Assembly (NCBI GenBank): GCA_002869065.1
Contig: PKTR01000001.1
Coordinates: 673,118-737,117, forward strand
Direction of reading: 5' to 3'
DNA: 64,000 bases
DNA from: Hyphomicrobiales bacterium
GTDB lineage: Bacteria; Pseudomonadota; Alphaproteobacteria; Rhizobiales; Rhodobiaceae
Part shown: positions 1-64,000 of the stretch, piece after piece
Layout of the letters: each line of letters opens with the position of its first letter
Numbering within the stretch: position 1 is the first letter of the stretch
The notes under the pieces: generated by a model
Databases searched by the model: none
What the model was told of the DNA's origin: nothing
What the model saw: only the letters and a program-made list of their open reading frames with translations
Translations under genes and position numbers: made by a program

Positions 1-999
1 GAAGTTGCCGACCCGTGCGCCTTCGGCGATATTCGCGCCCGGACGCAGGCGGGCATAGGGCCCGATATCGGCACGACCCGCAACGCTCGCCCCCTCAAGA
101 TGCGAGAACGCCTTGATGTGCGCCGCATCCGCGACGCTGACGCCTGGACCGAACACCACATTCGGCTCGACGATCACATCGCGGCCAAGCGCCGTGTCGT
201 AGGAAAAGAACACCGTCTCCGGCGCCACCAGCGTGACGCCCTCGCGCATCGCCGCCTCGCGCATGCGCCGCTGGAAGATCGCCTCGCATTGCGCGAGCTG
301 TGCACGGTCATTGACGCCGAGCACCTCTTCTCCATCACCGATTTCCGCCACCACCGAAAGGCCACGCGCATTGGCAATCTCGACCGCATCGGTCAGATAG
401 AACTCACCCTTGGCGTTGTCGTTGCCGATCGCTTCGAGCAGCGACAAGAGTTGCGCGCCACGGAAACCCATGATGCCGGAATTACAGAGGGTCACCTTGC
501 GCTCCTCGTCGCTGGCATCCTTTTCCTCGCGGATCGCAACGAGACGGTCGCCCTCGCGCAGCAGGCGCCCATAGCCGGTCGGCGCCTCGCTCTCGAAGCC
601 GAGCACCACGACATCGGCGCCAGCAGCCAGACGCGACCGAACCTTGTTGAGTGTTTCAGGCCGAACCAGAGGCGTATCGCCGTACAAAACCAGCACGTCG
701 TCGGCGGCACGTTCGAGCGACGCCCGCGCGGCCAGAACCGCATGTGCCGTTCCGTGCCGTTCGGTCTGCACCGCCGTCTCCGCGCCGGGAGCTGCCTTGG
801 CGACGAGGTCCGCGACTTTTTCCATATTCGGACCGACGACGACCGCGAGCCGCTCTGCGCCCGCTTGCTGCGCGGCGGCGATCACATGGCCGACCATCGC
901 CCGCCCACCAATGCCATGCATGACCTTCGGCAGTGCAGACTTCATCCGCGTCCCCTCGCCGGCGGCAAGAACGACAACAAGGCACGAGCGTTCGGACAT
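1..999 (-). CDS. glmU: Bifunctional UDP-GlcNAc pyrophosphorylase / glucosamine-1-phosphate acetyltransferase, 5' part
   Basis: Makes UDP-N-acetylglucosamine for peptidoglycan and lipid A: acetylation of glucosamine-1-phosphate, then uridylyl transfer, in the cytoplasm. The ATG lies at 999 on the minus strand. The protein begins with the nucleotidyltransferase signature LAAGEGTRMKSALPKVMH (about residues 10-27). About 333 residues are visible, covering the whole uridylyltransferase domain and the start of the left-handed beta-helix, where GPYARLRPG is read near the edge. The reading frame runs off the window at base 1, so the acetyltransferase end is missing from view, not necessarily from the genome. 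Identification is firm. A long open frame on the opposite strand is a GC-rich shadow. Confidence 0.95.
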   Translation of the reverse strand, partial: MSERSCLVVVLAAGEGTRMKSALPKVMHGIGGRAMVGHVIAAAQQAGAERLAVVVGPNMEKVADLVAKAAPGAETAVQTERHGTAHAVLAARASLERAADDVLVLYGDTPLVRPETLNKVRSRLAAGADVVVLGFESEAPTGYGRLLREGDRLVAIREEKDASDEERKVTLCNSGIMGFRGAQLLSLLEAIGNDNAKGEFYLTDAVEIANARGLSVVAEIGDGEEVLGVNDRAQLAQCEAIFQRRMREAAMREGVTLVAPETVFFSYDTALGRDVIVEPNVVFGPGVSVADAAHIKAFSHLEGASVAGRADIGPYARLRPGANIAEGARVGNF

Positions 1000-1175
1000 G
1001 GTGTGACCCTTCGAAAAACGGCAGTTCGCGGCCAATCAAGGCGCCGGCGCAGGTGGCCATGTGAGGACCGCAACGTCAAGTCGGCAGGCAAACCACGCCG
1101 TCATCCGCAGGAAATACGGCGTCATTGCGCTCTTTGCCGCCACAAGGCTTGCTGCGAATCTCATTTCCGGGTCAC

Positions 1176-2489
1176 ATGATTACAGAACCCATTAAGAGAT
1201 TCGCTCCCGATTGGGGGAACAAGCGCGTGGCGGCGAAGCGCAGCATATTGCAGCAAATGTTGGCGGACGAAGAACGCGGTCCCGACGGGCTGGCGCTCGC
1301 CGGCTGGGGATTCTCGGCCGTCGTCGCGTTCCTGTTTGCCGCCGCGGCCTGGCAATTCGGCGACGCCGGACAGGCCGGCACGCGCAACCGCCTGCCGGAC
1401 GCGGGTTCGGTGGAAATCACCGGCAGCATCGACGGCAACGGCAAGATCGGCGTCTACGGTGCCCCCGGCGGTATGAAGAAGCCCTCGGCGATGGAGCGTC
1501 TTCTGACCGAGGATATGTCCGCGCTGAAGCGCGACCTCGTGGCCCTGCGCCGTTCGGAATCGGTTGCCCGCGAGGCCAATGCAGCCCTCACCTCCCGGAT
1601 CTCCGAACTGGAAAACCGGATCGCCAGCATCGGCCAAAATGTCGAGAACACGCGAACGCAACTCACCGCATTGGCAGCGCCCATGGCCGGTCAGCCGCTG
1701 CCGCCAAGCCGTGTGACGGCGGAGGCCGACCGCAAACCGCTGCCCGTCGTCGTCCAGTCGCGTCCGCTCGACCCGAACGCGCCGGCAATGCGGGAACTTG
1801 CAAGCCAAAGAACACCCGACGAGACCGTTGCCGCTGCACCGGACCTGAAACCCGACACCACGATCACCGGCTCAATCCCGAAGAGCGCGCGCACCGAACC
1901 GGCTCCGACGCGCCAGCCGCAGACCGCCATTCGCCGCGTGGACCGCACCAACGAACAGGCAACGATGCCGTCGCCGAATGCCGGCAGCATTGCTCGGCGC
2001 AACGGCGAACAACCCGCGAAACCTGCCAAGCTGCGCATCGACGAACCGCTGCCTCCGATCGACGCCGAGCCGAAACCGGCACCGGGTGATCGCACGGCCG
2101 GCAAGGCCCTGCCGCGTGCGAAACCGCAGACTGCAGCACAACAACAGGCCGCCGCGCAGACTGTGCCTGCACCCTCCTCGCAAGCAGCACCCGGGACAGC
2201 CGACGCCGCGCTGTCCCGCTCCGAGTTCGGCATCGACCTTGGCGGTTTCGCGACAATGGCTGCCCTGCGCAAGCATTGGGACGCGTTCGCCGCCGAGCAT
2301 CCGGATTTGCGCGACGCGCTCGAACCGCGCGCCGGGATCAGCGAAAAGGACGGAACGCTGGAGGTCCGCCTGATCGCCGGTCCGTTCATCAATGCCGCCG
2401 ATGCGATCGTGCTGTGCGCCAAGGTCGGAGCGAAAGGCGCCGCCTGTCAGCCGGCCCTGTTCTCCGGCCAGCCGGTACCCATGCCGTAA
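1176..2489 (+). CDS. Membrane-anchored protein with coiled coil, Pro-rich linker and SPOR-like C-terminus
   Basis: I recognise no named family. From the ATG at 1176 the protein has 437 residues. After a short cytoplasmic start there is one hydrophobic segment (LAGWGFSAVVAFLFAAAAW, about residues 42-60). A helical, coiled-coil-like stretch follows (about 115-165, rich in Leu/Arg/Glu), then a long Pro/Ala-rich linker (about 175-360). The compact C-terminal 85 residues resemble a SPOR peptidoglycan-binding fold (FGIDLGGFATMAALRKHW, then EVRLIAGPF). That suggests an inner-membrane protein reaching into the periplasm, perhaps in cell-wall or division work; this is inference. The ATG has no clear ribosome site. 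A GTG at 1227 sits behind GGGGGAA and may be the true start. It is divergent from glmU. Confidence 0.75.
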   Translation: MITEPIKRFAPDWGNKRVAAKRSILQQMLADEERGPDGLALAGWGFSAVVAFLFAAAAWQFGDAGQAGTRNRLPDAGSVEITGSIDGNGKIGVYGAPGGMKKPSAMERLLTEDMSALKRDLVALRRSESVAREANAALTSRISELENRIASIGQNVENTRTQLTALAAPMAGQPLPPSRVTAEADRKPLPVVVQSRPLDPNAPAMRELASQRTPDETVAAAPDLKPDTTITGSIPKSARTEPAPTRQPQTAIRRVDRTNEQATMPSPNAGSIARRNGEQPAKPAKLRIDEPLPPIDAEPKPAPGDRTAGKALPRAKPQTAAQQQAAAQTVPAPSSQAAPGTADAALSRSEFGIDLGGFATMAALRKHWDAFAAEHPDLRDALEPRAGISEKDGTLEVRLIAGPFINAADAIVLCAKVGAKGAACQPALFSGQPVPMP

Positions 2490-2600
2490 TCACGGGCGAC
2501 CATGCACACGGCGCAATTGTTCTCTCCCTCGCCTTCCCCTAGGGTTGCGCGCTGACGCCGGGGCCGTTTCCCGGTTCCCGAGACACGAGATCCTGCCCCG

Positions 2601-3554
2601 ATGCCCGATTCCGGCCGCTCCCATGCGTTTGCCTATGGTGTCCTGTTCCTGATGCCGCTGTTCTTCTCGTCCAACCTGATTTTCGGGCGGGTCGCGATTT
2701 CGACGGTCGAACCCTGGACGTTGGCGACGCTACGCTGGACGCTTGCCTTTTTAGTGCTGCTGCCATTTGCCTGGCGCGGCATCATCGAGCACCGACAGGT
2801 GTTTCGCGATAACTGGACGATGATCGTCATGCTTGGCCTGCTCAGCATGTGGATCTGCGGCGCGCTGGTGTATTTCGCCCTGCGCTACACCACCGCAACC
2901 AATGGCACGCTGATCTATACCTCCTCGCCGGTTCTCATCGTCCTTCTGGAATGGGCGTTCCGCGGCCGCCGGATTTCGCCGCGCGAAGCGCTCGGCATCG
3001 TGACGGCGCTGGTCGGCGTCGTCATGATCGTGGTGAAGGGCGATCTCGATACCCTGCTCGGCTTGCGCTTCAATGTCGGCGATATCATCTTCGCAATCGC
3101 TGCGATCTCCTGGGCGGCCTATTCGGTGCTCTTGAAGCGCGGCGAGTTTAGCAGCGTCCCGACCCTGTCGATGTTTGCCGTCATCGCGGCGGCCGGCGCG
3201 GCGACACTGTTTCCCTTCATGATCTGGGAGAGCATCGAGGTCGGCACTTTCCCGACCGACGCCGGCTCCTGGTCTTCGATCGCCGGCATCGTGATCTTCT
3301 CCTCGGTGCTCGCATTCTCGTGTTTCCAGTACGGCATCAAGGTCGTGGGCCCGGCGATCACCGGAATGTTCATGTATCTGCTACCACCCTACGGCGTCAT
3401 GATGGCCGTCCTGTTTCTCGGCGAAACCCTGCGTCCGTTCCACTTCGCAGGCTTCGTGCTGATCATGACGGGGCTGCTGCTCGGAACTTTGCCCAAGGAC
3501 ATCATCCGCCGCATCCGCAACTTGTTCGGTAACGTGGCGCGCTCGCGCGGCTGA
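2601..3554 (+). CDS. EamA/DMT-family permease
   Basis: Inner-membrane transporter of the drug/metabolite superfamily, usual size (317 residues). About ten hydrophobic helices are evident and the sequence falls into two EamA halves, the second beginning near residue 160 (VGDIIFAIAAISWAAYS). EamA proteins commonly export amino acids, metabolites or drugs; no substrate can be read here. The gene converges with soxB, and a shared hairpin lies between them. It is probably not part of the sulfur locus. Confidence 0.85.
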   Translation: MPDSGRSHAFAYGVLFLMPLFFSSNLIFGRVAISTVEPWTLATLRWTLAFLVLLPFAWRGIIEHRQVFRDNWTMIVMLGLLSMWICGALVYFALRYTTATNGTLIYTSSPVLIVLLEWAFRGRRISPREALGIVTALVGVVMIVVKGDLDTLLGLRFNVGDIIFAIAAISWAAYSVLLKRGEFSSVPTLSMFAVIAAAGAATLFPFMIWESIEVGTFPTDAGSWSSIAGIVIFSSVLAFSCFQYGIKVVGPAITGMFMYLLPPYGVMMAVLFLGETLRPFHFAGFVLIMTGLLLGTLPKDIIRRIRNLFGNVARSRG

Positions 3555-3581
3555 CATCACTCGCACTTCGCCCAAACACAA

Positions 3582-3603
3582 AGGGCGCCCAAAAGGGCGC
3601 CCT
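3582..3603. terminator. Bidirectional terminator between the EamA gene and soxB
   Basis: A perfect 9-bp stem (AGGGCGCCC / GGGCGCCCT) with an AAAA loop lies between two convergent genes. On the minus strand it is followed by TTTGTGTTT, which suits it to ending the sox transcript after soxB. Confidence 0.75.
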
Positions 3604-3629
3604 GATCCGTTCCGCAAGTCATCCGGCAA

Positions 3630-5336
3630 CTACATACCGACGACCTTGACGCTGCGGTTTTCCTCGAGCTTGACGGTCCCTTCCTTGCCGATATGGGACT
3701 CGACGACATCCCAGATCGGCGGCCCCTCGGTGCCTTCGTTGACGCTCGCCCAGCCGGAAACCACGTAGTCCTTGCCCGGATCGATGGTTTCCCCGGTCGC
3801 CAGCAGCGTCATCTCGGAGATGCGCGAGCCGATCGCCTTCTTCGGATCGATCGTGTAGCCGAGGCCGCCGACGCGAACCATATCGCCGCCTTGCTGGTAG
3901 TAGGGGTCCGGGTTGAACAGATTGTCGGCAACGTCCTCAAGAATATCCTTGATGAGCTTGCCGTTCATGGTCGAGCGATAAGCCTCCGGATACGACATGC
4001 CGGTCGCGGTGAACAGATCGTCGATCGTGACGTCCTGACCCGGTAGCAGCGATGTGCCCCAACGGAAGCCCGGCGACAGCGCGATCTGCGCGTCGCGCTC
4101 CGACAGCAGCGCCTGACAGATCAGATCGTCGAACGTGCCGTTGAAATTGCCACGCCGGTAAAGCAGGGACTCGGTCTTGCCGAGAACCCGGTTGAGTTCG
4201 CTCTCGTAAGGCGCGCGCAACCGGTCGATCATCGACGCGATTTCGGGGTCCGGCTGGATGATGTCGGAGAAGATCGGGATCAGCTTGTAGCGGAAATCCT
4301 TCACCTCGCCGTCACGCACATCGAGATCGAGGCGCGACACGAACTTGCCGTTCGACCCTGAAGCGACCAGCAGCGTATTGCCGACCTTGACCATGTCCGG
4401 CAACGCATCGTGCGTATGGCCGGTCAGGATGACATCGAGCCCGGTGACCCGCGAGGCGAGCTTGCGGTCGACGTCGAAGCCATTGTGCGACAGCAGAACA
4501 ACCACCGCGGCACCGGCGGCGCGCGCCTCGTCGATGTTCTTCTGGACGTCTTCCTCGCGGATACCGAACGACCACTCCGGGAACATCCAGCGTGGATTGG
4601 CGATCGGCGTATACGGGAAGGCCTGACCGATGACGGCGACCTTGACGCCACCCTTTTCGAAGAAAGCGGTCGATTCAAACGCCGGCTCGTCCCATTCCGT
4701 GTCGCGGACATTGCCGCAAAGGAACGCGAAGTCGAGACTTTCAACGATTTCCTTGACCCGATCGGAACCGAAGGTGAATTCCCAGTGCGCGGTCATCGCA
4801 TCCGGCTTCAGCGCATTCATGACCTCGACGACATCGGCGCCATTGGTCTGCAGCGAGGTGTAGCTGCCCTGCCATGTGTCGCCACCGTCGAGGAACAGAA
4901 CCTTGTCCTCGCCGCGCTCGGCGCGAATGTTCTTCAGCACGGTCGCGACGCGGTCCATGCCGCCCATGCGGCCATAGGACCTGGCGAGCGAGACGAAATC
5001 CTCGCTGGTCAGCGCGTAGGCCGCCGGCGTGCCTGCCGCAATGCCGTACTTCTCGAGGAAGTCCTTGCCCGTCAGGTGCGGCGGCAGGCCGGAAACCTCA
5101 CCAACGCCGAGATTGATCGACGGCTCGCGGAAATACACCGGCTTGAGCTGCGCGTGCAGGTCCGTCATGTGAACCAGCGTCACATTGCCCATCGGATCGA
5201 ACGAAAAGACATCCTTTTCGGTCAGAGCCTGCTGCGCCATCAGCCGCGCCCAGGGCATACCACTGCTCGCGCCCGTCAGGGCTGCGGTCGCCATGGCAAT
5301 CTGCAGAAACTCACGCCGGGAGGTTCCCATCAGCAT
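3630..5336 (-). CDS. soxB: Thiosulfohydrolase SoxB
   Basis: Periplasmic dimanganese enzyme of the Sox pathway that hydrolyses the terminal sulfonate from the sulfur substrate carried on SoxY, releasing sulfate. The N-terminus is a Tat signal (SRREFLQ followed by an Ala-rich stretch). The 5'-nucleotidase/metallophosphatase motifs are in order: MTDLHAQL, DGGDTWQGSY and LTGHTHDALP. Length (568 residues) fits the family. Of three close ATGs (5342, 5336, 5330), 5336 is best spaced from a GGAG. soxB is the last gene of the minus-strand soxW-to-B run. It is separated from soxA by 183 bp holding two hairpins, so it may be expressed at a different level from the upstream genes. No soxCD follows. Confidence 0.96.
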   Translation of the reverse strand: MLMGTSRREFLQIAMATAALTGASSGMPWARLMAQQALTEKDVFSFDPMGNVTLVHMTDLHAQLKPVYFREPSINLGVGEVSGLPPHLTGKDFLEKYGIAAGTPAAYALTSEDFVSLARSYGRMGGMDRVATVLKNIRAERGEDKVLFLDGGDTWQGSYTSLQTNGADVVEVMNALKPDAMTAHWEFTFGSDRVKEIVESLDFAFLCGNVRDTEWDEPAFESTAFFEKGGVKVAVIGQAFPYTPIANPRWMFPEWSFGIREEDVQKNIDEARAAGAAVVVLLSHNGFDVDRKLASRVTGLDVILTGHTHDALPDMVKVGNTLLVASGSNGKFVSRLDLDVRDGEVKDFRYKLIPIFSDIIQPDPEIASMIDRLRAPYESELNRVLGKTESLLYRRGNFNGTFDDLICQALLSERDAQIALSPGFRWGTSLLPGQDVTIDDLFTATGMSYPEAYRSTMNGKLIKDILEDVADNLFNPDPYYQQGGDMVRVGGLGYTIDPKKAIGSRISEMTLLATGETIDPGKDYVVSGWASVNEGTEGPPIWDVVESHIGKEGTVKLEENRSVKVVGM

Positions 5337-5438
5337 GCGCATACTCCGTAATTTGCGTCATCGTTTCGGCGGCTGCGCCGTCAGCGGTAGACCCCGCGCG
5401 CGCCACCCGATATGCCGGCCAAAACCGGGGAAAAAGAA

Positions 5439-5468
5439 GGCTGCGGCCGCCGCATAGCGCCCGCAGCC
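5439..5468 (-). terminator. Terminator-like hairpin between soxA and soxB
   Basis: A perfect 8-bp GC stem (GGCTGCGG / CCGCAGCC, loop of 14) is followed on the minus strand by TTCTTTTT, the form of an intrinsic terminator. It lies inside the sox run, downstream of soxA and upstream of soxB. Confidence 0.65.
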
Positions 5469-5478
5469 TGAAATGTGA

Positions 5479-5505
5479 AACCGGCTGAGAAATCCCCAGC
5501 CGGTT
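5479..5505 (-). terminator. Second hairpin downstream of soxA
   Basis: A perfect 9-bp stem (AACCGGCTG / CAGCCGGTT, loop of 9) lies 14 bases beyond the soxA stop and is followed on the minus strand by TTTCACATTT. It may protect the soxXYZA mRNA 3' end or help terminate. Confidence 0.55.
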
Positions 5506-5519
5506 CCCGTACCGTTGTT

Positions 5520-6410
5520 CTACTGGCGAACCGCCGGCGTCTCGACCGAGAGACCGGTGCCGCGCCAGGCAACGTAGACCTCAAGCGCCAGAAGCTCGTC
5601 CGACATCGGCTTGAACGGAACCGCGCGGGTGTCGCGGACGCAGCCCTTGAAGCGGGCATGGGTCAGCACGATACCCTGGCTCTTCAACCGATAGGTCGGG
5701 AAGCCGTTGATCTGGCCCTGGCTGAGATGGTCGGCACGAATGTACTTGCCGTAGTTGATCTCATGACAGCTTGCGCATGACAGTTCGAGCTGGCCGTAGC
5801 GGGTGTAGTAGATGTCCTTACCCTGATCCCACCACTTCTGCATCTCGCCCTTTTCCAGGTCGAGCGTGACCGGCATGCCGCGCGACTGATGCCGCACATA
5901 GGTCACCATCGCCTTCTGATCGCCGGAGTTGAACTTGTAGGGCTTGGCACCCATCCGCTCCGTACGGCAGAGATTGATCTGCATTTCCAGATTCACCGGC
6001 TTGCCGGCACCCTCGTTCCACTTCGGCATGGCGGCACCGACGCCCTTCATGCTCTCCGAAGCGTCACCGTGGCACGACTCGCAGGACTTGCCCGCGTCGC
6101 CGTCAAACTTCGACCAGAGTTCTTCGCCCTGTTCCACCGCCAGCATACCCGGGTTCTGGAAGTCGTCCAGCTCCAGAGCCTGGGTCTCGCGGGTGCGGTA
6201 TTCGAAGCCCGAAATCACTTCGTCGAGCGGATGCCCCTTCGGCGACTTCGTATGCGTGGTGATCGGGCCGTGGCCCTCGATGCTCGGCAGACCCGGCATG
6301 CGCTTTTCGTCGTGGGCAGCCTGGGCGACCGTAACGGCACCCGCAATGATGCCGGCAGCCGCAAGAGCCGTCACGCCCCAGAAAGTCCGATTGGTTTTTT
6401 TATCATTCAT
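5520..6410 (-). CDS. soxA: Diheme cytochrome SoxA
   Basis: Catalytic subunit of SoxAX, which oxidatively joins thiosulfate to the SoxY cysteine. It has an N-terminal export signal (about 1-31) and two heme-binding motifs, CESCH (C110-H114) and CASCH (C212-H216), so it is the diheme form. The conserved cysteine in GCVRDTRA (C257) matches the catalytic cysteine ligand of heme 2 known from SoxA structures. The ATG at 6410 follows GGAGG at good spacing. Gene order X-Y-Z-A is intact, with 63 bp from the soxZ stop. Identification is firm. Confidence 0.96.
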   Translation of the reverse strand: MNDKKTNRTFWGVTALAAAGIIAGAVTVAQAAHDEKRMPGLPSIEGHGPITTHTKSPKGHPLDEVISGFEYRTRETQALELDDFQNPGMLAVEQGEELWSKFDGDAGKSCESCHGDASESMKGVGAAMPKWNEGAGKPVNLEMQINLCRTERMGAKPYKFNSGDQKAMVTYVRHQSRGMPVTLDLEKGEMQKWWDQGKDIYYTRYGQLELSCASCHEINYGKYIRADHLSQGQINGFPTYRLKSQGIVLTHARFKGCVRDTRAVPFKPMSDELLALEVYVAWRGTGLSVETPAVRQ

Positions 6411-6473
6411 TGTGTGCGCTCCTCCCCCCTCGATGCAGCGCTTGCGATCGAGGGCCTTTCGCTAACGGCTTTC

Positions 6474-6800
6474 TCAGTTGACTTCGATCGCCTGCTCTTT
6501 GGAGTAGACCGTTCCATCGTCGTCCACCCAGCTGAACTTGAAGGTACCGGACTCTTCGACCTTGACGGAGAATTCGATGTACGGATTCGCCGAAACCGCC
6601 GGGTCCAGATCCGCCGAGAACACCGGGGTGCCGTTGAACTCGCACGTGAACTTGTTGATGATCTTGCGCGGGATCGGCGAACCGTCCTTGTTCTTGCGCT
6701 GGCCGGACTCCATCTTGTGGCTGATCAGCGTCTTGATCGTGATCACCTCACCCTTGGAAGCCTTCTTCGGCACCTTGATACGCGGCTTTCCGTCTGCCAT
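6474..6800 (-). CDS. soxZ: Sulfur carrier partner SoxZ
   Basis: SoxZ (108 residues, usual size) forms the SoxYZ heterodimer that carries sulfur intermediates in the periplasm. The opening PRIKVPKKASKGEVITIKTL and the beta-rich Ig-like pattern ending in the VEVN-like IEVN are typical. There is no signal peptide; SoxZ is known to be co-exported with Tat-exported SoxY. The ATG follows AGAGGGAAAC. It lies 35 bp after soxY. Confidence 0.95.
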   Translation of the reverse strand: MADGKPRIKVPKKASKGEVITIKTLISHKMESGQRKNKDGSPIPRKIINKFTCEFNGTPVFSADLDPAVSANPYIEFSVKVEESGTFKFSWVDDDGTVYSKEQAIEVN

Positions 6801-6835
6801 TTGCGTTTCCCTCTGAAAATTCTGTGTTGTTCTGT

Positions 6836-7288
6836 TTAGCCGCCGCAGCCGCCGATCGTGACCTTCACGGTCTTGGCATCCATGTACGTCGAGCCGTCCT
6901 TCATCTTCGCAATCGCGATGACGCGCTGGGTCTTGGCCAGACGAATACGGGTCGAGGCGTTCGCCGAACCGCTCATGGCGGAGAAGTTGAAGGTCGCAAC
7001 CGCCGGGCTCGGATTGCCCTCGGCGAGAACCATGACGGCCGCCACGTGGTCATCAGCAGTCATCGGGCTGTCGACGGTGAACGACACCGGCACAGTGTTG
7101 CCGTTCTCGGCGATTTCCGGAGCGTCGAGCGTGACCTTGCCGGTCGCCGGTTCGGCACCGCCGGTGAACGCCTTGATCATTTCGTCAGCCTTGCCTTCGG
7201 CAAAAACGACCGGAACCGAGCCGATCATCGCCAGCGAAGCCGCACCGGCGCCCAGCAGAAGCGCCTGACGTCGCGTGAAAGTGGTCAT
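6836..7288 (-). CDS. soxY: Sulfur carrier SoxY
   Basis: Carries the covalently bound sulfur intermediate of the Sox cycle on a C-terminal swinging arm. The protein ends in GGCGG, whose Cys is the attachment site. The N-terminus is a Tat signal (FTRRQALLLGAGAASL). I place the start at the ATG at 7288 because GGAGAG stands 8 bases before it and because a longer frame would add 16 residues ahead of the twin arginines. The result is 150 residues, the family's usual length. It is followed by soxZ. Confidence 0.95.
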   Translation of the reverse strand: MTTFTRRQALLLGAGAASLAMIGSVPVVFAEGKADEMIKAFTGGAEPATGKVTLDAPEIAENGNTVPVSFTVDSPMTADDHVAAVMVLAEGNPSPAVATFNFSAMSGSANASTRIRLAKTQRVIAIAKMKDGSTYMDAKTVKVTIGGCGG

Positions 7289-7338
7289 GAGATATCTCTC
7301 CTCTTTGAGAAGTCGTTCAGTGCCGTGCAAATGCACGC

Positions 7339-7782
7339 CTACTTGAGGGTTTTCAGGAAGGCGATCACGTCCTCGACCTGCTGCGGGGTCAGGATCGACT
7401 TGCCTTCGAGATCTTCGCGCACCCGGATGAAACCGGACGTCTTCATGAAGGACGGCATCACCGTGCCTTCGAAGATCTGCTTTGCGTCAGTGACGATGAG
7501 ACGAAGCTGCTCTTCGCTGTAACGCTCGGCAACACCGTTGAGCGCCGGGCCGACCTCGCAGTGGAACGGCTGGTCCTGGAGCACGGACACCGCATGACAG
7601 GCAAGACAGTTGCCCAATTTGCGGTTGACCATGATCTTGCGACCTTCGTCCGCATTGCCCGCCTGCTCGGTGTGCGGCTTTGCGATGCCATGATCGACGA
7701 CTTCGTAGGCCGCATTGGCACCCGACATCGCACCGAAAGCCATCACCCCGGCCGCGACAAGTGTTTTCCATGTAGATTTCAT
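7339..7782 (-). CDS. soxX: Monoheme cytochrome SoxX
   Basis: Electron-transfer subunit of SoxAX. It has a signal peptide (about 1-24), one heme motif CLACH (C59-H63) and MPSF, whose Met109 is the likely distal ligand. The overall length of 147 residues is on the short side but within the family. Odd feature: a further cysteine, C75 in HCEVGPAL, where the SoxX proteins I recall have Gly. The gene heads the X-Y-Z-A run, and a 28-bp palindrome lies upstream. Confidence 0.95.
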   Translation of the reverse strand: MKSTWKTLVAAGVMAFGAMSGANAAYEVVDHGIAKPHTEQAGNADEGRKIMVNRKLGNCLACHAVSVLQDQPFHCEVGPALNGVAERYSEEQLRLIVTDAKQIFEGTVMPSFMKTSGFIRVREDLEGKSILTPQQVEDVIAFLKTLK

Positions 7783-7932
7783 CGGCGCTTTCCTATCCCC
7801 TCTGATTTCCTCGTGTTTTCACGATTGTTGCCGATCCTGCTGCGCCGCTCCGCAGCGTGCCGTTCAAATTTGGTCCGCCCTTATACTTATCTCACGTTCC
7901 GAAATCCAGACAATCACGTGTTTTTTATCTTT

Positions 7933-7960
7933 GCGTATTTTCGAATATTCTTAACTACGC
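7933..7960. promoter_or_regulatory. Candidate SoxR operator in the soxW-soxX gap
   Basis: A 28-bp palindrome, GCGTA-N5-GAATATTC-N5-TACGC read on either strand, is symmetric about the centre of the 8-bp core; 11 of 14 positions per arm pair. It overlaps the last bases of soxW and lies about 150 bp before soxX. In studied alphaproteobacterial sox loci the ArsR-type SoxR binds the soxW-soxX gap and the soxS-soxV gap, so the location fits. Confidence 0.55.
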
Positions 7961-8532
7961 GCTCGTCTGACATATTTTCGGAAGCTCTCCGCCTCATACG
8001 CTTTTTCTTGTACGTACCTGAACATCGCCAGGAAGTGCGGCGGCTTGAGGTACCCTGCCGCCCGCGTGACCTCCCGATCGCCCGCCGCCTTGTCCGCCAG
8101 TCCGTCCGCGCTTTCCGGAAAAAACTGGAACGTCGGCGTGAAACGGATGCCGTATTTCCGCGCCAGGTCCTTTTCCGACAGGACCTCGCCGTCGAAATCC
8201 GTGACCCGCTTGGACCCGATGATGTTGAGCTGCAGCACGTCGAAGTTCTCGCGCACGAAGCGATTGATCTCCGCGTCGGCAAAATTTACGAAATGCGTTT
8301 CTTTGCAGTATGGGCAGCCTTTCAGCTCCCACATGATCGCGAACCGTTTTCCGGCATCCGCAGCCGTGCTCAAATCGTCGGCCAGTTCCAGGAAACTCTC
8401 CAGGAACCATGGCTGACGATGCAGACCATCTTCGGTAAGTGTCGGCGGCTCGATTTCCGCGGCCCATAGAGATGGCGCAGAAAACAGCGAAAAAGCCATT
8501 GAGCCGAGCACTGCCTCACGGCGCGTGATCAC
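7951..8532 (-). CDS. soxW: Periplasmic thioredoxin SoxW
   Basis: Thioredoxin-fold protein with the active site CPYC (C73-C76) inside WELKGCPYCKETH, typical of SoxW. It receives reducing power from the membrane protein SoxV and keeps Sox components reduced. An N-terminal export signal is seen (TRREAVLGSMAFSLFSAP). The start is taken as GTG at 8532 behind GGGGGAAAC; an upstream GTG at 8547 would add five residues. In Paracoccus-type clusters soxV and soxW are adjacent; here a gene of opposite orientation separates them. Confidence 0.9.
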   Translation of the reverse strand: MITRREAVLGSMAFSLFSAPSLWAAEIEPPTLTEDGLHRQPWFLESFLELADDLSTAADAGKRFAIMWELKGCPYCKETHFVNFADAEINRFVRENFDVLQLNIIGSKRVTDFDGEVLSEKDLARKYGIRFTPTFQFFPESADGLADKAAGDREVTRAAGYLKPPHFLAMFRYVQEKAYEAESFRKYVRRARS

Positions 8533-8673
8533 TCGTTTCCCCCTCACGGAACCGGTTTCGGCTTACCGCCATTTTTTCCGGTCGTTTGTTCTCATATGTT
8601 AAAACACTGATATATTATGTCGCAGGACGCAAGCCCCAAGACCAAATTTATCGCCAAACGAGGAACGCCAGTC

Positions 8674-9402
8674 ATGAAATTACCAACGCTCGCCGCCCTC
8701 GTGTTCGGCTCCGCCATACTAGCGGCGGCTCCCGCCCATAGCGGTGAAACCGGTGACTTTCTCGATGGCATCGAAGCCGCTTTCGCCAGCTACCGGGAAG
8801 CCGCAAGCTATCTGAGGACCGGCAACGTCGATCTCGCCGCCCTGCAGCTGGAGGACATGGCCGAGACCTGGTCGGCGCTGCGCGAACGATTCGAAAAGAC
8901 CCCGCCGGAGAGCTTCGTGGACAATCCGCTTTTCGCATCGACAATCGCTGATACCGGCACGGCGATCAAGGCCGCACTGAACGCCATCGACACCGACGAC
9001 GCCAAAGCGGCGGCGAAAGCACTCGCCCCCATTCCGACGTCGATCGGAGGCATGCGTCGCGCCAGCGGTTTTTATCGCATGGGCGACTGCATCGCCGACG
9101 CTGGAAAGGCGATGGACGCGTTGTTCGTGCACAAGACGACACCGCCCGACCTGACCGATCGCACCGTCGCGGCCGACGTCATCGCCAAGGGTGCCGTCTA
9201 CGCCTATGTGCTGAAAAAATGCGACGCGATGGCGCCGCAAGCGATGCGCGGCAATGACGAGTTCCGCCGCCTGTTCGATGGTGCCGACGCCAGCCTGGCG
9301 CGCATCCCCGAAGCCGCGAACACCGAAAACGGCAACCTTCTCTACAGGCTGCTGATCGAGCTGAAATCCTTCGATCGACTGATCTTCTTCCGCTTCGGCT
9401 GA
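8674..9402 (+). CDS. Unknown exported helical protein inside the sox locus
   Basis: I do not recognise a family. The 242-residue product starts at an ATG behind AGGAACG and has a clear Sec signal (KLPTLAALVFGSAILAAAPAHS, residues 2-23). The mature part looks almost wholly alpha-helical, with patterns such as LQLEDMAETWSALRERF that recall four-helix-bundle proteins like cytochrome c'. However, there is no CXXCH heme motif. Only two cysteines remain in the mature part (C139, C183), a possible disulfide pair. It is divergent from soxW and converges on soxV, with a good terminator, so it has its own promoter in the soxW gap. A role with SoxV/SoxW in the periplasm is inference. Confidence 0.8.
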   Translation: MKLPTLAALVFGSAILAAAPAHSGETGDFLDGIEAAFASYREAASYLRTGNVDLAALQLEDMAETWSALRERFEKTPPESFVDNPLFASTIADTGTAIKAALNAIDTDDAKAAAKALAPIPTSIGGMRRASGFYRMGDCIADAGKAMDALFVHKTTPPDLTDRTVAADVIAKGAVYAYVLKKCDAMAPQAMRGNDEFRRLFDGADASLARIPEAANTENGNLLYRLLIELKSFDRLIFFRFG

Positions 9403-9458
9403 GACACCGCTCGCACGGGCGTAGCGGGAAGCCCGATCAAGCTGCGCCAGCCCAACGA

Positions 9459-9487
9459 AAAACCGGCCCCCATAGGAGGCCGGTTTT
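9459..9487 (+). terminator. Terminator after the exported sox-locus protein
   Basis: A 10-bp stem (AAAACCGGCC / GGCCGGTTTT) is followed by GTTGTTT on the plus strand. It lies between two convergent genes and can also serve soxV from the other side. Confidence 0.75.
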
Positions 9488-9512
9488 GTTGTTTCAGGCC
9501 TGTTCGGACGGA

Positions 9513-10292
9513 CTATTCGCCGCCGAAGATCCCGAGCATCTTTTCTTCGAACTGCTGAATCCCCGGGAAGGTCTCCAGCATCCAGGCACCTGCCTCGGCG
9601 CTCCACTGGAAGAAATCGCCGGTGAGGAACAGGATGCCGACGATGATCAGGAAGGCGCCGACGACCTTCTCGATGATTCCCATATGCCGGCGCAGACCCT
9701 TCATCATGCCGAGGAAGTAGTTGGTGAACCAACCCGACAGGATGAACGGAATACCGAGGCCCGCCGAGAACAGCGCAAGTAACAGCACCCCTTCCCAGAC
9801 AGAATCCTTCGTTGCGGCCAGGTTGAGGATCGTCGCCAGAACCGGACCGACGCAGGGCGACCAGGCGAAACCGAAGGCGAGACCGACGAGATAGGCACCG
9901 ACATAGGTCGCCTGCCCCGTATTGACGTTGAGGCGCGCTTCCTTGGCGAGAAACCCGATGCGGAAAATGCCGAGGAAGTGCAGGCCCATCACGATGATGA
10001 TGATGCCGGCGATCATCTCGAACATGCCGCGATAGGCCTGAATCATCTGGCCGAGCGCGGTGGCCGTCGCCCCCATCAGCGTGAAGATCGTCGAGAAACC
10101 GAGCACGAAAAGGAGCACCGAAAGGAACACCTTCTTGCGCGAAACCTTGACGTCCTCGTTGGTCGTCAGCTCGTCGAGCGACACACCCGCGACGTAACAC
10201 AGATACAGCGGCACAATCGGCAGAACACAGGGCGACACGAAGGCGATCAGACCGCCGAAAAATGCCCCGAGATAGCTGACGTCAAATCCCAT
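9513..10292 (-). CDS. soxV: CcdA-type thiol-disulfide membrane transporter SoxV
   Basis: Six-helix inner-membrane protein of the CcdA/DsbD family that carries electrons from cytoplasmic thioredoxin to periplasmic thioredoxins. The two redox cysteines sit in FVSPCVLP (helix 1) and WSPCVGPVL (helix 4). The ATG at 10292 follows AAGGAAC. Its position, divergent from soxS in the sox locus, marks it as SoxV serving SoxW/SoxYZ rather than the general cytochrome c maturation CcdA, though it could do both. Length is 259 residues, slightly longer than a minimal CcdA. Confidence 0.9.
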   Translation of the reverse strand: MGFDVSYLGAFFGGLIAFVSPCVLPIVPLYLCYVAGVSLDELTTNEDVKVSRKKVFLSVLLFVLGFSTIFTLMGATATALGQMIQAYRGMFEMIAGIIIIVMGLHFLGIFRIGFLAKEARLNVNTGQATYVGAYLVGLAFGFAWSPCVGPVLATILNLAATKDSVWEGVLLLALFSAGLGIPFILSGWFTNYFLGMMKGLRRHMGIIEKVVGAFLIIVGILFLTGDFFQWSAEAGAWMLETFPGIQQFEEKMLGIFGGE

Positions 10293-10436
10293 TCCGTCGT
10301 TCCTTTTGCACTTGGCCTCGTCCGGACGATACCGATCGCGGCCCCCTCCCCAGGGTGCGTTTCTCGCATTTCATAACCTGTTCGGCTATAGCATGACACT
10401 ACTTTTGGATAGCAATGACGTGAGCGAGCCTCGCCG

Positions 10437-10811
10437 ATGATACGACACCTGATTGCCGCAGCGATGATGGTTTCAGCGCTCGCCCTGCCGGCCCGCGCAG
10501 CAGAGCTCGTCATGTTTGAGCGCGACGGATGCTGGTGGTGCAAACGCTGGCATCAGGACATCGGCCCGATCTACCCGAAAACCAGGGAAAGCTGCATCGC
10601 GCCGCTGCGCCGCGTCGACATCACCCAGCCGATGCCCGGGGACCTTTCCGGAATCGCCCATGGCGGCCTGACCCCAACCTTCGTCCTGGTCGACGAAGGG
10701 CGCGAGGTTGGCCGGATTCGCGGCTACCCCGGCGATGAGTTCTTCTGGTTCCTGCTCGGCGAATTGCTCGAGAAACTCGACCCGGCAACGTTAGCCAAGA
10801 AGGCGTGTTGA
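10437..10811 (+). CDS. soxS: Periplasmic thioredoxin-like SoxS
   Basis: A 124-residue protein with an N-terminal signal (about 1-21) and thioredoxin-like active site CWWC (C32-C35) in RDGCWWCKRWH, which is diagnostic for SoxS. SoxS is known to keep SoxY active by reducing its cysteine. Neighbours fit: soxV is divergent (144-bp gap) and soxR lies downstream on the same strand. It ends in an extra Cys at the very C-terminus. Confidence 0.88.
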   Translation: MIRHLIAAAMMVSALALPARAAELVMFERDGCWWCKRWHQDIGPIYPKTRESCIAPLRRVDITQPMPGDLSGIAHGGLTPTFVLVDEGREVGRIRGYPGDEFFWFLLGELLEKLDPATLAKKAC

Positions 10812-10833
10812 CGGTTGATTCTGTAACCGTTGC

Positions 10834-10848
10834 GGCAGTATGACTGCC
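10834..10848 (+). other. Small hairpin after soxS
   Basis: A perfect 6-bp stem (GGCAGT / ACTGCC, loop ATG) lies in the 222-bp gap between soxS and soxR. There is no T-run, so it is not a clear terminator. Nothing else is seen in this gap apart from the soxR ribosome site. Confidence 0.3.
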
Positions 10849-11033
10849 TCAGGCTGACCCGGGTTCTCCCAAACCGGCGTCGCCTGAAAACCCCATTGCC
10901 GCCGCCCACCATTTCGCGGTGGCCATGAAAAAGAGTAAAGTGACAGCCGATTGCCGTCCGTGCCGATCGGTTGGTCTTTTTTGAAGAGGCTGCACCACCC
11001 GGCGTGGCCTGCCTTTTGTTTTGGAGAAGAACC

Positions 11034-11381
11034 GTGACCGAAACCGCGCTCAAAGAGCAGGTCATTACGCCGAAACTGCGCCGCATCATGACGAATGCGC
11101 GCGAGGCAACGGACTTCCTGAAAGCGCTTTCTCACGAGAGCCGCCTTCTGATTCTCTGCTTCCTCGCCGACGGCGAAAAATCGGTGACGGAACTGGAAGA
11201 AATCCTCGAACTGCGCCAGCCGACGGTGTCGCAGCAGCTCGCTCGCCTGCGCATGGACCGGCTGGTCACGACGCGGCGCGAGGGCAAGACGATTTATTAC
11301 AGCCTTGCCGGCGACGAAACGCGGACAATTATCAACGCGATCTACGAAGTGTTCTGCTGCACCGAGGACCTGAGCCGCTAA
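11034..11381 (+). CDS. soxR: ArsR-family regulator SoxR
   Basis: A 115-residue winged-helix repressor. The recognition helix region reads LRQPTVSQQLARLR, followed by the wing REGKTIYYSL. I choose the GTG at 11034 because GGAGAAG stands just before it; the longer frame has no start signal and adds unrelated residues. Two cysteine positions, C42 (in LLILCFL) and C108/C109 (in VFCC), match the pair used by SqrR/BigR-type persulfide sensors, so it probably senses reactive sulfur and derepresses sox genes. A palindrome in the soxW-soxX gap is its likely operator. Confidence 0.9.
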   Translation: MTETALKEQVITPKLRRIMTNAREATDFLKALSHESRLLILCFLADGEKSVTELEEILELRQPTVSQQLARLRMDRLVTTRREGKTIYYSLAGDETRTIINAIYEVFCCTEDLSR

Positions 11382-11399
11382 AACGAAGGCAAAAACCGC

Positions 11400-12242
11400 C
11401 TATTCCGGCATGCCGAGAATACGCCGGGCGTCTGCCCCTTTGGCCGCCGTCAACCCGATCGTCTCGCGCGACTGCGCCGCCAGCGACACCAGCGCCGCGT
11501 TGTCCGCGGCCACCGACCCATCCGCCAGCCAGAGATTGTTCTCGAAGCCGACGCGGACATTGCCGCCAAGCGAGAGTGCGGCTGCGGCGACCGTGGATTC
11601 GGCTTGTCCGAAGGCGCACACCATCCAGCTCAGCCGCTCGCCTTCCGGCATTTCGTGCAGAACTTCAAGAAACGGCCGCAGTTCATTCGGATCACTCTGA
11701 AAGTCTTTTGAATACCGGCCGAGCACAAAGAGCGTAGACCAACGGTCTCCCGGAATGATCCCGCGCCGGCTCAGCTCGGCGAAGCGGCGCAGATCCTGAT
11801 CCGAATAAAGGATGTACTGCGCCGCGATCTTTTCGTCATGACACCATGCGAGAAACGCCGCGCCATCCTTTTCCGCCGCCGTATCATCCTGCGGAAAAAG
11901 CTCACGTACCGCGACGCTGAACGCTTCCGGCTTCACCGCGCGGACGACCGCCATCTGCTCTGGCGGCTGATAGCGACCGACCGCTTCGGTCGTGATCTGA
12001 ACGACGAAATCGGGCGAGGTCTCGCGCCGAACAGCGGCCGTCGCTTCTTCATAGAGGCCGGCATCGAGGATGTGCGTGCCATCCGGCGCGCGGACGTGGA
12101 GATGGATCGCCCCTGCTCCCGCCTCCTCGCATGCGCGCGCGGTCGCGCCAAGCGCCGCCGCCGTCATCGGCAAGGCCGGGTGATCTGCCGTCGTGCGCCG
12201 CGCCCCGTTCGGCGCGACCATGATGAGTGCCTGCTCCATCAT
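11400..12242 (-). CDS. Beta-keto acid cleavage enzyme (BKACE, DUF849)
   Basis: Zn-dependent enzyme family that condenses a beta-keto acid with acetyl-CoA to give acetoacetate and a new acyl-CoA; the founding member is Kce of lysine fermentation. The zinc-binding segment IHLHVR (about residue 46) and the N-terminal IMVAPNGARRT are characteristic, and the length (280) is normal. The start is set at the ATG at 12242, five bases after AGGA; GTG 12245 and ATG 12239 are alternatives. It follows the aminotransferase stop by only 7 bases, so the two are surely co-transcribed. The acyl specificity cannot be read. Confidence 0.88.
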   Translation of the reverse strand: MMEQALIMVAPNGARRTTADHPALPMTAAALGATARACEEAGAGAIHLHVRAPDGTHILDAGLYEEATAAVRRETSPDFVVQITTEAVGRYQPPEQMAVVRAVKPEAFSVAVRELFPQDDTAAEKDGAAFLAWCHDEKIAAQYILYSDQDLRRFAELSRRGIIPGDRWSTLFVLGRYSKDFQSDPNELRPFLEVLHEMPEGERLSWMVCAFGQAESTVAAAALSLGGNVRVGFENNLWLADGSVAADNAALVSLAAQSRETIGLTAAKGADARRILGMPE

Positions 12243-12249
12243 CACAGTC

Positions 12250-13587
12250 CTAGGCGCTCAGAACGCTGTCGACGGCCTTGCCGAGCCGGTCGACGATCTC
12301 GCCGACATGGTCGTCGTCGATAATGAACGGTGGCGCGAGCAGGATATGATCGCCGGTGCGCCCGTCGACCGTGCCGCCCATCGGATAGCACATCAGACCG
12401 TTGGCCATGGCCGCCGCCTTGATGCGTCCGTTGACCTTTTCGGCCGGATCGAACGGCTCCTTGCTGCCCCGGTCGGCAACGATCTCAAGGCCGAGGAACA
12501 GGCCCCGTCCGCGGATATCGCCGATATTGGGATGATTGCCGAAGCGCGCGGTGAGTGCTTCCTTCAGCTTCGCCCCTTTGTCGCGAACATTCGCCAGCAG
12601 GTTGCGGTTCTCGATCGCATCGAGCACGGCAACCGCGCCGGCCGACGCCGTCGGATGGCCAAGATAGGTATGGCCATGCTGGAAAAACCCAGACCCCTGC
12701 TCGATCGCGTCATAAATCGTCGCCGAGCAGAGCATCGCCGAAATCGGCTGATAGCCGGCGCCGAGCCCTTTTGCGATGGTGATGATATCCGGGCGGACAT
12801 TGTCCTGCTCGCACGCGAACAGCGTCCCCGTGCGCCCCATGCCGCACATGATCTCGTCAAGAATCAGCAGCACGCCGTACTTGTCGCAAATCTCGCGAAT
12901 ACGGGTGTAGTACCCCTCGACCGCGGGCACCGCGCCCATCGTCGCGCCGACAACCGGCTCGGCAATGAAGGCGGCAACCGTATCCGGTCCGAGTTCCAGG
13001 ATCTTCGCCTCAAGCTCGTCGGCGACCCTGCGGCCGTATTCCGCGTTGCTCTCGCCCGCCTCTTTCCAACGATAGGCGTGACACGGCGCGATGTGATGCA
13101 TCGCCGGCACCAGCAGCGGCTCGAACGGCGTACGGCGCCAGCGATTGCCGCCGGCCGACAATGCGCCGAGCGTATTGCCGTGATAGCTCTGCCAGCGGGC
13201 AATCACCTGCGACCGCTTCGGCTGACCGATTTCGAGGAAATACTGGCGGGCAAGCTTGATCGCCGATTCCACCACTTCCGACCCGCCCGACAGGATGTAG
13301 ACCCGGTCGATGCCTTCCGGCGCCTTGTCGACAAGCTTGTCGGCAAGCGTCTCGGCGGCATCGGTGGTGAAGAACGAGGAATGCGCGTATGGCAGCTTGT
13401 CGAGCTGATCCTTGATCGCGTCGACCACCGACTTGTCGGAATGACCAAGGCAGGAAACCGCGGCTCCGCCGCACGCGTCCAGATAACGCCTGCCCTCGCT
13501 GTCGATCACCCACACGCCGTCACCCGCGACGGCGGTCGGAAGTGCGGCCTTGCCGCGCGGAAAGACGTGGCTTTTTGCCCGTGTCAT
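12250..13587 (-). CDS. Class III PLP-dependent aminotransferase
   Basis: Fold-type I omega-aminotransferase, 445 residues. The PLP lysine is K273 in IAKGLGAGYQP, the PLP-binding Asp is D244 in LILDEIMCG, and the phosphate-binding GGSEVVESAIKLAR and HGHTYLGHP are also typical. Such enzymes act on beta- or omega-amino acids or taurine-like compounds. The ATG at 13587 follows AGGGG; a longer frame would run into the neighbouring gene. It pairs with the BKACE downstream, so its keto product may be that enzyme's substrate (inference). Confidence 0.9.
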   Translation of the reverse strand: MTRAKSHVFPRGKAALPTAVAGDGVWVIDSEGRRYLDACGGAAVSCLGHSDKSVVDAIKDQLDKLPYAHSSFFTTDAAETLADKLVDKAPEGIDRVYILSGGSEVVESAIKLARQYFLEIGQPKRSQVIARWQSYHGNTLGALSAGGNRWRRTPFEPLLVPAMHHIAPCHAYRWKEAGESNAEYGRRVADELEAKILELGPDTVAAFIAEPVVGATMGAVPAVEGYYTRIREICDKYGVLLILDEIMCGMGRTGTLFACEQDNVRPDIITIAKGLGAGYQPISAMLCSATIYDAIEQGSGFFQHGHTYLGHPTASAGAVAVLDAIENRNLLANVRDKGAKLKEALTARFGNHPNIGDIRGRGLFLGLEIVADRGSKEPFDPAEKVNGRIKAAAMANGLMCYPMGGTVDGRTGDHILLAPPFIIDDDHVGEIVDRLGKAVDSVLSA

Positions 13588-13675
13588 GATGTGCCCCTGC
13601 TGTCGACAAGCAAAACGGCGACCCCCGGGGCCGCCGCCGAATGCGCATTCCACCCCGTTTGCGGCTAATTGATGG

Positions 13676-14104
13676 TCAATCCCGGACGACCAGAACCGAT
13701 TGTTTCGCGTGCCGCACCACGCGCGCCGCATTGGGACCGAGCAGATAGTCCTGCAGCTCCGGCCGATGCGAGCCGACGACAATCAGATCGCAATTGGTCT
13801 TGTCGGCGACGTGGATGATTTCCTCGTAGATCGTGCCGTGCCCGACATGAACCTTGACCGGCACGCTTTTGTCGACGTGGGACGCCACGAACGACTTCAG
13901 CTTCTCCGCCGCGTCGACGAGCGCCTGTTTCTCGAAGTCCTTCGGAAAATAGTTGCCGACGATCGACATGCCGAAATCCGGCACGACCGTCACCGCGTGA
14001 AGAGACGCGCCCATGCTTTTCGCCATGCTGGCCGCCACCGGCAGCGCCTTGGTCCATGAGCTTTCGTGATTGAGGTCGATAGAGACGAGAATGTTCTTGT
14101 ACAT
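13676..14104 (-). CDS. Universal stress protein (UspA family)
   Basis: Small cytoplasmic nucleotide-binding protein (142 residues) opening with YKNILVSIDL and ending with the loop VVGSHRPELQDYLLGPNAAR before VLVVRD. The ATP loop is the usual G-x(n)-LLG form. The gene follows the TRAP permease by 12 bases. A Usp encoded with a TRAP transporter is known from the ectoine system (TeaD), where it modulates transport; a similar role is likely here. Confidence 0.88.
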   Translation of the reverse strand: MYKNILVSIDLNHESSWTKALPVAASMAKSMGASLHAVTVVPDFGMSIVGNYFPKDFEKQALVDAAEKLKSFVASHVDKSVPVKVHVGHGTIYEEIIHVADKTNCDLIVVGSHRPELQDYLLGPNAARVVRHAKQSVLVVRD

Positions 14105-14116
14105 GAGCTTCCCTCC

Positions 14117-16909
14117 CTAGGCCGCAGCCGTTTGCCGCCGTGTGGTGCCGGCCCGCGAGCGCTGCAGCCAAACCACAAGCGCAAGCACGAGCAGCGCCGG
14201 GATGAACATAAGATATTTGGTTGGCTGGCTGACCGGCTTCAAGACCTTCAGCACCTGCTGGTCCCAGTCGAGTCCGGCTTCCTTGGCCGCCGAATTGAAG
14301 GCAGCGTCGTCGATCAGGATCTTGTCGCCATCGGTGCGCAGCGTGAGGCCCGCCTTCTCGATACGTTCCTCACCCGTCGCCAGGCTGGTATCGACGGGCA
14401 GCACCGCGACGAACTCGATCGGGTCGCCGACATCGTTGAGGCCGCTGACCCGCAATCTCAGCTTCTCGCCCTCGGGAACACCAGCCGCCGCTTCCGTGAT
14501 CATCGCCGGCGCAACCTCCTCAAACGGTGGCGCCATCATGTCCATCCAGAAGCCCGGACGGAACAGCGTGAAGGCAACGAGCAGCAAGGCGATGGATTCC
14601 CAGATCCGGTTCTTCGTCAGGAACCAGCCCTGCGTCGCGGCGGCGAACAATAACATCGCCACCGTCGCGACGATGAAGATGCCAATCCCCTGCACGATGC
14701 TGACATTGATCAGCAGCAGATCGGTGTTGAAGATGAACAGGAACGGCAGCGCGGCCGTACGCAGCGAATAGAAGAACGCCACGAAGCCGGTGCGGATCGG
14801 GTCGCCGCCCGAAACAGCGGCCGCCGCAAAGGATGCCAGCCCCACCGGTGGCGTCACGTCCGCCATGATGCCGAAATAGAACACGAAGAGATGCACCGCG
14901 ATCAGCGGCACTATGAGCCCGTTCTGCTGGCCGAGCGTGACGATGACCGGCGCGAGCAGCGCCGAGACGACGATGTAGTTCGCCGTCGTCGGCAGACCCA
15001 TGCCAAGGATCAGCGACAGGATCGCGGTCAGGAACAGGATGGCGAGGATATTGCCACCCGAAAGCACCTCGACAACTTCGGCAAGCGCCGAGCCGACGCC
15101 GGTCTGGCTGACCGCGCCGACGATGACGCCGGCGGTCGCGGTCGCGATGCCGATGCCGATCATGTTGCGCGCGCCCGAAATGAGCCCGTTGAAAAGATCG
15201 GTGAAACCGCCGCCGAACTCCGTGCCGAGATCGCCGCTCTTGCGGAACATCGCCATCAACGGTCGCTGCGTCAGCAGGATCACGATCATGAACGCCGTCG
15301 CCCAGAAGGCGGAAAGGCCGGGCGACAGACGGTCGACCATCAGCGCCCAGATCAGCACGATCACCGGCAGGAGATAATGCAGGCCGGCACGGGTCGTCGG
15401 ACCCGGCTCGGGCAAGGTCAGGATCGGCGCGTTCGGATCGTCGAGCTCGAGCGGCGGCTGCTTCGACGCCACATAGAGCAGAGCGAGATAGACCGCGAAC
15501 AACAGCGCGAAAACGATGTAGCCGGCGGTATCCGGGAACGCGGTCCGGATCCAGCCCATACCGTAGTAGACGCCGAACGACAGCACGCTGACCACCACGA
15601 TGCCGAACACGAACCCGACCAGGCGCTGCACCCAGGGCTTCGGCGCGACCGCGCGCGGCAACCCTTCCATCCCGGCCTTCGAGGCCTCCAGATGGACGAT
15701 ATAGACCAGCGCGATATAGGAGATCAGCGCCGGCAAGAACGCGTGTTTGACGACGTCGAAATACGGAATGCCGACATATTCCACCATCAGGAACGCGGCA
15801 GCACCCATCACCGGCGGCATGATCTGACCATTGACCGAGGATGCGACCTCGACGGCACCGGCCTTTTCCGCCGAAAAACCGACTCGCTTCATCAGCGGAA
15901 TGGTGAATGTGCCGGTCGTCACCACATTGGCGATCGACGAGCCGGAAATGAGCCCGGTCGCGCCCGACGACACCACGGCGGCCTTCGCCGGTCCGCCTTT
16001 CATGTGTCCCATGAACGCGAAGGCCACCTTGATGAAATAGTTGCCAGCACCGGCGGTATCGAGCAACGCGCCGAACAGAACGAACAGGAAGACGAAGCTT
16101 GTCGACACGCCAAGCGCGATGCCGAACACGCCTTCCGTCGTAACCCAGTGGTGGTTGATCACCTCGCTCAGGCTGTTGCCTTTGTGCGCGATAATGCTCG
16201 GCATGTAGGGCCCGAGGAAAGTGTAGACCAGGAACGCGGTGGCCACGACCATCAGCGCCGGGCCGAGCGAGCGCCGCGTCGCTTCCAGCAGAATCATGAT
16301 GCCGACGACACCGACAATGAGGTCCTGCATGATCGGCGCGCCGGGACGTTCGGCAAGCGCCTCGTAGAAGGTGAAGAGATAGGCCGCGCAAAAGGCACCG
16401 ACGATGGCAAGCGCCCATTCCCAGGGCGGAATGCTGCGATGGGGCGAGCCGAGCAGAATCGCCGCGATGAGGCCAACCACCGGGATGGCGATTATCCAGA
16501 CGGGAAGGCTTCCTTCGGCACCAACGCCGAACAGGATGCCGAGCACAATCGGAACGCCGATACCCAGCGCAAGCTGCACCGGGGTGCGCGCGGCCGGATA
16601 GGCGAGAAATGCGAGAAAGACTGCGAAGGCCAGATGAATGGAGCGCGCCTCGGTGTCGTTGAAGACGCCGATGCCGACCATGAACGGGAGCGGCGAGGCA
16701 AACCAGAGCTGGAACAGCGACCAGGCGAGCGCGACAGCGAGAATAAGCTTTCCGGTCAGGCCCGGCGGGGTGCGTGCACCAGTATCAGCGGATGCGACGA
16801 TGTCGTCGAGCTCGTTCTGACTCAAACCGCCGTGGCCGGAGCCTTCCATTTCAACGCGCGCGGCCTGTTGCTGAATGCTGTCGTCGCGATTGTCGTCACC
16901 ATTCGCCAT
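14117..16909 (-). CDS. TRAP transporter fused 4TM-12TM permease (TAXI type)
   Basis: Inner-membrane permease in which the small (DctQ-like) and large (DctM-like) subunits are one 930-residue chain, usual for TAXI systems. After a polar start there is the first helix set, then the DctM-like core with GLISGSSIANVVTTGTFTIP and GMGLPTTANYIV. A soluble DUF3394-like domain follows near residues 790-890, and a last helix ends the protein. The ATG follows GGGGAGGGC. It sits between the TAXI binding protein and the Usp gene in one operon. Two long open frames on the other strands here are shadows. Confidence 0.94.
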   Translation of the reverse strand: MANGDDNRDDSIQQQAARVEMEGSGHGGLSQNELDDIVASADTGARTPPGLTGKLILAVALAWSLFQLWFASPLPFMVGIGVFNDTEARSIHLAFAVFLAFLAYPAARTPVQLALGIGVPIVLGILFGVGAEGSLPVWIIAIPVVGLIAAILLGSPHRSIPPWEWALAIVGAFCAAYLFTFYEALAERPGAPIMQDLIVGVVGIMILLEATRRSLGPALMVVATAFLVYTFLGPYMPSIIAHKGNSLSEVINHHWVTTEGVFGIALGVSTSFVFLFVLFGALLDTAGAGNYFIKVAFAFMGHMKGGPAKAAVVSSGATGLISGSSIANVVTTGTFTIPLMKRVGFSAEKAGAVEVASSVNGQIMPPVMGAAAFLMVEYVGIPYFDVVKHAFLPALISYIALVYIVHLEASKAGMEGLPRAVAPKPWVQRLVGFVFGIVVVSVLSFGVYYGMGWIRTAFPDTAGYIVFALLFAVYLALLYVASKQPPLELDDPNAPILTLPEPGPTTRAGLHYLLPVIVLIWALMVDRLSPGLSAFWATAFMIVILLTQRPLMAMFRKSGDLGTEFGGGFTDLFNGLISGARNMIGIGIATATAGVIVGAVSQTGVGSALAEVVEVLSGGNILAILFLTAILSLILGMGLPTTANYIVVSALLAPVIVTLGQQNGLIVPLIAVHLFVFYFGIMADVTPPVGLASFAAAAVSGGDPIRTGFVAFFYSLRTAALPFLFIFNTDLLLINVSIVQGIGIFIVATVAMLLFAAATQGWFLTKNRIWESIALLLVAFTLFRPGFWMDMMAPPFEEVAPAMITEAAAGVPEGEKLRLRVSGLNDVGDPIEFVAVLPVDTSLATGEERIEKAGLTLRTDGDKILIDDAAFNSAAKEAGLDWDQQVLKVLKPVSQPTKYLMFIPALLVLALVVWLQRSRAGTTRRQTAAA

Positions 16910-17040
16910 TTTGCCCTCCCCGGCAAAACCCGTTGCCCGCGATCCGTACCGTCCTGTTCCCCAACGTAGACGGAAGGATCACTGAAGTCCCAATGCGTGT
17001 GCGGAAGCTTCCGCGAAAGTCAAAACTGGAAAGAAGAAAG

Positions 17041-17067
17041 GACGGGCGGAGCAACGCCCCGCCCGTC
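17041..17067 (-). terminator. Hairpin between TAXI binding-protein gene and permease gene
   Basis: A 9-bp stem (GACGGGCGG / CCGCCCGTC) is followed on the minus strand by CTTTCTTCTTTCC. It lies between the binding protein and the permease. A partial terminator at this place commonly keeps binding protein in excess. Confidence 0.6.
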
Positions 17068-17079
17068 GAAGGGAAGGAC

Positions 17080-18045
17080 TTACATCCAGCCCTTTTCCTT
17101 GTAGTACTTGACAGCGCCGTCATGCAGCGGAGCCGACAGCGACTTCGAGATCATCTCGGCTTCGTTGAGGTTGCCGAACGCCGGATGCAGCTTCTTGAAG
17201 CGACCGAAATTGTCGAACACAGCCTTGACGATCTGGTAGATCGTGTCTTCGTCGGTGTTAGTCGACGACACGAAGGTCGCGCGCACACCGAACGTTTCGG
17301 TGTCGGCATCCGAACCCTTGTACATGCCACCCGGAATGACGGCCTTCGAATAGAACGCGTTGTCGCCGACCAGCTTGTCGACTTCAGCGCCGGTCACAGA
17401 AACCAGAACCGCGTCGCACGAGGTGGTGGCTTCCTGGATCGAACCGTTCGGATGGCCGACGGTGAAGACGATGGCATCGACCTTGTTGTCGCACAGCGCC
17501 TGCGCCTGCTCCGACGACTTCAGCTCCGAAGCGAGCGCGAAATCGTCCTTCGTCCAGCCCTTGGCTTCCATCAGAACTTCCATGGTGCCACGCTGGCCCG
17601 AACCCGGGTTACCGATATTGACGCGCTTGCCCTTCAGGTCGTCGAAGGTCTTGACGCCGGAATCGGCGCGCGCAACGACGGTGAACGGCTCCGGATGGAC
17701 CGAGAACACCGCCCGCAGGCCTTCGAACTTGCCGGCATCGGCGAACTTCGAGGTGCCGTTATAGGCGTGGTACTGCCAGTCCGACTGGGCCACGCCCATG
17801 TCCTGGTCGCCCGCCTTGATGGCGTTCAGGTTGGCCACCGAGCCACCGGTCGACGGCGCGGTGCATTTGATGTTGTGCGTGCCCGTGCCGCGATTGACGA
17901 GCTTGCAGATCGACTGACCGACAACATAGTAGACACCGGTCTGCCCGCCGGTGCCGATGGTGACGAATTTTTCTTCGGCGTTGGCGGCCGAGATGGCGCT
18001 TCCAAGCGTAAGCGCGAGTGCGGCGGCCAGAACACGTTTCGACAT
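17080..18045 (-). CDS. TAXI-family TRAP solute-binding protein
   Basis: Periplasmic binding protein, 321 residues, with a signal peptide (SKRVLAAALALTLGSAIS, about 2-19). The TAXI opening FVTIGTGGQTGVYYVVGQSI gives the family; several TAXI proteins bind acidic amino or organic acids. The start at 18045 follows AGGGAGGA, while a longer frame would add 18 residues without signal. It is the first gene of a minus-strand operon with permease, Usp, aminotransferase and BKACE. It faces a divergent RpiR regulator. Confidence 0.93.
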   Translation of the reverse strand: MSKRVLAAALALTLGSAISAANAEEKFVTIGTGGQTGVYYVVGQSICKLVNRGTGTHNIKCTAPSTGGSVANLNAIKAGDQDMGVAQSDWQYHAYNGTSKFADAGKFEGLRAVFSVHPEPFTVVARADSGVKTFDDLKGKRVNIGNPGSGQRGTMEVLMEAKGWTKDDFALASELKSSEQAQALCDNKVDAIVFTVGHPNGSIQEATTSCDAVLVSVTGAEVDKLVGDNAFYSKAVIPGGMYKGSDADTETFGVRATFVSSTNTDEDTIYQIVKAVFDNFGRFKKLHPAFGNLNEAEMISKSLSAPLHDGAVKYYKEKGWM

Positions 18046-18120
18046 AAAGTCCTCCCTCAAGGAAAATACCCATATACGGAAGTCGCATTCCATACACATG
18101 TTCGGAGCTTGTCAATCACA

Positions 18121-18155
18121 TGAAACATTTGTTTTATTTTGGCGTATAATGTTTC
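18121..18155. promoter_or_regulatory. Inverted repeat between TAXI operon and RpiR gene
   Basis: Perfect 8-bp arms GAAACATT / AATGTTTC lie 18 bases apart in the 155-bp divergent gap. The left side also reads TGAAA-N6-TTTTA, one mismatch from the TGAAA-N6-TTTCA form common for RpiR-family operators. It is a candidate autoregulatory and operon operator. Confidence 0.5.
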
Positions 18156-18200
18156 GCTTTCCAGCAGATGGCAGGTTCAAGGCGAGCGGGGATCGTCAAC

Positions 18201-19094
18201 ATGGCGCAAGGTTCTGAAAACCCGAACTTAATCTCTCTTGACGGTTTGCGCCGTGCACTTCGCGATAGGTTGCACCTGCTCAGCCCGCAGGTCCTTCGAG
18301 CGGCCATTTTCGTCCTGGAAAACCCCGCACGTGTTGCGTTTTCTTCCGTACGCGGTCTTGCGGACGAGGCCGGGGTCAATCCGGCGACCATCGTTCGCCT
18401 GGCGAAAATCGCCGGTTTCGAAACCTTCAAACCCTTTCGCGATGTCTTCCGTGAAGCCGTGGGATCGAACGAGGTACATTACGGCGAGCGCGCCGCCGCC
18501 CTGCTCGGCCCGACCAATGCCGCAGAACCCGATCTCGCGATCCGCATTGGAGAAACGGCGATCGGCAATATCGGCACGCTGTTTCAGCCCGAGACACGCC
18601 AGACGATTCGCGATGCGGCCCGCGCGCTCGTCGGTGCGAGGCGGATCTTTGTCGCCGGCTTCCGCAGTTCCTACGCCCTTGCCTATTACTTTGCCTACGC
18701 CGGCCGCATGGCTTTTCCCGGCATCCGGCTCGCGCAGGCGAGCGGCCTGCCGATCTCCGATGAACTGGCCGAAATGGAAACCGGTGACGCGCTCTTCATC
18801 GTCACTTTCAGCCCCTACTCGCAGGAGGCCTTGAAGGCGACCGAGCTGGCACGAACCCTCGGCGTGACCGTGGTTATCGTCTCAGACAGTTTCACCGCGC
18901 CGGTGACGCGCGGCGCCGGCCACGTCATCGAAGTGCCCATGGCCGGTCCTCAATATCTGCCGTCTCTGGTTGCCGGCACGGCAGCCTGTGAGGCGCTTCT
19001 GGCTGAAATGGTGCAAATCGCCGGAGACCCGGCGATCACAGCAATCGAAGCCTTCGAGAAACGCGTGCGCGCAGTCGGCAGCTACACCGAGTGA
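18201..19094 (+). CDS. RpiR/MurR-family regulator (HTH + SIS domain)
   Basis: Transcription factor with an N-terminal RpiR helix-turn-helix (SSVRGLADEAGVNPATIVRLA, about residues 45-65) and a C-terminal sugar-isomerase (SIS) domain, which in this family binds phosphorylated or other small effectors. I place the start at the ATG at 18201 after GGGGAT; an in-frame ATG at 18168 lacks a ribosome site. It is divergent from the TAXI-TRAP operon and probably controls it. Effector unknown. Confidence 0.88.
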   Translation: MAQGSENPNLISLDGLRRALRDRLHLLSPQVLRAAIFVLENPARVAFSSVRGLADEAGVNPATIVRLAKIAGFETFKPFRDVFREAVGSNEVHYGERAAALLGPTNAAEPDLAIRIGETAIGNIGTLFQPETRQTIRDAARALVGARRIFVAGFRSSYALAYYFAYAGRMAFPGIRLAQASGLPISDELAEMETGDALFIVTFSPYSQEALKATELARTLGVTVVIVSDSFTAPVTRGAGHVIEVPMAGPQYLPSLVAGTAACEALLAEMVQIAGDPAITAIEAFEKRVRAVGSYTE

Positions 19095-19282
19095 GGCAGC
19101 GAATTCGCCGTTCTTCACGACGGTCATTCGGCAAAGGCGCACGTCGCCCGCCCTTGTCGCCGACAGAACGAAACCCGCTGTGCCGAAATGCAGCCTGACG
19201 TCGCGTCATCGAGTTTGCTACTGTGGGTGAAGGTCGTTCATCTGTTCCGGCCACTCGCGTTTGCGCCAAGGCGGATTGTTCC

Positions 19283-21436
19283 GTGTTTCCCGATCTCTCG
19301 CCACATCCCGACGCCCCCCTCGAATGGTGGTTCTGCCACGGGTCGCTGGGCGGCGACGCGGTCGAGCGCATCGACTTCATGCTCTCGCTCTTCCGCCACA
19401 ACTCGGCGAGCGACGGCGACGATGGGCATATGCTCATCATCTCGGTGTTGAATGACGGGGATGATCGCTCGTCGTGGCGCAGCGAGGTCTCCCCACGCCT
19501 GATCGAGAGCTTCATTGCCGACACGCCGCAAGACTACGGCACTCTCCCCGGAACGCGCCATCTGGTCCAGGCGCTGGTCGATGAAATCGCGGCCAACGGA
19601 ATTCCGACGCCTTTCAAGGATGCCGGTAAACCAACCCGCTGTGACGTCGAACGCCTTTCCATACGCTGGAACGATTTCGCGCTCCGCGAAGACGGCAACG
19701 AAATTGCGATCGGCTTCGACCTCCCCGGCGCTCAGCAACACTGTTCGCTCCGTCTGACCCCACATTCGCCATGGCTTCTCGAACCCGGTGACGGAGCCTT
19801 CCGCTTTGGGTCAATGGCCTACGAAAGCTGCCCACGCCTGACACTCCACGGCGATATTGACGGCGCGGCGATCACCGGCGAAGCGTGGTTCGATCACCAA
19901 TGGGGCGAGCTCTCCTGGACGCATGGCGAGGGAGACGAACCGCAGACATTGTCATGGGATTGGCTCGGCGCACGCTTCGACGACAGTTCCGCGCTCATCG
20001 CCTGGCAGAGAAAAGCTCGCCAGACCGGAGAGATTGTTCACAGCAAGGCAATTTTGTTCGAGCCGGGAAAGGCGCCAGTCACATTCGACGATGCCGTGAT
20101 GACGCCCGAGCGCCAATGGCGCAGCACCGCGAGCATGATCGACTATCCGGTCGAGATGCGTGTCGAGGTTCCCGCGCTCGGGCTAGATGTCGTATTCGCA
20201 CCCACAATCGACGCTCAGGAAATCCCCGTCTTTGGCGTCATGGCGGCGATCTGGGAGGGCACCGGCCGCGTCGCGGGCACCCGTGTGGGCACATCTGTGT
20301 CCGGCACAGGCCGGCTTGAATTGCAGGGATACGGCAATCTCCTTGATGTTCGAGAAACGCAGAAACGCTGGGTCGAGCGGATCGATGCAACGCTGCGCGC
20401 TTTCCTGCCGGAAAAACTGTCCGAGCAGAGCCTCACCGAGATCGCCGGTGCGCCACGCTGGGCGTACGACCCCCACGCGCAAACTGCGATGCTGTCGGAG
20501 CCGGTGTGGGACCTGCTCAATCGCGGTGGCAAGCACTGGCGGCCGATTTTCGGCTTCCTGCTGCTCGATGCCCTCGGCACGGACCCGACGCCTTACGAAA
20601 CCCTCGTGTCGGTCATTCCCGAGCTAATTCACAACGGCTCGGTGATCATCGACGATATCGAAGATGGGTCCGACACCCGCCGGGGCGACGCGACCTTGCA
20701 TCGGCGCTACGGCGTGCCGACCGCGATCAACGCCGGCAACATGCTCTATTTCCTGCCGCTTCTTTCTCTGGAGGAACACCCGCATTTGTCGGTCGACCAA
20801 CGCGAGGAAATCTACCGCGTTCTCGTCCGCACCTTTGTCCGGGCTCATATCGGACAGGGGCAAGATCTCTACTGGTCCCACCCCGAGCACTCCAAGGACC
20901 GCGATTTTTGGCTCGCCCCGGAACTTGGACCGCAGATCCTGCAAGCCCACGCGTTCAAGACCGCCGCGCCGCTCAGCGCCATTTCCGAAATTGCCTGCAT
21001 CATTGCGAGGGCGCCTGCCGATACGCGTGCGGCCTGCGCTCGCTTCGCGGAAAATCTCGGCGTCGCCTTCCAGATCGTCGATGACGTCAACAATTTCACC
21101 ACGCGCCCCGAATGGGGAAAGGTGCGCGGCGAAGACATCGCTGCCGGCAAGGCCTCCTACGCGATCTTCAAGGCGATAAGCCTGTTGCCGCCCGCCGAGC
21201 GCGACCGGCTCGTCAAACTTCTCTCGGACACATCCGAACGCACGTCACCCGATGGCCTCGCCGCAGGTCTCGACCTGATGGAACGGTCGGGCGCCTTCGA
21301 CGCTTGCCGGAACGAGGCCAAAGCCCTGGTCGAAGAGACGTGGCCGGCGTTCTCCGCTGCCGTCAACCAGACCCAGGGCAAGGTCGTCCTGCGGCTGCTG
21401 ATCACCAACCTGCTGAACCTGCCGCTCGAGATGTAG
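19283..21436 (+). CDS. Fusion of CrtC/AttH lipocalin-like domain and polyprenyl diphosphate synthase
   Basis: A two-part isoprenoid protein of 717 residues. The N-terminal half (about 1-360) carries CrtC/AttH hallmarks: PLEWWF at residues 12-17 and WFDHQWGE near 202-209, as in carotenoid 1,2-hydratase relatives. The C-terminal half (about 400-717) is a trans-prenyltransferase: GGKHWRP, then the first Asp-rich motif DDIED (457-461), GQGQDLYW, and FQIVDD. The second Asp-rich motif is altered to DDVNN (600-604) where DDxxD is usual. The start is GTG at 19283 behind AAGG; GTG 19223 would add 20 residues. The gene stands alone between an RpiR gene and tRNA-Ser. Product unknown; a prenyl chain made and then hydrated is one idea. 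Confidence 0.85.
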   Translation: MFPDLSPHPDAPLEWWFCHGSLGGDAVERIDFMLSLFRHNSASDGDDGHMLIISVLNDGDDRSSWRSEVSPRLIESFIADTPQDYGTLPGTRHLVQALVDEIAANGIPTPFKDAGKPTRCDVERLSIRWNDFALREDGNEIAIGFDLPGAQQHCSLRLTPHSPWLLEPGDGAFRFGSMAYESCPRLTLHGDIDGAAITGEAWFDHQWGELSWTHGEGDEPQTLSWDWLGARFDDSSALIAWQRKARQTGEIVHSKAILFEPGKAPVTFDDAVMTPERQWRSTASMIDYPVEMRVEVPALGLDVVFAPTIDAQEIPVFGVMAAIWEGTGRVAGTRVGTSVSGTGRLELQGYGNLLDVRETQKRWVERIDATLRAFLPEKLSEQSLTEIAGAPRWAYDPHAQTAMLSEPVWDLLNRGGKHWRPIFGFLLLDALGTDPTPYETLVSVIPELIHNGSVIIDDIEDGSDTRRGDATLHRRYGVPTAINAGNMLYFLPLLSLEEHPHLSVDQREEIYRVLVRTFVRAHIGQGQDLYWSHPEHSKDRDFWLAPELGPQILQAHAFKTAAPLSAISEIACIIARAPADTRAACARFAENLGVAFQIVDDVNNFTTRPEWGKVRGEDIAAGKASYAIFKAISLLPPAERDRLVKLLSDTSERTSPDGLAAGLDLMERSGAFDACRNEAKALVEETWPAFSAAVNQTQGKVVLRLLITNLLNLPLEM

Positions 21437-21437
21437 T

Positions 21438-21461
21438 GCGCTTTGGCAAGGCCAAACGCGC
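21438..21461 (+). terminator. Hairpin after the fusion gene
   Basis: An imperfect stem (GCG-C-TTTGGC / GCCAAA-CGC) begins two bases after the stop. It has no T-run, so it is a weak terminator candidate. Confidence 0.35.
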
Positions 21462-21517
21462 AAGGCCCCGACTGAAGCGAAGCCCGAAGGGCGGCAGCGT
21501 GAAGTCAAACAGTGGCG
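21462..21517. repeat. Direct repeat, copy 1
   Basis: A 56-bp unit beginning AGGCCCCGACT and containing GAAGCCCGAAGGGCGGCAGC. A near-identical copy lies 118 bp further on, next to tRNA-Ser. The unit holds a small GCCC-GAA-GGGC hairpin. It resembles a dispersed intergenic repeat. Confidence 0.7.
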
Positions 21518-21579
21518 AAAGCGTTCACGCACCCCGAACCCGCAGGGTTCGCAAGGCCGACGGCCGCCCGAGCCAATGC

Positions 21580-21635
21580 GAGGCCCCGACTGGAGCGAAG
21601 CCCGAAGGGCGGCAGCGTGAAGTCAGATAATGGCG
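21580..21635. repeat. Direct repeat, copy 2, abutting tRNA-Ser
   Basis: Second copy of the 56-bp unit, differing at a handful of positions. Its end runs into the encoded CCA end of the tRNA gene. Confidence 0.7.
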
Positions 21636-21720
21636 GATGGGGTGGGATTCGAACCCACGGTAGGCTCTCACCTACGCCGGTTTTCAAGACCGGTGCCTTA
21701 AACCACTCGGCCACCCATCC
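21631..21720 (-). tRNA. tRNA-Ser (anticodon TGA)
   Basis: The minus strand reads a 90-nt type II tRNA: acceptor GGATGGG pairing with CCCATCC, discriminator G and encoded CCA. There is an anticodon stem around CTTGAAA, a long variable arm (GTAGGTGAGAGCCTAC) and the T loop GGTTCGAATCC. The TGA anticodon and long arm give serine. Confidence 0.96.
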
Positions 21721-21761
21721 CGCCTGCCGCTGAATGCATCAGCAACGTGTTCGCGTTTATA

Positions 21762-21805
21762 GCGCTTTCCCAAAAAGTTGACAGACTTTTTGGATGAGAA
21801 AACGC
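21762..21805. repeat. Inverted repeat between tamB and tRNA-Ser
   Basis: A perfect 9-bp inner stem (CCAAAAAGT / ACTTTTTGG, loop TGACAG) is extended by outer arms GCG-C-TTT / AAA-A-CGC. The A/T-rich stem flanked by GC arms is of a type I recall as a recurring intergenic element in Rhizobiales genomes. It could end tamB transcription. Confidence 0.6.
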
Positions 21806-21864
21806 GCACGAACAGAGCGCGGCGCACCCGTCAACCGAGCTGACCCAATTGCGGCACTGACCCC

Positions 21865-24800
21865 CTAATATTCGGATTCGTAGAAGATTCCGACACCGGA
21901 ATCCGTCTGCCCCGCCTGCCCCTTCAGCTTCAGCCCCTTGGTGATGTCGAGATTGATCGAAACCGAGGACTCCTCGCCCGCCTGAACGCCGAGATAGACG
22001 TTGTCGCTGAGATAGGTGCCGGCCTTGACCGCAGCCTTGCCGTTCTTGTCCTCGACCACATCGAGATCGTCGAGGCCGGTGCCCTTGCGGATCTTGTCGA
22101 GCACACCCGACACACCGCCACGCCCGCTGAGCTGCGCCGCCGCATCGGCCAGCCGGGCAAGCTGGAAGGCGGAGAGTTCATCGACACTGCGCCCGAACAG
22201 AAGCTGCGCCAGCACCTCGTCCTGCGGCAGTTCCGGCTCGGACGAGAACACGATATCAGGGTCGGACGCCGGGCCGGTGACCGAGATGGTGACGGTCAGA
22301 CCGTCGCGCCGCGTCGTCGCGACAAATTGCAGATAGGGGTCGAAATCACCGGCCAGCGTCACCTCGCCGCTGGTGAATTCGACACGCTTGCCGAGCATGT
22401 CGATGCGCCCGCGCACCATGGTGAACCCGCCTTCGGGAACCAGGTCCGTGTCGCTGCCGCGCAGCCTGATGCTGCCGCGCATTTCCGCATCGAGCCCGCG
22501 CCCGCGAATGAACAGCCGTGCCGGGGCCTCGATCACCAGATCGATGCTCGCGCCGATCCCGCGCTGGCCCCGCGCCTTGTCGCCAAGCAGACCCGCATTG
22601 GCGAGCGTACGGCGCACATCCGCCGGTGTATCGGCGTGGCGGACATCGATCATCGCCGCCCCGCCGGGCAGCGATTTCGGCACCATGATTTCGGTACGTT
22701 CCAGAATGATCCGCCCACCGATCACCGGACCGCGCAGCAATGCGCCGCCCAGCGTCAGCGTGCCGCTGGCGGTCGCCGCAGCCAAATCCCCGTCGGTGTA
22801 ATGGGCGTTCTGCAGGTCGAGCCGGAGATCCGCCGGCAACGTCAACGCGTCATCGATCTCAAGCGACCCGGAGAGCGTCGCCGTCCCCTTGCCGAGCCGC
22901 GCCCGCACCGTCTCAAGCCGCAGCCGCCGCCCCGCGACGCCGATGCGGATATCCATGTTACGCAGGTCGATCCCGGTCGCCGGATCGCTGAAGGCAACGC
23001 CCTGCCCGCGGATCGAGCCGTTCAGATCCGGGCGTTGCAGCGGCCCGGTGACCGTTACGTCCAAGGTAAGCGTACCCGACAGCCACGCTCCGCGCGGATC
23101 GAGCCAGCGCTTGGCAAGCGACAGCGGCACCGTGCCCCGAACCGGCACCGACAGCGAGCCACCGGTAAGCGGAATGGTTCCGCTCGCCGCCAGTTCCAGA
23201 CCATTCCCCGAAGCGCTCGCGCGTTCGAGTGTGACAGTGTTCTGCCGATGAACGCCCTTGGCACTGACGCCAAGCGGACCGACGCCGGCCTCCGCAAGCG
23301 CCGCAGCCGACACGCCGCTCGCCTTGATATCGAAGCGCGTCTCCGGGTCTCCGCTCGGTCCGCTGACAACGACCGCACCGGTCGCACTGCCCTTGAGGCC
23401 GAGCGAGGGCGCAAACGCATTGGCGAGCGCCAGCGGCAGATCCCGGATATTCGCCGTCACATCGATGCGCTCACCCGATGTCCCGCTGACCACCACGCGC
23501 CCGGCGCAGGCATGCAGTTCGAGCGGATCGATACTGATCTTGTCACCGGCGACCGTCAGCGTGCTTGGGCGGACGAGCTTCACATCGGCGACGCCGCGCG
23601 TCAGGCTAAGCTTGTCGAGCCCGACCCTGTAGCCGCCGTCGACGGCTGCGAGAACCGCATTGGCGCTGAGATGTCCCGCTACGAGATCGGCCTCAAGACC
23701 GAACCGCGTCGCGCCGTTCTCCGGCTGCGCCTTCAGCGTGCCCGAGCGAACCACGATGCTGCCGGCGCGGAGATCGGCGAAGGCGACGTTGCCCGCAACC
23801 TCTGGCACGGCATTAAGCCGGTCGAGCGTGACATTGCCCTTGGCAGACCCGACCCGTGTGTCGCCAAAGGCGAGCCTTGCCGCGTCCAGTGCGATTTGCG
23901 CGCGCTGGTCATTGTCGGCGCGCGAAAGCTCCACCGTCGCATCAAGCCGCCCGGACATTTCGGTCATGGCGAGGGCCGCGACATCGCGCAAATCCGGCGC
24001 GACCACGTTCAGCGTGCCCGATGCGATGTCGTCACTATCCAGTTCGACGCCCCCGCGAGCGCCGGCACTGCCGACATTAGCCACAATATCCCGTACGGCG
24101 CGCACGCCCTCGGCGCTTTGTGAAAGTTGCGCGGTCGCGGAGACGAGTTCGCCAGCAAGCCGCCCGCGCAGATTGACGTCGCCGGCAAAGGCGTCGTTCT
24201 CAAGCCGCCCGTGCAGCGTCGCCGTCGCCTCGTTGAACGGCTTCCCGGCAAGCGTTAGCGCCTCGCCGAGCACAACGACGGAGATATCCGCCGCCGATCC
24301 CGGTCCCTTAACGCTGCCCTGCAGGTCCGCGGCGCCACCGAGGCGCGGATCGAGCGCGGACGCATCGGCCAGTCGCCCGCTGAAAGCGAGATCGGAGCCC
24401 GCCTTGCCGGCGGAGCCATTTGCTTTCAACGAAAGCTGCTTATTGGTGAGCGTGAAATCGCGGAAGCCGATGAGGTCCTCCGTCCGCTCGACCGAGCCGC
24501 TGAGCTGGGTCTCGCCCTTGAACAGGCCCGGCACGGCGCCCGGGTTCAGATCGCGGGCGCGCCCGTTGACGAGGATCGCAACATCGCTGCCGTCAAAGGC
24601 GATCTTGCCACGCGCAGCGAGCCCCAGCGCGCCGCCGAGCGACCGGCCCGCGAGCGCGGAAAATGCCGAAAGATTCCCGGAGCTGAATTGATAGGTTCCA
24701 TCCGTGGAGTCACTTGCGATGGAACCCTTGAAGCCCGCCTCGAAGGCTTTGCCGCGAACCCCCGACGCCATGATTTTGACCGGCCGGCCGGCACTCCAGC

Positions 24801-26157
24801 CACCCATGGCCGACAACGCCGGGCTGTCGCCGAACGCCTCGGCAATGGCCGCATCCGGCGTGGCGAGGCCGGTTGCCTGGCCACGAATATCGAAAGTGAT
24901 CCCGCGCCCCTGCGGATCGGACAGGTCACGCGCCATGCCCGCGCCGGTCACGGTCAGATTGCCGAGTTGCAGCGTTCCGCTCTCCAGCTCGTCGAGCTGT
25001 GCCGACAGCGTCCAGTTGTCACTGCCTTCTCCGAGCCTGAGCGCGATCGAGCCACGGCGAACGGTAACATCGTCGCCGGCAAGCGCGACCGGCCGGTCTT
25101 CGCCGGTGTCGAGTTTCGCGTCCGCAACGATCCTGGTTGGGAAGCCGTCGGTCGCGGTGGCAACATCGGCGTCGAGTGCAAGCACGCCGGACTGAAGGTT
25201 GACGTCCGCATTCGTCTTGCCGTCGCTCGCCCGAGTGGCATCAACCTTCAGGCGTGAGCCACCGGCAAAGAGATCGCGGTAGTCGTCGGGGATCAGCGGC
25301 TGAAGATTGCCGTCGAGATCTGCCACGACGCGCATGCCACCATCCGGCCGGCTGAGGGCCACCTTGCCGGCAAGGAGCCGCTGACCCGCCGCATCAAGCG
25401 TGATATCGGCGGAGAAATCCGCAACCGGCCCCTCGCCCCTGGCGGAGAAATCGAGTGCCGGACGCCCCTCGATACCGAGCAGGTTCGACAGCAGCCCGTT
25501 CTGATCTTCGTGAACGCGGATATCGGCGTTGATGTAGTCGCGGCCCTTGTCATAGCCGAGCTTCAGCGCGATCTCGGCGGGCACATCTAGTCGGCGGATC
25601 GCCAGATCGCTGGCAAGCGACCCGTCTCCAAGCGAAAACGACCCGGCAAGGTCCAACGCCGCCGCAATCCCTGCGACCGGCTCGCCGAGTTCGATACGCT
25701 TTAGCGTCAGCTCGCCGATGTTGATGGCGACCGGTGTGTCCGGCAGGGCGAATTCGCCATTTTCCGGTATATCGGGTGCTTCGGCCTTGTCCATTTGCGG
25801 ACGGCGCCGCATCGAAACCCGATCCGCCGTGAGACTGTCGACGTCGAGCCTTCCGCGCAACAGCGCCAGCCGGCTCCAGACAAGGTGCGGGTTCTCGATG
25901 CGCAGCCATACGCCGCTGCGGTCGGCAATGGTGATTTCCGAAAAGCGCACGTCGGACGACAGCGCGCCGTCGATCTGACCGAGCCGGATCTGCATGTCCG
26001 GCGTCGAAATCTGCTCCTCGATAAAGCGCTGGAAGCGGCCGGTCTCGTCGTCATCGGCAAAGGTCAGCGCGCCAAGCACCGCAAGGGCGGCGAAAAACAC
26101 GCCCGCAAACACCGCAATGGCTTTGAACCGAAGAGGTTTATGGACGAACGCAACCAT
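21865..26157 (-). CDS. tamB: Translocation and assembly module protein TamB
   Basis: Very large (1430 residues) inner-membrane-anchored periplasmic protein of the AsmA/TamB bridge family. It has one N-terminal transmembrane helix (AIAVFAGVFFAALAVLGALTF, about 14-34) and then a long beta-rich repetitive body. The C-terminal DUF490 domain ends in GIFYESEY, like the usual YE-x-Y end. With TamA it supports outer-membrane protein insertion and lipid transport. The ATG overlaps the tamA stop by one base (TGATG), so the genes are translationally coupled. Confidence 0.94.
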   Translation of the reverse strand: MVAFVHKPLRFKAIAVFAGVFFAALAVLGALTFADDDETGRFQRFIEEQISTPDMQIRLGQIDGALSSDVRFSEITIADRSGVWLRIENPHLVWSRLALLRGRLDVDSLTADRVSMRRRPQMDKAEAPDIPENGEFALPDTPVAINIGELTLKRIELGEPVAGIAAALDLAGSFSLGDGSLASDLAIRRLDVPAEIALKLGYDKGRDYINADIRVHEDQNGLLSNLLGIEGRPALDFSARGEGPVADFSADITLDAAGQRLLAGKVALSRPDGGMRVVADLDGNLQPLIPDDYRDLFAGGSRLKVDATRASDGKTNADVNLQSGVLALDADVATATDGFPTRIVADAKLDTGEDRPVALAGDDVTVRRGSIALRLGEGSDNWTLSAQLDELESGTLQLGNLTVTGAGMARDLSDPQGRGITFDIRGQATGLATPDAAIAEAFGDSPALSAMGGWSAGRPVKIMASGVRGKAFEAGFKGSIASDSTDGTYQFSSGNLSAFSALAGRSLGGALGLAARGKIAFDGSDVAILVNGRARDLNPGAVPGLFKGETQLSGSVERTEDLIGFRDFTLTNKQLSLKANGSAGKAGSDLAFSGRLADASALDPRLGGAADLQGSVKGPGSAADISVVVLGEALTLAGKPFNEATATLHGRLENDAFAGDVNLRGRLAGELVSATAQLSQSAEGVRAVRDIVANVGSAGARGGVELDSDDIASGTLNVVAPDLRDVAALAMTEMSGRLDATVELSRADNDQRAQIALDAARLAFGDTRVGSAKGNVTLDRLNAVPEVAGNVAFADLRAGSIVVRSGTLKAQPENGATRFGLEADLVAGHLSANAVLAAVDGGYRVGLDKLSLTRGVADVKLVRPSTLTVAGDKISIDPLELHACAGRVVVSGTSGERIDVTANIRDLPLALANAFAPSLGLKGSATGAVVVSGPSGDPETRFDIKASGVSAAALAEAGVGPLGVSAKGVHRQNTVTLERASASGNGLELAASGTIPLTGGSLSVPVRGTVPLSLAKRWLDPRGAWLSGTLTLDVTVTGPLQRPDLNGSIRGQGVAFSDPATGIDLRNMDIRIGVAGRRLRLETVRARLGKGTATLSGSLEIDDALTLPADLRLDLQNAHYTDGDLAAATASGTLTLGGALLRGPVIGGRIILERTEIMVPKSLPGGAAMIDVRHADTPADVRRTLANAGLLGDKARGQRGIGASIDLVIEAPARLFIRGRGLDAEMRGSIRLRGSDTDLVPEGGFTMVRGRIDMLGKRVEFTSGEVTLAGDFDPYLQFVATTRRDGLTVTISVTGPASDPDIVFSSEPELPQDEVLAQLLFGRSVDELSAFQLARLADAAAQLSGRGGVSGVLDKIRKGTGLDDLDVVEDKNGKAAVKAGTYLSDNVYLGVQAGEESSVSINLDITKGLKLKGQAGQTDSGVGIFYESEY

Positions 26158-28091
26158 CAGAATGCCTGCCCCAGTCCGATATAGACGCCGAAACTCGGAT
26201 CGCCGATTTCCGGGTTCACCGGAACCGCGACATCGACCCGAAGCGGTCCAAGGCCCGTATTGTAGCGCAGGCCGACACCTGCGCCGAATTTGAGTTCTTC
26301 GGAGAAGTCAGGCGTTGTCGAGGCGAACGCCGCACCCGCATCGATGAACGGCACAATGCCGATCGTGTCGGTCACCTGCGCCCGCAGCTCGAGCGAGGAG
26401 TCGAAATAGGACCGCCCGCCGACCACGTCACCGTTCGCGCGCCGTGGCCCGATATTGCGATAGGCATAGCCGCGCACCGAGTCGCCGCCGCCAGCATAGA
26501 ACAGCCAGCTTGCCGGCATCTCACGCGCCCTCGCCCCGACCAGCGAGCCGACTGTTGCCCGCCCGGCAAGCACGAACCGGTTGGTCGGCCCGAACCCGTA
26601 ATAGGCCGAGCCGCGAACGCGGCTGAGCACACCGGAATTGGCAAACTTGAACTCGTGGAAAGGCGACGCCGACGCCAGCACGTGGACACCCTCGGTCGGG
26701 TTCAGCTTGTTGTCGCGCGTGTCGTATTCAAGCGTTGCCGGCAGACTGGCGATCAACGTGTCGCGCTTGCCAAAGGCGTCTTCCGTCTGGCTCCAGGCTC
26801 CCGCCACGCCACCGGACACTTCAAGCTGTTCCGAATAGCGGTGCGACAACACCAGGCTGCCGCCCGTGCTGCGTTCTAGATAGGTATCCGGCGACTCCTG
26901 TTCGGCGAATATCCGCGCCCGGAAATCCGTATAGGGCGTGAAGACGCCCGGCTTGGTGAAGGTCGTCGCCGCAAGGAAGTTGAAATCCTCGGGGTCCGTG
27001 CTGCCGATACCGCTGACACGGCCCTCGACGCGCAGCTTCTCCGCCTTGCCGAACAGGTTGCGGTGCTGCCAGTACCCCTCGAGCCCGGCGCCGTCGATCG
27101 TGTAGTAGGACGCGCCGACGCCAAACGCCCGGCGCGGCCGTTCCGCGACCTGGATGTCGATCGGCAGGCTGCCATCGGCTTCAATCGCCTCGGCCTCGAC
27201 AAGCCGCGCCGATTTGAACACTTCGAGCCGACGCATTTGCGCCTTCGCACGGTTTAGCGCGTCGGGATCGAACGTCGTTCCGGGTTCCAGGCCAGAATAC
27301 CAGGCGACGAAATCCGCGTTCATCCGCTCCGTGCCGGAGGCCGTCACACGCCCGAACGTCGCCTGCGGGCCCGGCTCGACCTTCATGCGCACGTCGAGCG
27401 TTCCATCGCGATGATGCGCGGTGACATCGCGCGCCGACACGACCGCCTTGGGGTGTCCGAGATAGCGCCAACGGCCGACAAGCGCCGTCTCGCTCGACAG
27501 AACCAGCCCCGAGAACGCCGGCTTGCCGGATTGCAGACCCAGCTCCGCCGGGTCTTTCGGCACGGCTTTTCCGGGAATGGCATCAGGCGGCCGGTTCTCG
27601 ATATCGACGCGGCCGAAACGGAAACGCTCGCCCGGTTCGACCTCGATCGCAACCTGCGGCGATGACGGCAATACAGCATCGGGCGCCAACCGTTCGACGG
27701 CGCGGCCGTCGACAGTGATGCGGATAACGCCGCCATAGTAGCCGGCGGCGTAGAGCGCAGCCGTGATACGCGCATAATCGTCACGTCCGCGCGCCGTCAA
27801 AACCATTGGGCTCTGCGGCACCTTTTCCTGATCCGAAACCAGCGACGACGCGTCCCGCAACCGTTCCTCGAGATCGTCGTCTTCGAGCCCTGAAACCGTC
27901 AGCGTCACCTCGTAGGGAGTGGCGTCGGGGCTCGGCGGCTCGGCGCCCTCGCGCTCGCCCCACAGCGTCTTGCCGAACAATTCGAATGCGGGTGCGGATG
28001 AGGCGAAACTGGCGGCAAGGAACATCGCGAGCGCTGCCGTTGCCAGCCTCGTTGTCCAGTTCCCTCTCGGCTGTGAAACCGTGTCCGCCAT
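26157..28091 (-). CDS. tamA: Outer-membrane assembly protein TamA (Omp85 family)
   Basis: Omp85-type outer-membrane protein, 644 residues. It has an N-terminal signal around LATAALAMFLAASFASSAPA, POTRA repeats to about residue 330, and a C-terminal 16-strand barrel with the conserved RGYAYR motif and a final Phe (GLGQAF). I take the start at ATG 28091 since it places the signal peptide near the N-terminus; a longer frame adds 32 residues of basic sequence. It forms an operon with tamB. Confidence 0.92.
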   Translation of the reverse strand: MADTVSQPRGNWTTRLATAALAMFLAASFASSAPAFELFGKTLWGEREGAEPPSPDATPYEVTLTVSGLEDDDLEERLRDASSLVSDQEKVPQSPMVLTARGRDDYARITAALYAAGYYGGVIRITVDGRAVERLAPDAVLPSSPQVAIEVEPGERFRFGRVDIENRPPDAIPGKAVPKDPAELGLQSGKPAFSGLVLSSETALVGRWRYLGHPKAVVSARDVTAHHRDGTLDVRMKVEPGPQATFGRVTASGTERMNADFVAWYSGLEPGTTFDPDALNRAKAQMRRLEVFKSARLVEAEAIEADGSLPIDIQVAERPRRAFGVGASYYTIDGAGLEGYWQHRNLFGKAEKLRVEGRVSGIGSTDPEDFNFLAATTFTKPGVFTPYTDFRARIFAEQESPDTYLERSTGGSLVLSHRYSEQLEVSGGVAGAWSQTEDAFGKRDTLIASLPATLEYDTRDNKLNPTEGVHVLASASPFHEFKFANSGVLSRVRGSAYYGFGPTNRFVLAGRATVGSLVGARAREMPASWLFYAGGGDSVRGYAYRNIGPRRANGDVVGGRSYFDSSLELRAQVTDTIGIVPFIDAGAAFASTTPDFSEELKFGAGVGLRYNTGLGPLRVDVAVPVNPEIGDPSFGVYIGLGQAF

Positions 28092-28336
28092 CAATACTCT
28101 CGAATATGGCCCGCGACGACCGGCTTTCAACCTTCGCGATACCGGAGGCTCAGCCATCACGACGCCGGTCGGGACCACCCCAAACAACGTTTGTAGTTGG
28201 GTTAATTATACATGGAAAGTGCAACTCAAATCTGAACCCCACGGCGGCGCGAACCGTTGCCGGAATGCGTCACAATTCGATGGTCGCCAATCCCCCCCGC
28301 TGCTAGTCTCGGCGCAGTCAGACAAGCAGGTGGCCC

Positions 28337-29803
28337 ATGTCGATCCGTGACCTCTATGAAACCCGGGATGCCGTCGGCCTCGCCGCCCTCGTCGCCAACG
28401 GGGACGTCCACCCGAACGAGTTGCTCGACGAGGCGCTTACCCGCATTGAAGCGCTCAATCCGAAGCTGAACGCGGTGACCATGCTGCGCGAGGATGTGGC
28501 CCGCCAAACCATCGCCGCCGGCCCTGCGGGGCCACTCGCCGGCGTTCCCTTTCTGCTCAAGGATCTCGGCGCAGAGGCAATCGATTTTCCGACCAATAAC
28601 GGGTCGCGGTTACAGGCGAACACCAAATATTTGATGGATTCAGCGATCTACCAGCGGATCGCCGGTTCCGGCGTCGTTGTCTTCGGGCGCACCACGGCGC
28701 CTGAGGGTGGCGTCGGCCCGGTGACCGAAGCCGCTGTCTATGGGGGGCCGACCCGCAATCCATGGAACCTCGATCGCACGCCGGGCGGTTCGTCGGGCGG
28801 AGCCGGTGCCGTCGTCGCAGCCGGCATCATACCCGCGGCCCATGGCTCCGATGGCGGCGGGTCGGTGCGGATTCCGGCGTCCTCCTGCGGCCTGTTCGGC
28901 TTCAAACCGACCCGCGCCCGCCTACCAGACGGCCCCTATGCCGGCGAAGGCTGGGCCGGCATGGCCATCGACGGCTTTCTGACCCGCTCGGTGCGCGACA
29001 GCGCTGTCCTTCTCGACGCCTGCAGCGGACCCGACCTCGGCGCACCCTATGTCGCCCCGCCGCTGGCGGACGGCTACCTTGCCGCGCTCGACAAAACCTC
29101 GGCCCCGCTGCGCATTGCGGTTGCAACGACGACGCTGTCCGGCGACCCGATCCACCCCGATTGCCGTACTGCCGTCAAGGAAACCGCGCGCCTGCTCGAC
29201 TCCATGGGCCACCATGTCGAGGAAGCTCTGCCCAAGGCCGATATCGACGGCATGATGTCGGCCTGGACGACCATCGTGGCCTGCGGCACCGCACTGTGGG
29301 TTCGCAAGTCGCTGGAAAAGGCCGGGCGGGCATTGGCCGATCTGCGTGACGACGAGGTCGAGGCCGTCTGCCGCGGTGCCTGCGCATTCGCCAGCACGGT
29401 CAGCGGCGACGCCTACCTCGAAGCCGTCGGCAAGATCCACCATTTCGGACGCCAGATGGCAGCGTTCTTCAACGACTACGACGTCGTCCTGTCGGCAACC
29501 CTCGCCGAGCCGCCGGCACGGATCGGACGCTTCGCGCACGACCGCAGCGACGACTTCGTGTCCTACCGCATGGGCGCCGACGGGGTCTTCGCCTATTCGC
29601 CGTTTACGGCCATCTTCAACGCCTCCGGGCAGCCTGCCGTTTCGGCTCCCCTGCACTGGAACGACGAAGGTTTGCCCATCGGCATTCACCTTGCCGCGGC
29701 CTATGGCGATGACGAGCGTCTGATGACGCTGTGCGGCGATCTGGAACGCGCCCGGCCGTGGTTTGGTCATCGTCCGCCAATCCGTTTCGGAGCACTTGCA
29801 TAA
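28337..29803 (+). CDS. Amidase-signature family hydrolase (first copy)
   Basis: Amidase-signature enzyme, 488 residues, hydrolysing an unknown amide. The Ser-cisSer-Lys triad is visible: Lys in PFLLKDLG (about 75), cis-Ser in GGSSGGAG (about 152) and nucleophile Ser in [20 protein letters not shown] (about 175). The ATG follows AGGTGG. It stands 73 bp before the PotA-like gene and on the same strand, so it is probably part of that uptake operon. It is divergent from tamA, with a 245-bp gap in which I see no clear motif. Confidence 0.88.
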
Positions 29804-29876
29804 AAACCCGTCTTGCTGTCACTCTAGTCAAAACGTCCGACGAAAATCGCACGGACAACAGTGGGGACAGAACAGA

Positions 29877-30968
29877 TTGACTGGGCAGACCGCCGTCGAA
29901 GCCGTTGGCGTTTCGAAAGTTTTTCACTCCGCGGGACAGGATGTACGCGCACTCGACGACGTCTCCGTAGCGATCAGGAAAAACGAGTTCTTCACGCTGC
30001 TGGGACCGTCCGGTTGCGGCAAGACAACCCTGTTGCGAATGATCGCCGGCTTCGAAGCGCCGACCGCCGGAACGATCCTTCTGGACGGTGCCGACATCAC
30101 AGACAAGCCGCCTTTCCGGCGCCCCGTCAACACGGTTTTCCAGAGCTACGCGCTGTTCCCGCATCTGACCGTCGCGCAAAACATCGCCTTTGGCCTGGAG
30201 ATGCTGTCGCGGCCGAAATCCGAAGTCGAGGAAGCCGTCGCGCGCACCCTCGCGCTGGTGCAGATGGAAGGCATGGCCGGGCGCAAACCGGGTCAGCTTT
30301 CCGGCGGCCAGCAGCAACGCGTCGCGCTTGCCCGCGCGCTTGCGCCACGCCCCTCCGTCCTGCTCCTCGACGAACCGCTCTCGGCACTCGATTTCAAGCT
30401 GCGCAAGGAAATGCAGGTTGAATTGAAACGGCTGCAGACCGAGACCGGCATCACCTTCATCTTCGTGACGCACGATCAGGAAGAAGCGCTGACGATGTCG
30501 GACCGCATCGGCGTCATGAGCAGCGGCAACATCCTGCAGATCGGCTCGCCGCGCGAGATCTACAACCACCCTGCCAACCGCTTCGTCGCCGACTTCATCG
30601 GCGAGTCCAATTTCCTCGATGGCGTCGTCAAGTCGATCTCAACGGATGCGGCAACGATCCAGCTGCCCGGCGGTCACATCACCGAGGTTTCGACCGAGGC
30701 AACCCTGGCGCCGAACGCCAAGGTGACGCTGGCAATCCGCCCCGAGCACATTCAGGTCAAGCCCGCAGGCAGCGAGGCGGCCTTGCCGGCAACCATCGCC
30801 AATCTGGTCTATTTCGGCACCGACACCCACTGCTATCTCGACATCGACGGCGGCGGAACGGTCGTCGCGCGGCTGCAAAACTCGCTGTCCGGCGAAGTCG
30901 GGCTGAACACTGGAACCAAGGTCGGTGTCGCCATAGCCCCCGGCGCCGCGCAGATCCTGAGGGACTGA
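29877..30968 (+). CDS. Polyamine-type ABC transporter ATP-binding protein (PotA-like)
   Basis: ATPase subunit of a PotABCD-type importer, 363 residues. Walker A is GPSGCGKTT, the signature is [15 protein letters not shown], and Walker B is [12 protein letters not shown]; the C-terminal TOBE domain ends the protein. The start is a TTG at 29877, supported by GGGGAC seven bases upstream and by the lack of any Met before the Walker A region; a longer frame would begin inside the amidase gene. It forms an operon with two permeases and a binding protein. Confidence 0.92.
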
Positions 30969-30971
30969 GCG

Positions 30972-31904
30972 ATGGCGTCCTCAGCACCATCGCCGGCAAC
31001 CGAAAGCGAAGCCCGCGCCGAGCGCGCCCGCGTCAAGCACAACTGGCTCCTGTCGCTCCCGGCGGTGCTGTTTCTGCTCGTCGGCGCGTCGGGCCCTTTG
31101 CTGATCGTGCTCGTCTACTCGTTCCTCGAACCCGGCGAGTACAGCGGCGTCATCTGGAAACCGTCGTTCGATGCCTGGTTCAACATCATCTTCACGGTCG
31201 ACATTTTCGACGAGACGGTGCGCCTTGCCGATGCCCATCTCTCGATCTTTTGGCGCTCTGTGAAGCTGTCGCTGCTGACCACGTTGATCACCTTCGTCTT
31301 CGGCCTGCCGACCGCCTATTTCATCGCCACCCGTACTCCGGCGAAGCGCGCCTTCTGGCTGTTCCTCATCACCATCCCGTTCTGGACCAACCTTCTGGTG
31401 CGCACCTTCGCCATCATGGAAGTGATCCGCAACGAGGGCATCCTCAACACCTGGGCGATGCGTTTCGGCCTGATCGACACGCCGATCCAGCTTCTCTACA
31501 CCGACACCGCCGTGTTGATCGGCATGGCCTATGTCTACCTGCCGCTGATGGTGCTGCCGCTCTACGCCTCGCTCGAACGGCTCGATTTCACCCTCGTCGA
31601 GGCCGCCTACGATCTCTACGCCAATCGCTGGCGCGTGCTGCGGCGGGTGATCCTGCCCTTGATCAAACCCGGCATCGTCGCCGGCTCGATCCTCGTCTTC
31701 GTGCCCTCGCTCGGCGCCTATGTGACGCCGCGCGTGCTCGGCGGTGGCAAGAACATGATGATCGGCAATTTCATCGAGCTGCAATTCGGCCAGGGCCGCA
31801 ACTGGCCACTCGGCTCGTCCCTGTCGATGATGCTGCTCGTCGTCGTCGCAATCGCACTGCTGGTCTATGTGCGCGCAGCAACGAAGGACAGCGCCGATGG
31901 CTGA
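30972..31904 (+). CDS. Polyamine-type ABC transporter permease 1 (PotB-like)
   Basis: Inner-membrane permease, 310 residues, with six predicted helices and the EAA motif region VEAAYDLYANRWRVLRRVIL. The ATG lies three bases after the ATPase stop. It overlaps the next permease start by eight bases, typical of translational coupling. Substrate assigned only by family and by the polyamine genes nearby. Confidence 0.92.
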   Translation: MASSAPSPATESEARAERARVKHNWLLSLPAVLFLLVGASGPLLIVLVYSFLEPGEYSGVIWKPSFDAWFNIIFTVDIFDETVRLADAHLSIFWRSVKLSLLTTLITFVFGLPTAYFIATRTPAKRAFWLFLITIPFWTNLLVRTFAIMEVIRNEGILNTWAMRFGLIDTPIQLLYTDTAVLIGMAYVYLPLMVLPLYASLERLDFTLVEAAYDLYANRWRVLRRVILPLIKPGIVAGSILVFVPSLGAYVTPRVLGGGKNMMIGNFIELQFGQGRNWPLGSSLSMMLLVVVAIALLVYVRAATKDSADG

Positions 31905-32730
31905 GACCGCTGAATCCGTTCGCCGCAAGCCGTTCTCGGTCCGCCGTCTGCCGGGCTTTACGGCGATCGCGCTGACCTGCTTCGCAATCCTCTACATGCC
32001 GATCCTGACCATGGTCGCCTACTCGTTCAACGACGCCAATTCGGTGGCGATCTGGGGCGGCCTGTCGTTCAAGTGGTACGGCGCCGCCTGGCAGAACACG
32101 GCGGTGCAGGAAGCAACGCTGCGCTCGCTCATCATCGCTTCCATGGCCGCCGGCATTTCGACCGTGCTTGCGACGATGGCAGCCCTTGGCACCACGCGCA
32201 CCCGCGCGTTTCCGGGCCGCACCGCGATCTATCTCATGATCAACCAGCCGCTGATGGTGCCCGAAATCGTCACCGCCGTCGCGCTGCTGATCTTCTTTGC
32301 CTCGATCAAGGTCGCCACCGGCTACTCTGGCCTCGGCTATCTGATCCTCGCACATTCGGCATTCTGCATTCCCTTTGCCTATCTGCCGATCCGTGCGCGG
32401 CTCGAAGGCATGGACACGACGCTGGAAGCCGCCGCCAGCGACCTCTACGCAACGCCGTGGCGGGCTTTCAGGCGGGTCACCCTGCCGCTGATGGCGCCGG
32501 GCATCGCGGCCGGTTCGATGCTCGCCTTCGTGATTTCGCTCGACGACGTGATCATCACCGAATTCGTCAAATCCGCCGGCCAGGACACCCTGCCGACCTA
32601 CATGCTCGGACAGCTGCGACGCGCCGTGACGCCGGAGGTCAACGCGATCTCCACCGCCCTTCTGGTTCTGACAATTCTGCTGCTGACTGCATTTTTCATC
32701 CTGACCAGGAGACAGAACAAGGTTTCCTGA
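31897..32730 (+). CDS. Polyamine-type ABC transporter permease 2 (PotC-like)
   Basis: Second permease subunit, 277 residues. The EAA motif region is LEAAASDLYATPWRAFRRV, followed by FVISLDDVIITEF, typical of PotC/PotI. The start at 31897 follows AAGGA and gives the expected short N-terminus; an upstream start in the preceding gene is rejected. Confidence 0.92.
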   Translation: MAETAESVRRKPFSVRRLPGFTAIALTCFAILYMPILTMVAYSFNDANSVAIWGGLSFKWYGAAWQNTAVQEATLRSLIIASMAAGISTVLATMAALGTTRTRAFPGRTAIYLMINQPLMVPEIVTAVALLIFFASIKVATGYSGLGYLILAHSAFCIPFAYLPIRARLEGMDTTLEAAASDLYATPWRAFRRVTLPLMAPGIAAGSMLAFVISLDDVIITEFVKSAGQDTLPTYMLGQLRRAVTPEVNAISTALLVLTILLLTAFFILTRRQNKVS

Positions 32731-32756
32731 TAACCCGCAAGAAGAGGAAGACGACT

Positions 32757-33788
32757 ATGCGCTTGAAAATGCTTGCACTATCCACGGCCGCCTTGCTCGG
32801 CTCCGTGGCAGTCGCCAACGCTGCCGGGGAACTGAACATCTACAACTGGGGCAACTACACCAACCCCGAGCTGATCAAGAAGTTCGAGGAGAAGTTCGAC
32901 GTCAAGGTGACCGTCACCGACTACGACTCCAACACCACCGCGCTGACCAAGGTCGAAGCCGGCGGCCACGGCTTCGACATCGTCGTGCCGTCCGCCAACT
33001 ACGTACCGGTCTTCGTCTCCAAGGGTCTGCTGCTCGAGGCACGTCCTGACGAGATGGAGAATTTCAAGAACGTTTCCGAGCGCTGGCGCGATGTGCCGTG
33101 GGATCCGGGCCGCCACTACACCGTGCCGTGGCAGTGGGGCACGACTGGCGTCGCGGTCAACACAAAGGCCTATTCGGGCGACCCGAATACCTCGTCGATC
33201 TTCCTCGATCCGCCGGAAGAACTCGTCGGCAAGGTCAATGTCGTTCCCGAAATGTCGGACGTGATGGGCCTCGCGATCCTCTATGCCGGCGGCGAGCCGT
33301 GCACCGAAGACAAGACCGTGCTGAAGAAGGTCCGCGACATCCTGATGGCCGCCAAGCCGAAGTGGATGTCGATGGACTACGGCATGACCGAAAAGCTGTC
33401 GAACAACGACGTCATGGCGTCGGTCAACTGGAACGGCTCGACCTTCCGCGCCCGTCTCAACAACCCGGACGTCGTCTACGGCTATCCGAAGGAAGGCTAT
33501 GTCGTGTGGATGGACTCCGTTGCCATCCTCAAGGACGCCAAGAACGTCGACAATGCCAAGACCTTCATGAACTTCATCATGGAGCCGGAAAACGCCGCGA
33601 TGATCTCGTCGTTTGCGCGTTATGCCAACGGCATCGACGGTTCGGACGCCTTCATGCCGGACGACATGAAGACGGCGCCTGAAATCAACGTTCCGGCCGA
33701 ATTCGCCGCCGCCGGCACGTTCCTGCCGACCTGCAGCGCCGACGCCCAGAAGCTCTACACGGCGATCTGGACCGAACTACAGAAGTAA
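32757..33788 (+). CDS. Polyamine-type ABC transporter substrate-binding protein (PotD/PotF-like)
   Basis: Periplasmic binding protein, 343 residues, with signal peptide LKMLALSTAALLGSVAVANA (about 3-22) and the family opening LNIYNWGNYTNPELIKKFE. The ATG at 32757 is preceded by AGAGGAAG. In spermidine/putrescine binding proteins acidic and aromatic residues hold the amine. The family and the nearby acetylpolyamine amidohydrolase and carbamoylputrescine amidase favour a polyamine or a derivative. Confidence 0.92.
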   Translation: MRLKMLALSTAALLGSVAVANAAGELNIYNWGNYTNPELIKKFEEKFDVKVTVTDYDSNTTALTKVEAGGHGFDIVVPSANYVPVFVSKGLLLEARPDEMENFKNVSERWRDVPWDPGRHYTVPWQWGTTGVAVNTKAYSGDPNTSSIFLDPPEELVGKVNVVPEMSDVMGLAILYAGGEPCTEDKTVLKKVRDILMAAKPKWMSMDYGMTEKLSNNDVMASVNWNGSTFRARLNNPDVVYGYPKEGYVVWMDSVAILKDAKNVDNAKTFMNFIMEPENAAMISSFARYANGIDGSDAFMPDDMKTAPEINVPAEFAAAGTFLPTCSADAQKLYTAIWTELQK

Positions 33789-33800
33789 CGACGAACAAAC

Positions 33801-33824
33801 GGCGGATCCCAAACGGGGTCCGCC
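33801..33824 (+). other. Hairpin after the ABC binding-protein gene
   Basis: A 10-bp stem with one G-T pair (GGCGGATCCC / GGGGTCCGCC, loop AAAC) lies 12 bases past the stop. No T-run follows, so it may stabilise mRNA rather than terminate. Confidence 0.4.
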
Positions 33825-33876
33825 ACCTCTTCGGGCGGCCCCTTGCGGGCCGCTTGCGCTTTCCGGACGAAAAACG

Positions 33877-35319
33877 ATGACGGCGATCACCGATCTCGAC
33901 GCAACAGCGCTCTCTGAAGCACTTGCTACGGGAAGGCTTTCCTCGGTCGAGGTGATGACGGCATTCCTTGATCGGATCGAGGCGGCAAACCCGACGGTCA
34001 ACGCCATCGTCAGCCTGCGCGAGCGCGACGCGCTGATCGCCGAGGCCGCCGCCGCAGACCGTTCCCCGCGCAAGGGCTGGCTGCACGGCATACCGGTGGC
34101 GATCAAGGATCTCGTCGAAACCGCCGGCATCCGGACCACCCACGGCTCACCAATCTTCGCCGACAACATTCCGACGGCGGATGACGTCCTCGCCGCCCGC
34201 ATCCGTGCCGCCGGCGCGATCCTGATCGGCAAGACGAACGCGTCTGAATTCGGCCTCGGCTCGCACAGCTACAACCGGGTGTTCGGCGTCACGCGCAATC
34301 CCTACAACCCGGCAAAAAGCGCCGGCGGTTCGAGCGGAGGCGCCGGTGCGGCTCTCGCCTCGCGCATGGTCCCGGTCGCCGACGGATCGGACATGATGGG
34401 ATCGCTGCGCAACCCGGCCGCCTTCAACAATGTCTACGGCTTTCGCCCGACCTATGGCCTTGTCTCGGCCGATCCGGTCGGCGAACTTTTCCTTCACCAG
34501 CTCTCGACCGACGGACCGATGGCCCGTTCTGTGCACGATCTTGCTCGCCTGCTCGACACCGTCGCAGGCCCGCATCCGCAGGTGCCGCACTCGCTCCCGC
34601 GTGTTGCGCCCTTCGCAAACCGCCTCGACGGTTCCATCGCCGGAAAACGCATCGGCTGGCTCGGCGACTGGGCGGGTCACTATCCCGTCGACCCGGAAAT
34701 CCTCACGCTCGGCCGTGCCGCCGTCGGCGTCTTCGAAGAGCTCGGCTGCGCCGTCGAGGAAATCGTGCCCGACTTAGATCCGACCACCCTCTGGTCGTCA
34801 TGGCTGACCCTGCGCAGCTTCGCGGTGTCCTCGTCGCTCGGCGTCCACTATGACAACCCGGCGCAGCGTGACCTGCTGAAACCCGAAGCGATCTTTGAGA
34901 CCGAGACGGGACGGGCCCGCAGCGCGGACGATATCCGCCGCGCGAGCCTGATGCGCTCGCAGTGGTACGCGACGCTCGCCCGCCTGTTCGAGCGCTACGA
35001 CGCGCTGGTGCTGCCGAGCGCGCAGGTGTTCCCCTTCGACGCGGATATGACCTGGCCGAAGAGTGTGTGCGGCCGCTCCATGTCGACCTATCACCAATGG
35101 ATGGAAATCGTCGTGCCTGTCTCTCTGGTCGGCGTCCCCGCGCTCGGCCTGCCGGCAGGGTTTGGATCATCCGGCCTCCCGGCCGGCATCCAGCTGTTCG
35201 GGCCGAAACACGCCGACGCGGCGATCCTGCAGCTCGGCGAAGCCTACCACCGGGCAACCGACTGGCCCGGCAAACGTCCGCCTCAGCTCGTGCCGTCGAG
35301 GGAGCCGAGCGGGCTGTAG
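33877..35319 (+). CDS. Amidase-signature family hydrolase (second copy)
   Basis: Second amidase-signature enzyme in the region, 480 residues. Triad elements: Lys in PVAIKDLVE (about 73), GGSSGGAGA (about 150) and DGSDMMGSLRNPAAFN (about 170). The Ser-rich nucleophile loop is DMMGSLR instead of the GGGSIR of the first copy, so the two probably differ in substrate. It lies on the same strand as the ABC genes, 88 bp after them. Its 3' end overlaps the convergent carbamoylputrescine amidase gene by 37 bases. Confidence 0.88.
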   Translation: MTAITDLDATALSEALATGRLSSVEVMTAFLDRIEAANPTVNAIVSLRERDALIAEAAAADRSPRKGWLHGIPVAIKDLVETAGIRTTHGSPIFADNIPTADDVLAARIRAAGAILIGKTNASEFGLGSHSYNRVFGVTRNPYNPAKSAGGSSGGAGAALASRMVPVADGSDMMGSLRNPAAFNNVYGFRPTYGLVSADPVGELFLHQLSTDGPMARSVHDLARLLDTVAGPHPQVPHSLPRVAPFANRLDGSIAGKRIGWLGDWAGHYPVDPEILTLGRAAVGVFEELGCAVEEIVPDLDPTTLWSSWLTLRSFAVSSSLGVHYDNPAQRDLLKPEAIFETETGRARSADDIRRASLMRSQWYATLARLFERYDALVLPSAQVFPFDADMTWPKSVCGRSMSTYHQWMEIVVPVSLVGVPALGLPAGFGSSGLPAGIQLFGPKHADAAILQLGEAYHRATDWPGKRPPQLVPSREPSGL

Positions 35320-36164
35320 AGTTCCGGCCGGCGATCGCGGAACAGGCCCCAGGAGCGGCGGAAGCGGGCAATCTCGTCGAAGTCGAACGTCGCGATCCGC
35401 ACCTCTTCCTCGTCGCGGCTTGCCCGCTCGATGACCTTTCCCGTCCAGTCGGCAATGAACGACGATCCATAGAAAGTGACGCTGGTCCCGTCCGGCGACG
35501 TCTCAGAGCCGATCCGGTTCGAGGCTGCGAGCGGCATCAGATTGGCGCCCGCATGGCCGCACATCACCCGCTCCCAATGGGGCTGGCTGTCATAGCCCGG
35601 CGCCGGCGGCTCGGAGCCGATCGCCGTTGGATAGAGCAGCAGTTCCGCCCCCTGCAGCGCCATGGCGCGTGCGGCTTCCGGGAACCATTGATCCCAGCAG
35701 ATCCCGATGCCGATCCGGCCATAGGCCGTGTCGAACACCTTGAAGCCGGTATCACCCGGCGAGAAATAGTACTTCTCCTCGTAGCCCGGCCCGTCCGGGA
35801 TATGCGACTTGCGATAGAGCCCAAGGATGGCGCCGTCCGCGTCGATGGCCACAAGGCTGTTGAAATGGGCCTGGCCCGTCCGTTCGAAGAAGCTGAACGG
35901 GATCACCACCTTCAGCTCGGCGGCAAGGCGTTGAAACCGCGCAATGGTCGGATTGCCCTCGACCGGCATCGCCAGATCGAAGAAGTCGGGAAGTTCCGTC
36001 TTGCAGAAATACGGCGTCTCGAACAGCTCCTGCAAAAGCACGACCTGCGCGCCCATGCCGGCGGCCTTGCGCACAAGCGCTTCGGCCCGATCGATATTGG
36101 CCGCCCGGTCGTCGCCGCACGCCATCTGCGTCACGGCAACCGAGATCTTGCTTCCCTCAGCCAT
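35283..36164 (-). CDS. aguB: N-carbamoylputrescine amidase
   Basis: Nitrilase-superfamily enzyme, 293 residues, converting N-carbamoylputrescine to putrescine, ammonia and CO2 in agmatine breakdown. The catalytic Glu-Lys-Cys are E46 (LLQELFE), K119 (LYRKSHIPDG) and C156 (GICWDQWFPEA), and the whole run TPYFCKTE to IPDGPGYEEKYYF is characteristic of AguB. The start at 36164 follows GAGGGG; a longer frame lies in the upstream gene. The start overlaps the end of the acetylpolyamine amidohydrolase gene by eight bases. No agmatine deiminase is seen in the window. Confidence 0.92.
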   Translation of the reverse strand: MAEGSKISVAVTQMACGDDRAANIDRAEALVRKAAGMGAQVVLLQELFETPYFCKTELPDFFDLAMPVEGNPTIARFQRLAAELKVVIPFSFFERTGQAHFNSLVAIDADGAILGLYRKSHIPDGPGYEEKYYFSPGDTGFKVFDTAYGRIGIGICWDQWFPEAARAMALQGAELLLYPTAIGSEPPAPGYDSQPHWERVMCGHAGANLMPLAASNRIGSETSPDGTSVTFYGSSFIADWTGKVIERASRDEEEVRIATFDFDEIARFRRSWGLFRDRRPELYSPLGSLDGTS

Positions 36165-37188
36165 TCTCGAACCCCTCGAGTACGTTGACCGTGTTGATAC
36201 CGAGCGCTTCGACCGAATAGCCACCTTCCATCACGAAGACGGTCGGCAGGCCCATTTTGGCAATCCGCCGGCCGCAGTCGAGATAGTCCTCGCTCTCCAG
36301 CTTGAAGAAGCTGATCGGGTCGTCCTTGAAGGTATCGAGCCCCAGTGACACGACGACGGCTTCGGCGCCGGCCTTGTGGATCCGTGCAATTGCGTCGTCG
36401 AGTGCTTCCGCCCATCGGGCGTAGGTCGTCCCTGGCGCCAGCGGATAGTTGACATTGGCGCCCTCGCCCGCGCCTTCCCCTTTCTCGTCGGCATAGCCGA
36501 GGAAATACGGGTACGCATCCTCGGGCTGACCGTGCAGCGAAACGAAGAAGATGTCGCCGCGCCGGTAGAAGATGTCCTGCGTGCCGTTGCCGTGGTGAAA
36601 GTCGATATCGAGGATCGCGACCTTCTCCGCGCCATTCATGCGGAACATTTCCGCGACCACGGCCGCGTTGTTGAGAAAGCAGAAGCCCCCGAACAGATCG
36701 CCGGCAGCGTGGTGCCCCGGCGGACGGCAAAGCGCGAAGGCCGACCGAGCGCCCGCCGCCACATGACGCTGTGCGGCCTGCGCCGTCGCGCAGGACGAAA
36801 GCGCCGCTTCCCAGGTGCCCGCCGTGATAGCCGTTTCGCCGGAAGTCGCGTAGTAGCCGACCTTGCCGTCGATATTGCGCGGCGGCGGCCGTTTCGGCGT
36901 TCGCTGCAGCGGGAAGCTTGTGGCAAACACCTCGCCGCCAAAGCCTTCGGCCTTCCAGTCCGCCCACGCCGTTTTCAGAAACTCGAGAAACCCTTCGTCG
37001 TGGACACGGCTGAGCGGACCGAAGTCGACGTCGCCCGGATCGACCGGGCGCTCAAACCCGCGCTCGTTCAGCCGGTTGAGGACATATTCGACGCGCGAAG
37101 GACGCTCGAACGGCGTCACCAGTTCGCCGGCGAAGAACTCGCCCTGCGGGAAATGCAGCCTGTGCTTTTCGCTGAAAAACGTCTTCAT
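36157..37188 (-). CDS. Acetylpolyamine amidohydrolase / histone-deacetylase family
   Basis: Zn-dependent deacetylase, 343 residues, of the bacterial acetylpolyamine amidohydrolase type, which frees putrescine, spermidine or cadaverine from their N-acetyl forms. Catalytic histidines are in PPGHHAA (H159, H160), zinc ligands in DIDFHHGNG and a third Asp in GLDTFKDDP. The N-terminus TFFSEKHRLHFP matches APAH proteins. It is co-transcribed with aguB, which supports polyamine rather than acetoin or protein substrates. Confidence 0.9.
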   Translation of the reverse strand: MKTFFSEKHRLHFPQGEFFAGELVTPFERPSRVEYVLNRLNERGFERPVDPGDVDFGPLSRVHDEGFLEFLKTAWADWKAEGFGGEVFATSFPLQRTPKRPPPRNIDGKVGYYATSGETAITAGTWEAALSSCATAQAAQRHVAAGARSAFALCRPPGHHAAGDLFGGFCFLNNAAVVAEMFRMNGAEKVAILDIDFHHGNGTQDIFYRRGDIFFVSLHGQPEDAYPYFLGYADEKGEGAGEGANVNYPLAPGTTYARWAEALDDAIARIHKAGAEAVVVSLGLDTFKDDPISFFKLESEDYLDCGRRIAKMGLPTVFVMEGGYSVEALGINTVNVLEGFENG

Positions 37189-37275
37189 TCAGTCCGCTCC
37201 AACGTAACGATTTTCGTCTTCTGTTGGACGGACTGTACGCGGGCACGATCCCGGCCGACAAGCGCAATTACGCGG

Positions 37276-38157
37276 TCACGATTCCAGTTCACCGAGCGCT
37301 TCGTGCAGCATCTCGACGGACTCCAGATGGCGCCGGCCAACCTCACCCTTGAGACGCACCACCGACACAGCGATCAGCCGGATAACGGCCATGGCGGACG
37401 CGTAGGAATCGAACAAGACGCGGGTCTCCGTCTCGCAAACGACGGTCTCTCGCGCAAGCGCCGGCAGTCCGCGCGCCGTCGGGTCGGTGATCAACACGAC
37501 CGGCACGCCGAGCCCATGCAACGCCGTCATCGCCTTTTCCAGCGGCGCTACCCGCCGCCGCATGCCGACAACGATGACCAGATCGTCCCCATTCAACCCG
37601 GCAAGGCGGTCGCCCGGCGTGTCGCCACCATTCGGCACCAGCTCCACATTGCGCCGCATCTGGGCCAACAAACCGCGCATATAGGCAGCGAGATGATGGC
37701 TGTTGCGATAGCCGAGAACCACAACATTGCGCGCGTCGACGATGGCACGGGCAATCCGGCCAATGGACTCGGGATCAATGCGTCCAAGGGTACGGGCGAT
37801 AGCGTCAGTCTCATCGCGAAGAAACAGGGCGATGTCGTTCTCATCGCCCTCGCTCCGGTCGGCACCCGACGACGCCAGGTAAACCGGCGAGCCGGCTTCG
37901 CGCGCGTCCCGCGACACCCGTCGCGCCTCCTCGAAGGTCGGGAATCCCAGCCGGCGGAAAAACCGGCTCACCGTTGCCTTCGACACGCCGGCCAGTTCCG
38001 CCAGCTCCGTCGCCGAATAAGCCGCGAGATCCCCCGGGAATTCCAGAACCAGGTCGGCAAGACGTCGTTCATTCGGCGTAAACCGCCCATAAGACAGATG
38101 AATTCGTCGTTCGATCGGCTGATCGGCTCCGCCGCCCATAATGATCTCCGCCCCCAT
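37276..38157 (-). CDS. RpiR/MurR-family regulator (HTH + SIS domain)
   Basis: Helix-turn-helix of RpiR type (YSATELAELAGVSKATVSRFF) followed by a SIS domain, 293 residues from the ATG at 38157. A second ATG at 38139 behind GGAG is equally possible; the GTG at 38190 is not. It is divergent from the TRAP-diaminopropionase operon, and an RpiR-like operator lies between them, so it very likely controls that operon. Ligand unknown. Confidence 0.88.
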   Translation of the reverse strand: MGAEIIMGGGADQPIERRIHLSYGRFTPNERRLADLVLEFPGDLAAYSATELAELAGVSKATVSRFFRRLGFPTFEEARRVSRDAREAGSPVYLASSGADRSEGDENDIALFLRDETDAIARTLGRIDPESIGRIARAIVDARNVVVLGYRNSHHLAAYMRGLLAQMRRNVELVPNGGDTPGDRLAGLNGDDLVIVVGMRRRVAPLEKAMTALHGLGVPVVLITDPTARGLPALARETVVCETETRVLFDSYASAMAVIRLIAVSVVRLKGEVGRRHLESVEMLHEALGELES

Positions 38158-38209
38158 CGTTCCAGCCTTTCGCCCAAAAAACCGGCGCACACCGCCTAAG
38201 AAATTTGCA

Positions 38210-38245
38210 TTTCATCACGATTGACTTAATGAAACGACAATTTCA
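38210..38245. promoter_or_regulatory. RpiR-type operator and promoter before the TRAP operon
   Basis: The site reads TGAAA-N6-TTTCA (38230-38245), with an extra TTTCAT / ATGAAA inverted pair (38210-38215, 38229-38234). A -35-like TTGACT at 38221 overlaps it, and a weak -10 CAATAT lies 17 bases on. A repressor here would block the TRAP operon promoter. Confidence 0.5.
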
Positions 38246-38286
38246 ATATGAAGGCAACGGCATTGCGTCCCAGATGGGGGGAACCG

Positions 38287-38805
38287 ATGGGCAACGTCGC
38301 GTCTTTTTCGCTGAAGGCCAGCCGGTGGATGAACCGCTGGGTCGAACGCGCCTGCGTCTTCCTGCTCGTCATCCTCACCCTCGATGTCTGGTTGGGTATC
38401 CTTGCCCGCTACGCCATTCCCTACCCGCTGACCTTCACAGAAGAACTCGCCCGCTACCTGATGATCTGGATGGCGCTGCTCGCGGTGTCCTGCGGCATCT
38501 CCCGGCGCGAACATATCGGCGTGCTGCTCCTGTTCGAACGCTTCCCGCCGACGGTCCGTAAATGGCTGGCGATTGGCATCGACGTCATCGCCTTCGTCTT
38601 CTTCGCCTTCCTCTTCGTCTACGGCATCGGCTTCGCCGAGCGCGGCTTCAGCCGGCTGACGATGATCTACGACATTCCCAAGGGTTATCCGTTCCTCGTT
38701 GTGCCGATCGCCGCGCTGCTGTGCTGCATCCAGCTCGCACTCGTCGCAGCGCATGACTTCTTCTCCGCCGACGGCGTGACCGCGGCAGACCGGGTGGACA
38801 TCTGA
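38287..38805 (+). CDS. TRAP transporter small permease (DctQ type)
   Basis: Small membrane subunit, 172 residues, four predicted helices, with the common EELARYLMIWMALLA motif. The start at 38287 lies behind GGGGGGAA; the longer frame adds 13 residues without a better signal. First gene of the operon DctQ-DctM-DctP-ammonia-lyase-carbamoylases. Confidence 0.92.
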   Translation: MGNVASFSLKASRWMNRWVERACVFLLVILTLDVWLGILARYAIPYPLTFTEELARYLMIWMALLAVSCGISRREHIGVLLLFERFPPTVRKWLAIGIDVIAFVFFAFLFVYGIGFAERGFSRLTMIYDIPKGYPFLVVPIAALLCCIQLALVAAHDFFSADGVTAADRVDI

Positions 38806-38807
38806 CC

Positions 38808-40088
38808 ATGATCCTCGTCGCAGCCACCTTCTTCGCTCTCCTCGCAATCGGCATGCCGGTCGGCTTCGTGCTCGGCCTCGCCGGCCTCGTCGGCATCTGG
38901 GACATGGGCGGCGGGCGCTTCTTCATGATGGTGCCCGACCGGTTCTTTGCCGGTCTCGACCTGTTCCCGTTCCTCGCCATGCCGTTCTTCATCATGGCCG
39001 GCGAGATCATGAACCGCACCGGCATCACCGACTCGCTCGTGCGCCTCGCCTCCGCGCTGGTCGGCTGGATGCGCGGCGGCATGGCCCATTCCAACATGGT
39101 CGCTTCCGTGCTGTTCGCGGGCATTACGGGATCGGCGACGGCGGATGCGGCCGCCTTCGGCAACACGCTGGTGCCGGCCATGGTCAAGGGCGGTTACACC
39201 AAGCCCTATGCCTGCGCGGTGACCGCCGCCGGTTCGATCATCGGGCCGACCATTCCGCCCTCGACGCTCGCCGTCATCTACGGCTCGATCATGGGCGTCT
39301 CGATTGCCGGCCTGTTCGCCGCCGGCATACTCCCGGGCCTGCTGATCTGCGGCGTCTGCATGGTCGTCATCGCCGTCTCGGCAAAGCGCAAGAACCTGCC
39401 CGCCGGCGAAGGCCGCCCGTCGGTCATCGCCATTGTCCGCGCCTTCCGCAAAAGCATCGCCGCCGTCGTTCTGCCGGTCTTCATCCTCGGCTCGATCCTC
39501 GGCGGCATCGCCACCCCGACCGAGGCCGCTGCAATAGCCGTTGCCTATTCACTGTTCGTCGGCGGCGTCCTTTACCGCGCCCTCGACTGGAAGACGCTCT
39601 ACGAGATCATGGCCCGCACCGCGCGGTTGACCGGCATCATCTTTCTGGTGATTTCGTCGGCCTCGATCATGACCTGGTGGATGGCCTTCAATCAGGTCCC
39701 GCAGGCGATCGCCGAGACGATGCTGACGATCTCCGACGACCCGAACGTCATTCTTGGCCTGATCATTCTGCTGTTGCTGGTGATCGGCCTGTTCATGGAC
39801 ATCACCGCGACGCTGATCATCCTTGCGCCGGTGCTTGCGCCACTGACGCTCGCCATCGGCATCAACCCGGTGCATGCCGGCATCATCATCATCCTCTCGC
39901 TCAACATCTCGCTGATGACGCCACCCGTCGGCGCCTGCCTCTTCGTGCTCGCCTCGGTCACCCGAGAGCGCATCGAGGCGATCGCCCGCGAGTTGTGGCC
40001 GTTCATCCTCGCCGAAGTCTCGGTGCTCGTTCTGATCGCCTACTGGGAAGACCTCGCCCTCGTCGTCCCAAGATATCTAGGCCTCTAA
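38808..40088 (+). CDS. TRAP transporter large permease (DctM type)
   Basis: Twelve-helix large permease, 426 residues, with signatures FFIMAGEIMNRTGITDSLV and GSIIGPTIPPSTLAVIYGS. It starts two bases after the small-permease stop. Together with DctQ and DctP it forms a sodium-driven uptake system for an organic acid or amino acid-like substrate. Confidence 0.94.
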   Translation: MILVAATFFALLAIGMPVGFVLGLAGLVGIWDMGGGRFFMMVPDRFFAGLDLFPFLAMPFFIMAGEIMNRTGITDSLVRLASALVGWMRGGMAHSNMVASVLFAGITGSATADAAAFGNTLVPAMVKGGYTKPYACAVTAAGSIIGPTIPPSTLAVIYGSIMGVSIAGLFAAGILPGLLICGVCMVVIAVSAKRKNLPAGEGRPSVIAIVRAFRKSIAAVVLPVFILGSILGGIATPTEAAAIAVAYSLFVGGVLYRALDWKTLYEIMARTARLTGIIFLVISSASIMTWWMAFNQVPQAIAETMLTISDDPNVILGLIILLLLVIGLFMDITATLIILAPVLAPLTLAIGINPVHAGIIIILSLNISLMTPPVGACLFVLASVTRERIEAIARELWPFILAEVSVLVLIAYWEDLALVVPRYLGL

Positions 40089-40137
40089 GGAGAACCCGGC
40101 GCAACGTCGCCGCGAGGGCAAACAAACGGAGTGGAAC

Positions 40138-41178
40138 ATGAAACTGGTATCGAAATTGGCCAAGTCGGCCGCCGCCCTGTCGGCTGCTGTCCTCCTGACG
40201 ACGTCGGCCTTCGCCGCCGACGTCACCATCCGCATCGGGCACCTCAACCCGGAAGACCCGTTCCAGAGCCATTCGGGCGCCATGACCGCAGTGTTCAAGT
40301 CGCTGGTCGAAACCGCGTCGAACGGTGAAATCGAGGTCAAGCTCTACGCCAACGGCCAGCTCGGCAAGGACAATGAAGTGATCGATCAGGTCCGCAACGG
40401 CCTCGTCGAATCCTGCATTTCATCCGCCGGCGGCGTCGCCCAGCACTACCCGCTGGTTGGCGTGTTCGACCTGCCCTTCGCCTTCCCGAACATCGACGTT
40501 GCCTCCAAGGTGATTTCGAAGGACAGCGCCTTCGGCCAGAAGTTCATTGCCGACATGGACGGCAAGACCGGCCTGAAGACGCTCGGCCTGATCGATTCCG
40601 GCGGCTTCTTCGTCTTCTCGAACTCCAAGAAGCCGATCAAGACGGTCGAGGACATGGAAGGCCTGCGCATCCGCACCATGACGCTGCCGACCCATGAGAC
40701 GATCATTTCCTCGCTCGGCGGCAAGCCGACCGCTCTGCCCTGGGCCGAGGTCTACACCGCGCTGCAGACCGACACCGCCGACGGCCAGATGAACCCGATC
40801 CCGATCATCGCCTTTGCCAAGTTCGACGAAGTGCAGAAGTACCTGTCGATCTCGAACCACGTCATCACGCCGTATGTCTGGTTCATGAACAAGGAATTCT
40901 ACGACGGCCTGAAGCCCGAGCATAAGGCGATCGTCGACTGGGCGTCCGAAGTCGCGACCGAATCCGGCCGCTCCATGTCCCGCATCATCGAGGCCTCGCA
41001 GAACGGCCTGCCGAAGCTCGCCGAGAAGATGGAAGTCAACGCCATCTCGCCGGACGAGCTGAAGAAGTTCGCCGCCGCCTCCCAGCCTGCCGTGCGCAAG
41101 CTGATCGAGGAGAAATACGGCGACGAAGGCAAGGCCATGCTCGACGCTCTGCTCGCGGATATCGCCGCGAACATGTAA
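40138..41178 (+). CDS. TRAP transporter solute-binding protein (DctP type)
   Basis: Periplasmic binding protein, 346 residues, with a signal peptide (KLAKSAAALSAAVLLTTSAFA, about 5-25). The DctP core includes GHLNPEDPFQSHSGAM, then GLRIRTMTLPTHE with the conserved carboxylate-binding Arg. The GGAG ribosome site is at good spacing. The substrate is unknown; the downstream enzymes suggest a ureido- or carbamoyl-amino acid. Confidence 0.93.
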   Translation: MKLVSKLAKSAAALSAAVLLTTSAFAADVTIRIGHLNPEDPFQSHSGAMTAVFKSLVETASNGEIEVKLYANGQLGKDNEVIDQVRNGLVESCISSAGGVAQHYPLVGVFDLPFAFPNIDVASKVISKDSAFGQKFIADMDGKTGLKTLGLIDSGGFFVFSNSKKPIKTVEDMEGLRIRTMTLPTHETIISSLGGKPTALPWAEVYTALQTDTADGQMNPIPIIAFAKFDEVQKYLSISNHVITPYVWFMNKEFYDGLKPEHKAIVDWASEVATESGRSMSRIIEASQNGLPKLAEKMEVNAISPDELKKFAAASQPAVRKLIEEKYGDEGKAMLDALLADIAANM

Positions 41179-41270
41179 TCAGGCATTCGCCGGAACGGAT
41201 CTGCGGCGGGCATCCCCCGCCGCAGGCTTCCGGGTTCGGCGCAACAAAAACTAACAGGGAGAGAAATCGC

Positions 41271-42482
41271 ATGCCCCATTCGGTGAGCGATTACACGATT
41301 TGCCTCAACAGCCATGCCGACCGCGCCGCCCCTTACGGCCGGGTGCAGAGCGACGTGTTGAACGACGACGCCTTCGCTGTCGCCCGCGCGACCATTTCGG
41401 CCTGGCCGGGCTACGCAACAACGCCGCTGGTCTCTCTCCCCGGCATTGCCGCGGCCGCCAATGTCGCCGCTCTCCACTACAAGAACGAAGCCTCCCGTTT
41501 CGGTCTCGGCAGTTTCAAAGCTCTCGGCGGCGCCTATGCCGTTTGGCAGGTCCTTGCCCGTAGCGCTGCCGAACGCGGCATCACGCCCTACGACAAGGAA
41601 GCCTTCGCCAAGCACGCCGCGGGCATGACGGTGACCTGTGCCACCGACGGCAATCACGGTCGCTCGGTCGCCTGGGGCGCGCAGACCTTCGGCTGCCGCT
41701 GCGTGATCTTCATCCATGCGACGGTCAGCGAGGGCCGCAAGCAGGAAATCGAGAAATACGGCGCCGAAGTCGTTCGCTGCGCCGGCAACTACGATGACAG
41801 CGTGCGCGAAGCACAAGCGACCGCCGACCGTGAAGGCTGGATCGTCGTCTCGGACACCTCCTACCCGGGCTACACCGAGATCCCCAAGGACGTCATGCAG
41901 GGCTACGAGCTGATGGCCGCTGAAGCCATCGAGCAGTGGCCGGGATCAACCCCGCCGACCCATGTCTTCCTGCAAACCGGCGTCGGCGGTATGGCCGCGG
42001 CCGTTGCTGCCCAGTTCTGGCGCAAATTCGGCGCGGACCGCCCGACCATCGTGCTCGCCGACCCGCTCAACTCCGCCTGCTGGCTCGAAACCATCAAGGC
42101 CGGCGAACCGACCGTGGTGCATGGCGATCTCGATACGCTGATGGCCGGGCTTGCCTGCGGCGAGATCTCCGCGCTCGCCTGGCGCATTCTCGAACAGGCC
42201 GCCGACGCGGTGATCGGCATTTCCGATGAAGCCGCCGTCGAGGGCATGAAGCTGCTCGCCGAGGGCCGCTACAACGACCCGCCGCTGGTTGCCGGCGAGT
42301 CCGCCGTTGCCGGGCTGATGGGTCTTGTGGTCGTCGCCGACGACGCCGATGCCCGCGGCAAACTCGGTCTCGACGCGACCTCGCGCGTCCTCGTCTTTGC
42401 CACCGAAGGCGCCACCGACGAAGCCGTTTACACCGACCTCGTCGGAAAGACGCCCGCCGAGGTCGAAGCAGGAGCCGCCTGA
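41271..42482 (+). CDS. dpaL: Diaminopropionate ammonia-lyase
   Basis: PLP enzyme, 403 residues, that cleaves 2,3-diaminopropionate (both D and L forms) to pyruvate and two ammonia, with side activity on D-serine. The PLP lysine is K83 in GLGSFKALGGAYA, and D126 in TCATDGNHGRSVAWGA matches the catalytic Asp of the E. coli enzyme (YgeX); FLQTGVGGMA holds the phosphate. The ATG follows GGGAGAG. It lies between the TRAP genes and two carbamoyl hydrolases in one operon, so diaminopropionate is probably made from an imported precursor. Confidence 0.94.
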   Translation: MPHSVSDYTICLNSHADRAAPYGRVQSDVLNDDAFAVARATISAWPGYATTPLVSLPGIAAAANVAALHYKNEASRFGLGSFKALGGAYAVWQVLARSAAERGITPYDKEAFAKHAAGMTVTCATDGNHGRSVAWGAQTFGCRCVIFIHATVSEGRKQEIEKYGAEVVRCAGNYDDSVREAQATADREGWIVVSDTSYPGYTEIPKDVMQGYELMAAEAIEQWPGSTPPTHVFLQTGVGGMAAAVAAQFWRKFGADRPTIVLADPLNSACWLETIKAGEPTVVHGDLDTLMAGLACGEISALAWRILEQAADAVIGISDEAAVEGMKLLAEGRYNDPPLVAGESAVAGLMGLVVVADDADARGKLGLDATSRVLVFATEGATDEAVYTDLVGKTPAEVEAGAA

Positions 42483-42484
42483 CC

Positions 42485-43720
42485 ATGCCGCCGAACCTCA
42501 AGATCGATATCGATCGGCTGATGAACCGCATCCGTGCGCTCGGGCAGATCGGCGCGTTGTCCGGTGGCGGCGTCTGCCGCCTTGCACTGAGCGAAGAAGA
42601 CGGCGCCGGCCGCGATCTCGTCACCGGCTGGATGCGCGAACTCGGCCTTGCCGTCTCCATCGACCGTATCGGCAATGTCTGGGGCATCCGCCCCGGCAGC
42701 GAGAACGGCCCGCCGGTGATGCTCGGCTCGCATATCGACACGGTCGCGACCGGCGGCCTCTATGACGGCAATCTCGGCGTCCTCGCCGGCCTCGAAGTGA
42801 TCGAAACGCTGAACGACGCCGGGCTCGAAACCCGCTTGCCCGTCGCCGTTGCCTTCTTCACCAACGAGGAAGGCGCCCGCTTCGCCCCCGACATGATGGG
42901 CAGCGCCGTGCACCAGGGTACCCTCTCGCTCGATGCGGCACTCGCAACGACCGGCATCGACGGCACCACTGTTGACGACGATCTGGCGAAGATCGGCTAT
43001 GCCGGCGATGTGGAGCCGGCAACGCTGCTCCCGCGTGCCTTCCTCGAACTGCACATCGAGCAGGGCCCGGTGCTGGAGCGTGAGAACATCGAGATCGGCG
43101 CCGTCACAGGCGTGCAGGGCATTTCCTGGACCGAATACACCGTCAGCGGCGTCTCGAACCATGCCGGCACGACACCGATGGATCAACGCTGCGATGCCGG
43201 TGTCGTCGCGGCAAAGGCCATCGTCGCGGCGCGCGACACCGCGCTCAGTTTCGGCGGCAATCAGGTCGCGACCGTCGGTGCGCTGTCGTTCGAACCGGGG
43301 CTCGTCAATGTCGTGCCACGCAAGGCGGTCTTCACCGTCGATCTGCGCAATACCGACGAAACCCTGCTGCAAAAGGCCGAAGCCGAAGTGGCTGCGGCCA
43401 TCGATGCAGCAGCCAAGGCGGAAGGAGCCAGCGTCACGTCGCGCACCCTCGCCCGCTTCGAGCCCGTCATCTTCGACGACGCCATCGTGTCATTGATCGA
43501 GCAACGCGCAACCGAACGCGGCAACAGCGTCAAGCGCATGCCGTCAGGCGCGGGCCATGACGCGCAGATGTTCGCGCCGCACTGCCCGACGGCAATGATC
43601 TTCGTTCCGAGCCGCGACGGCCTCAGCCACAACATCCGCGAATACACCGCGCCGGAACAGATCGAAGCCGGCGCCGACCTTCTGCTCGACGTGGTGCTGC
43701 GTCTGGCGAACGCCGACTGA
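42485..43720 (+). CDS. M20-type N-carbamoyl-L-amino acid hydrolase / allantoate amidohydrolase family
   Basis: Binuclear metal amidohydrolase, 411 residues. Metal-binding motifs are GSHIDTVATGGLYDGNLG and TNEEGARF; the dimerisation domain includes SNHAGTTPMDQRCD and the end has GAGHDAQMF, all typical of HyuC/AllC/beta-ureidopropionase relatives. These remove carbamoyl groups from N-carbamoyl amino acids, allantoate or ureidopropionate; exact specificity cannot be read. It begins two bases after the ammonia-lyase stop, so the two are coupled. Confidence 0.9.
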   Translation: MPPNLKIDIDRLMNRIRALGQIGALSGGGVCRLALSEEDGAGRDLVTGWMRELGLAVSIDRIGNVWGIRPGSENGPPVMLGSHIDTVATGGLYDGNLGVLAGLEVIETLNDAGLETRLPVAVAFFTNEEGARFAPDMMGSAVHQGTLSLDAALATTGIDGTTVDDDLAKIGYAGDVEPATLLPRAFLELHIEQGPVLERENIEIGAVTGVQGISWTEYTVSGVSNHAGTTPMDQRCDAGVVAAKAIVAARDTALSFGGNQVATVGALSFEPGLVNVVPRKAVFTVDLRNTDETLLQKAEAEVAAAIDAAAKAEGASVTSRTLARFEPVIFDDAIVSLIEQRATERGNSVKRMPSGAGHDAQMFAPHCPTAMIFVPSRDGLSHNIREYTAPEQIEAGADLLLDVVLRLANAD

Positions 43721-43745
43721 CATCAACAGCGAAAAGAGACCGCGA

Positions 43746-44666
43746 ATGTCCCGATCCCTTATCATTGCCGCCGCCCAGCTCGGCCCGATCGCCAAGGACG
43801 AACCGCGCAGCTCCGCCGTCGCCCGCATGGTCACGCTGATGGAAGATGCGGCCACGCGCGGCGCCAATCTCGTTGTGTTCCCCGAACTGGCGCTGACCAC
43901 CTTCTTCCCGCGCTGGTTCATGGAGGATCAGGCCGAGGTCGACACCTATTTCGAGACCGAAATGCCGTCTACCGAGACCCGCCCGCTTTTCGAGGCAGCA
44001 AACCGGCTCGGCGTCGGCTTCTATCTCGGCTACGCCGAAAAGACCGTCGACGACGACGGCAACACCCGCCGTTTTAACACCGCCATCCTCGTCGGCCCCG
44101 ACGGCGCGATCCTCGGCAAATACCGCAAGATCCATCTACCTGGACACCGCGAGAACGAACCCTGGCGCGCCTTCCAGCATCTCGAAAAGCGCTATTTCGA
44201 GCGCGGTGATCTCGGTTTCCCGGTTTACGAGGCGCTTGGCGGCCGCATCGGCATGTGCATCTGCAACGACCGCCGCTGGCCGGAGACCTACCGCATGCTC
44301 GGGCTGCAGAAGGCGGAACTTGTCCTGCTCGGCTACAACACGCCGGTGCACTACCCGCTCGCACCCGAGCACGACCATTTGCAGGACTTCCACAACCACC
44401 TCGTCATGCAGGCCGGCGCCTATCAGAACGGGGCGTGGATCGTCGGCGTCGCCAAGGCCGGTTGCGAGGAAGGCTGCGATCTGATCGGCGGCTCCTGCAT
44501 CATCGCCCCGACCGGCGAAATCGTCGCTCAATGCACCACGCTCGGCGACGAGATCGTGCTCGCCGAATGCGACCTCGACCGCTGCCGCGAGATCCAGGAC
44601 AACATCTTCAATTTCAGCGTCCATAGGCAGCCCGACCAGTATCGCCTGCTCTGCAAAGCGGACTGA
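43746..44666 (+). CDS. N-carbamoyl-D-amino acid hydrolase
   Basis: Nitrilase-superfamily enzyme, 306 residues. Catalytic Glu-Lys-Cys are E47 (VFPELALTTFFPRW), K128 (GKYRKIHLPGH) and C173 (CICNDRRWPE). These runs, plus LEKRYFERGDLGFPVY and YQNGAWIVG, follow the Agrobacterium D-carbamoylase closely along its whole length. It frees D-amino acids from N-carbamoyl derivatives. No hydantoinase gene is present beside it, which is unusual for this enzyme. Confidence 0.92.
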   Translation: MSRSLIIAAAQLGPIAKDEPRSSAVARMVTLMEDAATRGANLVVFPELALTTFFPRWFMEDQAEVDTYFETEMPSTETRPLFEAANRLGVGFYLGYAEKTVDDDGNTRRFNTAILVGPDGAILGKYRKIHLPGHRENEPWRAFQHLEKRYFERGDLGFPVYEALGGRIGMCICNDRRWPETYRMLGLQKAELVLLGYNTPVHYPLAPEHDHLQDFHNHLVMQAGAYQNGAWIVGVAKAGCEEGCDLIGGSCIIAPTGEIVAQCTTLGDEIVLAECDLDRCREIQDNIFNFSVHRQPDQYRLLCKAD

Positions 44667-44758
44667 CCGGCGACCTTCTCAGCCGCAAAGCGCTTGATCC
44701 CGCCGGCGCAAACCGCTAGCGACACGATCTGAAACCACCCATTTGCACTGGACCGCCG

Positions 44759-46078
44759 ATGTCGAACGACGCGCCCCGCATCTCCTTTGTCAGCCTCGGC
44801 TGCCCCAAGGCGCTGGTTGATTCCGAGCGGATCATCACGCGGCTGCGCGCCGAAGGCTACGAACTGACCCGCAGTCACGCCGGCGCCGACGCGGTCGTCG
44901 TCAACACCTGCGGCTTCCTCGACAGCGCCAAGGCGGAGTCGCTGGAAGCCATCGGCGCGGCACTCGCCGAAAACGGCAAGGTCATCGTCACCGGCTGCAT
45001 GGGCGCCGAGCCGGAACAGATCCGCACCGTGCACCCGAACGTTCTGACGATCACCGGCCCGCAGCAATATGAAAGCGTCATGGCCGCCGTGCACGAGGCC
45101 GTGCCGCCGGCGCACGACCCGTTCCTCGATCTGGTGCCGCCGCAGGGCGTCAAGCTGACCCCGCGCCACTACGCCTATCTGAAGATCTCGGAGGGCTGCT
45201 CGAACCGCTGCAGCTTCTGCATCATCCCGAAACTGCGTGGTGATCTCGTCTCGCGGCCGGTCGATCAGGTGCTGCGCGAAGCTGAAAAGCTGGTCGATGC
45301 CGGCGTCAGGGAACTGCTCGTCGTCAGCCAGGATACCAGCGCCTACGGGCTCGATCTGAAATACCAGAGCGCGACCTGGCGCGACCGCGAAGTCCGCACC
45401 CGCTTCTACGACCTTGCTGAAGCGCTCGGCGAGCTCGGGGTGTGGACCCGCCTGCACTACGTCTACCCCTATCCGCATGTCGACGAGGTCATCCCGCTGA
45501 TGGCCGACGGCAAGGTGCTGCCCTATCTCGACATTCCCTTCCAGCACGCCTCACCGAAGGTGCTGAAGGCGATGCGCCGCCCCGGCGCGCAGGACAAGAC
45601 GCTGGAGCGGATCCGCAGCTGGCGCGAGATCTGTCCAGATCTCGCCATTCGCTCGACCTTCATCGTCGGTTTTCCGGGCGAAACGGACGAAGATTTCGAG
45701 ATGCTGCTCAACTGGCTCGACGAGGCAAAGCTCGACCGCGTCGGCTGCTTCAAATACGAGCCGGTCGCCGGTGCCCCGGCCAACGATCTCGCGTCCCCCG
45801 TCCCCGACGAGGTCAAGGAAAGCCGCTGGAACCGCTTCATGGCCCGCCAGCAGAAGGTCAGTGACAAACTGATGCGCCGCTCGCTCGGCAAACGCATCAA
45901 GGTCATTGTCGACGAGGCAAACGGCACGACCGGCACCGGCCGCTCGATGTGGGATGCGCCGGAGATCGACGGCGTCGTGCATCTGACCAGCCGCCGCCCG
46001 CTGCGTGTAGGTGATATCGTCACGGCCAAGGTGGAAGCCACCGATGCCTACGACCGCACGGCCGTCGTCGTCGGTTGA
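44759..46078 (+). CDS. rimO: Ribosomal protein S12 methylthiotransferase RimO
   Basis: Radical SAM enzyme that methylthiolates an Asp of ribosomal protein S12. Domains in order: UPF0004 with [14 protein letters not shown] and VVNTCGF, radical SAM with the CSNRCSFC cluster motif (about residue 147), then a TRAM domain at the C-terminus. The length of 439 is normal. It is separated by 92 bp from the carbamoylase and probably independent of it. Confidence 0.96.
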
Positions 46079-46083
46079 TCTTG

Positions 46084-47304
46084 CTAGCCCTTCGGCGAAA
46101 GCAGATCGACCAGCGTGCGCGCGACCACCTCGGTCGCGGCCTTCAGATCGCCAAGCTTGAGATGCTCGTCGCTGCTGTGGCTGCCGGTGGCAAACAGCGA
46201 CTTCGGCCCGGCGCCATAGAGAACCGTCGGAATGCCCGCCGACGCATAGTGGCGCGCGTCGGTGAACAGCGGCGCGCCGCCGACCACGACTTCCTCGCCG
46301 AACACCGCCTGCGCATGATGGCGCAAGGTCTCCGAAAGCCGCGCCGCGCCCGGATTGGGAACCAGCGGCTCGGCCAGCATGAGCCGCCGGCATTCAACGG
46401 TCACCCCTTCAATCGCCGGCGCGGCATTCTCGATCAGCGCGATCAGCTCCGCCTCGACGACGTCACCGTCTTCTTCCGGGATCATGCGTCGGTCGATACG
46501 CAGCTTTACCCGGTCCGGCACCACATTGGTGTGCACACCACCCGAGATCGTCCCGACCGTCAGCTTCGCCGTCCCGATGCCGGCAATGGCGCTCTCGCGG
46601 GTGGATATGCGCTTGCGCTCCTCATAGAGCGCGGCAAGGATCGGCGTCGTCGCCTCCAGCGCGTCGGCCCCGGTGTCGGGCATCGCCGCATGCGCCTGCT
46701 GACCGCGCACCACGACCTCGAGGTGCAGACAGCCATTGTGCGCGTTGATGATGTTGTAGGAAAAGCCGTCGCAGATCGCGAGATCGGGTTTCGTTACCCC
46801 AGTTTCAAGCAGCCATTTCGGCCCGACGAAACCGCCGAGCTCTTCGTCATAGGTCAGATGCAGCTCGACGGTTCCCGCAAGCGCGCGCCCTGACCGCGCA
46901 ACAGCGAGCAGCGCGAACACATAGGCGGTGAAGTCGCTCTTGGCATCGACGGCACCACGACCGTAGATCACATCGCCGGTAATCTCGGCACCGTACGGGT
47001 CGACCGACCACCCGTTTCCCGGCGGCACCGCGTCGCCATGGGCATGCAGCGCAATCGTCGGCCCCTCGCCGTCGCCAAAAACCCGCCGGACGATCAGATT
47101 GGTCACCGACTTCATTCCGTTCTGACGCACGAACGGCTCCGGCACGGGATGGTGTTCAACGGAAAAGCCAAGCTCTTCCAGCAACTCCGCCGTCATGATT
47201 GCGTGTTCGTCGCAGTCGCCCGGCGGATTGTCGCTCGGTGTCCGAATGAGTTCTTGCAGGAAGGCGACTTCGCGCTCGAAATTCTCTTCGATCACGGTTT
47301 TCAT
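46084..47304 (-). CDS. M20 family deacylase (ArgE/DapE-like)
   Basis: Metallopeptidase-fold amidohydrolase, 406 residues, with metal ligands in LHAHGDAVPPG, GRGAVDAKSDF and YDEELGG, and a dimerisation domain around GQQAHAAMPDTGADALE. It belongs to the ArgE/DapE/aminoacylase group; the substrate is not readable. The start at 47304 gives MKTVIEE; a longer frame adds eleven residues. It converges with rimO, only five bases apart. Confidence 0.88.
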   Translation of the reverse strand: MKTVIEENFEREVAFLQELIRTPSDNPPGDCDEHAIMTAELLEELGFSVEHHPVPEPFVRQNGMKSVTNLIVRRVFGDGEGPTIALHAHGDAVPPGNGWSVDPYGAEITGDVIYGRGAVDAKSDFTAYVFALLAVARSGRALAGTVELHLTYDEELGGFVGPKWLLETGVTKPDLAICDGFSYNIINAHNGCLHLEVVVRGQQAHAAMPDTGADALEATTPILAALYEERKRISTRESAIAGIGTAKLTVGTISGGVHTNVVPDRVKLRIDRRMIPEEDGDVVEAELIALIENAAPAIEGVTVECRRLMLAEPLVPNPGAARLSETLRHHAQAVFGEEVVVGGAPLFTDARHYASAGIPTVLYGAGPKSLFATGSHSSDEHLKLGDLKAATEVVARTLVDLLSPKG

Positions 47305-47704
47305 TGCGGATGGTCCCCAGGCGCAGCCGGATACCAATGGCGGACAGGCAAATGCCCCGTGGCCGAACGCTGAAAAGCGGCCACATCGTCCAGGGAACCG
47401 GAATGGAGCGAGTTGGTTGCGGTCATGATACGACCGCCGGTGTCGGGCACGCGCCGGAGGCTGAGCCTATCGTCGCTCCTGCGGGTGCCTTCGTTCGAGG
47501 AGGAACCGGATCGTCCGTATCGGCGGACAATGCCGCCGCATCTGCGTGACTACTCGGGACGTCGTTCACCGTTCCGGCCTTTGTTTCCTCTACCGCAAGC
47601 GTCGAGCGCGATCAGATCGCCGCCGCGATTGCCGCCCCAATTTATCCCCATTGCGGCGGCTGTCACAATCCTTTTTGCAGGCACAAGGATGCCTTAAACG
47701 ACAA
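47305..47704. other. Long stretch without a confident gene
   Basis: About 400 bases between the M20 gene and the ABC operon terminator. They hold a possible small plus-strand frame (47413-47697) and probably the promoter of the minus-strand M20 gene. I see no repeat, RNA motif or recognised domain. Confidence 0.5.
47413..47697 (+). CDS. Possible small protein with C-terminal hydrophobic segment
   Basis: A 94-residue frame beginning with TTG five bases after GGAG. It is Arg/Pro-rich (RTMPPHLRDYSGRRSPFRPL) and ends with a short hydrophobic run FIPIAAAVTILFAGT. Codon third positions are GC-rich in the first two-thirds. There is no family I recognise; it may be a chance frame in GC-rich DNA. Confidence 0.25.
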   Translation: MVAVMIRPPVSGTRRRLSLSSLLRVPSFEEEPDRPYRRTMPPHLRDYSGRRSPFRPLFPLPQASSAIRSPPRLPPQFIPIAAAVTILFAGTRMP

Positions 47705-47734
47705 ACCGGGCGGCTGCAGCAGCAACCGCCCGGT
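47705..47734 (-). terminator. Terminator of the BMP-type ABC operon
   Basis: A 9-bp GC stem (ACCGGGCGG / CCGCCCGGT, loop of 12) lies 24 bases after the binding-protein stop. It is followed on the minus strand by TTGTCGTTT; on the plus strand CTTTT follows. Confidence 0.75.
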
Positions 47735-47758
47735 CTTTTGATCGCGAAGTGCCGGCGT

Positions 47759-48829
47759 TTATTGCGGCAGCTTGTCGTCGATGCCCTTCACGTACCAGTT
47801 CATGCCGAGCATGGTGCCGTCGTCGAGGTTCGCGCCCTCGCCGATGACCTCGGTGCCGTCCTGCTTGACGATCGGGCCCTTGAACGGATGCAGTTCGCCG
47901 GACTCGATCTTGGCCTGGACGTCCTTCGCCGCGGCGACGACGTCTTCCGGCAGATTGGCGTACTCAGCCATCACGACGAGGCCGTCCTTCAGGCCTTCCC
48001 AGCTCGCCTGCGACTTCCAGGTGCCGTCGATCACGGCCTGGATGCGCCTTGCGTAATACGGTCCCCAATGATCTTCGATCGCGGTGTACTGGGCCTTCGG
48101 CGCGAACGACGACATATCATGCGCCTGACCGAAACCATGCAGGCCGCGTTCCTGCGCGATCTGCAGCGGCGCCGGGGAGTCGGTGTGCTGGGTGATGATG
48201 TCGGCGCCCTGGTCGAACAGGGCTTTCGCCGCGTCGCCTTCCTTGCCCGGATCGAACCACGAATTGACCCAGACGATCTTGATCTTGAAGTCCGGATTGA
48301 CCGACTGCGCACCGAGCATGAAGGCGTTGATGCCCATCACGACTTCCGGGATCGGGAACGACACGATGTAGCCGGCAACGCCGCTCTTCGACATCTTCGC
48401 CGCGATCTGGCCGATGATGTAGCGGCCTTCGTAGAAGCGGGCGTTGTAGGTGGTCACGTTGTCGGCGGTCTTGAAGCCGGTGGCGTGCTCGAACTTCACG
48501 TCCGGGAACTTCGCCGCGACCTTCAACGTCGGGTCCATGAAGCCGAACGAGGTCGTGAAGATGATGCCGCAACCGGAACGGGCAAGGCGCTCGATGGCGC
48601 GCTCGGCGTCCGGGCCTTCCGGCACGTTCTCGACGTAGCTGGTCTCGACTGCGTCGCCGAGCTTTTCCTGGGCGTAGAGGCGCCCGGTGTCGTGGCCCTG
48701 CGACCAGCCGCCGTCATTGTGCGGACCGACATAGACGAAGCAGGCTTTCAGCGGATCGGCCGCATTGGCGCCGCCGGCCATCAGGCCGAGAGCGACAAAC
48801 GCGCCCGCGAGGGTGAGGCTTTTGCGCAT
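47759..48829 (-). CDS. BMP-family ABC substrate-binding protein
   Basis: Basic-membrane-protein (Bmp/PnrA) family periplasmic protein, 356 residues, with signal peptide SLTLAGAFVALGLMAGGANA (about 4-23) and the core FVYVGPHNDGGWSQGHDTGR. Relatives bind purine nucleosides or related ligands. The ATG follows AGGGAGAC. It is the last gene of the operon, after the ATPase and two permeases; a 114-bp gap before it may hold its own promoter. Confidence 0.92.
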   Translation of the reverse strand: MRKSLTLAGAFVALGLMAGGANAADPLKACFVYVGPHNDGGWSQGHDTGRLYAQEKLGDAVETSYVENVPEGPDAERAIERLARSGCGIIFTTSFGFMDPTLKVAAKFPDVKFEHATGFKTADNVTTYNARFYEGRYIIGQIAAKMSKSGVAGYIVSFPIPEVVMGINAFMLGAQSVNPDFKIKIVWVNSWFDPGKEGDAAKALFDQGADIITQHTDSPAPLQIAQERGLHGFGQAHDMSSFAPKAQYTAIEDHWGPYYARRIQAVIDGTWKSQASWEGLKDGLVVMAEYANLPEDVVAAAKDVQAKIESGELHPFKGPIVKQDGTEVIGEGANLDDGTMLGMNWYVKGIDDKLPQ

Positions 48830-48943
48830 TCAGTAGTCTCCCTGTTTCGGCGTGCCGCGCATGGCGCGCCGGTGTTTGACGTGCAGACGTCGACCGGCGC
48901 CAAGAGTGCGTCAGCCGACGATACGGTACAAGTGCGGACCCGA

Positions 48944-49864
48944 TCAGCGGTCCGGCACGAAGGACTGGCCCAGACAGGCCGGCGTATTGACCCGCATCAG
49001 CGTACGGTCGCGTGAAATCACGACGAGCACGATGACGGTGGTAAGGTAAGGCAGCATCGACAGGAACTGCGAGGGAATGCCGATACCGAACGCCTGGGCG
49101 TGCAGCTGCAGGATACTGACGGCACCGAACAGCACCGCGCCAATCGCCAGCCGTGACGGCAGCCAGGACGCAAAGACGACGAGCGCAAGCGCGATCCAGC
49201 CGCGCCCCGACGTCATGTTCTGCGTCCATTGCGGCGTGTACACGAGCGACAGATAGCCGCCGCCGAGTCCGGCGCAGGCGCCGCCGAAGATCACCGCGAG
49301 GAACCGCACGCGAATGACGTTGTAGCCAAGCGAATGGGCCGAGACGTGATTGTCGCCGACCGCACGCAGGACGAGCCCGGCGCGACTGCGGAACAAAAAC
49401 CACGACACGGCCATCGTCAGAAAGACGGCGAGATAGGTCAGCGGATCGAGGCCGAAGATAATCGACCCGGCAACCGGCAGATCGCTCAAAACCGGGATAT
49501 CGAGTTTCGGTAGGCCAAGCCCCGGAATGCCGACAAAGGCATCGCCGATCAGCGCCGAAAGCCCCAGTCCGAACAGGGTGAGAGCGAGACCCGACGCCAC
49601 CTGATTGGCCACGAAAACGAGGGTGACGACGGCAAACAACGAGGCCATCAGCGCACCCGCGACCGCAGCCGCCAGAATGCCGACGACCGGCATGCCGGTC
49701 AGATGCGCCGCCGCGAAGCCGCACACCGCGCCGACCGCCATCATGCCCTCGACGCCGAGATTGAGAACGCCGGAGCGCTCGGTCACCAATTCGCCGATGG
49801 CCGCGAACAACAACGGCGTCGCGGCCGTAATGATGGTCAGGAGGATGCCTTCAAACATTCCCAT
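48944..49864 (-). CDS. BMP-type ABC transporter permease 2
   Basis: Membrane permease of the BPD_transp_2 type, 306 residues, with RSGVLNLGVEGMMAVGAVCG, the family signature. The start at ATG 49864 behind GGGGAGG overlaps the preceding permease by 14 bases; an upstream extension is a shadow of that gene in another frame. It pairs with the other permease, as in nucleoside importers. Confidence 0.93.
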   Translation of the reverse strand: MGMFEGILLTIITAATPLLFAAIGELVTERSGVLNLGVEGMMAVGAVCGFAAAHLTGMPVVGILAAAVAGALMASLFAVVTLVFVANQVASGLALTLFGLGLSALIGDAFVGIPGLGLPKLDIPVLSDLPVAGSIIFGLDPLTYLAVFLTMAVSWFLFRSRAGLVLRAVGDNHVSAHSLGYNVIRVRFLAVIFGGACAGLGGGYLSLVYTPQWTQNMTSGRGWIALALVVFASWLPSRLAIGAVLFGAVSILQLHAQAFGIGIPSQFLSMLPYLTTVIVLVVISRDRTLMRVNTPACLGQSFVPDR

Positions 49865-50942
49865 GACGCGCCTCCCCTGCCTTGGACGACCACACGATGC
49901 GGGCGCGATAGAAAATGAAGGTGTCGCATGCGAGCACGAAGAACAGCAGCATGCCCTGGAACACACGGGTGATCTGGTCCGACAGGCCCATTTCGATCTG
50001 CACGCCCTCGCCGCCCATGTAGGACAGCGCCAGCAGCAGGCCGGCAAACACGATGCCGATCGGATTGAGCCGACCGAGGAAGGCCACGATAATCGCGGTG
50101 AAGCCATAGCCCGGCGACACCGAAATGCGCAGCATGCCGATCGGACCCGCCGCTTCGCTGATACCGGCAAGGCCGGCAAGCCCGCCCGACACGAGGAAGG
50201 CGAGCAGCACCATCTTGTTGCGGCTGAACCCGGCAAAGGCGCCCGCGCGCGGCGCCTGGCCAAGCACCGTGATCTGGAAGCCGGTAATCGTGCGGTGCAG
50301 GACAAACCAGGCCGCAAGGGCAATCACCACGGCAAACACGGCATTGAGCCGAACACTGTCGCCGAAGGTCACCGGAAGAAGCTGATCGCCATCGAACGGC
50401 CGGCTGTCGGGGAAGTTATGCCCCTGCGGATTGCGCCAGGGCCCACGCGCCAGCCAGTCGACCAAGAGCTGCGCGACATAGACCAGCATCAGGCTGGTGA
50501 GGATCTCGTTGGCCCCGAACCGGGTCTTCAACAGCGCCGGGATCGCGCCATACACCATGCCACCGAGAATCCCGAGCGCGAGCATTAGCGGCATCACCAG
50601 CGGGCCCTGGAAGTCCGGGAACAGGATCGGGACCGAGGACCCGAAAATCGCCCCCATCACCAGCTGCCCCTCGGCGCCGATGTTCCATGTATTCGAATAG
50701 AAGCAGAGCGAAAGGCCAACAGCGACGATGATGATCGGCACCGCCTTCACGATCAGCGCCTCGATCGACCACATCGCCGTCAGCGGATCGATGAAATAGA
50801 TGTAGAGCGCGCGGAACGGGTCGACACCGATGGCGGTGAAGATGAGAAACCCGGCAATCACGGTCAGCGCGATCGCGATGATCGGCGACAGCAGCGCCAT
50901 GGCCGCGGAGCGGGTCGGGCGGCGGATCAGTTCAATGCGCAT
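49851..50942 (-). CDS. BMP-type ABC transporter permease 1
   Basis: Membrane permease, 363 residues, nine or ten helices, with NTWNIGAEGQLVMGAIFG, typical of the nucleoside/BMP systems. The start at 50942 follows GGAGGG and overlaps the ATPase end by 11 bases. It is followed with overlap by the second permease. Confidence 0.93.
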   Translation of the reverse strand: MRIELIRRPTRSAAMALLSPIIAIALTVIAGFLIFTAIGVDPFRALYIYFIDPLTAMWSIEALIVKAVPIIIVAVGLSLCFYSNTWNIGAEGQLVMGAIFGSSVPILFPDFQGPLVMPLMLALGILGGMVYGAIPALLKTRFGANEILTSLMLVYVAQLLVDWLARGPWRNPQGHNFPDSRPFDGDQLLPVTFGDSVRLNAVFAVVIALAAWFVLHRTITGFQITVLGQAPRAGAFAGFSRNKMVLLAFLVSGGLAGLAGISEAAGPIGMLRISVSPGYGFTAIIVAFLGRLNPIGIVFAGLLLALSYMGGEGVQIEMGLSDQITRVFQGMLLFFVLACDTFIFYRARIVWSSKAGEARHGNV

Positions 50943-52545
50943 GATCGCCCTCCACGGCATCCTGAACCAGGCGGCTGCCGCGTTCGGCCCCGCCGCCCAT
51001 CAGCAGGCCGATGCTTTCACGCGTGATGCCTTGCGCGTCCTGCGGCGGCGACAGATGACCTTTGGATATCACCGCGATGCGGTCGGAAATCTCGAGGATT
51101 TCATCGAGGTCCTGGCTGATCACCAGAACCGCGGAACCTTCCCGAGCCAGATCGATCAGCGCCTGACGGATGATCGCCGCAGCGCCCGCATCCACGCCCC
51201 AGGTCGGCTGACAGACGACCAGCACGCCGGGCTTGCGATCGAATTCCCGCCCGACAACGAATTTCTGCAGATTGCCGCCTGATAGCGACGCCGCTTCCGG
51301 GTCCGGCGTTCCCTTGCGCACATCGAACATCTCGGTCACTCGCCCGACGATGGTCTTTGCCCCGCCGAACGATACGATGCCGGAGCGCACCAGCCCCTCG
51401 CCCGTGCCGTGCCGGGTCAGCAGCACATTCTCCGACAGGGTGAGACGCGGCACCGCGCCATGCCCGAGCCGTTCTTCCGGCACGAAGGCAGCGTTCAGCC
51501 GCCGCCGCGCATTGACGCCCTTGCGCCCGCACGGCTTGCCGTCGATCTCGATCGCCGCGTTGGTATTCGCCGCCGTTTCTCCCGACAGGGCATCAAACAA
51601 TTCGTCCTGGCCGTTGCCGGCAACGCCTGCGATGGACACCACTTCGCCGCCCCGCACCTCGAGCGAGACCTCGTCGAGCGCAACTGCGAACTGATGCGGC
51701 GCCGGCAGTGTCAGGTCATGGACCCGGAGCCGCACCGGCGCCCGTTCATCCACGGCAGTGGCGGCAACCAGCGGCCGGACATCGGCACCCACCATCATGC
51801 GTGCCAGCTCACCGGCGGTGACTTCCTGCGGATCGCATTCGCCCACCACCTTGCCATGCCGCAGGATCGTTGCGTGATGGCAGATCTGCTTCACCTCTTC
51901 GAGCCGGTGACTGATGTAGAGCACCGAACACCGCTCGGCGGTCAGCCGCTGCAGCGTGACGAACAGATCGTCAGCCTCCTGCGGGGTGAGCACCGATGTC
52001 GGCTCATCCATGATGATGAGTTCCGGCTCCTGCAGCAGGCAGCGCACGATCTCGATGCGCTGGCGCTCACCGACCGAAAGGTCGGCCACCAGCGAGTTCG
52101 GGTTGAGCGGCAGGCCGTACTCCCGCGAAACGGACGAAATCTTGTCCTTCAGCTCGGCGAGCGGGGTATCGCCGGACAGCGCGAGCGAGATGTTCTCGGC
52201 GACCGATAACGCGTCGAACAGCGAGAAGTGCTGGAACACCATGCCGATACCGAGTTGGCGCGCTGCTGCGGGATTGGCGATGTGAACCGGTTCGCCTTTC
52301 CACAACACCTCGCCCGATGTCGGCTGCAACGCACCATAAAGGATTTTGACCAGTGTCGACTTGCCGGCGCCGTTCTCGCCAAGCAGCGCGTGGATCTCGC
52401 CCGGCATGATGGAAAAGTCGATGGAGTCATTGGCTGCAAGGGAGCCGAACCGTTTGGTGATCGAGCGCGCTTCGAGAAGCGGAACAGAGTCGCGGCCTTC
52501 GATGCGGCTCACCCGTTCTCTTGCAGTCGGTTCCTCGGCACTCAC
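50932..52545 (-). CDS. BMP-type ABC transporter ATP-binding protein (two ATPase domains)
   Basis: Duplicated ATPase, 537 residues. The first domain has GENGAGKSTLVKILYG, a degenerate signature LSVGERQRIEIVRCLL and LIIMDEPTSVLT. The second has GVAGNGQDELFDALSG, LSGGNLQKFVVGRE and LVVCQPTWGVDAG, the altered motifs usual for sugar/nucleoside importers. The start is GTG 52545 after a G-rich stretch; the longer frame lacks family sequence. First gene of the operon. Confidence 0.92.
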   Translation of the reverse strand: MSAEEPTARERVSRIEGRDSVPLLEARSITKRFGSLAANDSIDFSIMPGEIHALLGENGAGKSTLVKILYGALQPTSGEVLWKGEPVHIANPAAARQLGIGMVFQHFSLFDALSVAENISLALSGDTPLAELKDKISSVSREYGLPLNPNSLVADLSVGERQRIEIVRCLLQEPELIIMDEPTSVLTPQEADDLFVTLQRLTAERCSVLYISHRLEEVKQICHHATILRHGKVVGECDPQEVTAGELARMMVGADVRPLVAATAVDERAPVRLRVHDLTLPAPHQFAVALDEVSLEVRGGEVVSIAGVAGNGQDELFDALSGETAANTNAAIEIDGKPCGRKGVNARRRLNAAFVPEERLGHGAVPRLTLSENVLLTRHGTGEGLVRSGIVSFGGAKTIVGRVTEMFDVRKGTPDPEAASLSGGNLQKFVVGREFDRKPGVLVVCQPTWGVDAGAAAIIRQALIDLAREGSAVLVISQDLDEILEISDRIAVISKGHLSPPQDAQGITRESIGLLMGGGAERGSRLVQDAVEGDHAH

Positions 52546-52775
52546 GCGACCCACCCCCCAATCAGTCGATCCACGACAACCTGATGCACGTACCGTGCCG
52601 GTCGCAACAGGTGAGAGTATCGCGTGATCGCGGTGAGGTCTTCCCTTGATTCGCGAGTTGGCGCGGTTCTGCGGTCGTTTTGCGACGATCATCCACAAGA
52701 AATGGACGGACTAAATTCCGCTCGCGCGCAGGCGCTGAAAAAACAGGCGGCAACAGACTGAAAACAAGGCAAAAA

Positions 52776-52804
52776 GGCACCGCAACCGGGCCGGCCGCGA
52801 TGCC
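52776..52804 (-). terminator. Terminator of the quinone oxidoreductase gene
   Basis: On the minus strand an 8-bp stem (GGCATCGC / GCGGTGCC, with one U-G pair) is followed by TTTTTG, 23 bases after the stop. A standard intrinsic terminator. Confidence 0.8.
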
Positions 52805-52826
52805 TCTGAAATATCGACTGTTCCGC

Positions 52827-53804
52827 TTAGACCGTGAACACCGACGAACCCGTCGTCCGCCGGCCTTCGAGGTCCTGATGCGCGGTGACCGCATCCGCGA
52901 GCCGGTAGGTCTGGTTGATCTCGATCTTCACCGCACCCGATTGCACGACGTCGAACAGATCGGCCGCCGTCGCGTCCAGTTCGGCGCGCGAAGCGATGTA
53001 GGTGAACAGCGTCGGGCGGGTCGCAAACAGCGAGCCCTTCTGGCCGAGCAGCCCGAGATTGAAATCGCTGACCGGACCTGAGGAGTTACCGAACGACACC
53101 CACATGCCGAGCGGCCGAATGCAATCGAGCGAGGCCGGATAGGTGTCCTTGCCGACGGAGTCGTAAACGACATCGACGCCCTTGCCGTCTGTCAGCTCGC
53201 GCACCCGCTCGACGAAATTCTCCTCGCGGTAGTTGATGACGTGCGTATAGCCGTGCGCAAGCGCGAGCTCGGCCTTTTCCGCCGAACTGACCGTCCCGAT
53301 GATCTTAACACCGAGATGCTTCGCCCACTGACCCGCGATCAGGCCGACGCCCCCGGCAGCCGCATGGAACAGCGCCGTGTGCCCCGGCTCGAGGCGGAAC
53401 GTGCGGCGCAGCAGGTATTGCGCCGTCATGCCTTTCAGCATCATCGCCGCCGCCGTCTTGTCGTCGAAGCCTTCGGGCAGCACCACCAGCCGATCGGCGG
53501 CCACGATGCGCTCTTCGGCATAGGACCCGATCGGACCGACATAGGCGACCCGATCCCCCGGTTTCACGTCGGTGACGCCCTCGCCGACCGCGACGACCTC
53601 ACCGGCCCCTTCGTTGCCCGGCGTGAACGGCGTTCCGGCGGGCGCAGGATAGAGACCCGAGCGGAAATAGCAGTCGATGAAGTTGAGACCGACGGCCGTA
53701 TGCCGAATGCGTGCTTCGCCCGGACCCGGATTTCCCGGATCGAAGCTTTCCCACTTCATCACTTCGGGACCACCCGGCTCATAAACCCGCATGCCATGCG
53801 ACAT
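52827..53804 (-). CDS. NADPH:quinone oxidoreductase (zinc-less MDR family)
   Basis: Medium-chain reductase, 325 residues, with VYEPGGPEVMKWE at the start, HTAVGLNFIDCYFRSGLYP, the AAAMMLKGMTAQYLLRR quinone oxidoreductase signature, and the Rossmann motif AAAGGVGLIAGQWAKHLG. It lacks structural zinc cysteines, as usual. Two ATGs (53810, 53804) are close; 53804 is better spaced from AGGG. It is monocistronic. Confidence 0.92.
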   Translation of the reverse strand: MSHGMRVYEPGGPEVMKWESFDPGNPGPGEARIRHTAVGLNFIDCYFRSGLYPAPAGTPFTPGNEGAGEVVAVGEGVTDVKPGDRVAYVGPIGSYAEERIVAADRLVVLPEGFDDKTAAAMMLKGMTAQYLLRRTFRLEPGHTALFHAAAGGVGLIAGQWAKHLGVKIIGTVSSAEKAELALAHGYTHVINYREENFVERVRELTDGKGVDVVYDSVGKDTYPASLDCIRPLGMWVSFGNSSGPVSDFNLGLLGQKGSLFATRPTLFTYIASRAELDATAADLFDVVQSGAVKIEINQTYRLADAVTAHQDLEGRRTTGSSVFTV

Positions 53805-53902
53805 CGTCATCACCCTGTTGTTCGAACGAAACCGATTGCGCCGACGGCGCCTGATGCCACGGTAGCGATCCGGCGCCGCCACGCAAGCGCCGAATACGCA
53901 AA

Positions 53903-53925
53903 CGCCCCGCCAACCCGGCGGGGCG
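53903..53925 (-). terminator. Terminator of the RTX gene
   Basis: A 9-bp stem (CGCCCCGCC / GGCGGGGCG, loop AACCC) lies about 25 bases after the RTX stop, followed on the minus strand by TTTGCGT. Confidence 0.75.
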
Positions 53926-53950
53926 CCTGCAAACCTGTCGACGGTGCCCG

Positions 53951-55150
53951 TTACACAAGGATGAAATCGGCGACCGTAATGTTCGGAATATTCTCGAAGA
54001 TCGCGACCTGTATCGGCAACGCCGCTCCGTTGCCTTCCGGGTAGTAGACGAGACCGCCATCCCCGGTGTCGTAGGTCAGGGTCGGCTCGCTGGTCACCGG
54101 ATTGCCATCGATGATGAAGTTGTGATCGTTGATCAGCAATTCGATCTGGAAGCCAGCGATCGACAGGCAGATCAGATCTTCGGTGGGGTCGAAATCGGTG
54201 ACGTTGTCCGGCCCCTCTCCCGGCGCGTTGAAGCCGAGCGAGTCGTTGCCCGCCCCCAGCGTGATCCGGTCGAGGCCGGGTCCGCCAAAAATCTTGTCAT
54301 TGCCGGTATTTCCAAGCAGCGTGTCGTTTCCCGCGCCACCGTAGATCCGGTCATGCAGGCTGTTGCCGCTGAACCGGTCCGCCTGATTGCCGCCAATCAG
54401 CCGATCGGACCCATCACCGCCCAGAATGGTGTCGGCACCGTCACCACCCTGGATCGTGTCGCGTCCGCCCTCGCCGAGAATGCGGTCGTTGTTGGCACCC
54501 CCGGCGATGGTGTCGTTGTCGTTGCCAGCGAAGATCGTATCGTTCCCGGCACCTCCGGCGATGAACTCCTTGCCTGTCGTGCCGCCACGGATCAGGTCGT
54601 GCCCGTCACCGCCGAACAACGTGTCGTCGAGCGTGCCGCCGAGCAACGTGTCGTCACCTGCTTCACCGGACAGTCTGTCTGATCCGGCATCGCCGCGCAG
54701 GAGATCGTTCCCGCCACCGCCGAAAAGCGTGTCGTTCTGCAGGCCGCCAAACAGCTTGTCCGGCGAGTTGTCTCCACCGCCTCGCAGCAGATCGCGGTCA
54801 TTGCCGCCATAGAGGGAGTCGCGCCCGTTTTGGCCGAAAAGCCGGTCATTGCCGGATCCGCCGTAAAGTTTGTCGTTGTGGAAACCACCCTCAAGCGTAT
54901 CGTTACCCGTACGCCCAAAAAGCTGATCGCGCCCGCCAAGTCCGTCGAGGAAGTCGTTCCCGCCCAGACCTCGAATGGTATCGTTCCCCGCGGTGCCGAT
55001 CAGAGCCGGATTGGCAACACCGTCGTCGTTGCCAGCCGTGCCATTTATCACGGCAGCAAGGTCGATCAGATCGCTCGTCCCGACCAGTCGAAATAAATGT
55101 GAATATTCACTGGAAAGCCCGAGCCTTCCAACAACATCATTATCTGCCAT
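53951..55150 (-). CDS. RTX calcium-binding repeat protein
   Basis: A 399-residue protein made largely of about twenty GGxGxDxLx-type nonapeptides between residues 50 and 310 (for example GGNDFLDGLGGRDQLFG), which fold into a calcium-binding beta-roll outside the cell. The C-terminal 90 residues (VTDFDPTEDLICLS to VADFILV) look like a type I secretion signal region; there is no N-terminal signal peptide. No catalytic domain is seen. No type I secretion ABC/HlyD genes lie in the window, so export would use a system elsewhere. Confidence 0.9.
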   Translation of the reverse strand: MADNDVVGRLGLSSEYSHLFRLVGTSDLIDLAAVINGTAGNDDGVANPALIGTAGNDTIRGLGGNDFLDGLGGRDQLFGRTGNDTLEGGFHNDKLYGGSGNDRLFGQNGRDSLYGGNDRDLLRGGGDNSPDKLFGGLQNDTLFGGGGNDLLRGDAGSDRLSGEAGDDTLLGGTLDDTLFGGDGHDLIRGGTTGKEFIAGGAGNDTIFAGNDNDTIAGGANNDRILGEGGRDTIQGGDGADTILGGDGSDRLIGGNQADRFSGNSLHDRIYGGAGNDTLLGNTGNDKIFGGPGLDRITLGAGNDSLGFNAPGEGPDNVTDFDPTEDLICLSIAGFQIELLINDHNFIIDGNPVTSEPTLTYDTGDGGLVYYPEGNGAALPIQVAIFENIPNITVADFILV

Positions 55151-55422
55151 GACTCCCCTCCCTGGCCGTCTTTTATTTCCATATATTTCCGCATACCGTA
55201 GGGGAAGCGCGGGTACCGAGCCACAACCAGAGAGTATTTCTCACGCCATTGTGAGAAATTCCAAGTTCTCCGTGAGCTTCTATTCACGGGAATGTTTGCA
55301 AGTCTGGAAATTACGTGAAAGCGCGGAAAAAAGGGATCGATGCCGTCGAACATCAGGACGACGCGGCGGAAATCAGGATCGTCACGATCCCGCACACGCA
55401 GCAGCGATCATGGAGCGGTGCC

Positions 55423-56139
55423 TTAGCGGACTTCGCGCCGGTTGTACATCTGGATGATGAAGCCGATGACCGAGAGATAGGCGGTCGTCACCAACAGGCC
55501 CCAATAGGCCCACGGATCGGGCTGCATATCCTGCAGCAGAGCGACGGCGCAGAACACCGCCCAAAGCGCCGTCACCGTCAGCGTCAGCGGCCGCCACCGC
55601 TTCACGCGCACCGGATGCACGAAATGGATCGGCGCGAATGTCAGCGCGGCAAGCAGGATAAGGATGGAGAAGGTAGCGATCGCACCGAGGTCAGCGACAA
55701 GAAGGTCGAACACCGCCACGTTCCACACCGCAGGAAATCCCCTGAACGAGGAATCCGCGGTCTTCATCTGGGTATCGGCGAAATACAGCGCGCCGGAAAC
55801 CACGATGAGCACGGCAGCGATGATGTCATAGGGTGACGGCAGCACCCCGGCCGCGATCAGGATCAGCGCCGGCAGGAACACATAGGTCGTGTAATCGATG
55901 ACGAAATCGAGCGCGGCACCGGACCAACGCGGCAACACTTCGCTGATCGCCAGACGACGCGCCAGCGGTCCGTCGACGCCATCGACGAACAGCGCAACGC
56001 CAAGCCAGGTGAAGGCCATGACGATATTGCCCTGCATCAGCGCGAGACCGGAAAGAAGCGCAAAGGCCGCCCCCGAGGCCGTCAGCAAATGGACGGAAAA
56101 CGGGACCGAAAGAAACGGCTCGACCTTTTTTCGGGACAT
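55423..56139 (-). CDS. pcs: Phosphatidylcholine synthase
   Basis: Inner-membrane CDP-alcohol phosphatidyltransferase, 238 residues, condensing choline with CDP-diacylglycerol. The active-site motif DGVDGPLARR with the following GAALDFVID gives the DGxDGxxARR...GxxxDxxxD pattern of Pcs. About eight helices are predicted. The start is taken at ATG 56139; a TTG upstream at 56163 has no ribosome site. Pcs is characteristic of alphaproteobacteria that interact with plants or animals, but also occurs in free-living ones. Confidence 0.92.
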   Translation of the reverse strand: MSRKKVEPFLSVPFSVHLLTASGAAFALLSGLALMQGNIVMAFTWLGVALFVDGVDGPLARRLAISEVLPRWSGAALDFVIDYTTYVFLPALILIAAGVLPSPYDIIAAVLIVVSGALYFADTQMKTADSSFRGFPAVWNVAVFDLLVADLGAIATFSILILLAALTFAPIHFVHPVRVKRWRPLTLTVTALWAVFCAVALLQDMQPDPWAYWGLLVTTAYLSVIGFIIQMYNRREVR

Positions 56140-56392
56140 ATGACCGCTCACGAACCGCTCCAATCAAGTCGGCACAGTGCACTCGACCGGCCGGCGAAGT
56201 TCCAGTTGCGCCCCAACACCCGGACTCGTCTTTTACCAGTCCGGCAAACAATACTATCGGAAGCAATCCAGTAGTCCGAATTGCCCGCCCTTACAAGCTC
56301 TTCGCCGTTTTTTCCTGTCAACGGCACCGCCGAATCGCCGTCTTTTTGCCTAACCGGATACCGCTGATTCCCCGACGTCACCCGCAAGAGCA

Positions 56393-57334
56393 TCAAAGAC
56401 CGATGGCGCGCCGAATCGGTTCCGCCATCAACAGAACGGCCGCGCCCCACACCAGGAACGTCACCCCGATGGCGCGCGGGATCCACGGATTGATGACCAT
56501 TTTCTCGATCGACATGAGGACCCCCAGCACGGCGATCCAGACGATGTTCATGACGCCGACGGCGAACATCACCGTCATCAGCGCCCAACAGCAGCCGAAG
56601 CACAAAAGCCCCTGATCGACACCAAGCCTGAACACGCCGGGAAAGTCGCCGCGCCAGTTTGTGTAGAAGAACGGCAGCGGCGTCTGGCAACGCGTGAGAC
56701 AGGCATTTTTCGCCGGCGTGAACTGGTAGATGCCGGCGGCCATCAGCGTCGTCCCGGCGAGAACCAGGCTTGCCGGCGCCATCATCGGCGTCATCACCCG
56801 CAATTCCGTCAGCCCCCATTGGGCAAACGTTGCGACAACTCCGAAGACGCTCCACACGCTCAGATATCCAAGCCCGAGCACGACCACAGGCGCGGCCTCC
56901 TCACCCTTGGCGCGCGCCTTCTGGGCAAGGTCCGCATAGGTGGCGAGCATCGGCGCCGCCGTCGGCAGCATCATCGCGAACGCCATCATCACCCACATCA
57001 GGAAAACGAGCGTCAGATCGATGATGCCCCAGGATCCCGTTGCCGGCATGCCGAAACTCGCCGCCGTCCCGGGCGAGCAAAGCGCCACCAGCGCCGCGCG
57101 CGCCGCCGCGTCGAGGCCCTGAAAATTGTTGAAAGCGTTGAAGATACCCATGCCGGGGCCGAGTGCGGCCATGTCCATGTCGGGCACCATGACCGCAACC
57201 ATGATGGTCAGATACGCCCAGCCGATCCCGGCGGTCAGCACCACCAGAAGGGTGACGATCAGCTTCGGCCGCCGCGCGAACCACGCAAGACCGCGGTCTG
57301 CGGCGCCGAGATGCGAGTATCCTTCCGGGTCCAT
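56393..57334 (-). CDS. DUF2182 integral membrane protein
   Basis: About 313 residues and seven helices. DUF2182 hallmarks are MMAFAMMLPTAAPML, then YQFTPAKNACLTRCQTPLPF and GLLCFGCCWALMTVMF with conserved cysteines. The family is described as a predicted metal-binding membrane protein of unknown role. ATG 57334 after AGGTGGCGGGA is chosen over GTG 57346. The gene is divergent from the YeeE/YedE pair, with about 230 bp between. Confidence 0.88.
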   Translation of the reverse strand: MDPEGYSHLGAADRGLAWFARRPKLIVTLLVVLTAGIGWAYLTIMVAVMVPDMDMAALGPGMGIFNAFNNFQGLDAAARAALVALCSPGTAASFGMPATGSWGIIDLTLVFLMWVMMAFAMMLPTAAPMLATYADLAQKARAKGEEAAPVVVLGLGYLSVWSVFGVVATFAQWGLTELRVMTPMMAPASLVLAGTTLMAAGIYQFTPAKNACLTRCQTPLPFFYTNWRGDFPGVFRLGVDQGLLCFGCCWALMTVMFAVGVMNIVWIAVLGVLMSIEKMVINPWIPRAIGVTFLVWGAAVLLMAEPIRRAIGL

Positions 57335-57564
57335 ATGTCCCGCCACCTGTTACCGAGGAAAAGCCATCGCCCCCGAATTCGGCAATTCCGCGTCTTTCGT
57401 CAAGGGCGGCATGCAGAAAGGACCGTTTTCCCAGCCCGCGTGCGACATCACGCCCGGCCCGTGCGACCAAAAGTCAGCACGGGTTCAGACGTTTCTTTCG
57501 CCATACTTGGGAAAAACACCACCATATCGATCGAACCGGTTCGCCTTCTCTTTTGGGGATGGGT

Positions 57565-58020
57565 ATGGAGTCGCAATTCGGCCTTACGGTCTCCGATGTT
57601 ATTGTCGCCGGGATTTTCCTCGGCGCAGGCGCTGTCTGCTTCTGGTTCATTCTCGGACGCGGCTTCGGGATCGGAGACGTTATTCCGGCCTTCTCAAGCC
57701 GCCTGCGCTGGTCGCAACGCTGGCCGCGCCTGTTGTTTGTCGTCGGACTTCTGATCGGCGGCGGGATCGGCTTGTGGTTCGGCTCGCCCGATGTCGACCT
57801 AGACGAATTGGCCGGCAGCCCGACGCCTTTGCTCATTGCCGCCGGCGGTCTGCTGACCGGAATCGGTTTGCGGCTGATGCGCGAAGGGCTTGCCGGCCAC
57901 CTGATCTTCGGTCTTGCCAAGCAATCGCAGCGCTCGACCGTCGCCGTCGGCGCCGTGTTCGCCACAGCGCTCGTCACGGCCATCGGATCCGCCGTCCTCT
58001 TCGGCGGGGCCGCGCAATGA
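57565..58020 (+). CDS. YeeE/YedE-family membrane protein, first half
   Basis: A 151-residue, four-helix protein of the YeeE/YedE (sulfur transport) family. In the family the core is like GTRLGSGCTSGHGVCGLAR; here the aligned segment is GLRLMREGLAGHLIFGLAK, with both cysteines replaced (Gly and Phe). Family members such as TsuA move thiosulfate through conserved cysteines, so this one may carry something else or have a changed mechanism. The start is ATG 57565 after GGGG. It overlaps the second half (ATGA). Confidence 0.78.
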   Translation: MESQFGLTVSDVIVAGIFLGAGAVCFWFILGRGFGIGDVIPAFSSRLRWSQRWPRLLFVVGLLIGGGIGLWFGSPDVDLDELAGSPTPLLIAAGGLLTGIGLRLMREGLAGHLIFGLAKQSQRSTVAVGAVFATALVTAIGSAVLFGGAAQ

Positions 58021-58496
58021 GCCGGTCGCTCTTGCTCACCGCGACTGGTGTGCTTGCATCCGGCATCCTGTTCGGCGTCGGCGCCGCGCTTTCAGGTCTG
58101 ACGGACCCGGATCAGATGGTCGCCTTTTTCGATCTCGGCCGGATTCCGGAAGGAACATGGAACCCGCTACCGCTCGCCGCTCTCGTAATCGCCCTGATCC
58201 TGTCGATGGCCGCGATCCGCCTCAGCTATCGCCGGCATCACCGCGACCCCGAAGGCCATGCCGCCCCCATTCGGTTCACCAACAGGATCGACGGCAAGAT
58301 GCTGCTCGGAGCTGTGCTGTTCGGCGCCGGTTGGGGCATTTCGGGCCTGTTGCCCGAAGCGGCCATTGCAGCGTTTGCCGGCTCGCCGGGCAATGCAACG
58401 CTGTTTCTCGGCGCAATGGCGGTCGGCTTCGTGGCGGCAAACGCGGGAATGGCGTATAGAAAACGCGATACGTCACCGCCGGACCCGTCGCCATAG
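58017..58496 (+). CDS. YeeE/YedE-family (DUF6691-like) membrane protein, second half
   Basis: A 159-residue partner with four helices, starting inside the stop of the first half (ATGA). It has GAALSGLTDPDQMVAFFDL and FGAGWGISGLLPEAAIAAF. The usual GWGLxGxCPGPA motif has lost its Cys and Gly (LLPEA), matching the cysteine loss in the partner. The pair probably forms one transporter. Confidence 0.78.
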   Translation: MSRSLLLTATGVLASGILFGVGAALSGLTDPDQMVAFFDLGRIPEGTWNPLPLAALVIALILSMAAIRLSYRRHHRDPEGHAAPIRFTNRIDGKMLLGAVLFGAGWGISGLLPEAAIAAFAGSPGNATLFLGAMAVGFVAANAGMAYRKRDTSPPDPSP

Positions 58497-58544
58497 GGCG
58501 CAGAGCGAACGGCGGACGGAAAGAACGAGCAGGACCCAAGCAAT

Positions 58545-59759
58545 ATGGCATCAGCGCTGCCCTCATCCTTCGACGTCGCCGTGATCGGTGCAGGCCCCGC
58601 CGGCATGTTCACCGCACTGGTGTTTGCCCGCGAAGGCTTCGATACCGCGCTGATTTCCCCGCGCCGGGTTGTCGACGACGCCCGCACCACCGCCCTGCTC
58701 GACGCCTCTGTGCAGATGCTCGCGGCCATCGATCTTTGGCCTGAAATCGCGCCGCACGCAGCCCCCTTGCGCATCATGCGGCTGATCGACGACACCGGCC
58801 GGCTCATTCGCGCACCCGAAACCGCCTTCGACAGCGGCGAACTCGGGCTTGAAGCCTTCGGCTACAACATCGCCAACCGCGACCTCAACGCCGAACTGAC
58901 CAAGGCTGTCGAGGTCTCAGGTCTGACCTGGATCGACGCCAGCGTCAGCGCCATCGACCCCGCCGACGACAAGGTCACCATCACACTCGACAATGGCGGC
59001 AGCGTTGGCGCAAAGCTCATCGCCGGCTGCGACGGCCGCAAATCACCGAGCCGCGAAGCTGCCGGCATCGAAGTTCGCCGCTGGTCCTACGATCAGGCCG
59101 CGCTCGTCGCGAACTTCACCCACGAGGCCGCGCACAACGACACGTCAAGCGAGTTTCACACGCCGACCGGCCCGTTCACGCTCGTGCCGCTGCCGGGCAA
59201 GCGCTCGAGTCTCGTCTGTGTCGAACGTCCTGACCGGGCCGAAGCCCTTGCCGCCCTCGACGACGATGCGCTGTCGGCCGAAGTCGAGCGCCGCGCCCAC
59301 GCGATCCTTGGCGGCATGCGCATCGATGGGCCCCGCCAGGTGTTCCCGATGTCCAGCATGGTCGCCAACAGCTTTGGCGCCAACCGCATCGCGCTCATTG
59401 GCGAAGCAGCTCACTATTTCCCGCCGATCGGCGCACAGGGGCTCAATCTCAGCCTGCGCGACGCGGCAGCCCTGTGCGAGATCAGCGCTTCAGTGAAGAA
59501 ACAGGGCGGTGATATCGGCGGTCCCGACGCCCTCACCCGCTACGACCGCACCCGCCGCCCCGACGTGTGGTCGCGCACTGCCGGTGTCGACATGCTCAAT
59601 CGCGCATTGATGAGCGACTTCCTGCCGGTTCAGCTCGTACGCGGGTTCGGGCTCTATGCCGCCGGCAAGATCGGCCCGCTTCGCCGCCTGCTCATGCGCG
59701 AAGGCATCACGCCGCGCCTCGGCACGCCGCGCCTCGCCCGCCGCCAGCAAAACGGCTGA
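58545..59759 (+). CDS. FAD-dependent monooxygenase, UbiH/UbiF family
   Basis: Flavin hydroxylase, 404 residues, with the dinucleotide motif VAVIGAGPAGM (residues 11-21), the DG motif IAGCDGRKSPSREAAG, and RIALIGEAAHYFPPIGAQG, the FAD-ribityl motif. This group hydroxylates the ubiquinone ring; alphaproteobacteria use UbiL/UbiH variants of varied specificity. It may function in ubiquinone synthesis, but the ring position cannot be assigned. It follows the YeeE pair by 48 bp and may share its transcript. Confidence 0.9.
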   Translation: MASALPSSFDVAVIGAGPAGMFTALVFAREGFDTALISPRRVVDDARTTALLDASVQMLAAIDLWPEIAPHAAPLRIMRLIDDTGRLIRAPETAFDSGELGLEAFGYNIANRDLNAELTKAVEVSGLTWIDASVSAIDPADDKVTITLDNGGSVGAKLIAGCDGRKSPSREAAGIEVRRWSYDQAALVANFTHEAAHNDTSSEFHTPTGPFTLVPLPGKRSSLVCVERPDRAEALAALDDDALSAEVERRAHAILGGMRIDGPRQVFPMSSMVANSFGANRIALIGEAAHYFPPIGAQGLNLSLRDAAALCEISASVKKQGGDIGGPDALTRYDRTRRPDVWSRTAGVDMLNRALMSDFLPVQLVRGFGLYAAGKIGPLRRLLMREGITPRLGTPRLARRQQNG

Positions 59760-59792
59760 CAGGGACCGAGCCCGAGCCACAGCGGCGCGCGT

Positions 59793-60911
59793 TCACGCCA
59801 GAAAGCGATCGTTGTCGGCCCCGAGCGGTGGCACCGCGCCGTCGGTTTCGGCTGAGCGGAACTGCGGCGCGACCGGAACCACGGCCGCGGGCAACGTCTC
59901 TCCCGCCGCATCCGTCACCGTGTAGTCGAACAGCCCGCGCCCGCGGAAATGCGGATCCTGCATCGCCGCTTCGAGCGATTCCACGATGGTCACGCAACAG
60001 TCGGCCTGCTTGAACACCGGCGCCCAATGGGAGGCCGGCTTTGCGCGGATGATCGCGGCAATGGCATCGCGGGTCGCAAACCGGTCGCGGCTGTCGTCCC
60101 GAAACTCCTCCGCCAGATCGATCGCCGCACAAAGAACCGTCCAGAACCTGTCTTCGATCGCCGCAACCGCGACGAGACGCTCGTCCGACGTCGGATAGAG
60201 CTGATAGCGCGGCGACCCGCCGGTCAGAAGCCAGTCGCCCGGAAGCGGGAAAGTCCCCGTACCGGTTCCCTGCGCCTGCGCATAGAGGGAAAAGGTGAAG
60301 TTCGTATCGACCATGGCGATATCGAGATAGGTGCCGACCCCGCTCTTTTCCCGCCCGAGCAACGCCATCAGGATGTTGCTGACGGCCGGAAACGTGCCGC
60401 CGCCGATATCGGCAATCAGCGCCGGCGGAACCACCGGCTTGTCGATCGGACCATGCGCCATCGCCAGCAGCCCGGTGGACCCGACATAGTTGAGATCGTG
60501 GCCGGCCTCGTTCGCCCTCGGCCCGCTCTGGCCGTAACCGGTGATCGAGCAATAGACGATGCGCGGATTCATTGCCTTCACCGCTTCATAGCCAAGCCCG
60601 AGGCGCTCCATGACGCCCGGCCGGAACTGCTCGACCAGAACGTCGGCGCGCTCCAGCAACGGCCGCAGGCGCTCGACCGCATCGGCAGCCTTGAGATCCA
60701 GCTCGACGCTCCGCTTGCCCCGATTGAGCAGGGCGAACGGTGCGGAATCCGTGCTCCAGCGCGGCGGATAGCGGCGCATGTCCTCGCCGCCCGGCTTCTC
60801 GACCTTGATCACCTCCGCGCCGGCCTCGGCCAGCATCAGCGTCGCCAGCGGCCCCGGTAGCAAGGTGGTGAAATCGACGACGACGTATCCCTCAAGCGGT
60901 TGCCCCGACAC
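59793..60911 (-). CDS. CaiB/BaiF family III CoA-transferase, racemase-like
   Basis: Family III CoA enzyme, 372 residues, opening with LEGYVVVDFTTLLPGPLATLMLAEAGAEVIKVE, shown here in part as the family start. The active-site run AGHDLNYVGSTG followed by ALIADIGGG has the His and Asp used by alpha-methylacyl-CoA racemase, so it may racemise a 2-methylacyl-CoA rather than transfer CoA. It is followed on the genome by an AEC permease on the same strand and, farther on, a malyl-CoA lyase. Exact substrate unknown. Confidence 0.85.
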   Translation of the reverse strand: MSGQPLEGYVVVDFTTLLPGPLATLMLAEAGAEVIKVEKPGGEDMRRYPPRWSTDSAPFALLNRGKRSVELDLKAADAVERLRPLLERADVLVEQFRPGVMERLGLGYEAVKAMNPRIVYCSITGYGQSGPRANEAGHDLNYVGSTGLLAMAHGPIDKPVVPPALIADIGGGTFPAVSNILMALLGREKSGVGTYLDIAMVDTNFTFSLYAQAQGTGTGTFPLPGDWLLTGGSPRYQLYPTSDERLVAVAAIEDRFWTVLCAAIDLAEEFRDDSRDRFATRDAIAAIIRAKPASHWAPVFKQADCCVTIVESLEAAMQDPHFRGRGLFDYTVTDAAGETLPAAVVPVAPQFRSAETDGAVPPLGADNDRFLA

Positions 60912-61032
60912 GCGCTTCCTCCCTCATATCCCCTCACGCGTGCGGTTCTTGATGCCGCCGCGTTATTTTTTTCGATGATAGCATTCCGCAAGCCGCTGTC
61001 GCCTGAAACCTTGGCTGCCGGGCTGCGGGCGT

Positions 61033-61992
61033 TCAGAAATTCAGAACCGGCAAATGCCCGGATTTGATCAGGTAGAGAATGCCGGTGACGGTGAACACCG
61101 AAACCACCGTCCCGATCAACACCGCGCTCGAGGCGCGCTCCACATAGACCTTGTACTGCTGGGCGATGACGAAGACGTTCGCCGCCGGCGGCAGGCATGC
61201 CATCAGCACCGCCGTCGCGATCCAGATCGGGTCAATGCCGCCGACCCAGGACAACAGCAGGAACACGATGATCGGGTGCACGATCAGCTTGATGAAAAGG
61301 ATTCCTGGCAGTTCGATCGGCACCCGCTTCACCTTGCCGAGCGACACGGTGACCCCGAGCGCGAACAGCGCGCAGGGCGCTGCCGCCGAGCGCAGATAGG
61401 TCAGCAGCTGATCGACCGCTGCCGGCGGACGGAAATCGATCGCCGCCGCGGCAACGCCGGCGATGGTCGCCAGGATGAAAGGATGCGTGAAGATGCGCTT
61501 CAGAACCAGCAGCGCCGCCTTGCCGATGCTGCGGTCATCGCTGCCGTCAATCGCCATCATCAGCGGCGCGAGCGTGAACAGGAGCGTATTGTCGAAACAA
61601 AAGATCAGCGCGGTCGGAACGGTCGCGACCGGCCCGAGCGCGGCGAGCGTCAGACCCGGCCCCATATAGCCGATATTGGAATAGGCCCCGACCAACCCCT
61701 GAATGGTCGCTTCGGGAATGTTGCCCCGGGTCACGACAACGCCGATGCCGAAGGCGAGCGCGAAGGCGCAATAGGTTGCAAAGGTCGTCGAGGCAACGAA
61801 GGCGAAATTCGCCAGCTCCTCGATCGGCGTGCGCGACAGGAGCTGGAAGAACAACGCCGGCAACGCGATATAGATCACGAAGAAATTCAGCCAGGCCAGG
61901 CCATCGGCCGGTATCTTGATGAATTTGCCGGAGAAATAGCCAAGGAAGATGAGGCCGAAAAACGGCATCGCGAGCGACAGAACTTCTTCCAT
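61033..61992 (-). CDS. AEC-family permease
   Basis: Ten-helix transporter, 319 residues, of the auxin efflux carrier family (LAMPFFGLIFLGYFSGKF, LVGAYSNIGYMGPGLTLAAL with the conserved N-x-G). Bacterial members move malonate, malate or other acids. It lies upstream of the CoA-transferase gene on the same strand (121-bp gap), so the two may be one unit. Confidence 0.88.
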   Translation of the reverse strand: MEEVLSLAMPFFGLIFLGYFSGKFIKIPADGLAWLNFFVIYIALPALFFQLLSRTPIEELANFAFVASTTFATYCAFALAFGIGVVVTRGNIPEATIQGLVGAYSNIGYMGPGLTLAALGPVATVPTALIFCFDNTLLFTLAPLMMAIDGSDDRSIGKAALLVLKRIFTHPFILATIAGVAAAAIDFRPPAAVDQLLTYLRSAAAPCALFALGVTVSLGKVKRVPIELPGILFIKLIVHPIIVFLLLSWVGGIDPIWIATAVLMACLPPAANVFVIAQQYKVYVERASSAVLIGTVVSVFTVTGILYLIKSGHLPVLNF

Positions 61993-62123
61993 AAATTCTG
62001 TCCCCTGCCCTTCCCGGTGGTCCTCGCCTGTCGCGGGGATTGCAACGCTCCCCGGCCGTCTTTATTGACATTCGCCTATCGGCTATCGCCGCGCCGGTCA
62101 ATTGCCGTCTTCGCATAGCCCGT

Positions 62124-63080
62124 ATGAATGCCGGAATGCACATTGTGAAAAGCGAGCAACCGCGCCCGCCACGTCTGGTCCATTACATTGAATATGTGGC
62201 GCTTCGCGCCATGTTCTGGCTCGTGCGCGCGCTGCCGCTCAACATCGCAAAGTCGATTTCCGAAACCGGCGTCCGCAAGATCGCGCCGCTGACCCGTCGC
62301 CATACGCGTGTTCTCGACCATCTGCGCCACGCCCTGCCGGAACGCACTGAAACCGAACGCAGAAAAATCGCCGATGAGATGTGGCGCAATGTCGGCACCA
62401 TTGCGATCGAGACACTCGTGCTCGATCGCCTCGCCGCCGAACCTGACCGATTTTCCTTCGAGTACAACGGCGTCGACGAGGTTATCCGAGCCGCGCCGAA
62501 CGGCTGCATCTACGTCGCTTGCCACTACGGCAACTGGGAGGTGCTCCCGCTCGCGGCCCACGACCTGAAGCGCTCTCTGGCCGGGGTCTATAAACAGCTC
62601 AGCAACCCGCTTTCGGAGCACTTTCTGAAGGAACTGCGTGAGCCGTTCTATCAGGGCGGCCTCTTTCCGAAAGGCTACACGACGGCCCGCCAGGTGCTGT
62701 CGCTGGCCAAGCAGGGCAAGGACATCGCCGTCCTGGCCGATCTGCGCGACACTCGCGGCGTCGAGGTACCGTTCTTCGGTCGCAACGCCTGGGCGACCCC
62801 TTTCCCGGCCCTGATCGCCCGCACCTACGACCGGCCGTTGATCGCCGTTAGGCCCCGACGCATCGGCCCTTCGCGCTTCCGCTTCGAACTGGAACAGATC
62901 GACGTTCCCCGCACCGACGATCGCGCGGCCGATATCAAGGCCGCAACGGCCGCGGTCCATGCCGTGTTCGAGCGCTGGATTCGCGAATGCCCCGACCAGT
63001 GGTTCTGGACCCACCGCAAGTGGGACTACGCCACCAACCCGCCCGAATCCGGCCCCGAGAATTCGTCAGAACCCGCCTGA
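62124..63080 (+). CDS. LpxL/HtrB-type lysophospholipid acyltransferase
   Basis: Membrane-associated acyltransferase, 318 residues, with one N-terminal helix (about 22-40) and the catalytic H-X4-E motif (H134 and E139 in CHYGNWE). The family adds acyl chains to lipid A. The ending FWTHRKWD is common in LpxL-like proteins. Start uncertain: ATG 62124 or 62136, neither with a clear ribosome site. It is divergent from the AEC gene. Confidence 0.87.
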   Translation: MNAGMHIVKSEQPRPPRLVHYIEYVALRAMFWLVRALPLNIAKSISETGVRKIAPLTRRHTRVLDHLRHALPERTETERRKIADEMWRNVGTIAIETLVLDRLAAEPDRFSFEYNGVDEVIRAAPNGCIYVACHYGNWEVLPLAAHDLKRSLAGVYKQLSNPLSEHFLKELREPFYQGGLFPKGYTTARQVLSLAKQGKDIAVLADLRDTRGVEVPFFGRNAWATPFPALIARTYDRPLIAVRPRRIGPSRFRFELEQIDVPRTDDRAADIKAATAAVHAVFERWIRECPDQWFWTHRKWDYATNPPESGPENSSEPA

Positions 63081-63187
63081 CCCGTCGCCTCATGCGACTT
63101 GATGGTTATTGCACTGCACTCACGGAGCGTTAGAACAGGCGCACGATTTCTCTCTCGCCTGTGCGCCGGCCGCAAAGGAGATTTTCC

Positions 63188-64000
63188 ATGAAAACACCTC
63201 GCTCCTTCTACAAACCGCTCGCCATCGGTGCGCCGCAGCCGCTGCGCGACATGCCGGTCCGCCTCGAGCGGATGATTCACTTCATCCCGCCGCATCTGGA
63301 AAAGGTTCGCGCCAAGGTGCCGGCGTTGATCGACCAGGTCGACGTCCTGCTCGGCAATCTCGAGGACGCCATTCCCGCCGAACACAAGCTCGCCGCGCGT
63401 GAGGGTTTCATCCAGCTCGCCAAAGACAACGATTTCGGCAACACCGGCCTGTGGACCCGCATCAACAGCCTCGACAGCCCGTGGGCGCTCGACGACATCG
63501 TCGAAGTGGTCAGCGCGGTCGGCAACAAGCTCGACGTCATCATGCTGCCGAAGGTCAACGGCCCGTGGGATGTGCACTATCTCGACCAGCTACTGGCGCA
63601 GCTTGAAGCCAAGCACGGCATCGAGAAGCCGATCCTCATCCACGTCATTCTGGAATCCGCCGAAGGCGTGAAGAATGTCGACGAGATCGCCTTCGCCAGC
63701 CCGCGCCTGCACGGCATGAGCCTCGGCCCCGCAGATCTCGCCGCCTCGCGCCAGATGAAGACCTCCCGCGTCGGCGGCGGCGATCCGGCCTATGTCGTGC
63801 TCTCCGATGCCGATGCCGCCGCTCCCGAAGCGCCCCGCACCGGCTTCCAGCAGGATTTGTGGCACTACACGCTCGGCAAGATGGTCGATGCCTGCATGTC
63901 TGCCGGCATCAAGCCGTTTTACGGCCCGTTCGCCGACTTCTCGGACCCGGCCGCCTGCGAAGCCCAGTTCCGCGGCTCATTCGTTCTCGGGTGCCTCGGC
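63188..64000 (+). CDS. Malyl-CoA / beta-methylmalyl-CoA / citramalyl-CoA lyase (Chloroflexus type), 5' part
   Basis: HpcH/HpaI-fold aldolase cut by the right edge (271 residues seen). Catalytic and metal residues are in GNLEDAIP (E59) and HVILESAEG. The runs [39 protein letters not shown] and QQDLWHYT match, from memory, the trifunctional lyase of the 3-hydroxypropionate bicycle of Chloroflexus aurantiacus closely, rather than the shorter CitE-like Mcl1 of Rhodobacter. AAGGAG stands at ideal distance from the ATG. It may cleave malyl-CoA to acetyl-CoA and glyoxylate, or citramalyl-CoA to acetyl-CoA and pyruvate. Confidence 0.9.

Follow-up and report, generated by a model that had tools for sequence, protein, structure and literature searches.

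A bacterial fusion of an AttH-type lipocalin domain with a probable type-III-like geranylgeranyl diphosphate synthase

The window analysed here, meaning the whole stretch of 64,000 nucleotides from a Hyphomicrobiales bacterium, contains a single open frame of 737 codons on the forward strand, running from a first GTG at 19223 to a stop at 21436. Another GTG, at 19283, is codon 21 of this frame; it was taken as the start in a sequence-only reading of the same DNA and gives a protein of 717 amino acids. This is the likelier start, because the sequence AAGGCGG lies eight bases upstream and because the structure model has low confidence in residues 1-19, the sole run of three or more residues with pLDDT below 50 in the predicted 737-residue form. 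The features of the locus are as follows.

19268..19274, + strand: AAGGCGG, possible ribosome-binding site, 8 bases before GTG 19283 (read from the sequence)
19283..21436, + strand: fusion gene, AttH-type lipocalin domain and type-III-like GGPP synthase (open reading frame, Pfam, model)
19283..20338, + strand: N-terminal half, two-barrel lipocalin of AttH type, residues 21-372 (Pfam, model, fold comparison)
19322..19333, + strand: E34-W35-W36-F37 motif (alignment of fusions)
19892..19906, + strand: D224-H-Q-W-G, with the proposed acid D224 (alignments with fusions, CrtC and kievitone hydratase)
19955..19963, + strand: W245-x-W247, proposed cation-stabilising pair (alignments with fusions and CrtC)
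20348..21433, + strand: C-terminal half, trans-prenyl synthase fold, residues 376-737 (Pfam, model, fold comparison)
20651..20665, + strand: first Asp-rich motif DDIED, residues 477-481 (alignment of fusions)
20747..20752, + strand: Y509-F510, equivalents of yeast GGPPS Tyr107-Phe108, chain-length floor (alignment)
20846..20848, + strand: H542, equivalent of yeast GGPPS His139, chain-length floor (alignment)
21080..21094, + strand: second motif DDVNN, residues 620-624, DDxxN type (alignments)

The sequence-only reading had claimed that one frame joins a CrtC/AttH-type domain to a prenyl synthase, and had proposed a profile search and a structure prediction of the two halves. The frame is indeed open, and three Pfam domains score above their cut-offs, in the order, from N- to C-terminus, CrtC (PF07143; 48.6 bits against 22.5, residues 142-229), Lipocalin_9 (PF17186; 67.4 against 26.2, residues 241-370) and polyprenyl_synt (PF00348; 163.5 against 27, residues 423-671). 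All four motifs it named (EWWF, WFDHQWG, DDIED and DDVNN) are present in the translation. The predicted structure has the AttH two-barrel fold in the N-terminal half and the trans-prenyl synthase fold in the C-terminal half, and the join between them is modelled with confidence. The enzyme is probably cytosolic. The best NCBIfam row for the fusion, an encapsulin cargo model, reaches 117 bits, far below its cut-off of 450, and was set aside.

By fold and profile comparison, the N-terminal half is nearest to AttH and then to kievitone hydratase. The AttH family (NE1406, PDB 2ich; PF07143 and PF17186) has the same domain pair, in the same order, and the same two-barrel fold. It is a family with a structure but, to our knowledge, no known reaction. 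Two AttH proteins (L120 and L121) differ from the fusions in standing alone with no synthase domain, in having a signal-like start (by eye), and in carrying DREWS in place of DHQWG. The relation to the kievitone hydratase family (PDB 7a0q, 7a0t) is found in both fold and sequence profile; that protein, however, is a fungal single enzyme with a prenylated isoflavonoid substrate, and is 13% identical over the aligned residues.

The presumed active site is strongly conserved. All 24 aligned fusions have the E, W and W of the EWWF motif and 23 have its F; D224-H-Q and the W-x-W pair are invariant throughout. Asp224 aligns with the Asp of CrtC (D268 of RgCrtC by spacing) and with the WYDRQWG of kievitone hydratase. 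For Trp245 and Trp247 the aligned residues in CrtC are its W-x-W pair (W283/W285 of RgCrtC, judging by spacing); both matches to CrtC come from a weak local hhalign alignment, with RgCrtC numbering transferred by exact pattern spacing. Counterparts of Asp268, Trp283, Trp285 and probably Trp110, together with the isoprenoid chemistry proposed for the N-terminal half, make up its likeness to CrtC.

Beyond these residues, the eight CrtC proteins compared together barely align to the N-terminal half: its profile matches them with a best E of 0.018 and an hhalign probability of 6%, and the global mode of hhalign gives no useful alignment. His239, Trp241 and Tyr266 of RgCrtC, described as also essential there in an excerpt of PMC4717167, are not kept; W222 stands at Tyr266, and there is no His-x-Trp at the aligned place. 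A true carotenoid hydratase is ruled out by sequence. The claimed CrtC/AttH homology holds on the AttH side, by PF07143, PF17186 and fold, and the interpretation made from sequence alone is supported in part. The Pfam family name CrtC may mislead annotation, since PF07143 gives a strong match to AttH and none to either of the two carotenoid 1,2-hydratases scanned.

The C-terminal half resembles the yeast type-III GGPP synthase (2dh4). It has PF00348 with a first motif of DDxxD form, a DDxxN second motif, small residues at positions -4 and -5, and the Tyr-Phe-His floor. Among the 24 aligned fusions, the three Asp of the first motif, the small residues (S/A and G/A), and the Tyr and His of the floor occur in all, and the Phe in 23. 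Judged from these residues, the isoprenoid chain built by this half probably has 20 carbons. In the yeast enzyme, Tyr107-Phe108 and His139 form the floor that stops the chain at C20, according to an excerpt of PMC9729869. The yeast synthase is standalone, whereas this one is bacterial and fused, and groups with two unfused Planctomycetota enzymes among the sampled rows. Bacterial prenyl synthases are mostly known as single-domain enzymes.

The fusion is real and old, and no assembly error. When about 85,000 species genomes were scanned, 412 stretches passed tblastn, and the 80 loci kept from these include 23 full-length fusions that span almost all of the query, which answers the sequence-only reading's proposal to count other genomes with the same architecture. 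They come from Alphaproteobacteria and at least seven other phyla, the scan's fusions lying in Alphaproteobacteria, Planctomycetota, Omnitrophota, Aminicenantes, Thermodesulfobacteriota, Actinomycetota, Ignavibacteriota, Balneolota and Bryobacterales. Within the window's order and class, six full-length relatives share 41-54% identity in alignment. Three of the 23 are in named isolates (Bauldia litoralis, Desulfatitalea alkaliphila and Sinisalibacter aestuarii) and most others are in metagenome-assembled genomes, so that binning errors may affect individual cases; a 'Planctomycetota' member (L057) groups with the alphaproteobacterial fusions. Plasmids carry it too: Streptomyces canus has a fusion of 747 amino acids (28% identity over 96%) and Tolypothrix PCC 7601 one of 1509, and the match in a further Tolypothrix plasmid, from PCC 7712, spans the same region as that in PCC 7601. 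Five further S. canus plasmids (NZ_CP107991.1, NZ_CP108180.1, NZ_CP108228.1, NZ_CP108300.1 and NZ_CP107987.1) match only residues ~529-722, within about 5 kb of the low-position record end, and NZ_CP107991.1 annotates a 717-bp gene there; these partial matches may be remnants.

Within any one group, counts are low. A full-length fusion occurs in 6 of 397 genomes of the window's order (E 1e-25), one of which is the window's own, and in 2 of 385 drawn from its class, again with its own included; it is absent from two other genomes of its genus (E 1e-30). One genome of the order (G050) has only relatives of the N-terminal half. At a strict cut-off, the phylum of the Aminicenantes member gave 1 of 149 genomes and that of the RBG actinobacterium 1 of 396, in each case only the member on which the draw was centred. 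The planctomycete's phylum gave 4 matches in 392: two fusions (the centre and G1693) and two standalone synthases like the C-terminal half. The fusion is therefore rare and scattered.

A tree of synthase halves was built from 27 fusions, 17 alphaproteobacterial standalone synthases and two Planctomycetota standalone enzymes. The 17 split from all the others (support 100/99), and a branch that sets the fusions alone apart appears in only 10% of bootstrap trees. In a quick tree without the two Planctomycetota enzymes, all 26 fusions fall on one side (SH-aLRT 99). The tree of N-terminal halves groups 24 fusions with five standalone AttH-like proteins (SH-aLRT 99), and the N-terminal halves of Streptomyces and Tolypothrix lie outside this group on long branches. 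One ancient fusion with later loss of the synthase in some lineages is possible, and so are two separate fusion events. The two Planctomycetota enzymes (L188 and L189, in G1391 and G1460; 362-367 amino acids) resemble the C-terminal half including its leading helices and carry DDIED and DDILN; they are possible unfused ancestors of that half. One planctomycete fusion, 1 of the 27 in the synthase tree (L187; G1693:C33:15887-17356, - strand), keeps the synthase motifs and lacks both EWW and the stretch from DHQWG to WDW.

Genes within 5 kb were counted with one set of profiles at 27 fusion loci and 25 control stretches. A lipid exporter (MMPL, or LolD with FtsX) lies near 9 of 27 fusions and none of the controls, and an exporter or a reductase, cyclase or crtI gene near 13 of 27 and again no control; the profiles were built after looking, with seeds from eight of the nine exporter loci, so this comparison is descriptive. 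Taken singly, LolD-type genes (7/27 against 4/25) and FtsX (4/27 against 1/25) do not differ much, and MMPL stands at 5/27 against 0/25, with four of the five from Aminicenantes. None of the counted sets is found at 14 of the 27 loci, the window's among them, contigs being short for several.

The arrangements at single loci are as follows. By BLAST clustering and eye, L040 reads FtsX-type, LolD-type, fusion, with overlapping genes, and L049 reads fusion, HlyD, LolD-type and two FtsX-type genes. L051, called in the same way, has LolD-type, FtsX-type, fusion and a Lycopene_cyc-like gene that scores only 10.6 bits with PF18916. An MMPL-type transporter adjoins the fusion in L042 and L045 (by Pfam) and in L043, L044 and L046 (by profile), L044 also having LolA, an aldehyde dehydrogenase and an epimerase. 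A geranylgeranyl-reductase-family gene accompanies the fusion in L039 and L034/L029, a crtI-family gene in L050, and an ABC permease and an ATPase in Streptomyces canus.

These features suggest, with close to an even chance of being right, a bifunctional enzyme in which the C-terminal half makes GGPP, the N-terminal half modifies an isoprenoid by donating a proton, and the product goes into exported isoprenoid lipids. By homology and conserved residues, the C-terminal half would condense IPP with an allylic diphosphate and halt at geranylgeranyl diphosphate, in the manner of type-III GGPP synthases. The lipocalin would then bind the prenyl chain, and Asp224 would protonate a double bond, probably at the chain's end. 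The cation would be held by Trp245/Trp247 and Trp35/36 and could be quenched by water (hydration) or by an internal double bond (cyclisation). Going by neighbours in other genomes, further enzymes may reduce, glycosylate, sulfate or oxidise the product, which LolD/FtsX-type, Dev-type or MMPL transporters would export.

The architecture recalls Penicillium copalyl diphosphate synthase (PvCPS; 8v0f, 7s0m), a type of bifunctional terpene synthase in which a prenyl synthase is fused to a domain acting on its product. There, however, the partner is a class II cyclase; here it is a lipocalin-type domain of AttH fold, and Pfam finds no class II cyclase domain in the fusion. No description of a lipocalin-polyprenyl synthase fusion or of its function was found in the PMC literature searched.

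The chief rival, possible though doubtful, is that the C-terminal half makes GGPP and the lipocalin half performs no chemistry, shielding the chain until a membrane enzyme or an exporter takes it over, a role that AttH may have in its ABC-transporter operons. The closeness to AttH speaks for it, as do the AttH relatives beside LolD-type ABC transporters (in an excerpt of PMC2954199), the FtsX-type gene that precedes AttH in L120/L121 (by eye), the LolD-type ABC context of L040, L049, L051 and L056, and the one fusion that lost the presumed active site and kept the rest. The invariance of D224-H-Q and W-x-W, however, is more than a carrier needs, and the fold relatives with a named function are enzymes: kievitone hydratase, 25-phosphosteroid lyase and pericyclases.

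It is improbable that the N-terminal half is a proton-started terpene cyclase instead of a hydratase, which would make the fusion a bifunctional diterpene synthase. The acid and aromatic cage of CrtC are argued to follow the logic of squalene-hopene cyclase (excerpt of PMC4717167), and a PF18916 gene lies by the fusion in L038 (40.2 bits) and by two unfused N-half relatives in G050. Yet the closest relative with a named function is a hydratase, and lycopene-cyclase-family genes lie within 5 kb of only 2 of the 27 fusion loci. The two G050 genes (contig C104; L022:2491-4553 and L023:8835-10480) are AttH-like, and each directly follows its PF18916 (Lycopene_cyc) gene, scoring 28.3 bits (cut-off 27) and, just under it, 26.7; an MMPL-like gene (by eye) is beside the one in L022.

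A synthase half that does not elongate, being a prenyl diphosphate binder or a class I terpene synthase, is very unlikely. The binder option had been raised in the sequence-only reading together with an "altered" second motif, and the motif does differ from DDxxD. It is not abnormal, however, since DDxxN is the norm among the fusions (23 of 24 aligned) and occurs in solved GGPP synthases (DDYLN in 2dh4, DDVLN in 1wmw); the two unfused Planctomycetota relatives have DDILN as well, and all 24 aligned fusions keep R486, R487, K579, Q617 and the Asp residues of the two motifs. An assembly artefact joining two genes, to which L051 as the sole relative split between two frames might point, is already refuted by the spread of full-length orthologues across many phyla, including three isolates and two plasmid-bearing strains, and the model is confident across the join.

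The bifunctional reading can be widened, tentatively, to an undescribed family of self-contained isoprenoid-lipid starters in scattered bacteria of about nine phyla, each a type-III GGPP synthase with an AttH/kievitone-hydratase-type domain hydrating or cyclising the end of the newly made chain, and feeding an exported envelope lipid that may sometimes be glycosylated or sulfated. If true, this would give the AttH family its chemistry. The fusion, kept across distant phyla with both motif sets, ties AttH to isoprenoid chemistry, and the occurrence of this rare pairing in many phyla, partly beside lipid-export genes, suggests that an exported isoprenoid lipid is made by a route yet to be characterised.

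An extended form is found on a plasmid of Tolypothrix PCC 7601 (NZ_CP064882.1; L132:10857-15386). Its 1509 amino acids comprise, in order, Sulfotransfer_3, a GT28/EryCIII-type glycosyltransferase, CrtC, Lipocalin_9 and polyprenyl_synt, and its gene lies between an ABC exporter membrane-fusion gene and, on the other side, devC and an ATPase. The domains look like a pathway to a sulfated isoprenoid glycolipid carried on a single chain. The hydroxyl for glycosylation could come from diphosphate loss rather than hydration. With the adjoining exporter genes, this form suggests exported isoprenoid glycolipids of a new class.

In the window itself, the fusion stands alone, as had been noted from the sequence: no exporter, reductase, cyclase or crtI set lies within 5 kb. 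Its neighbours, an RpiR regulator (18168-19094), a TAXI-type TRAP transporter (14117-18099), TamB (21865-26157) and tRNA-Ser, have no clear functional link to it, and none of the lipid-export or modifying partner genes adjoins the fusion at loci of the window's own branch.

A carotenoid route in the window's genome was considered and rejected. Its one SQS_PSY (PF00494) match, taken as 254 residues alone, is nearest HpnD (122.7 bits, cut-off 278.6, against 42.4 for CrtB), and neither TIGR03462 nor PF18916 finds a lycopene-cyclase family member there; TIGR03462 matches none of the ten genomes searched, though PF18916 matches in two of those ten. Two other genomes of the genus, both without the fusion, have two PF00494 matches each, and one of these four (247 residues alone) has phytoene synthase as its best match, at 350 bits against a cut-off of 500.

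Elsewhere in the window, a cluster resembling Sox thiosulfate oxidation, with a DsbD/CcdA-like gene, lies at 3630-10292 (by eye, from N-terminal sequences). There are two TRAP-type transporter operons, at 14117-18099 and, by eye, at 38248-41178, each with an RpiR-type regulator nearby. In the regulator at 18168-19094, SIS exceeds its cut-off and HTH_6 falls slightly short; the one at 37276-38190 was called by eye.
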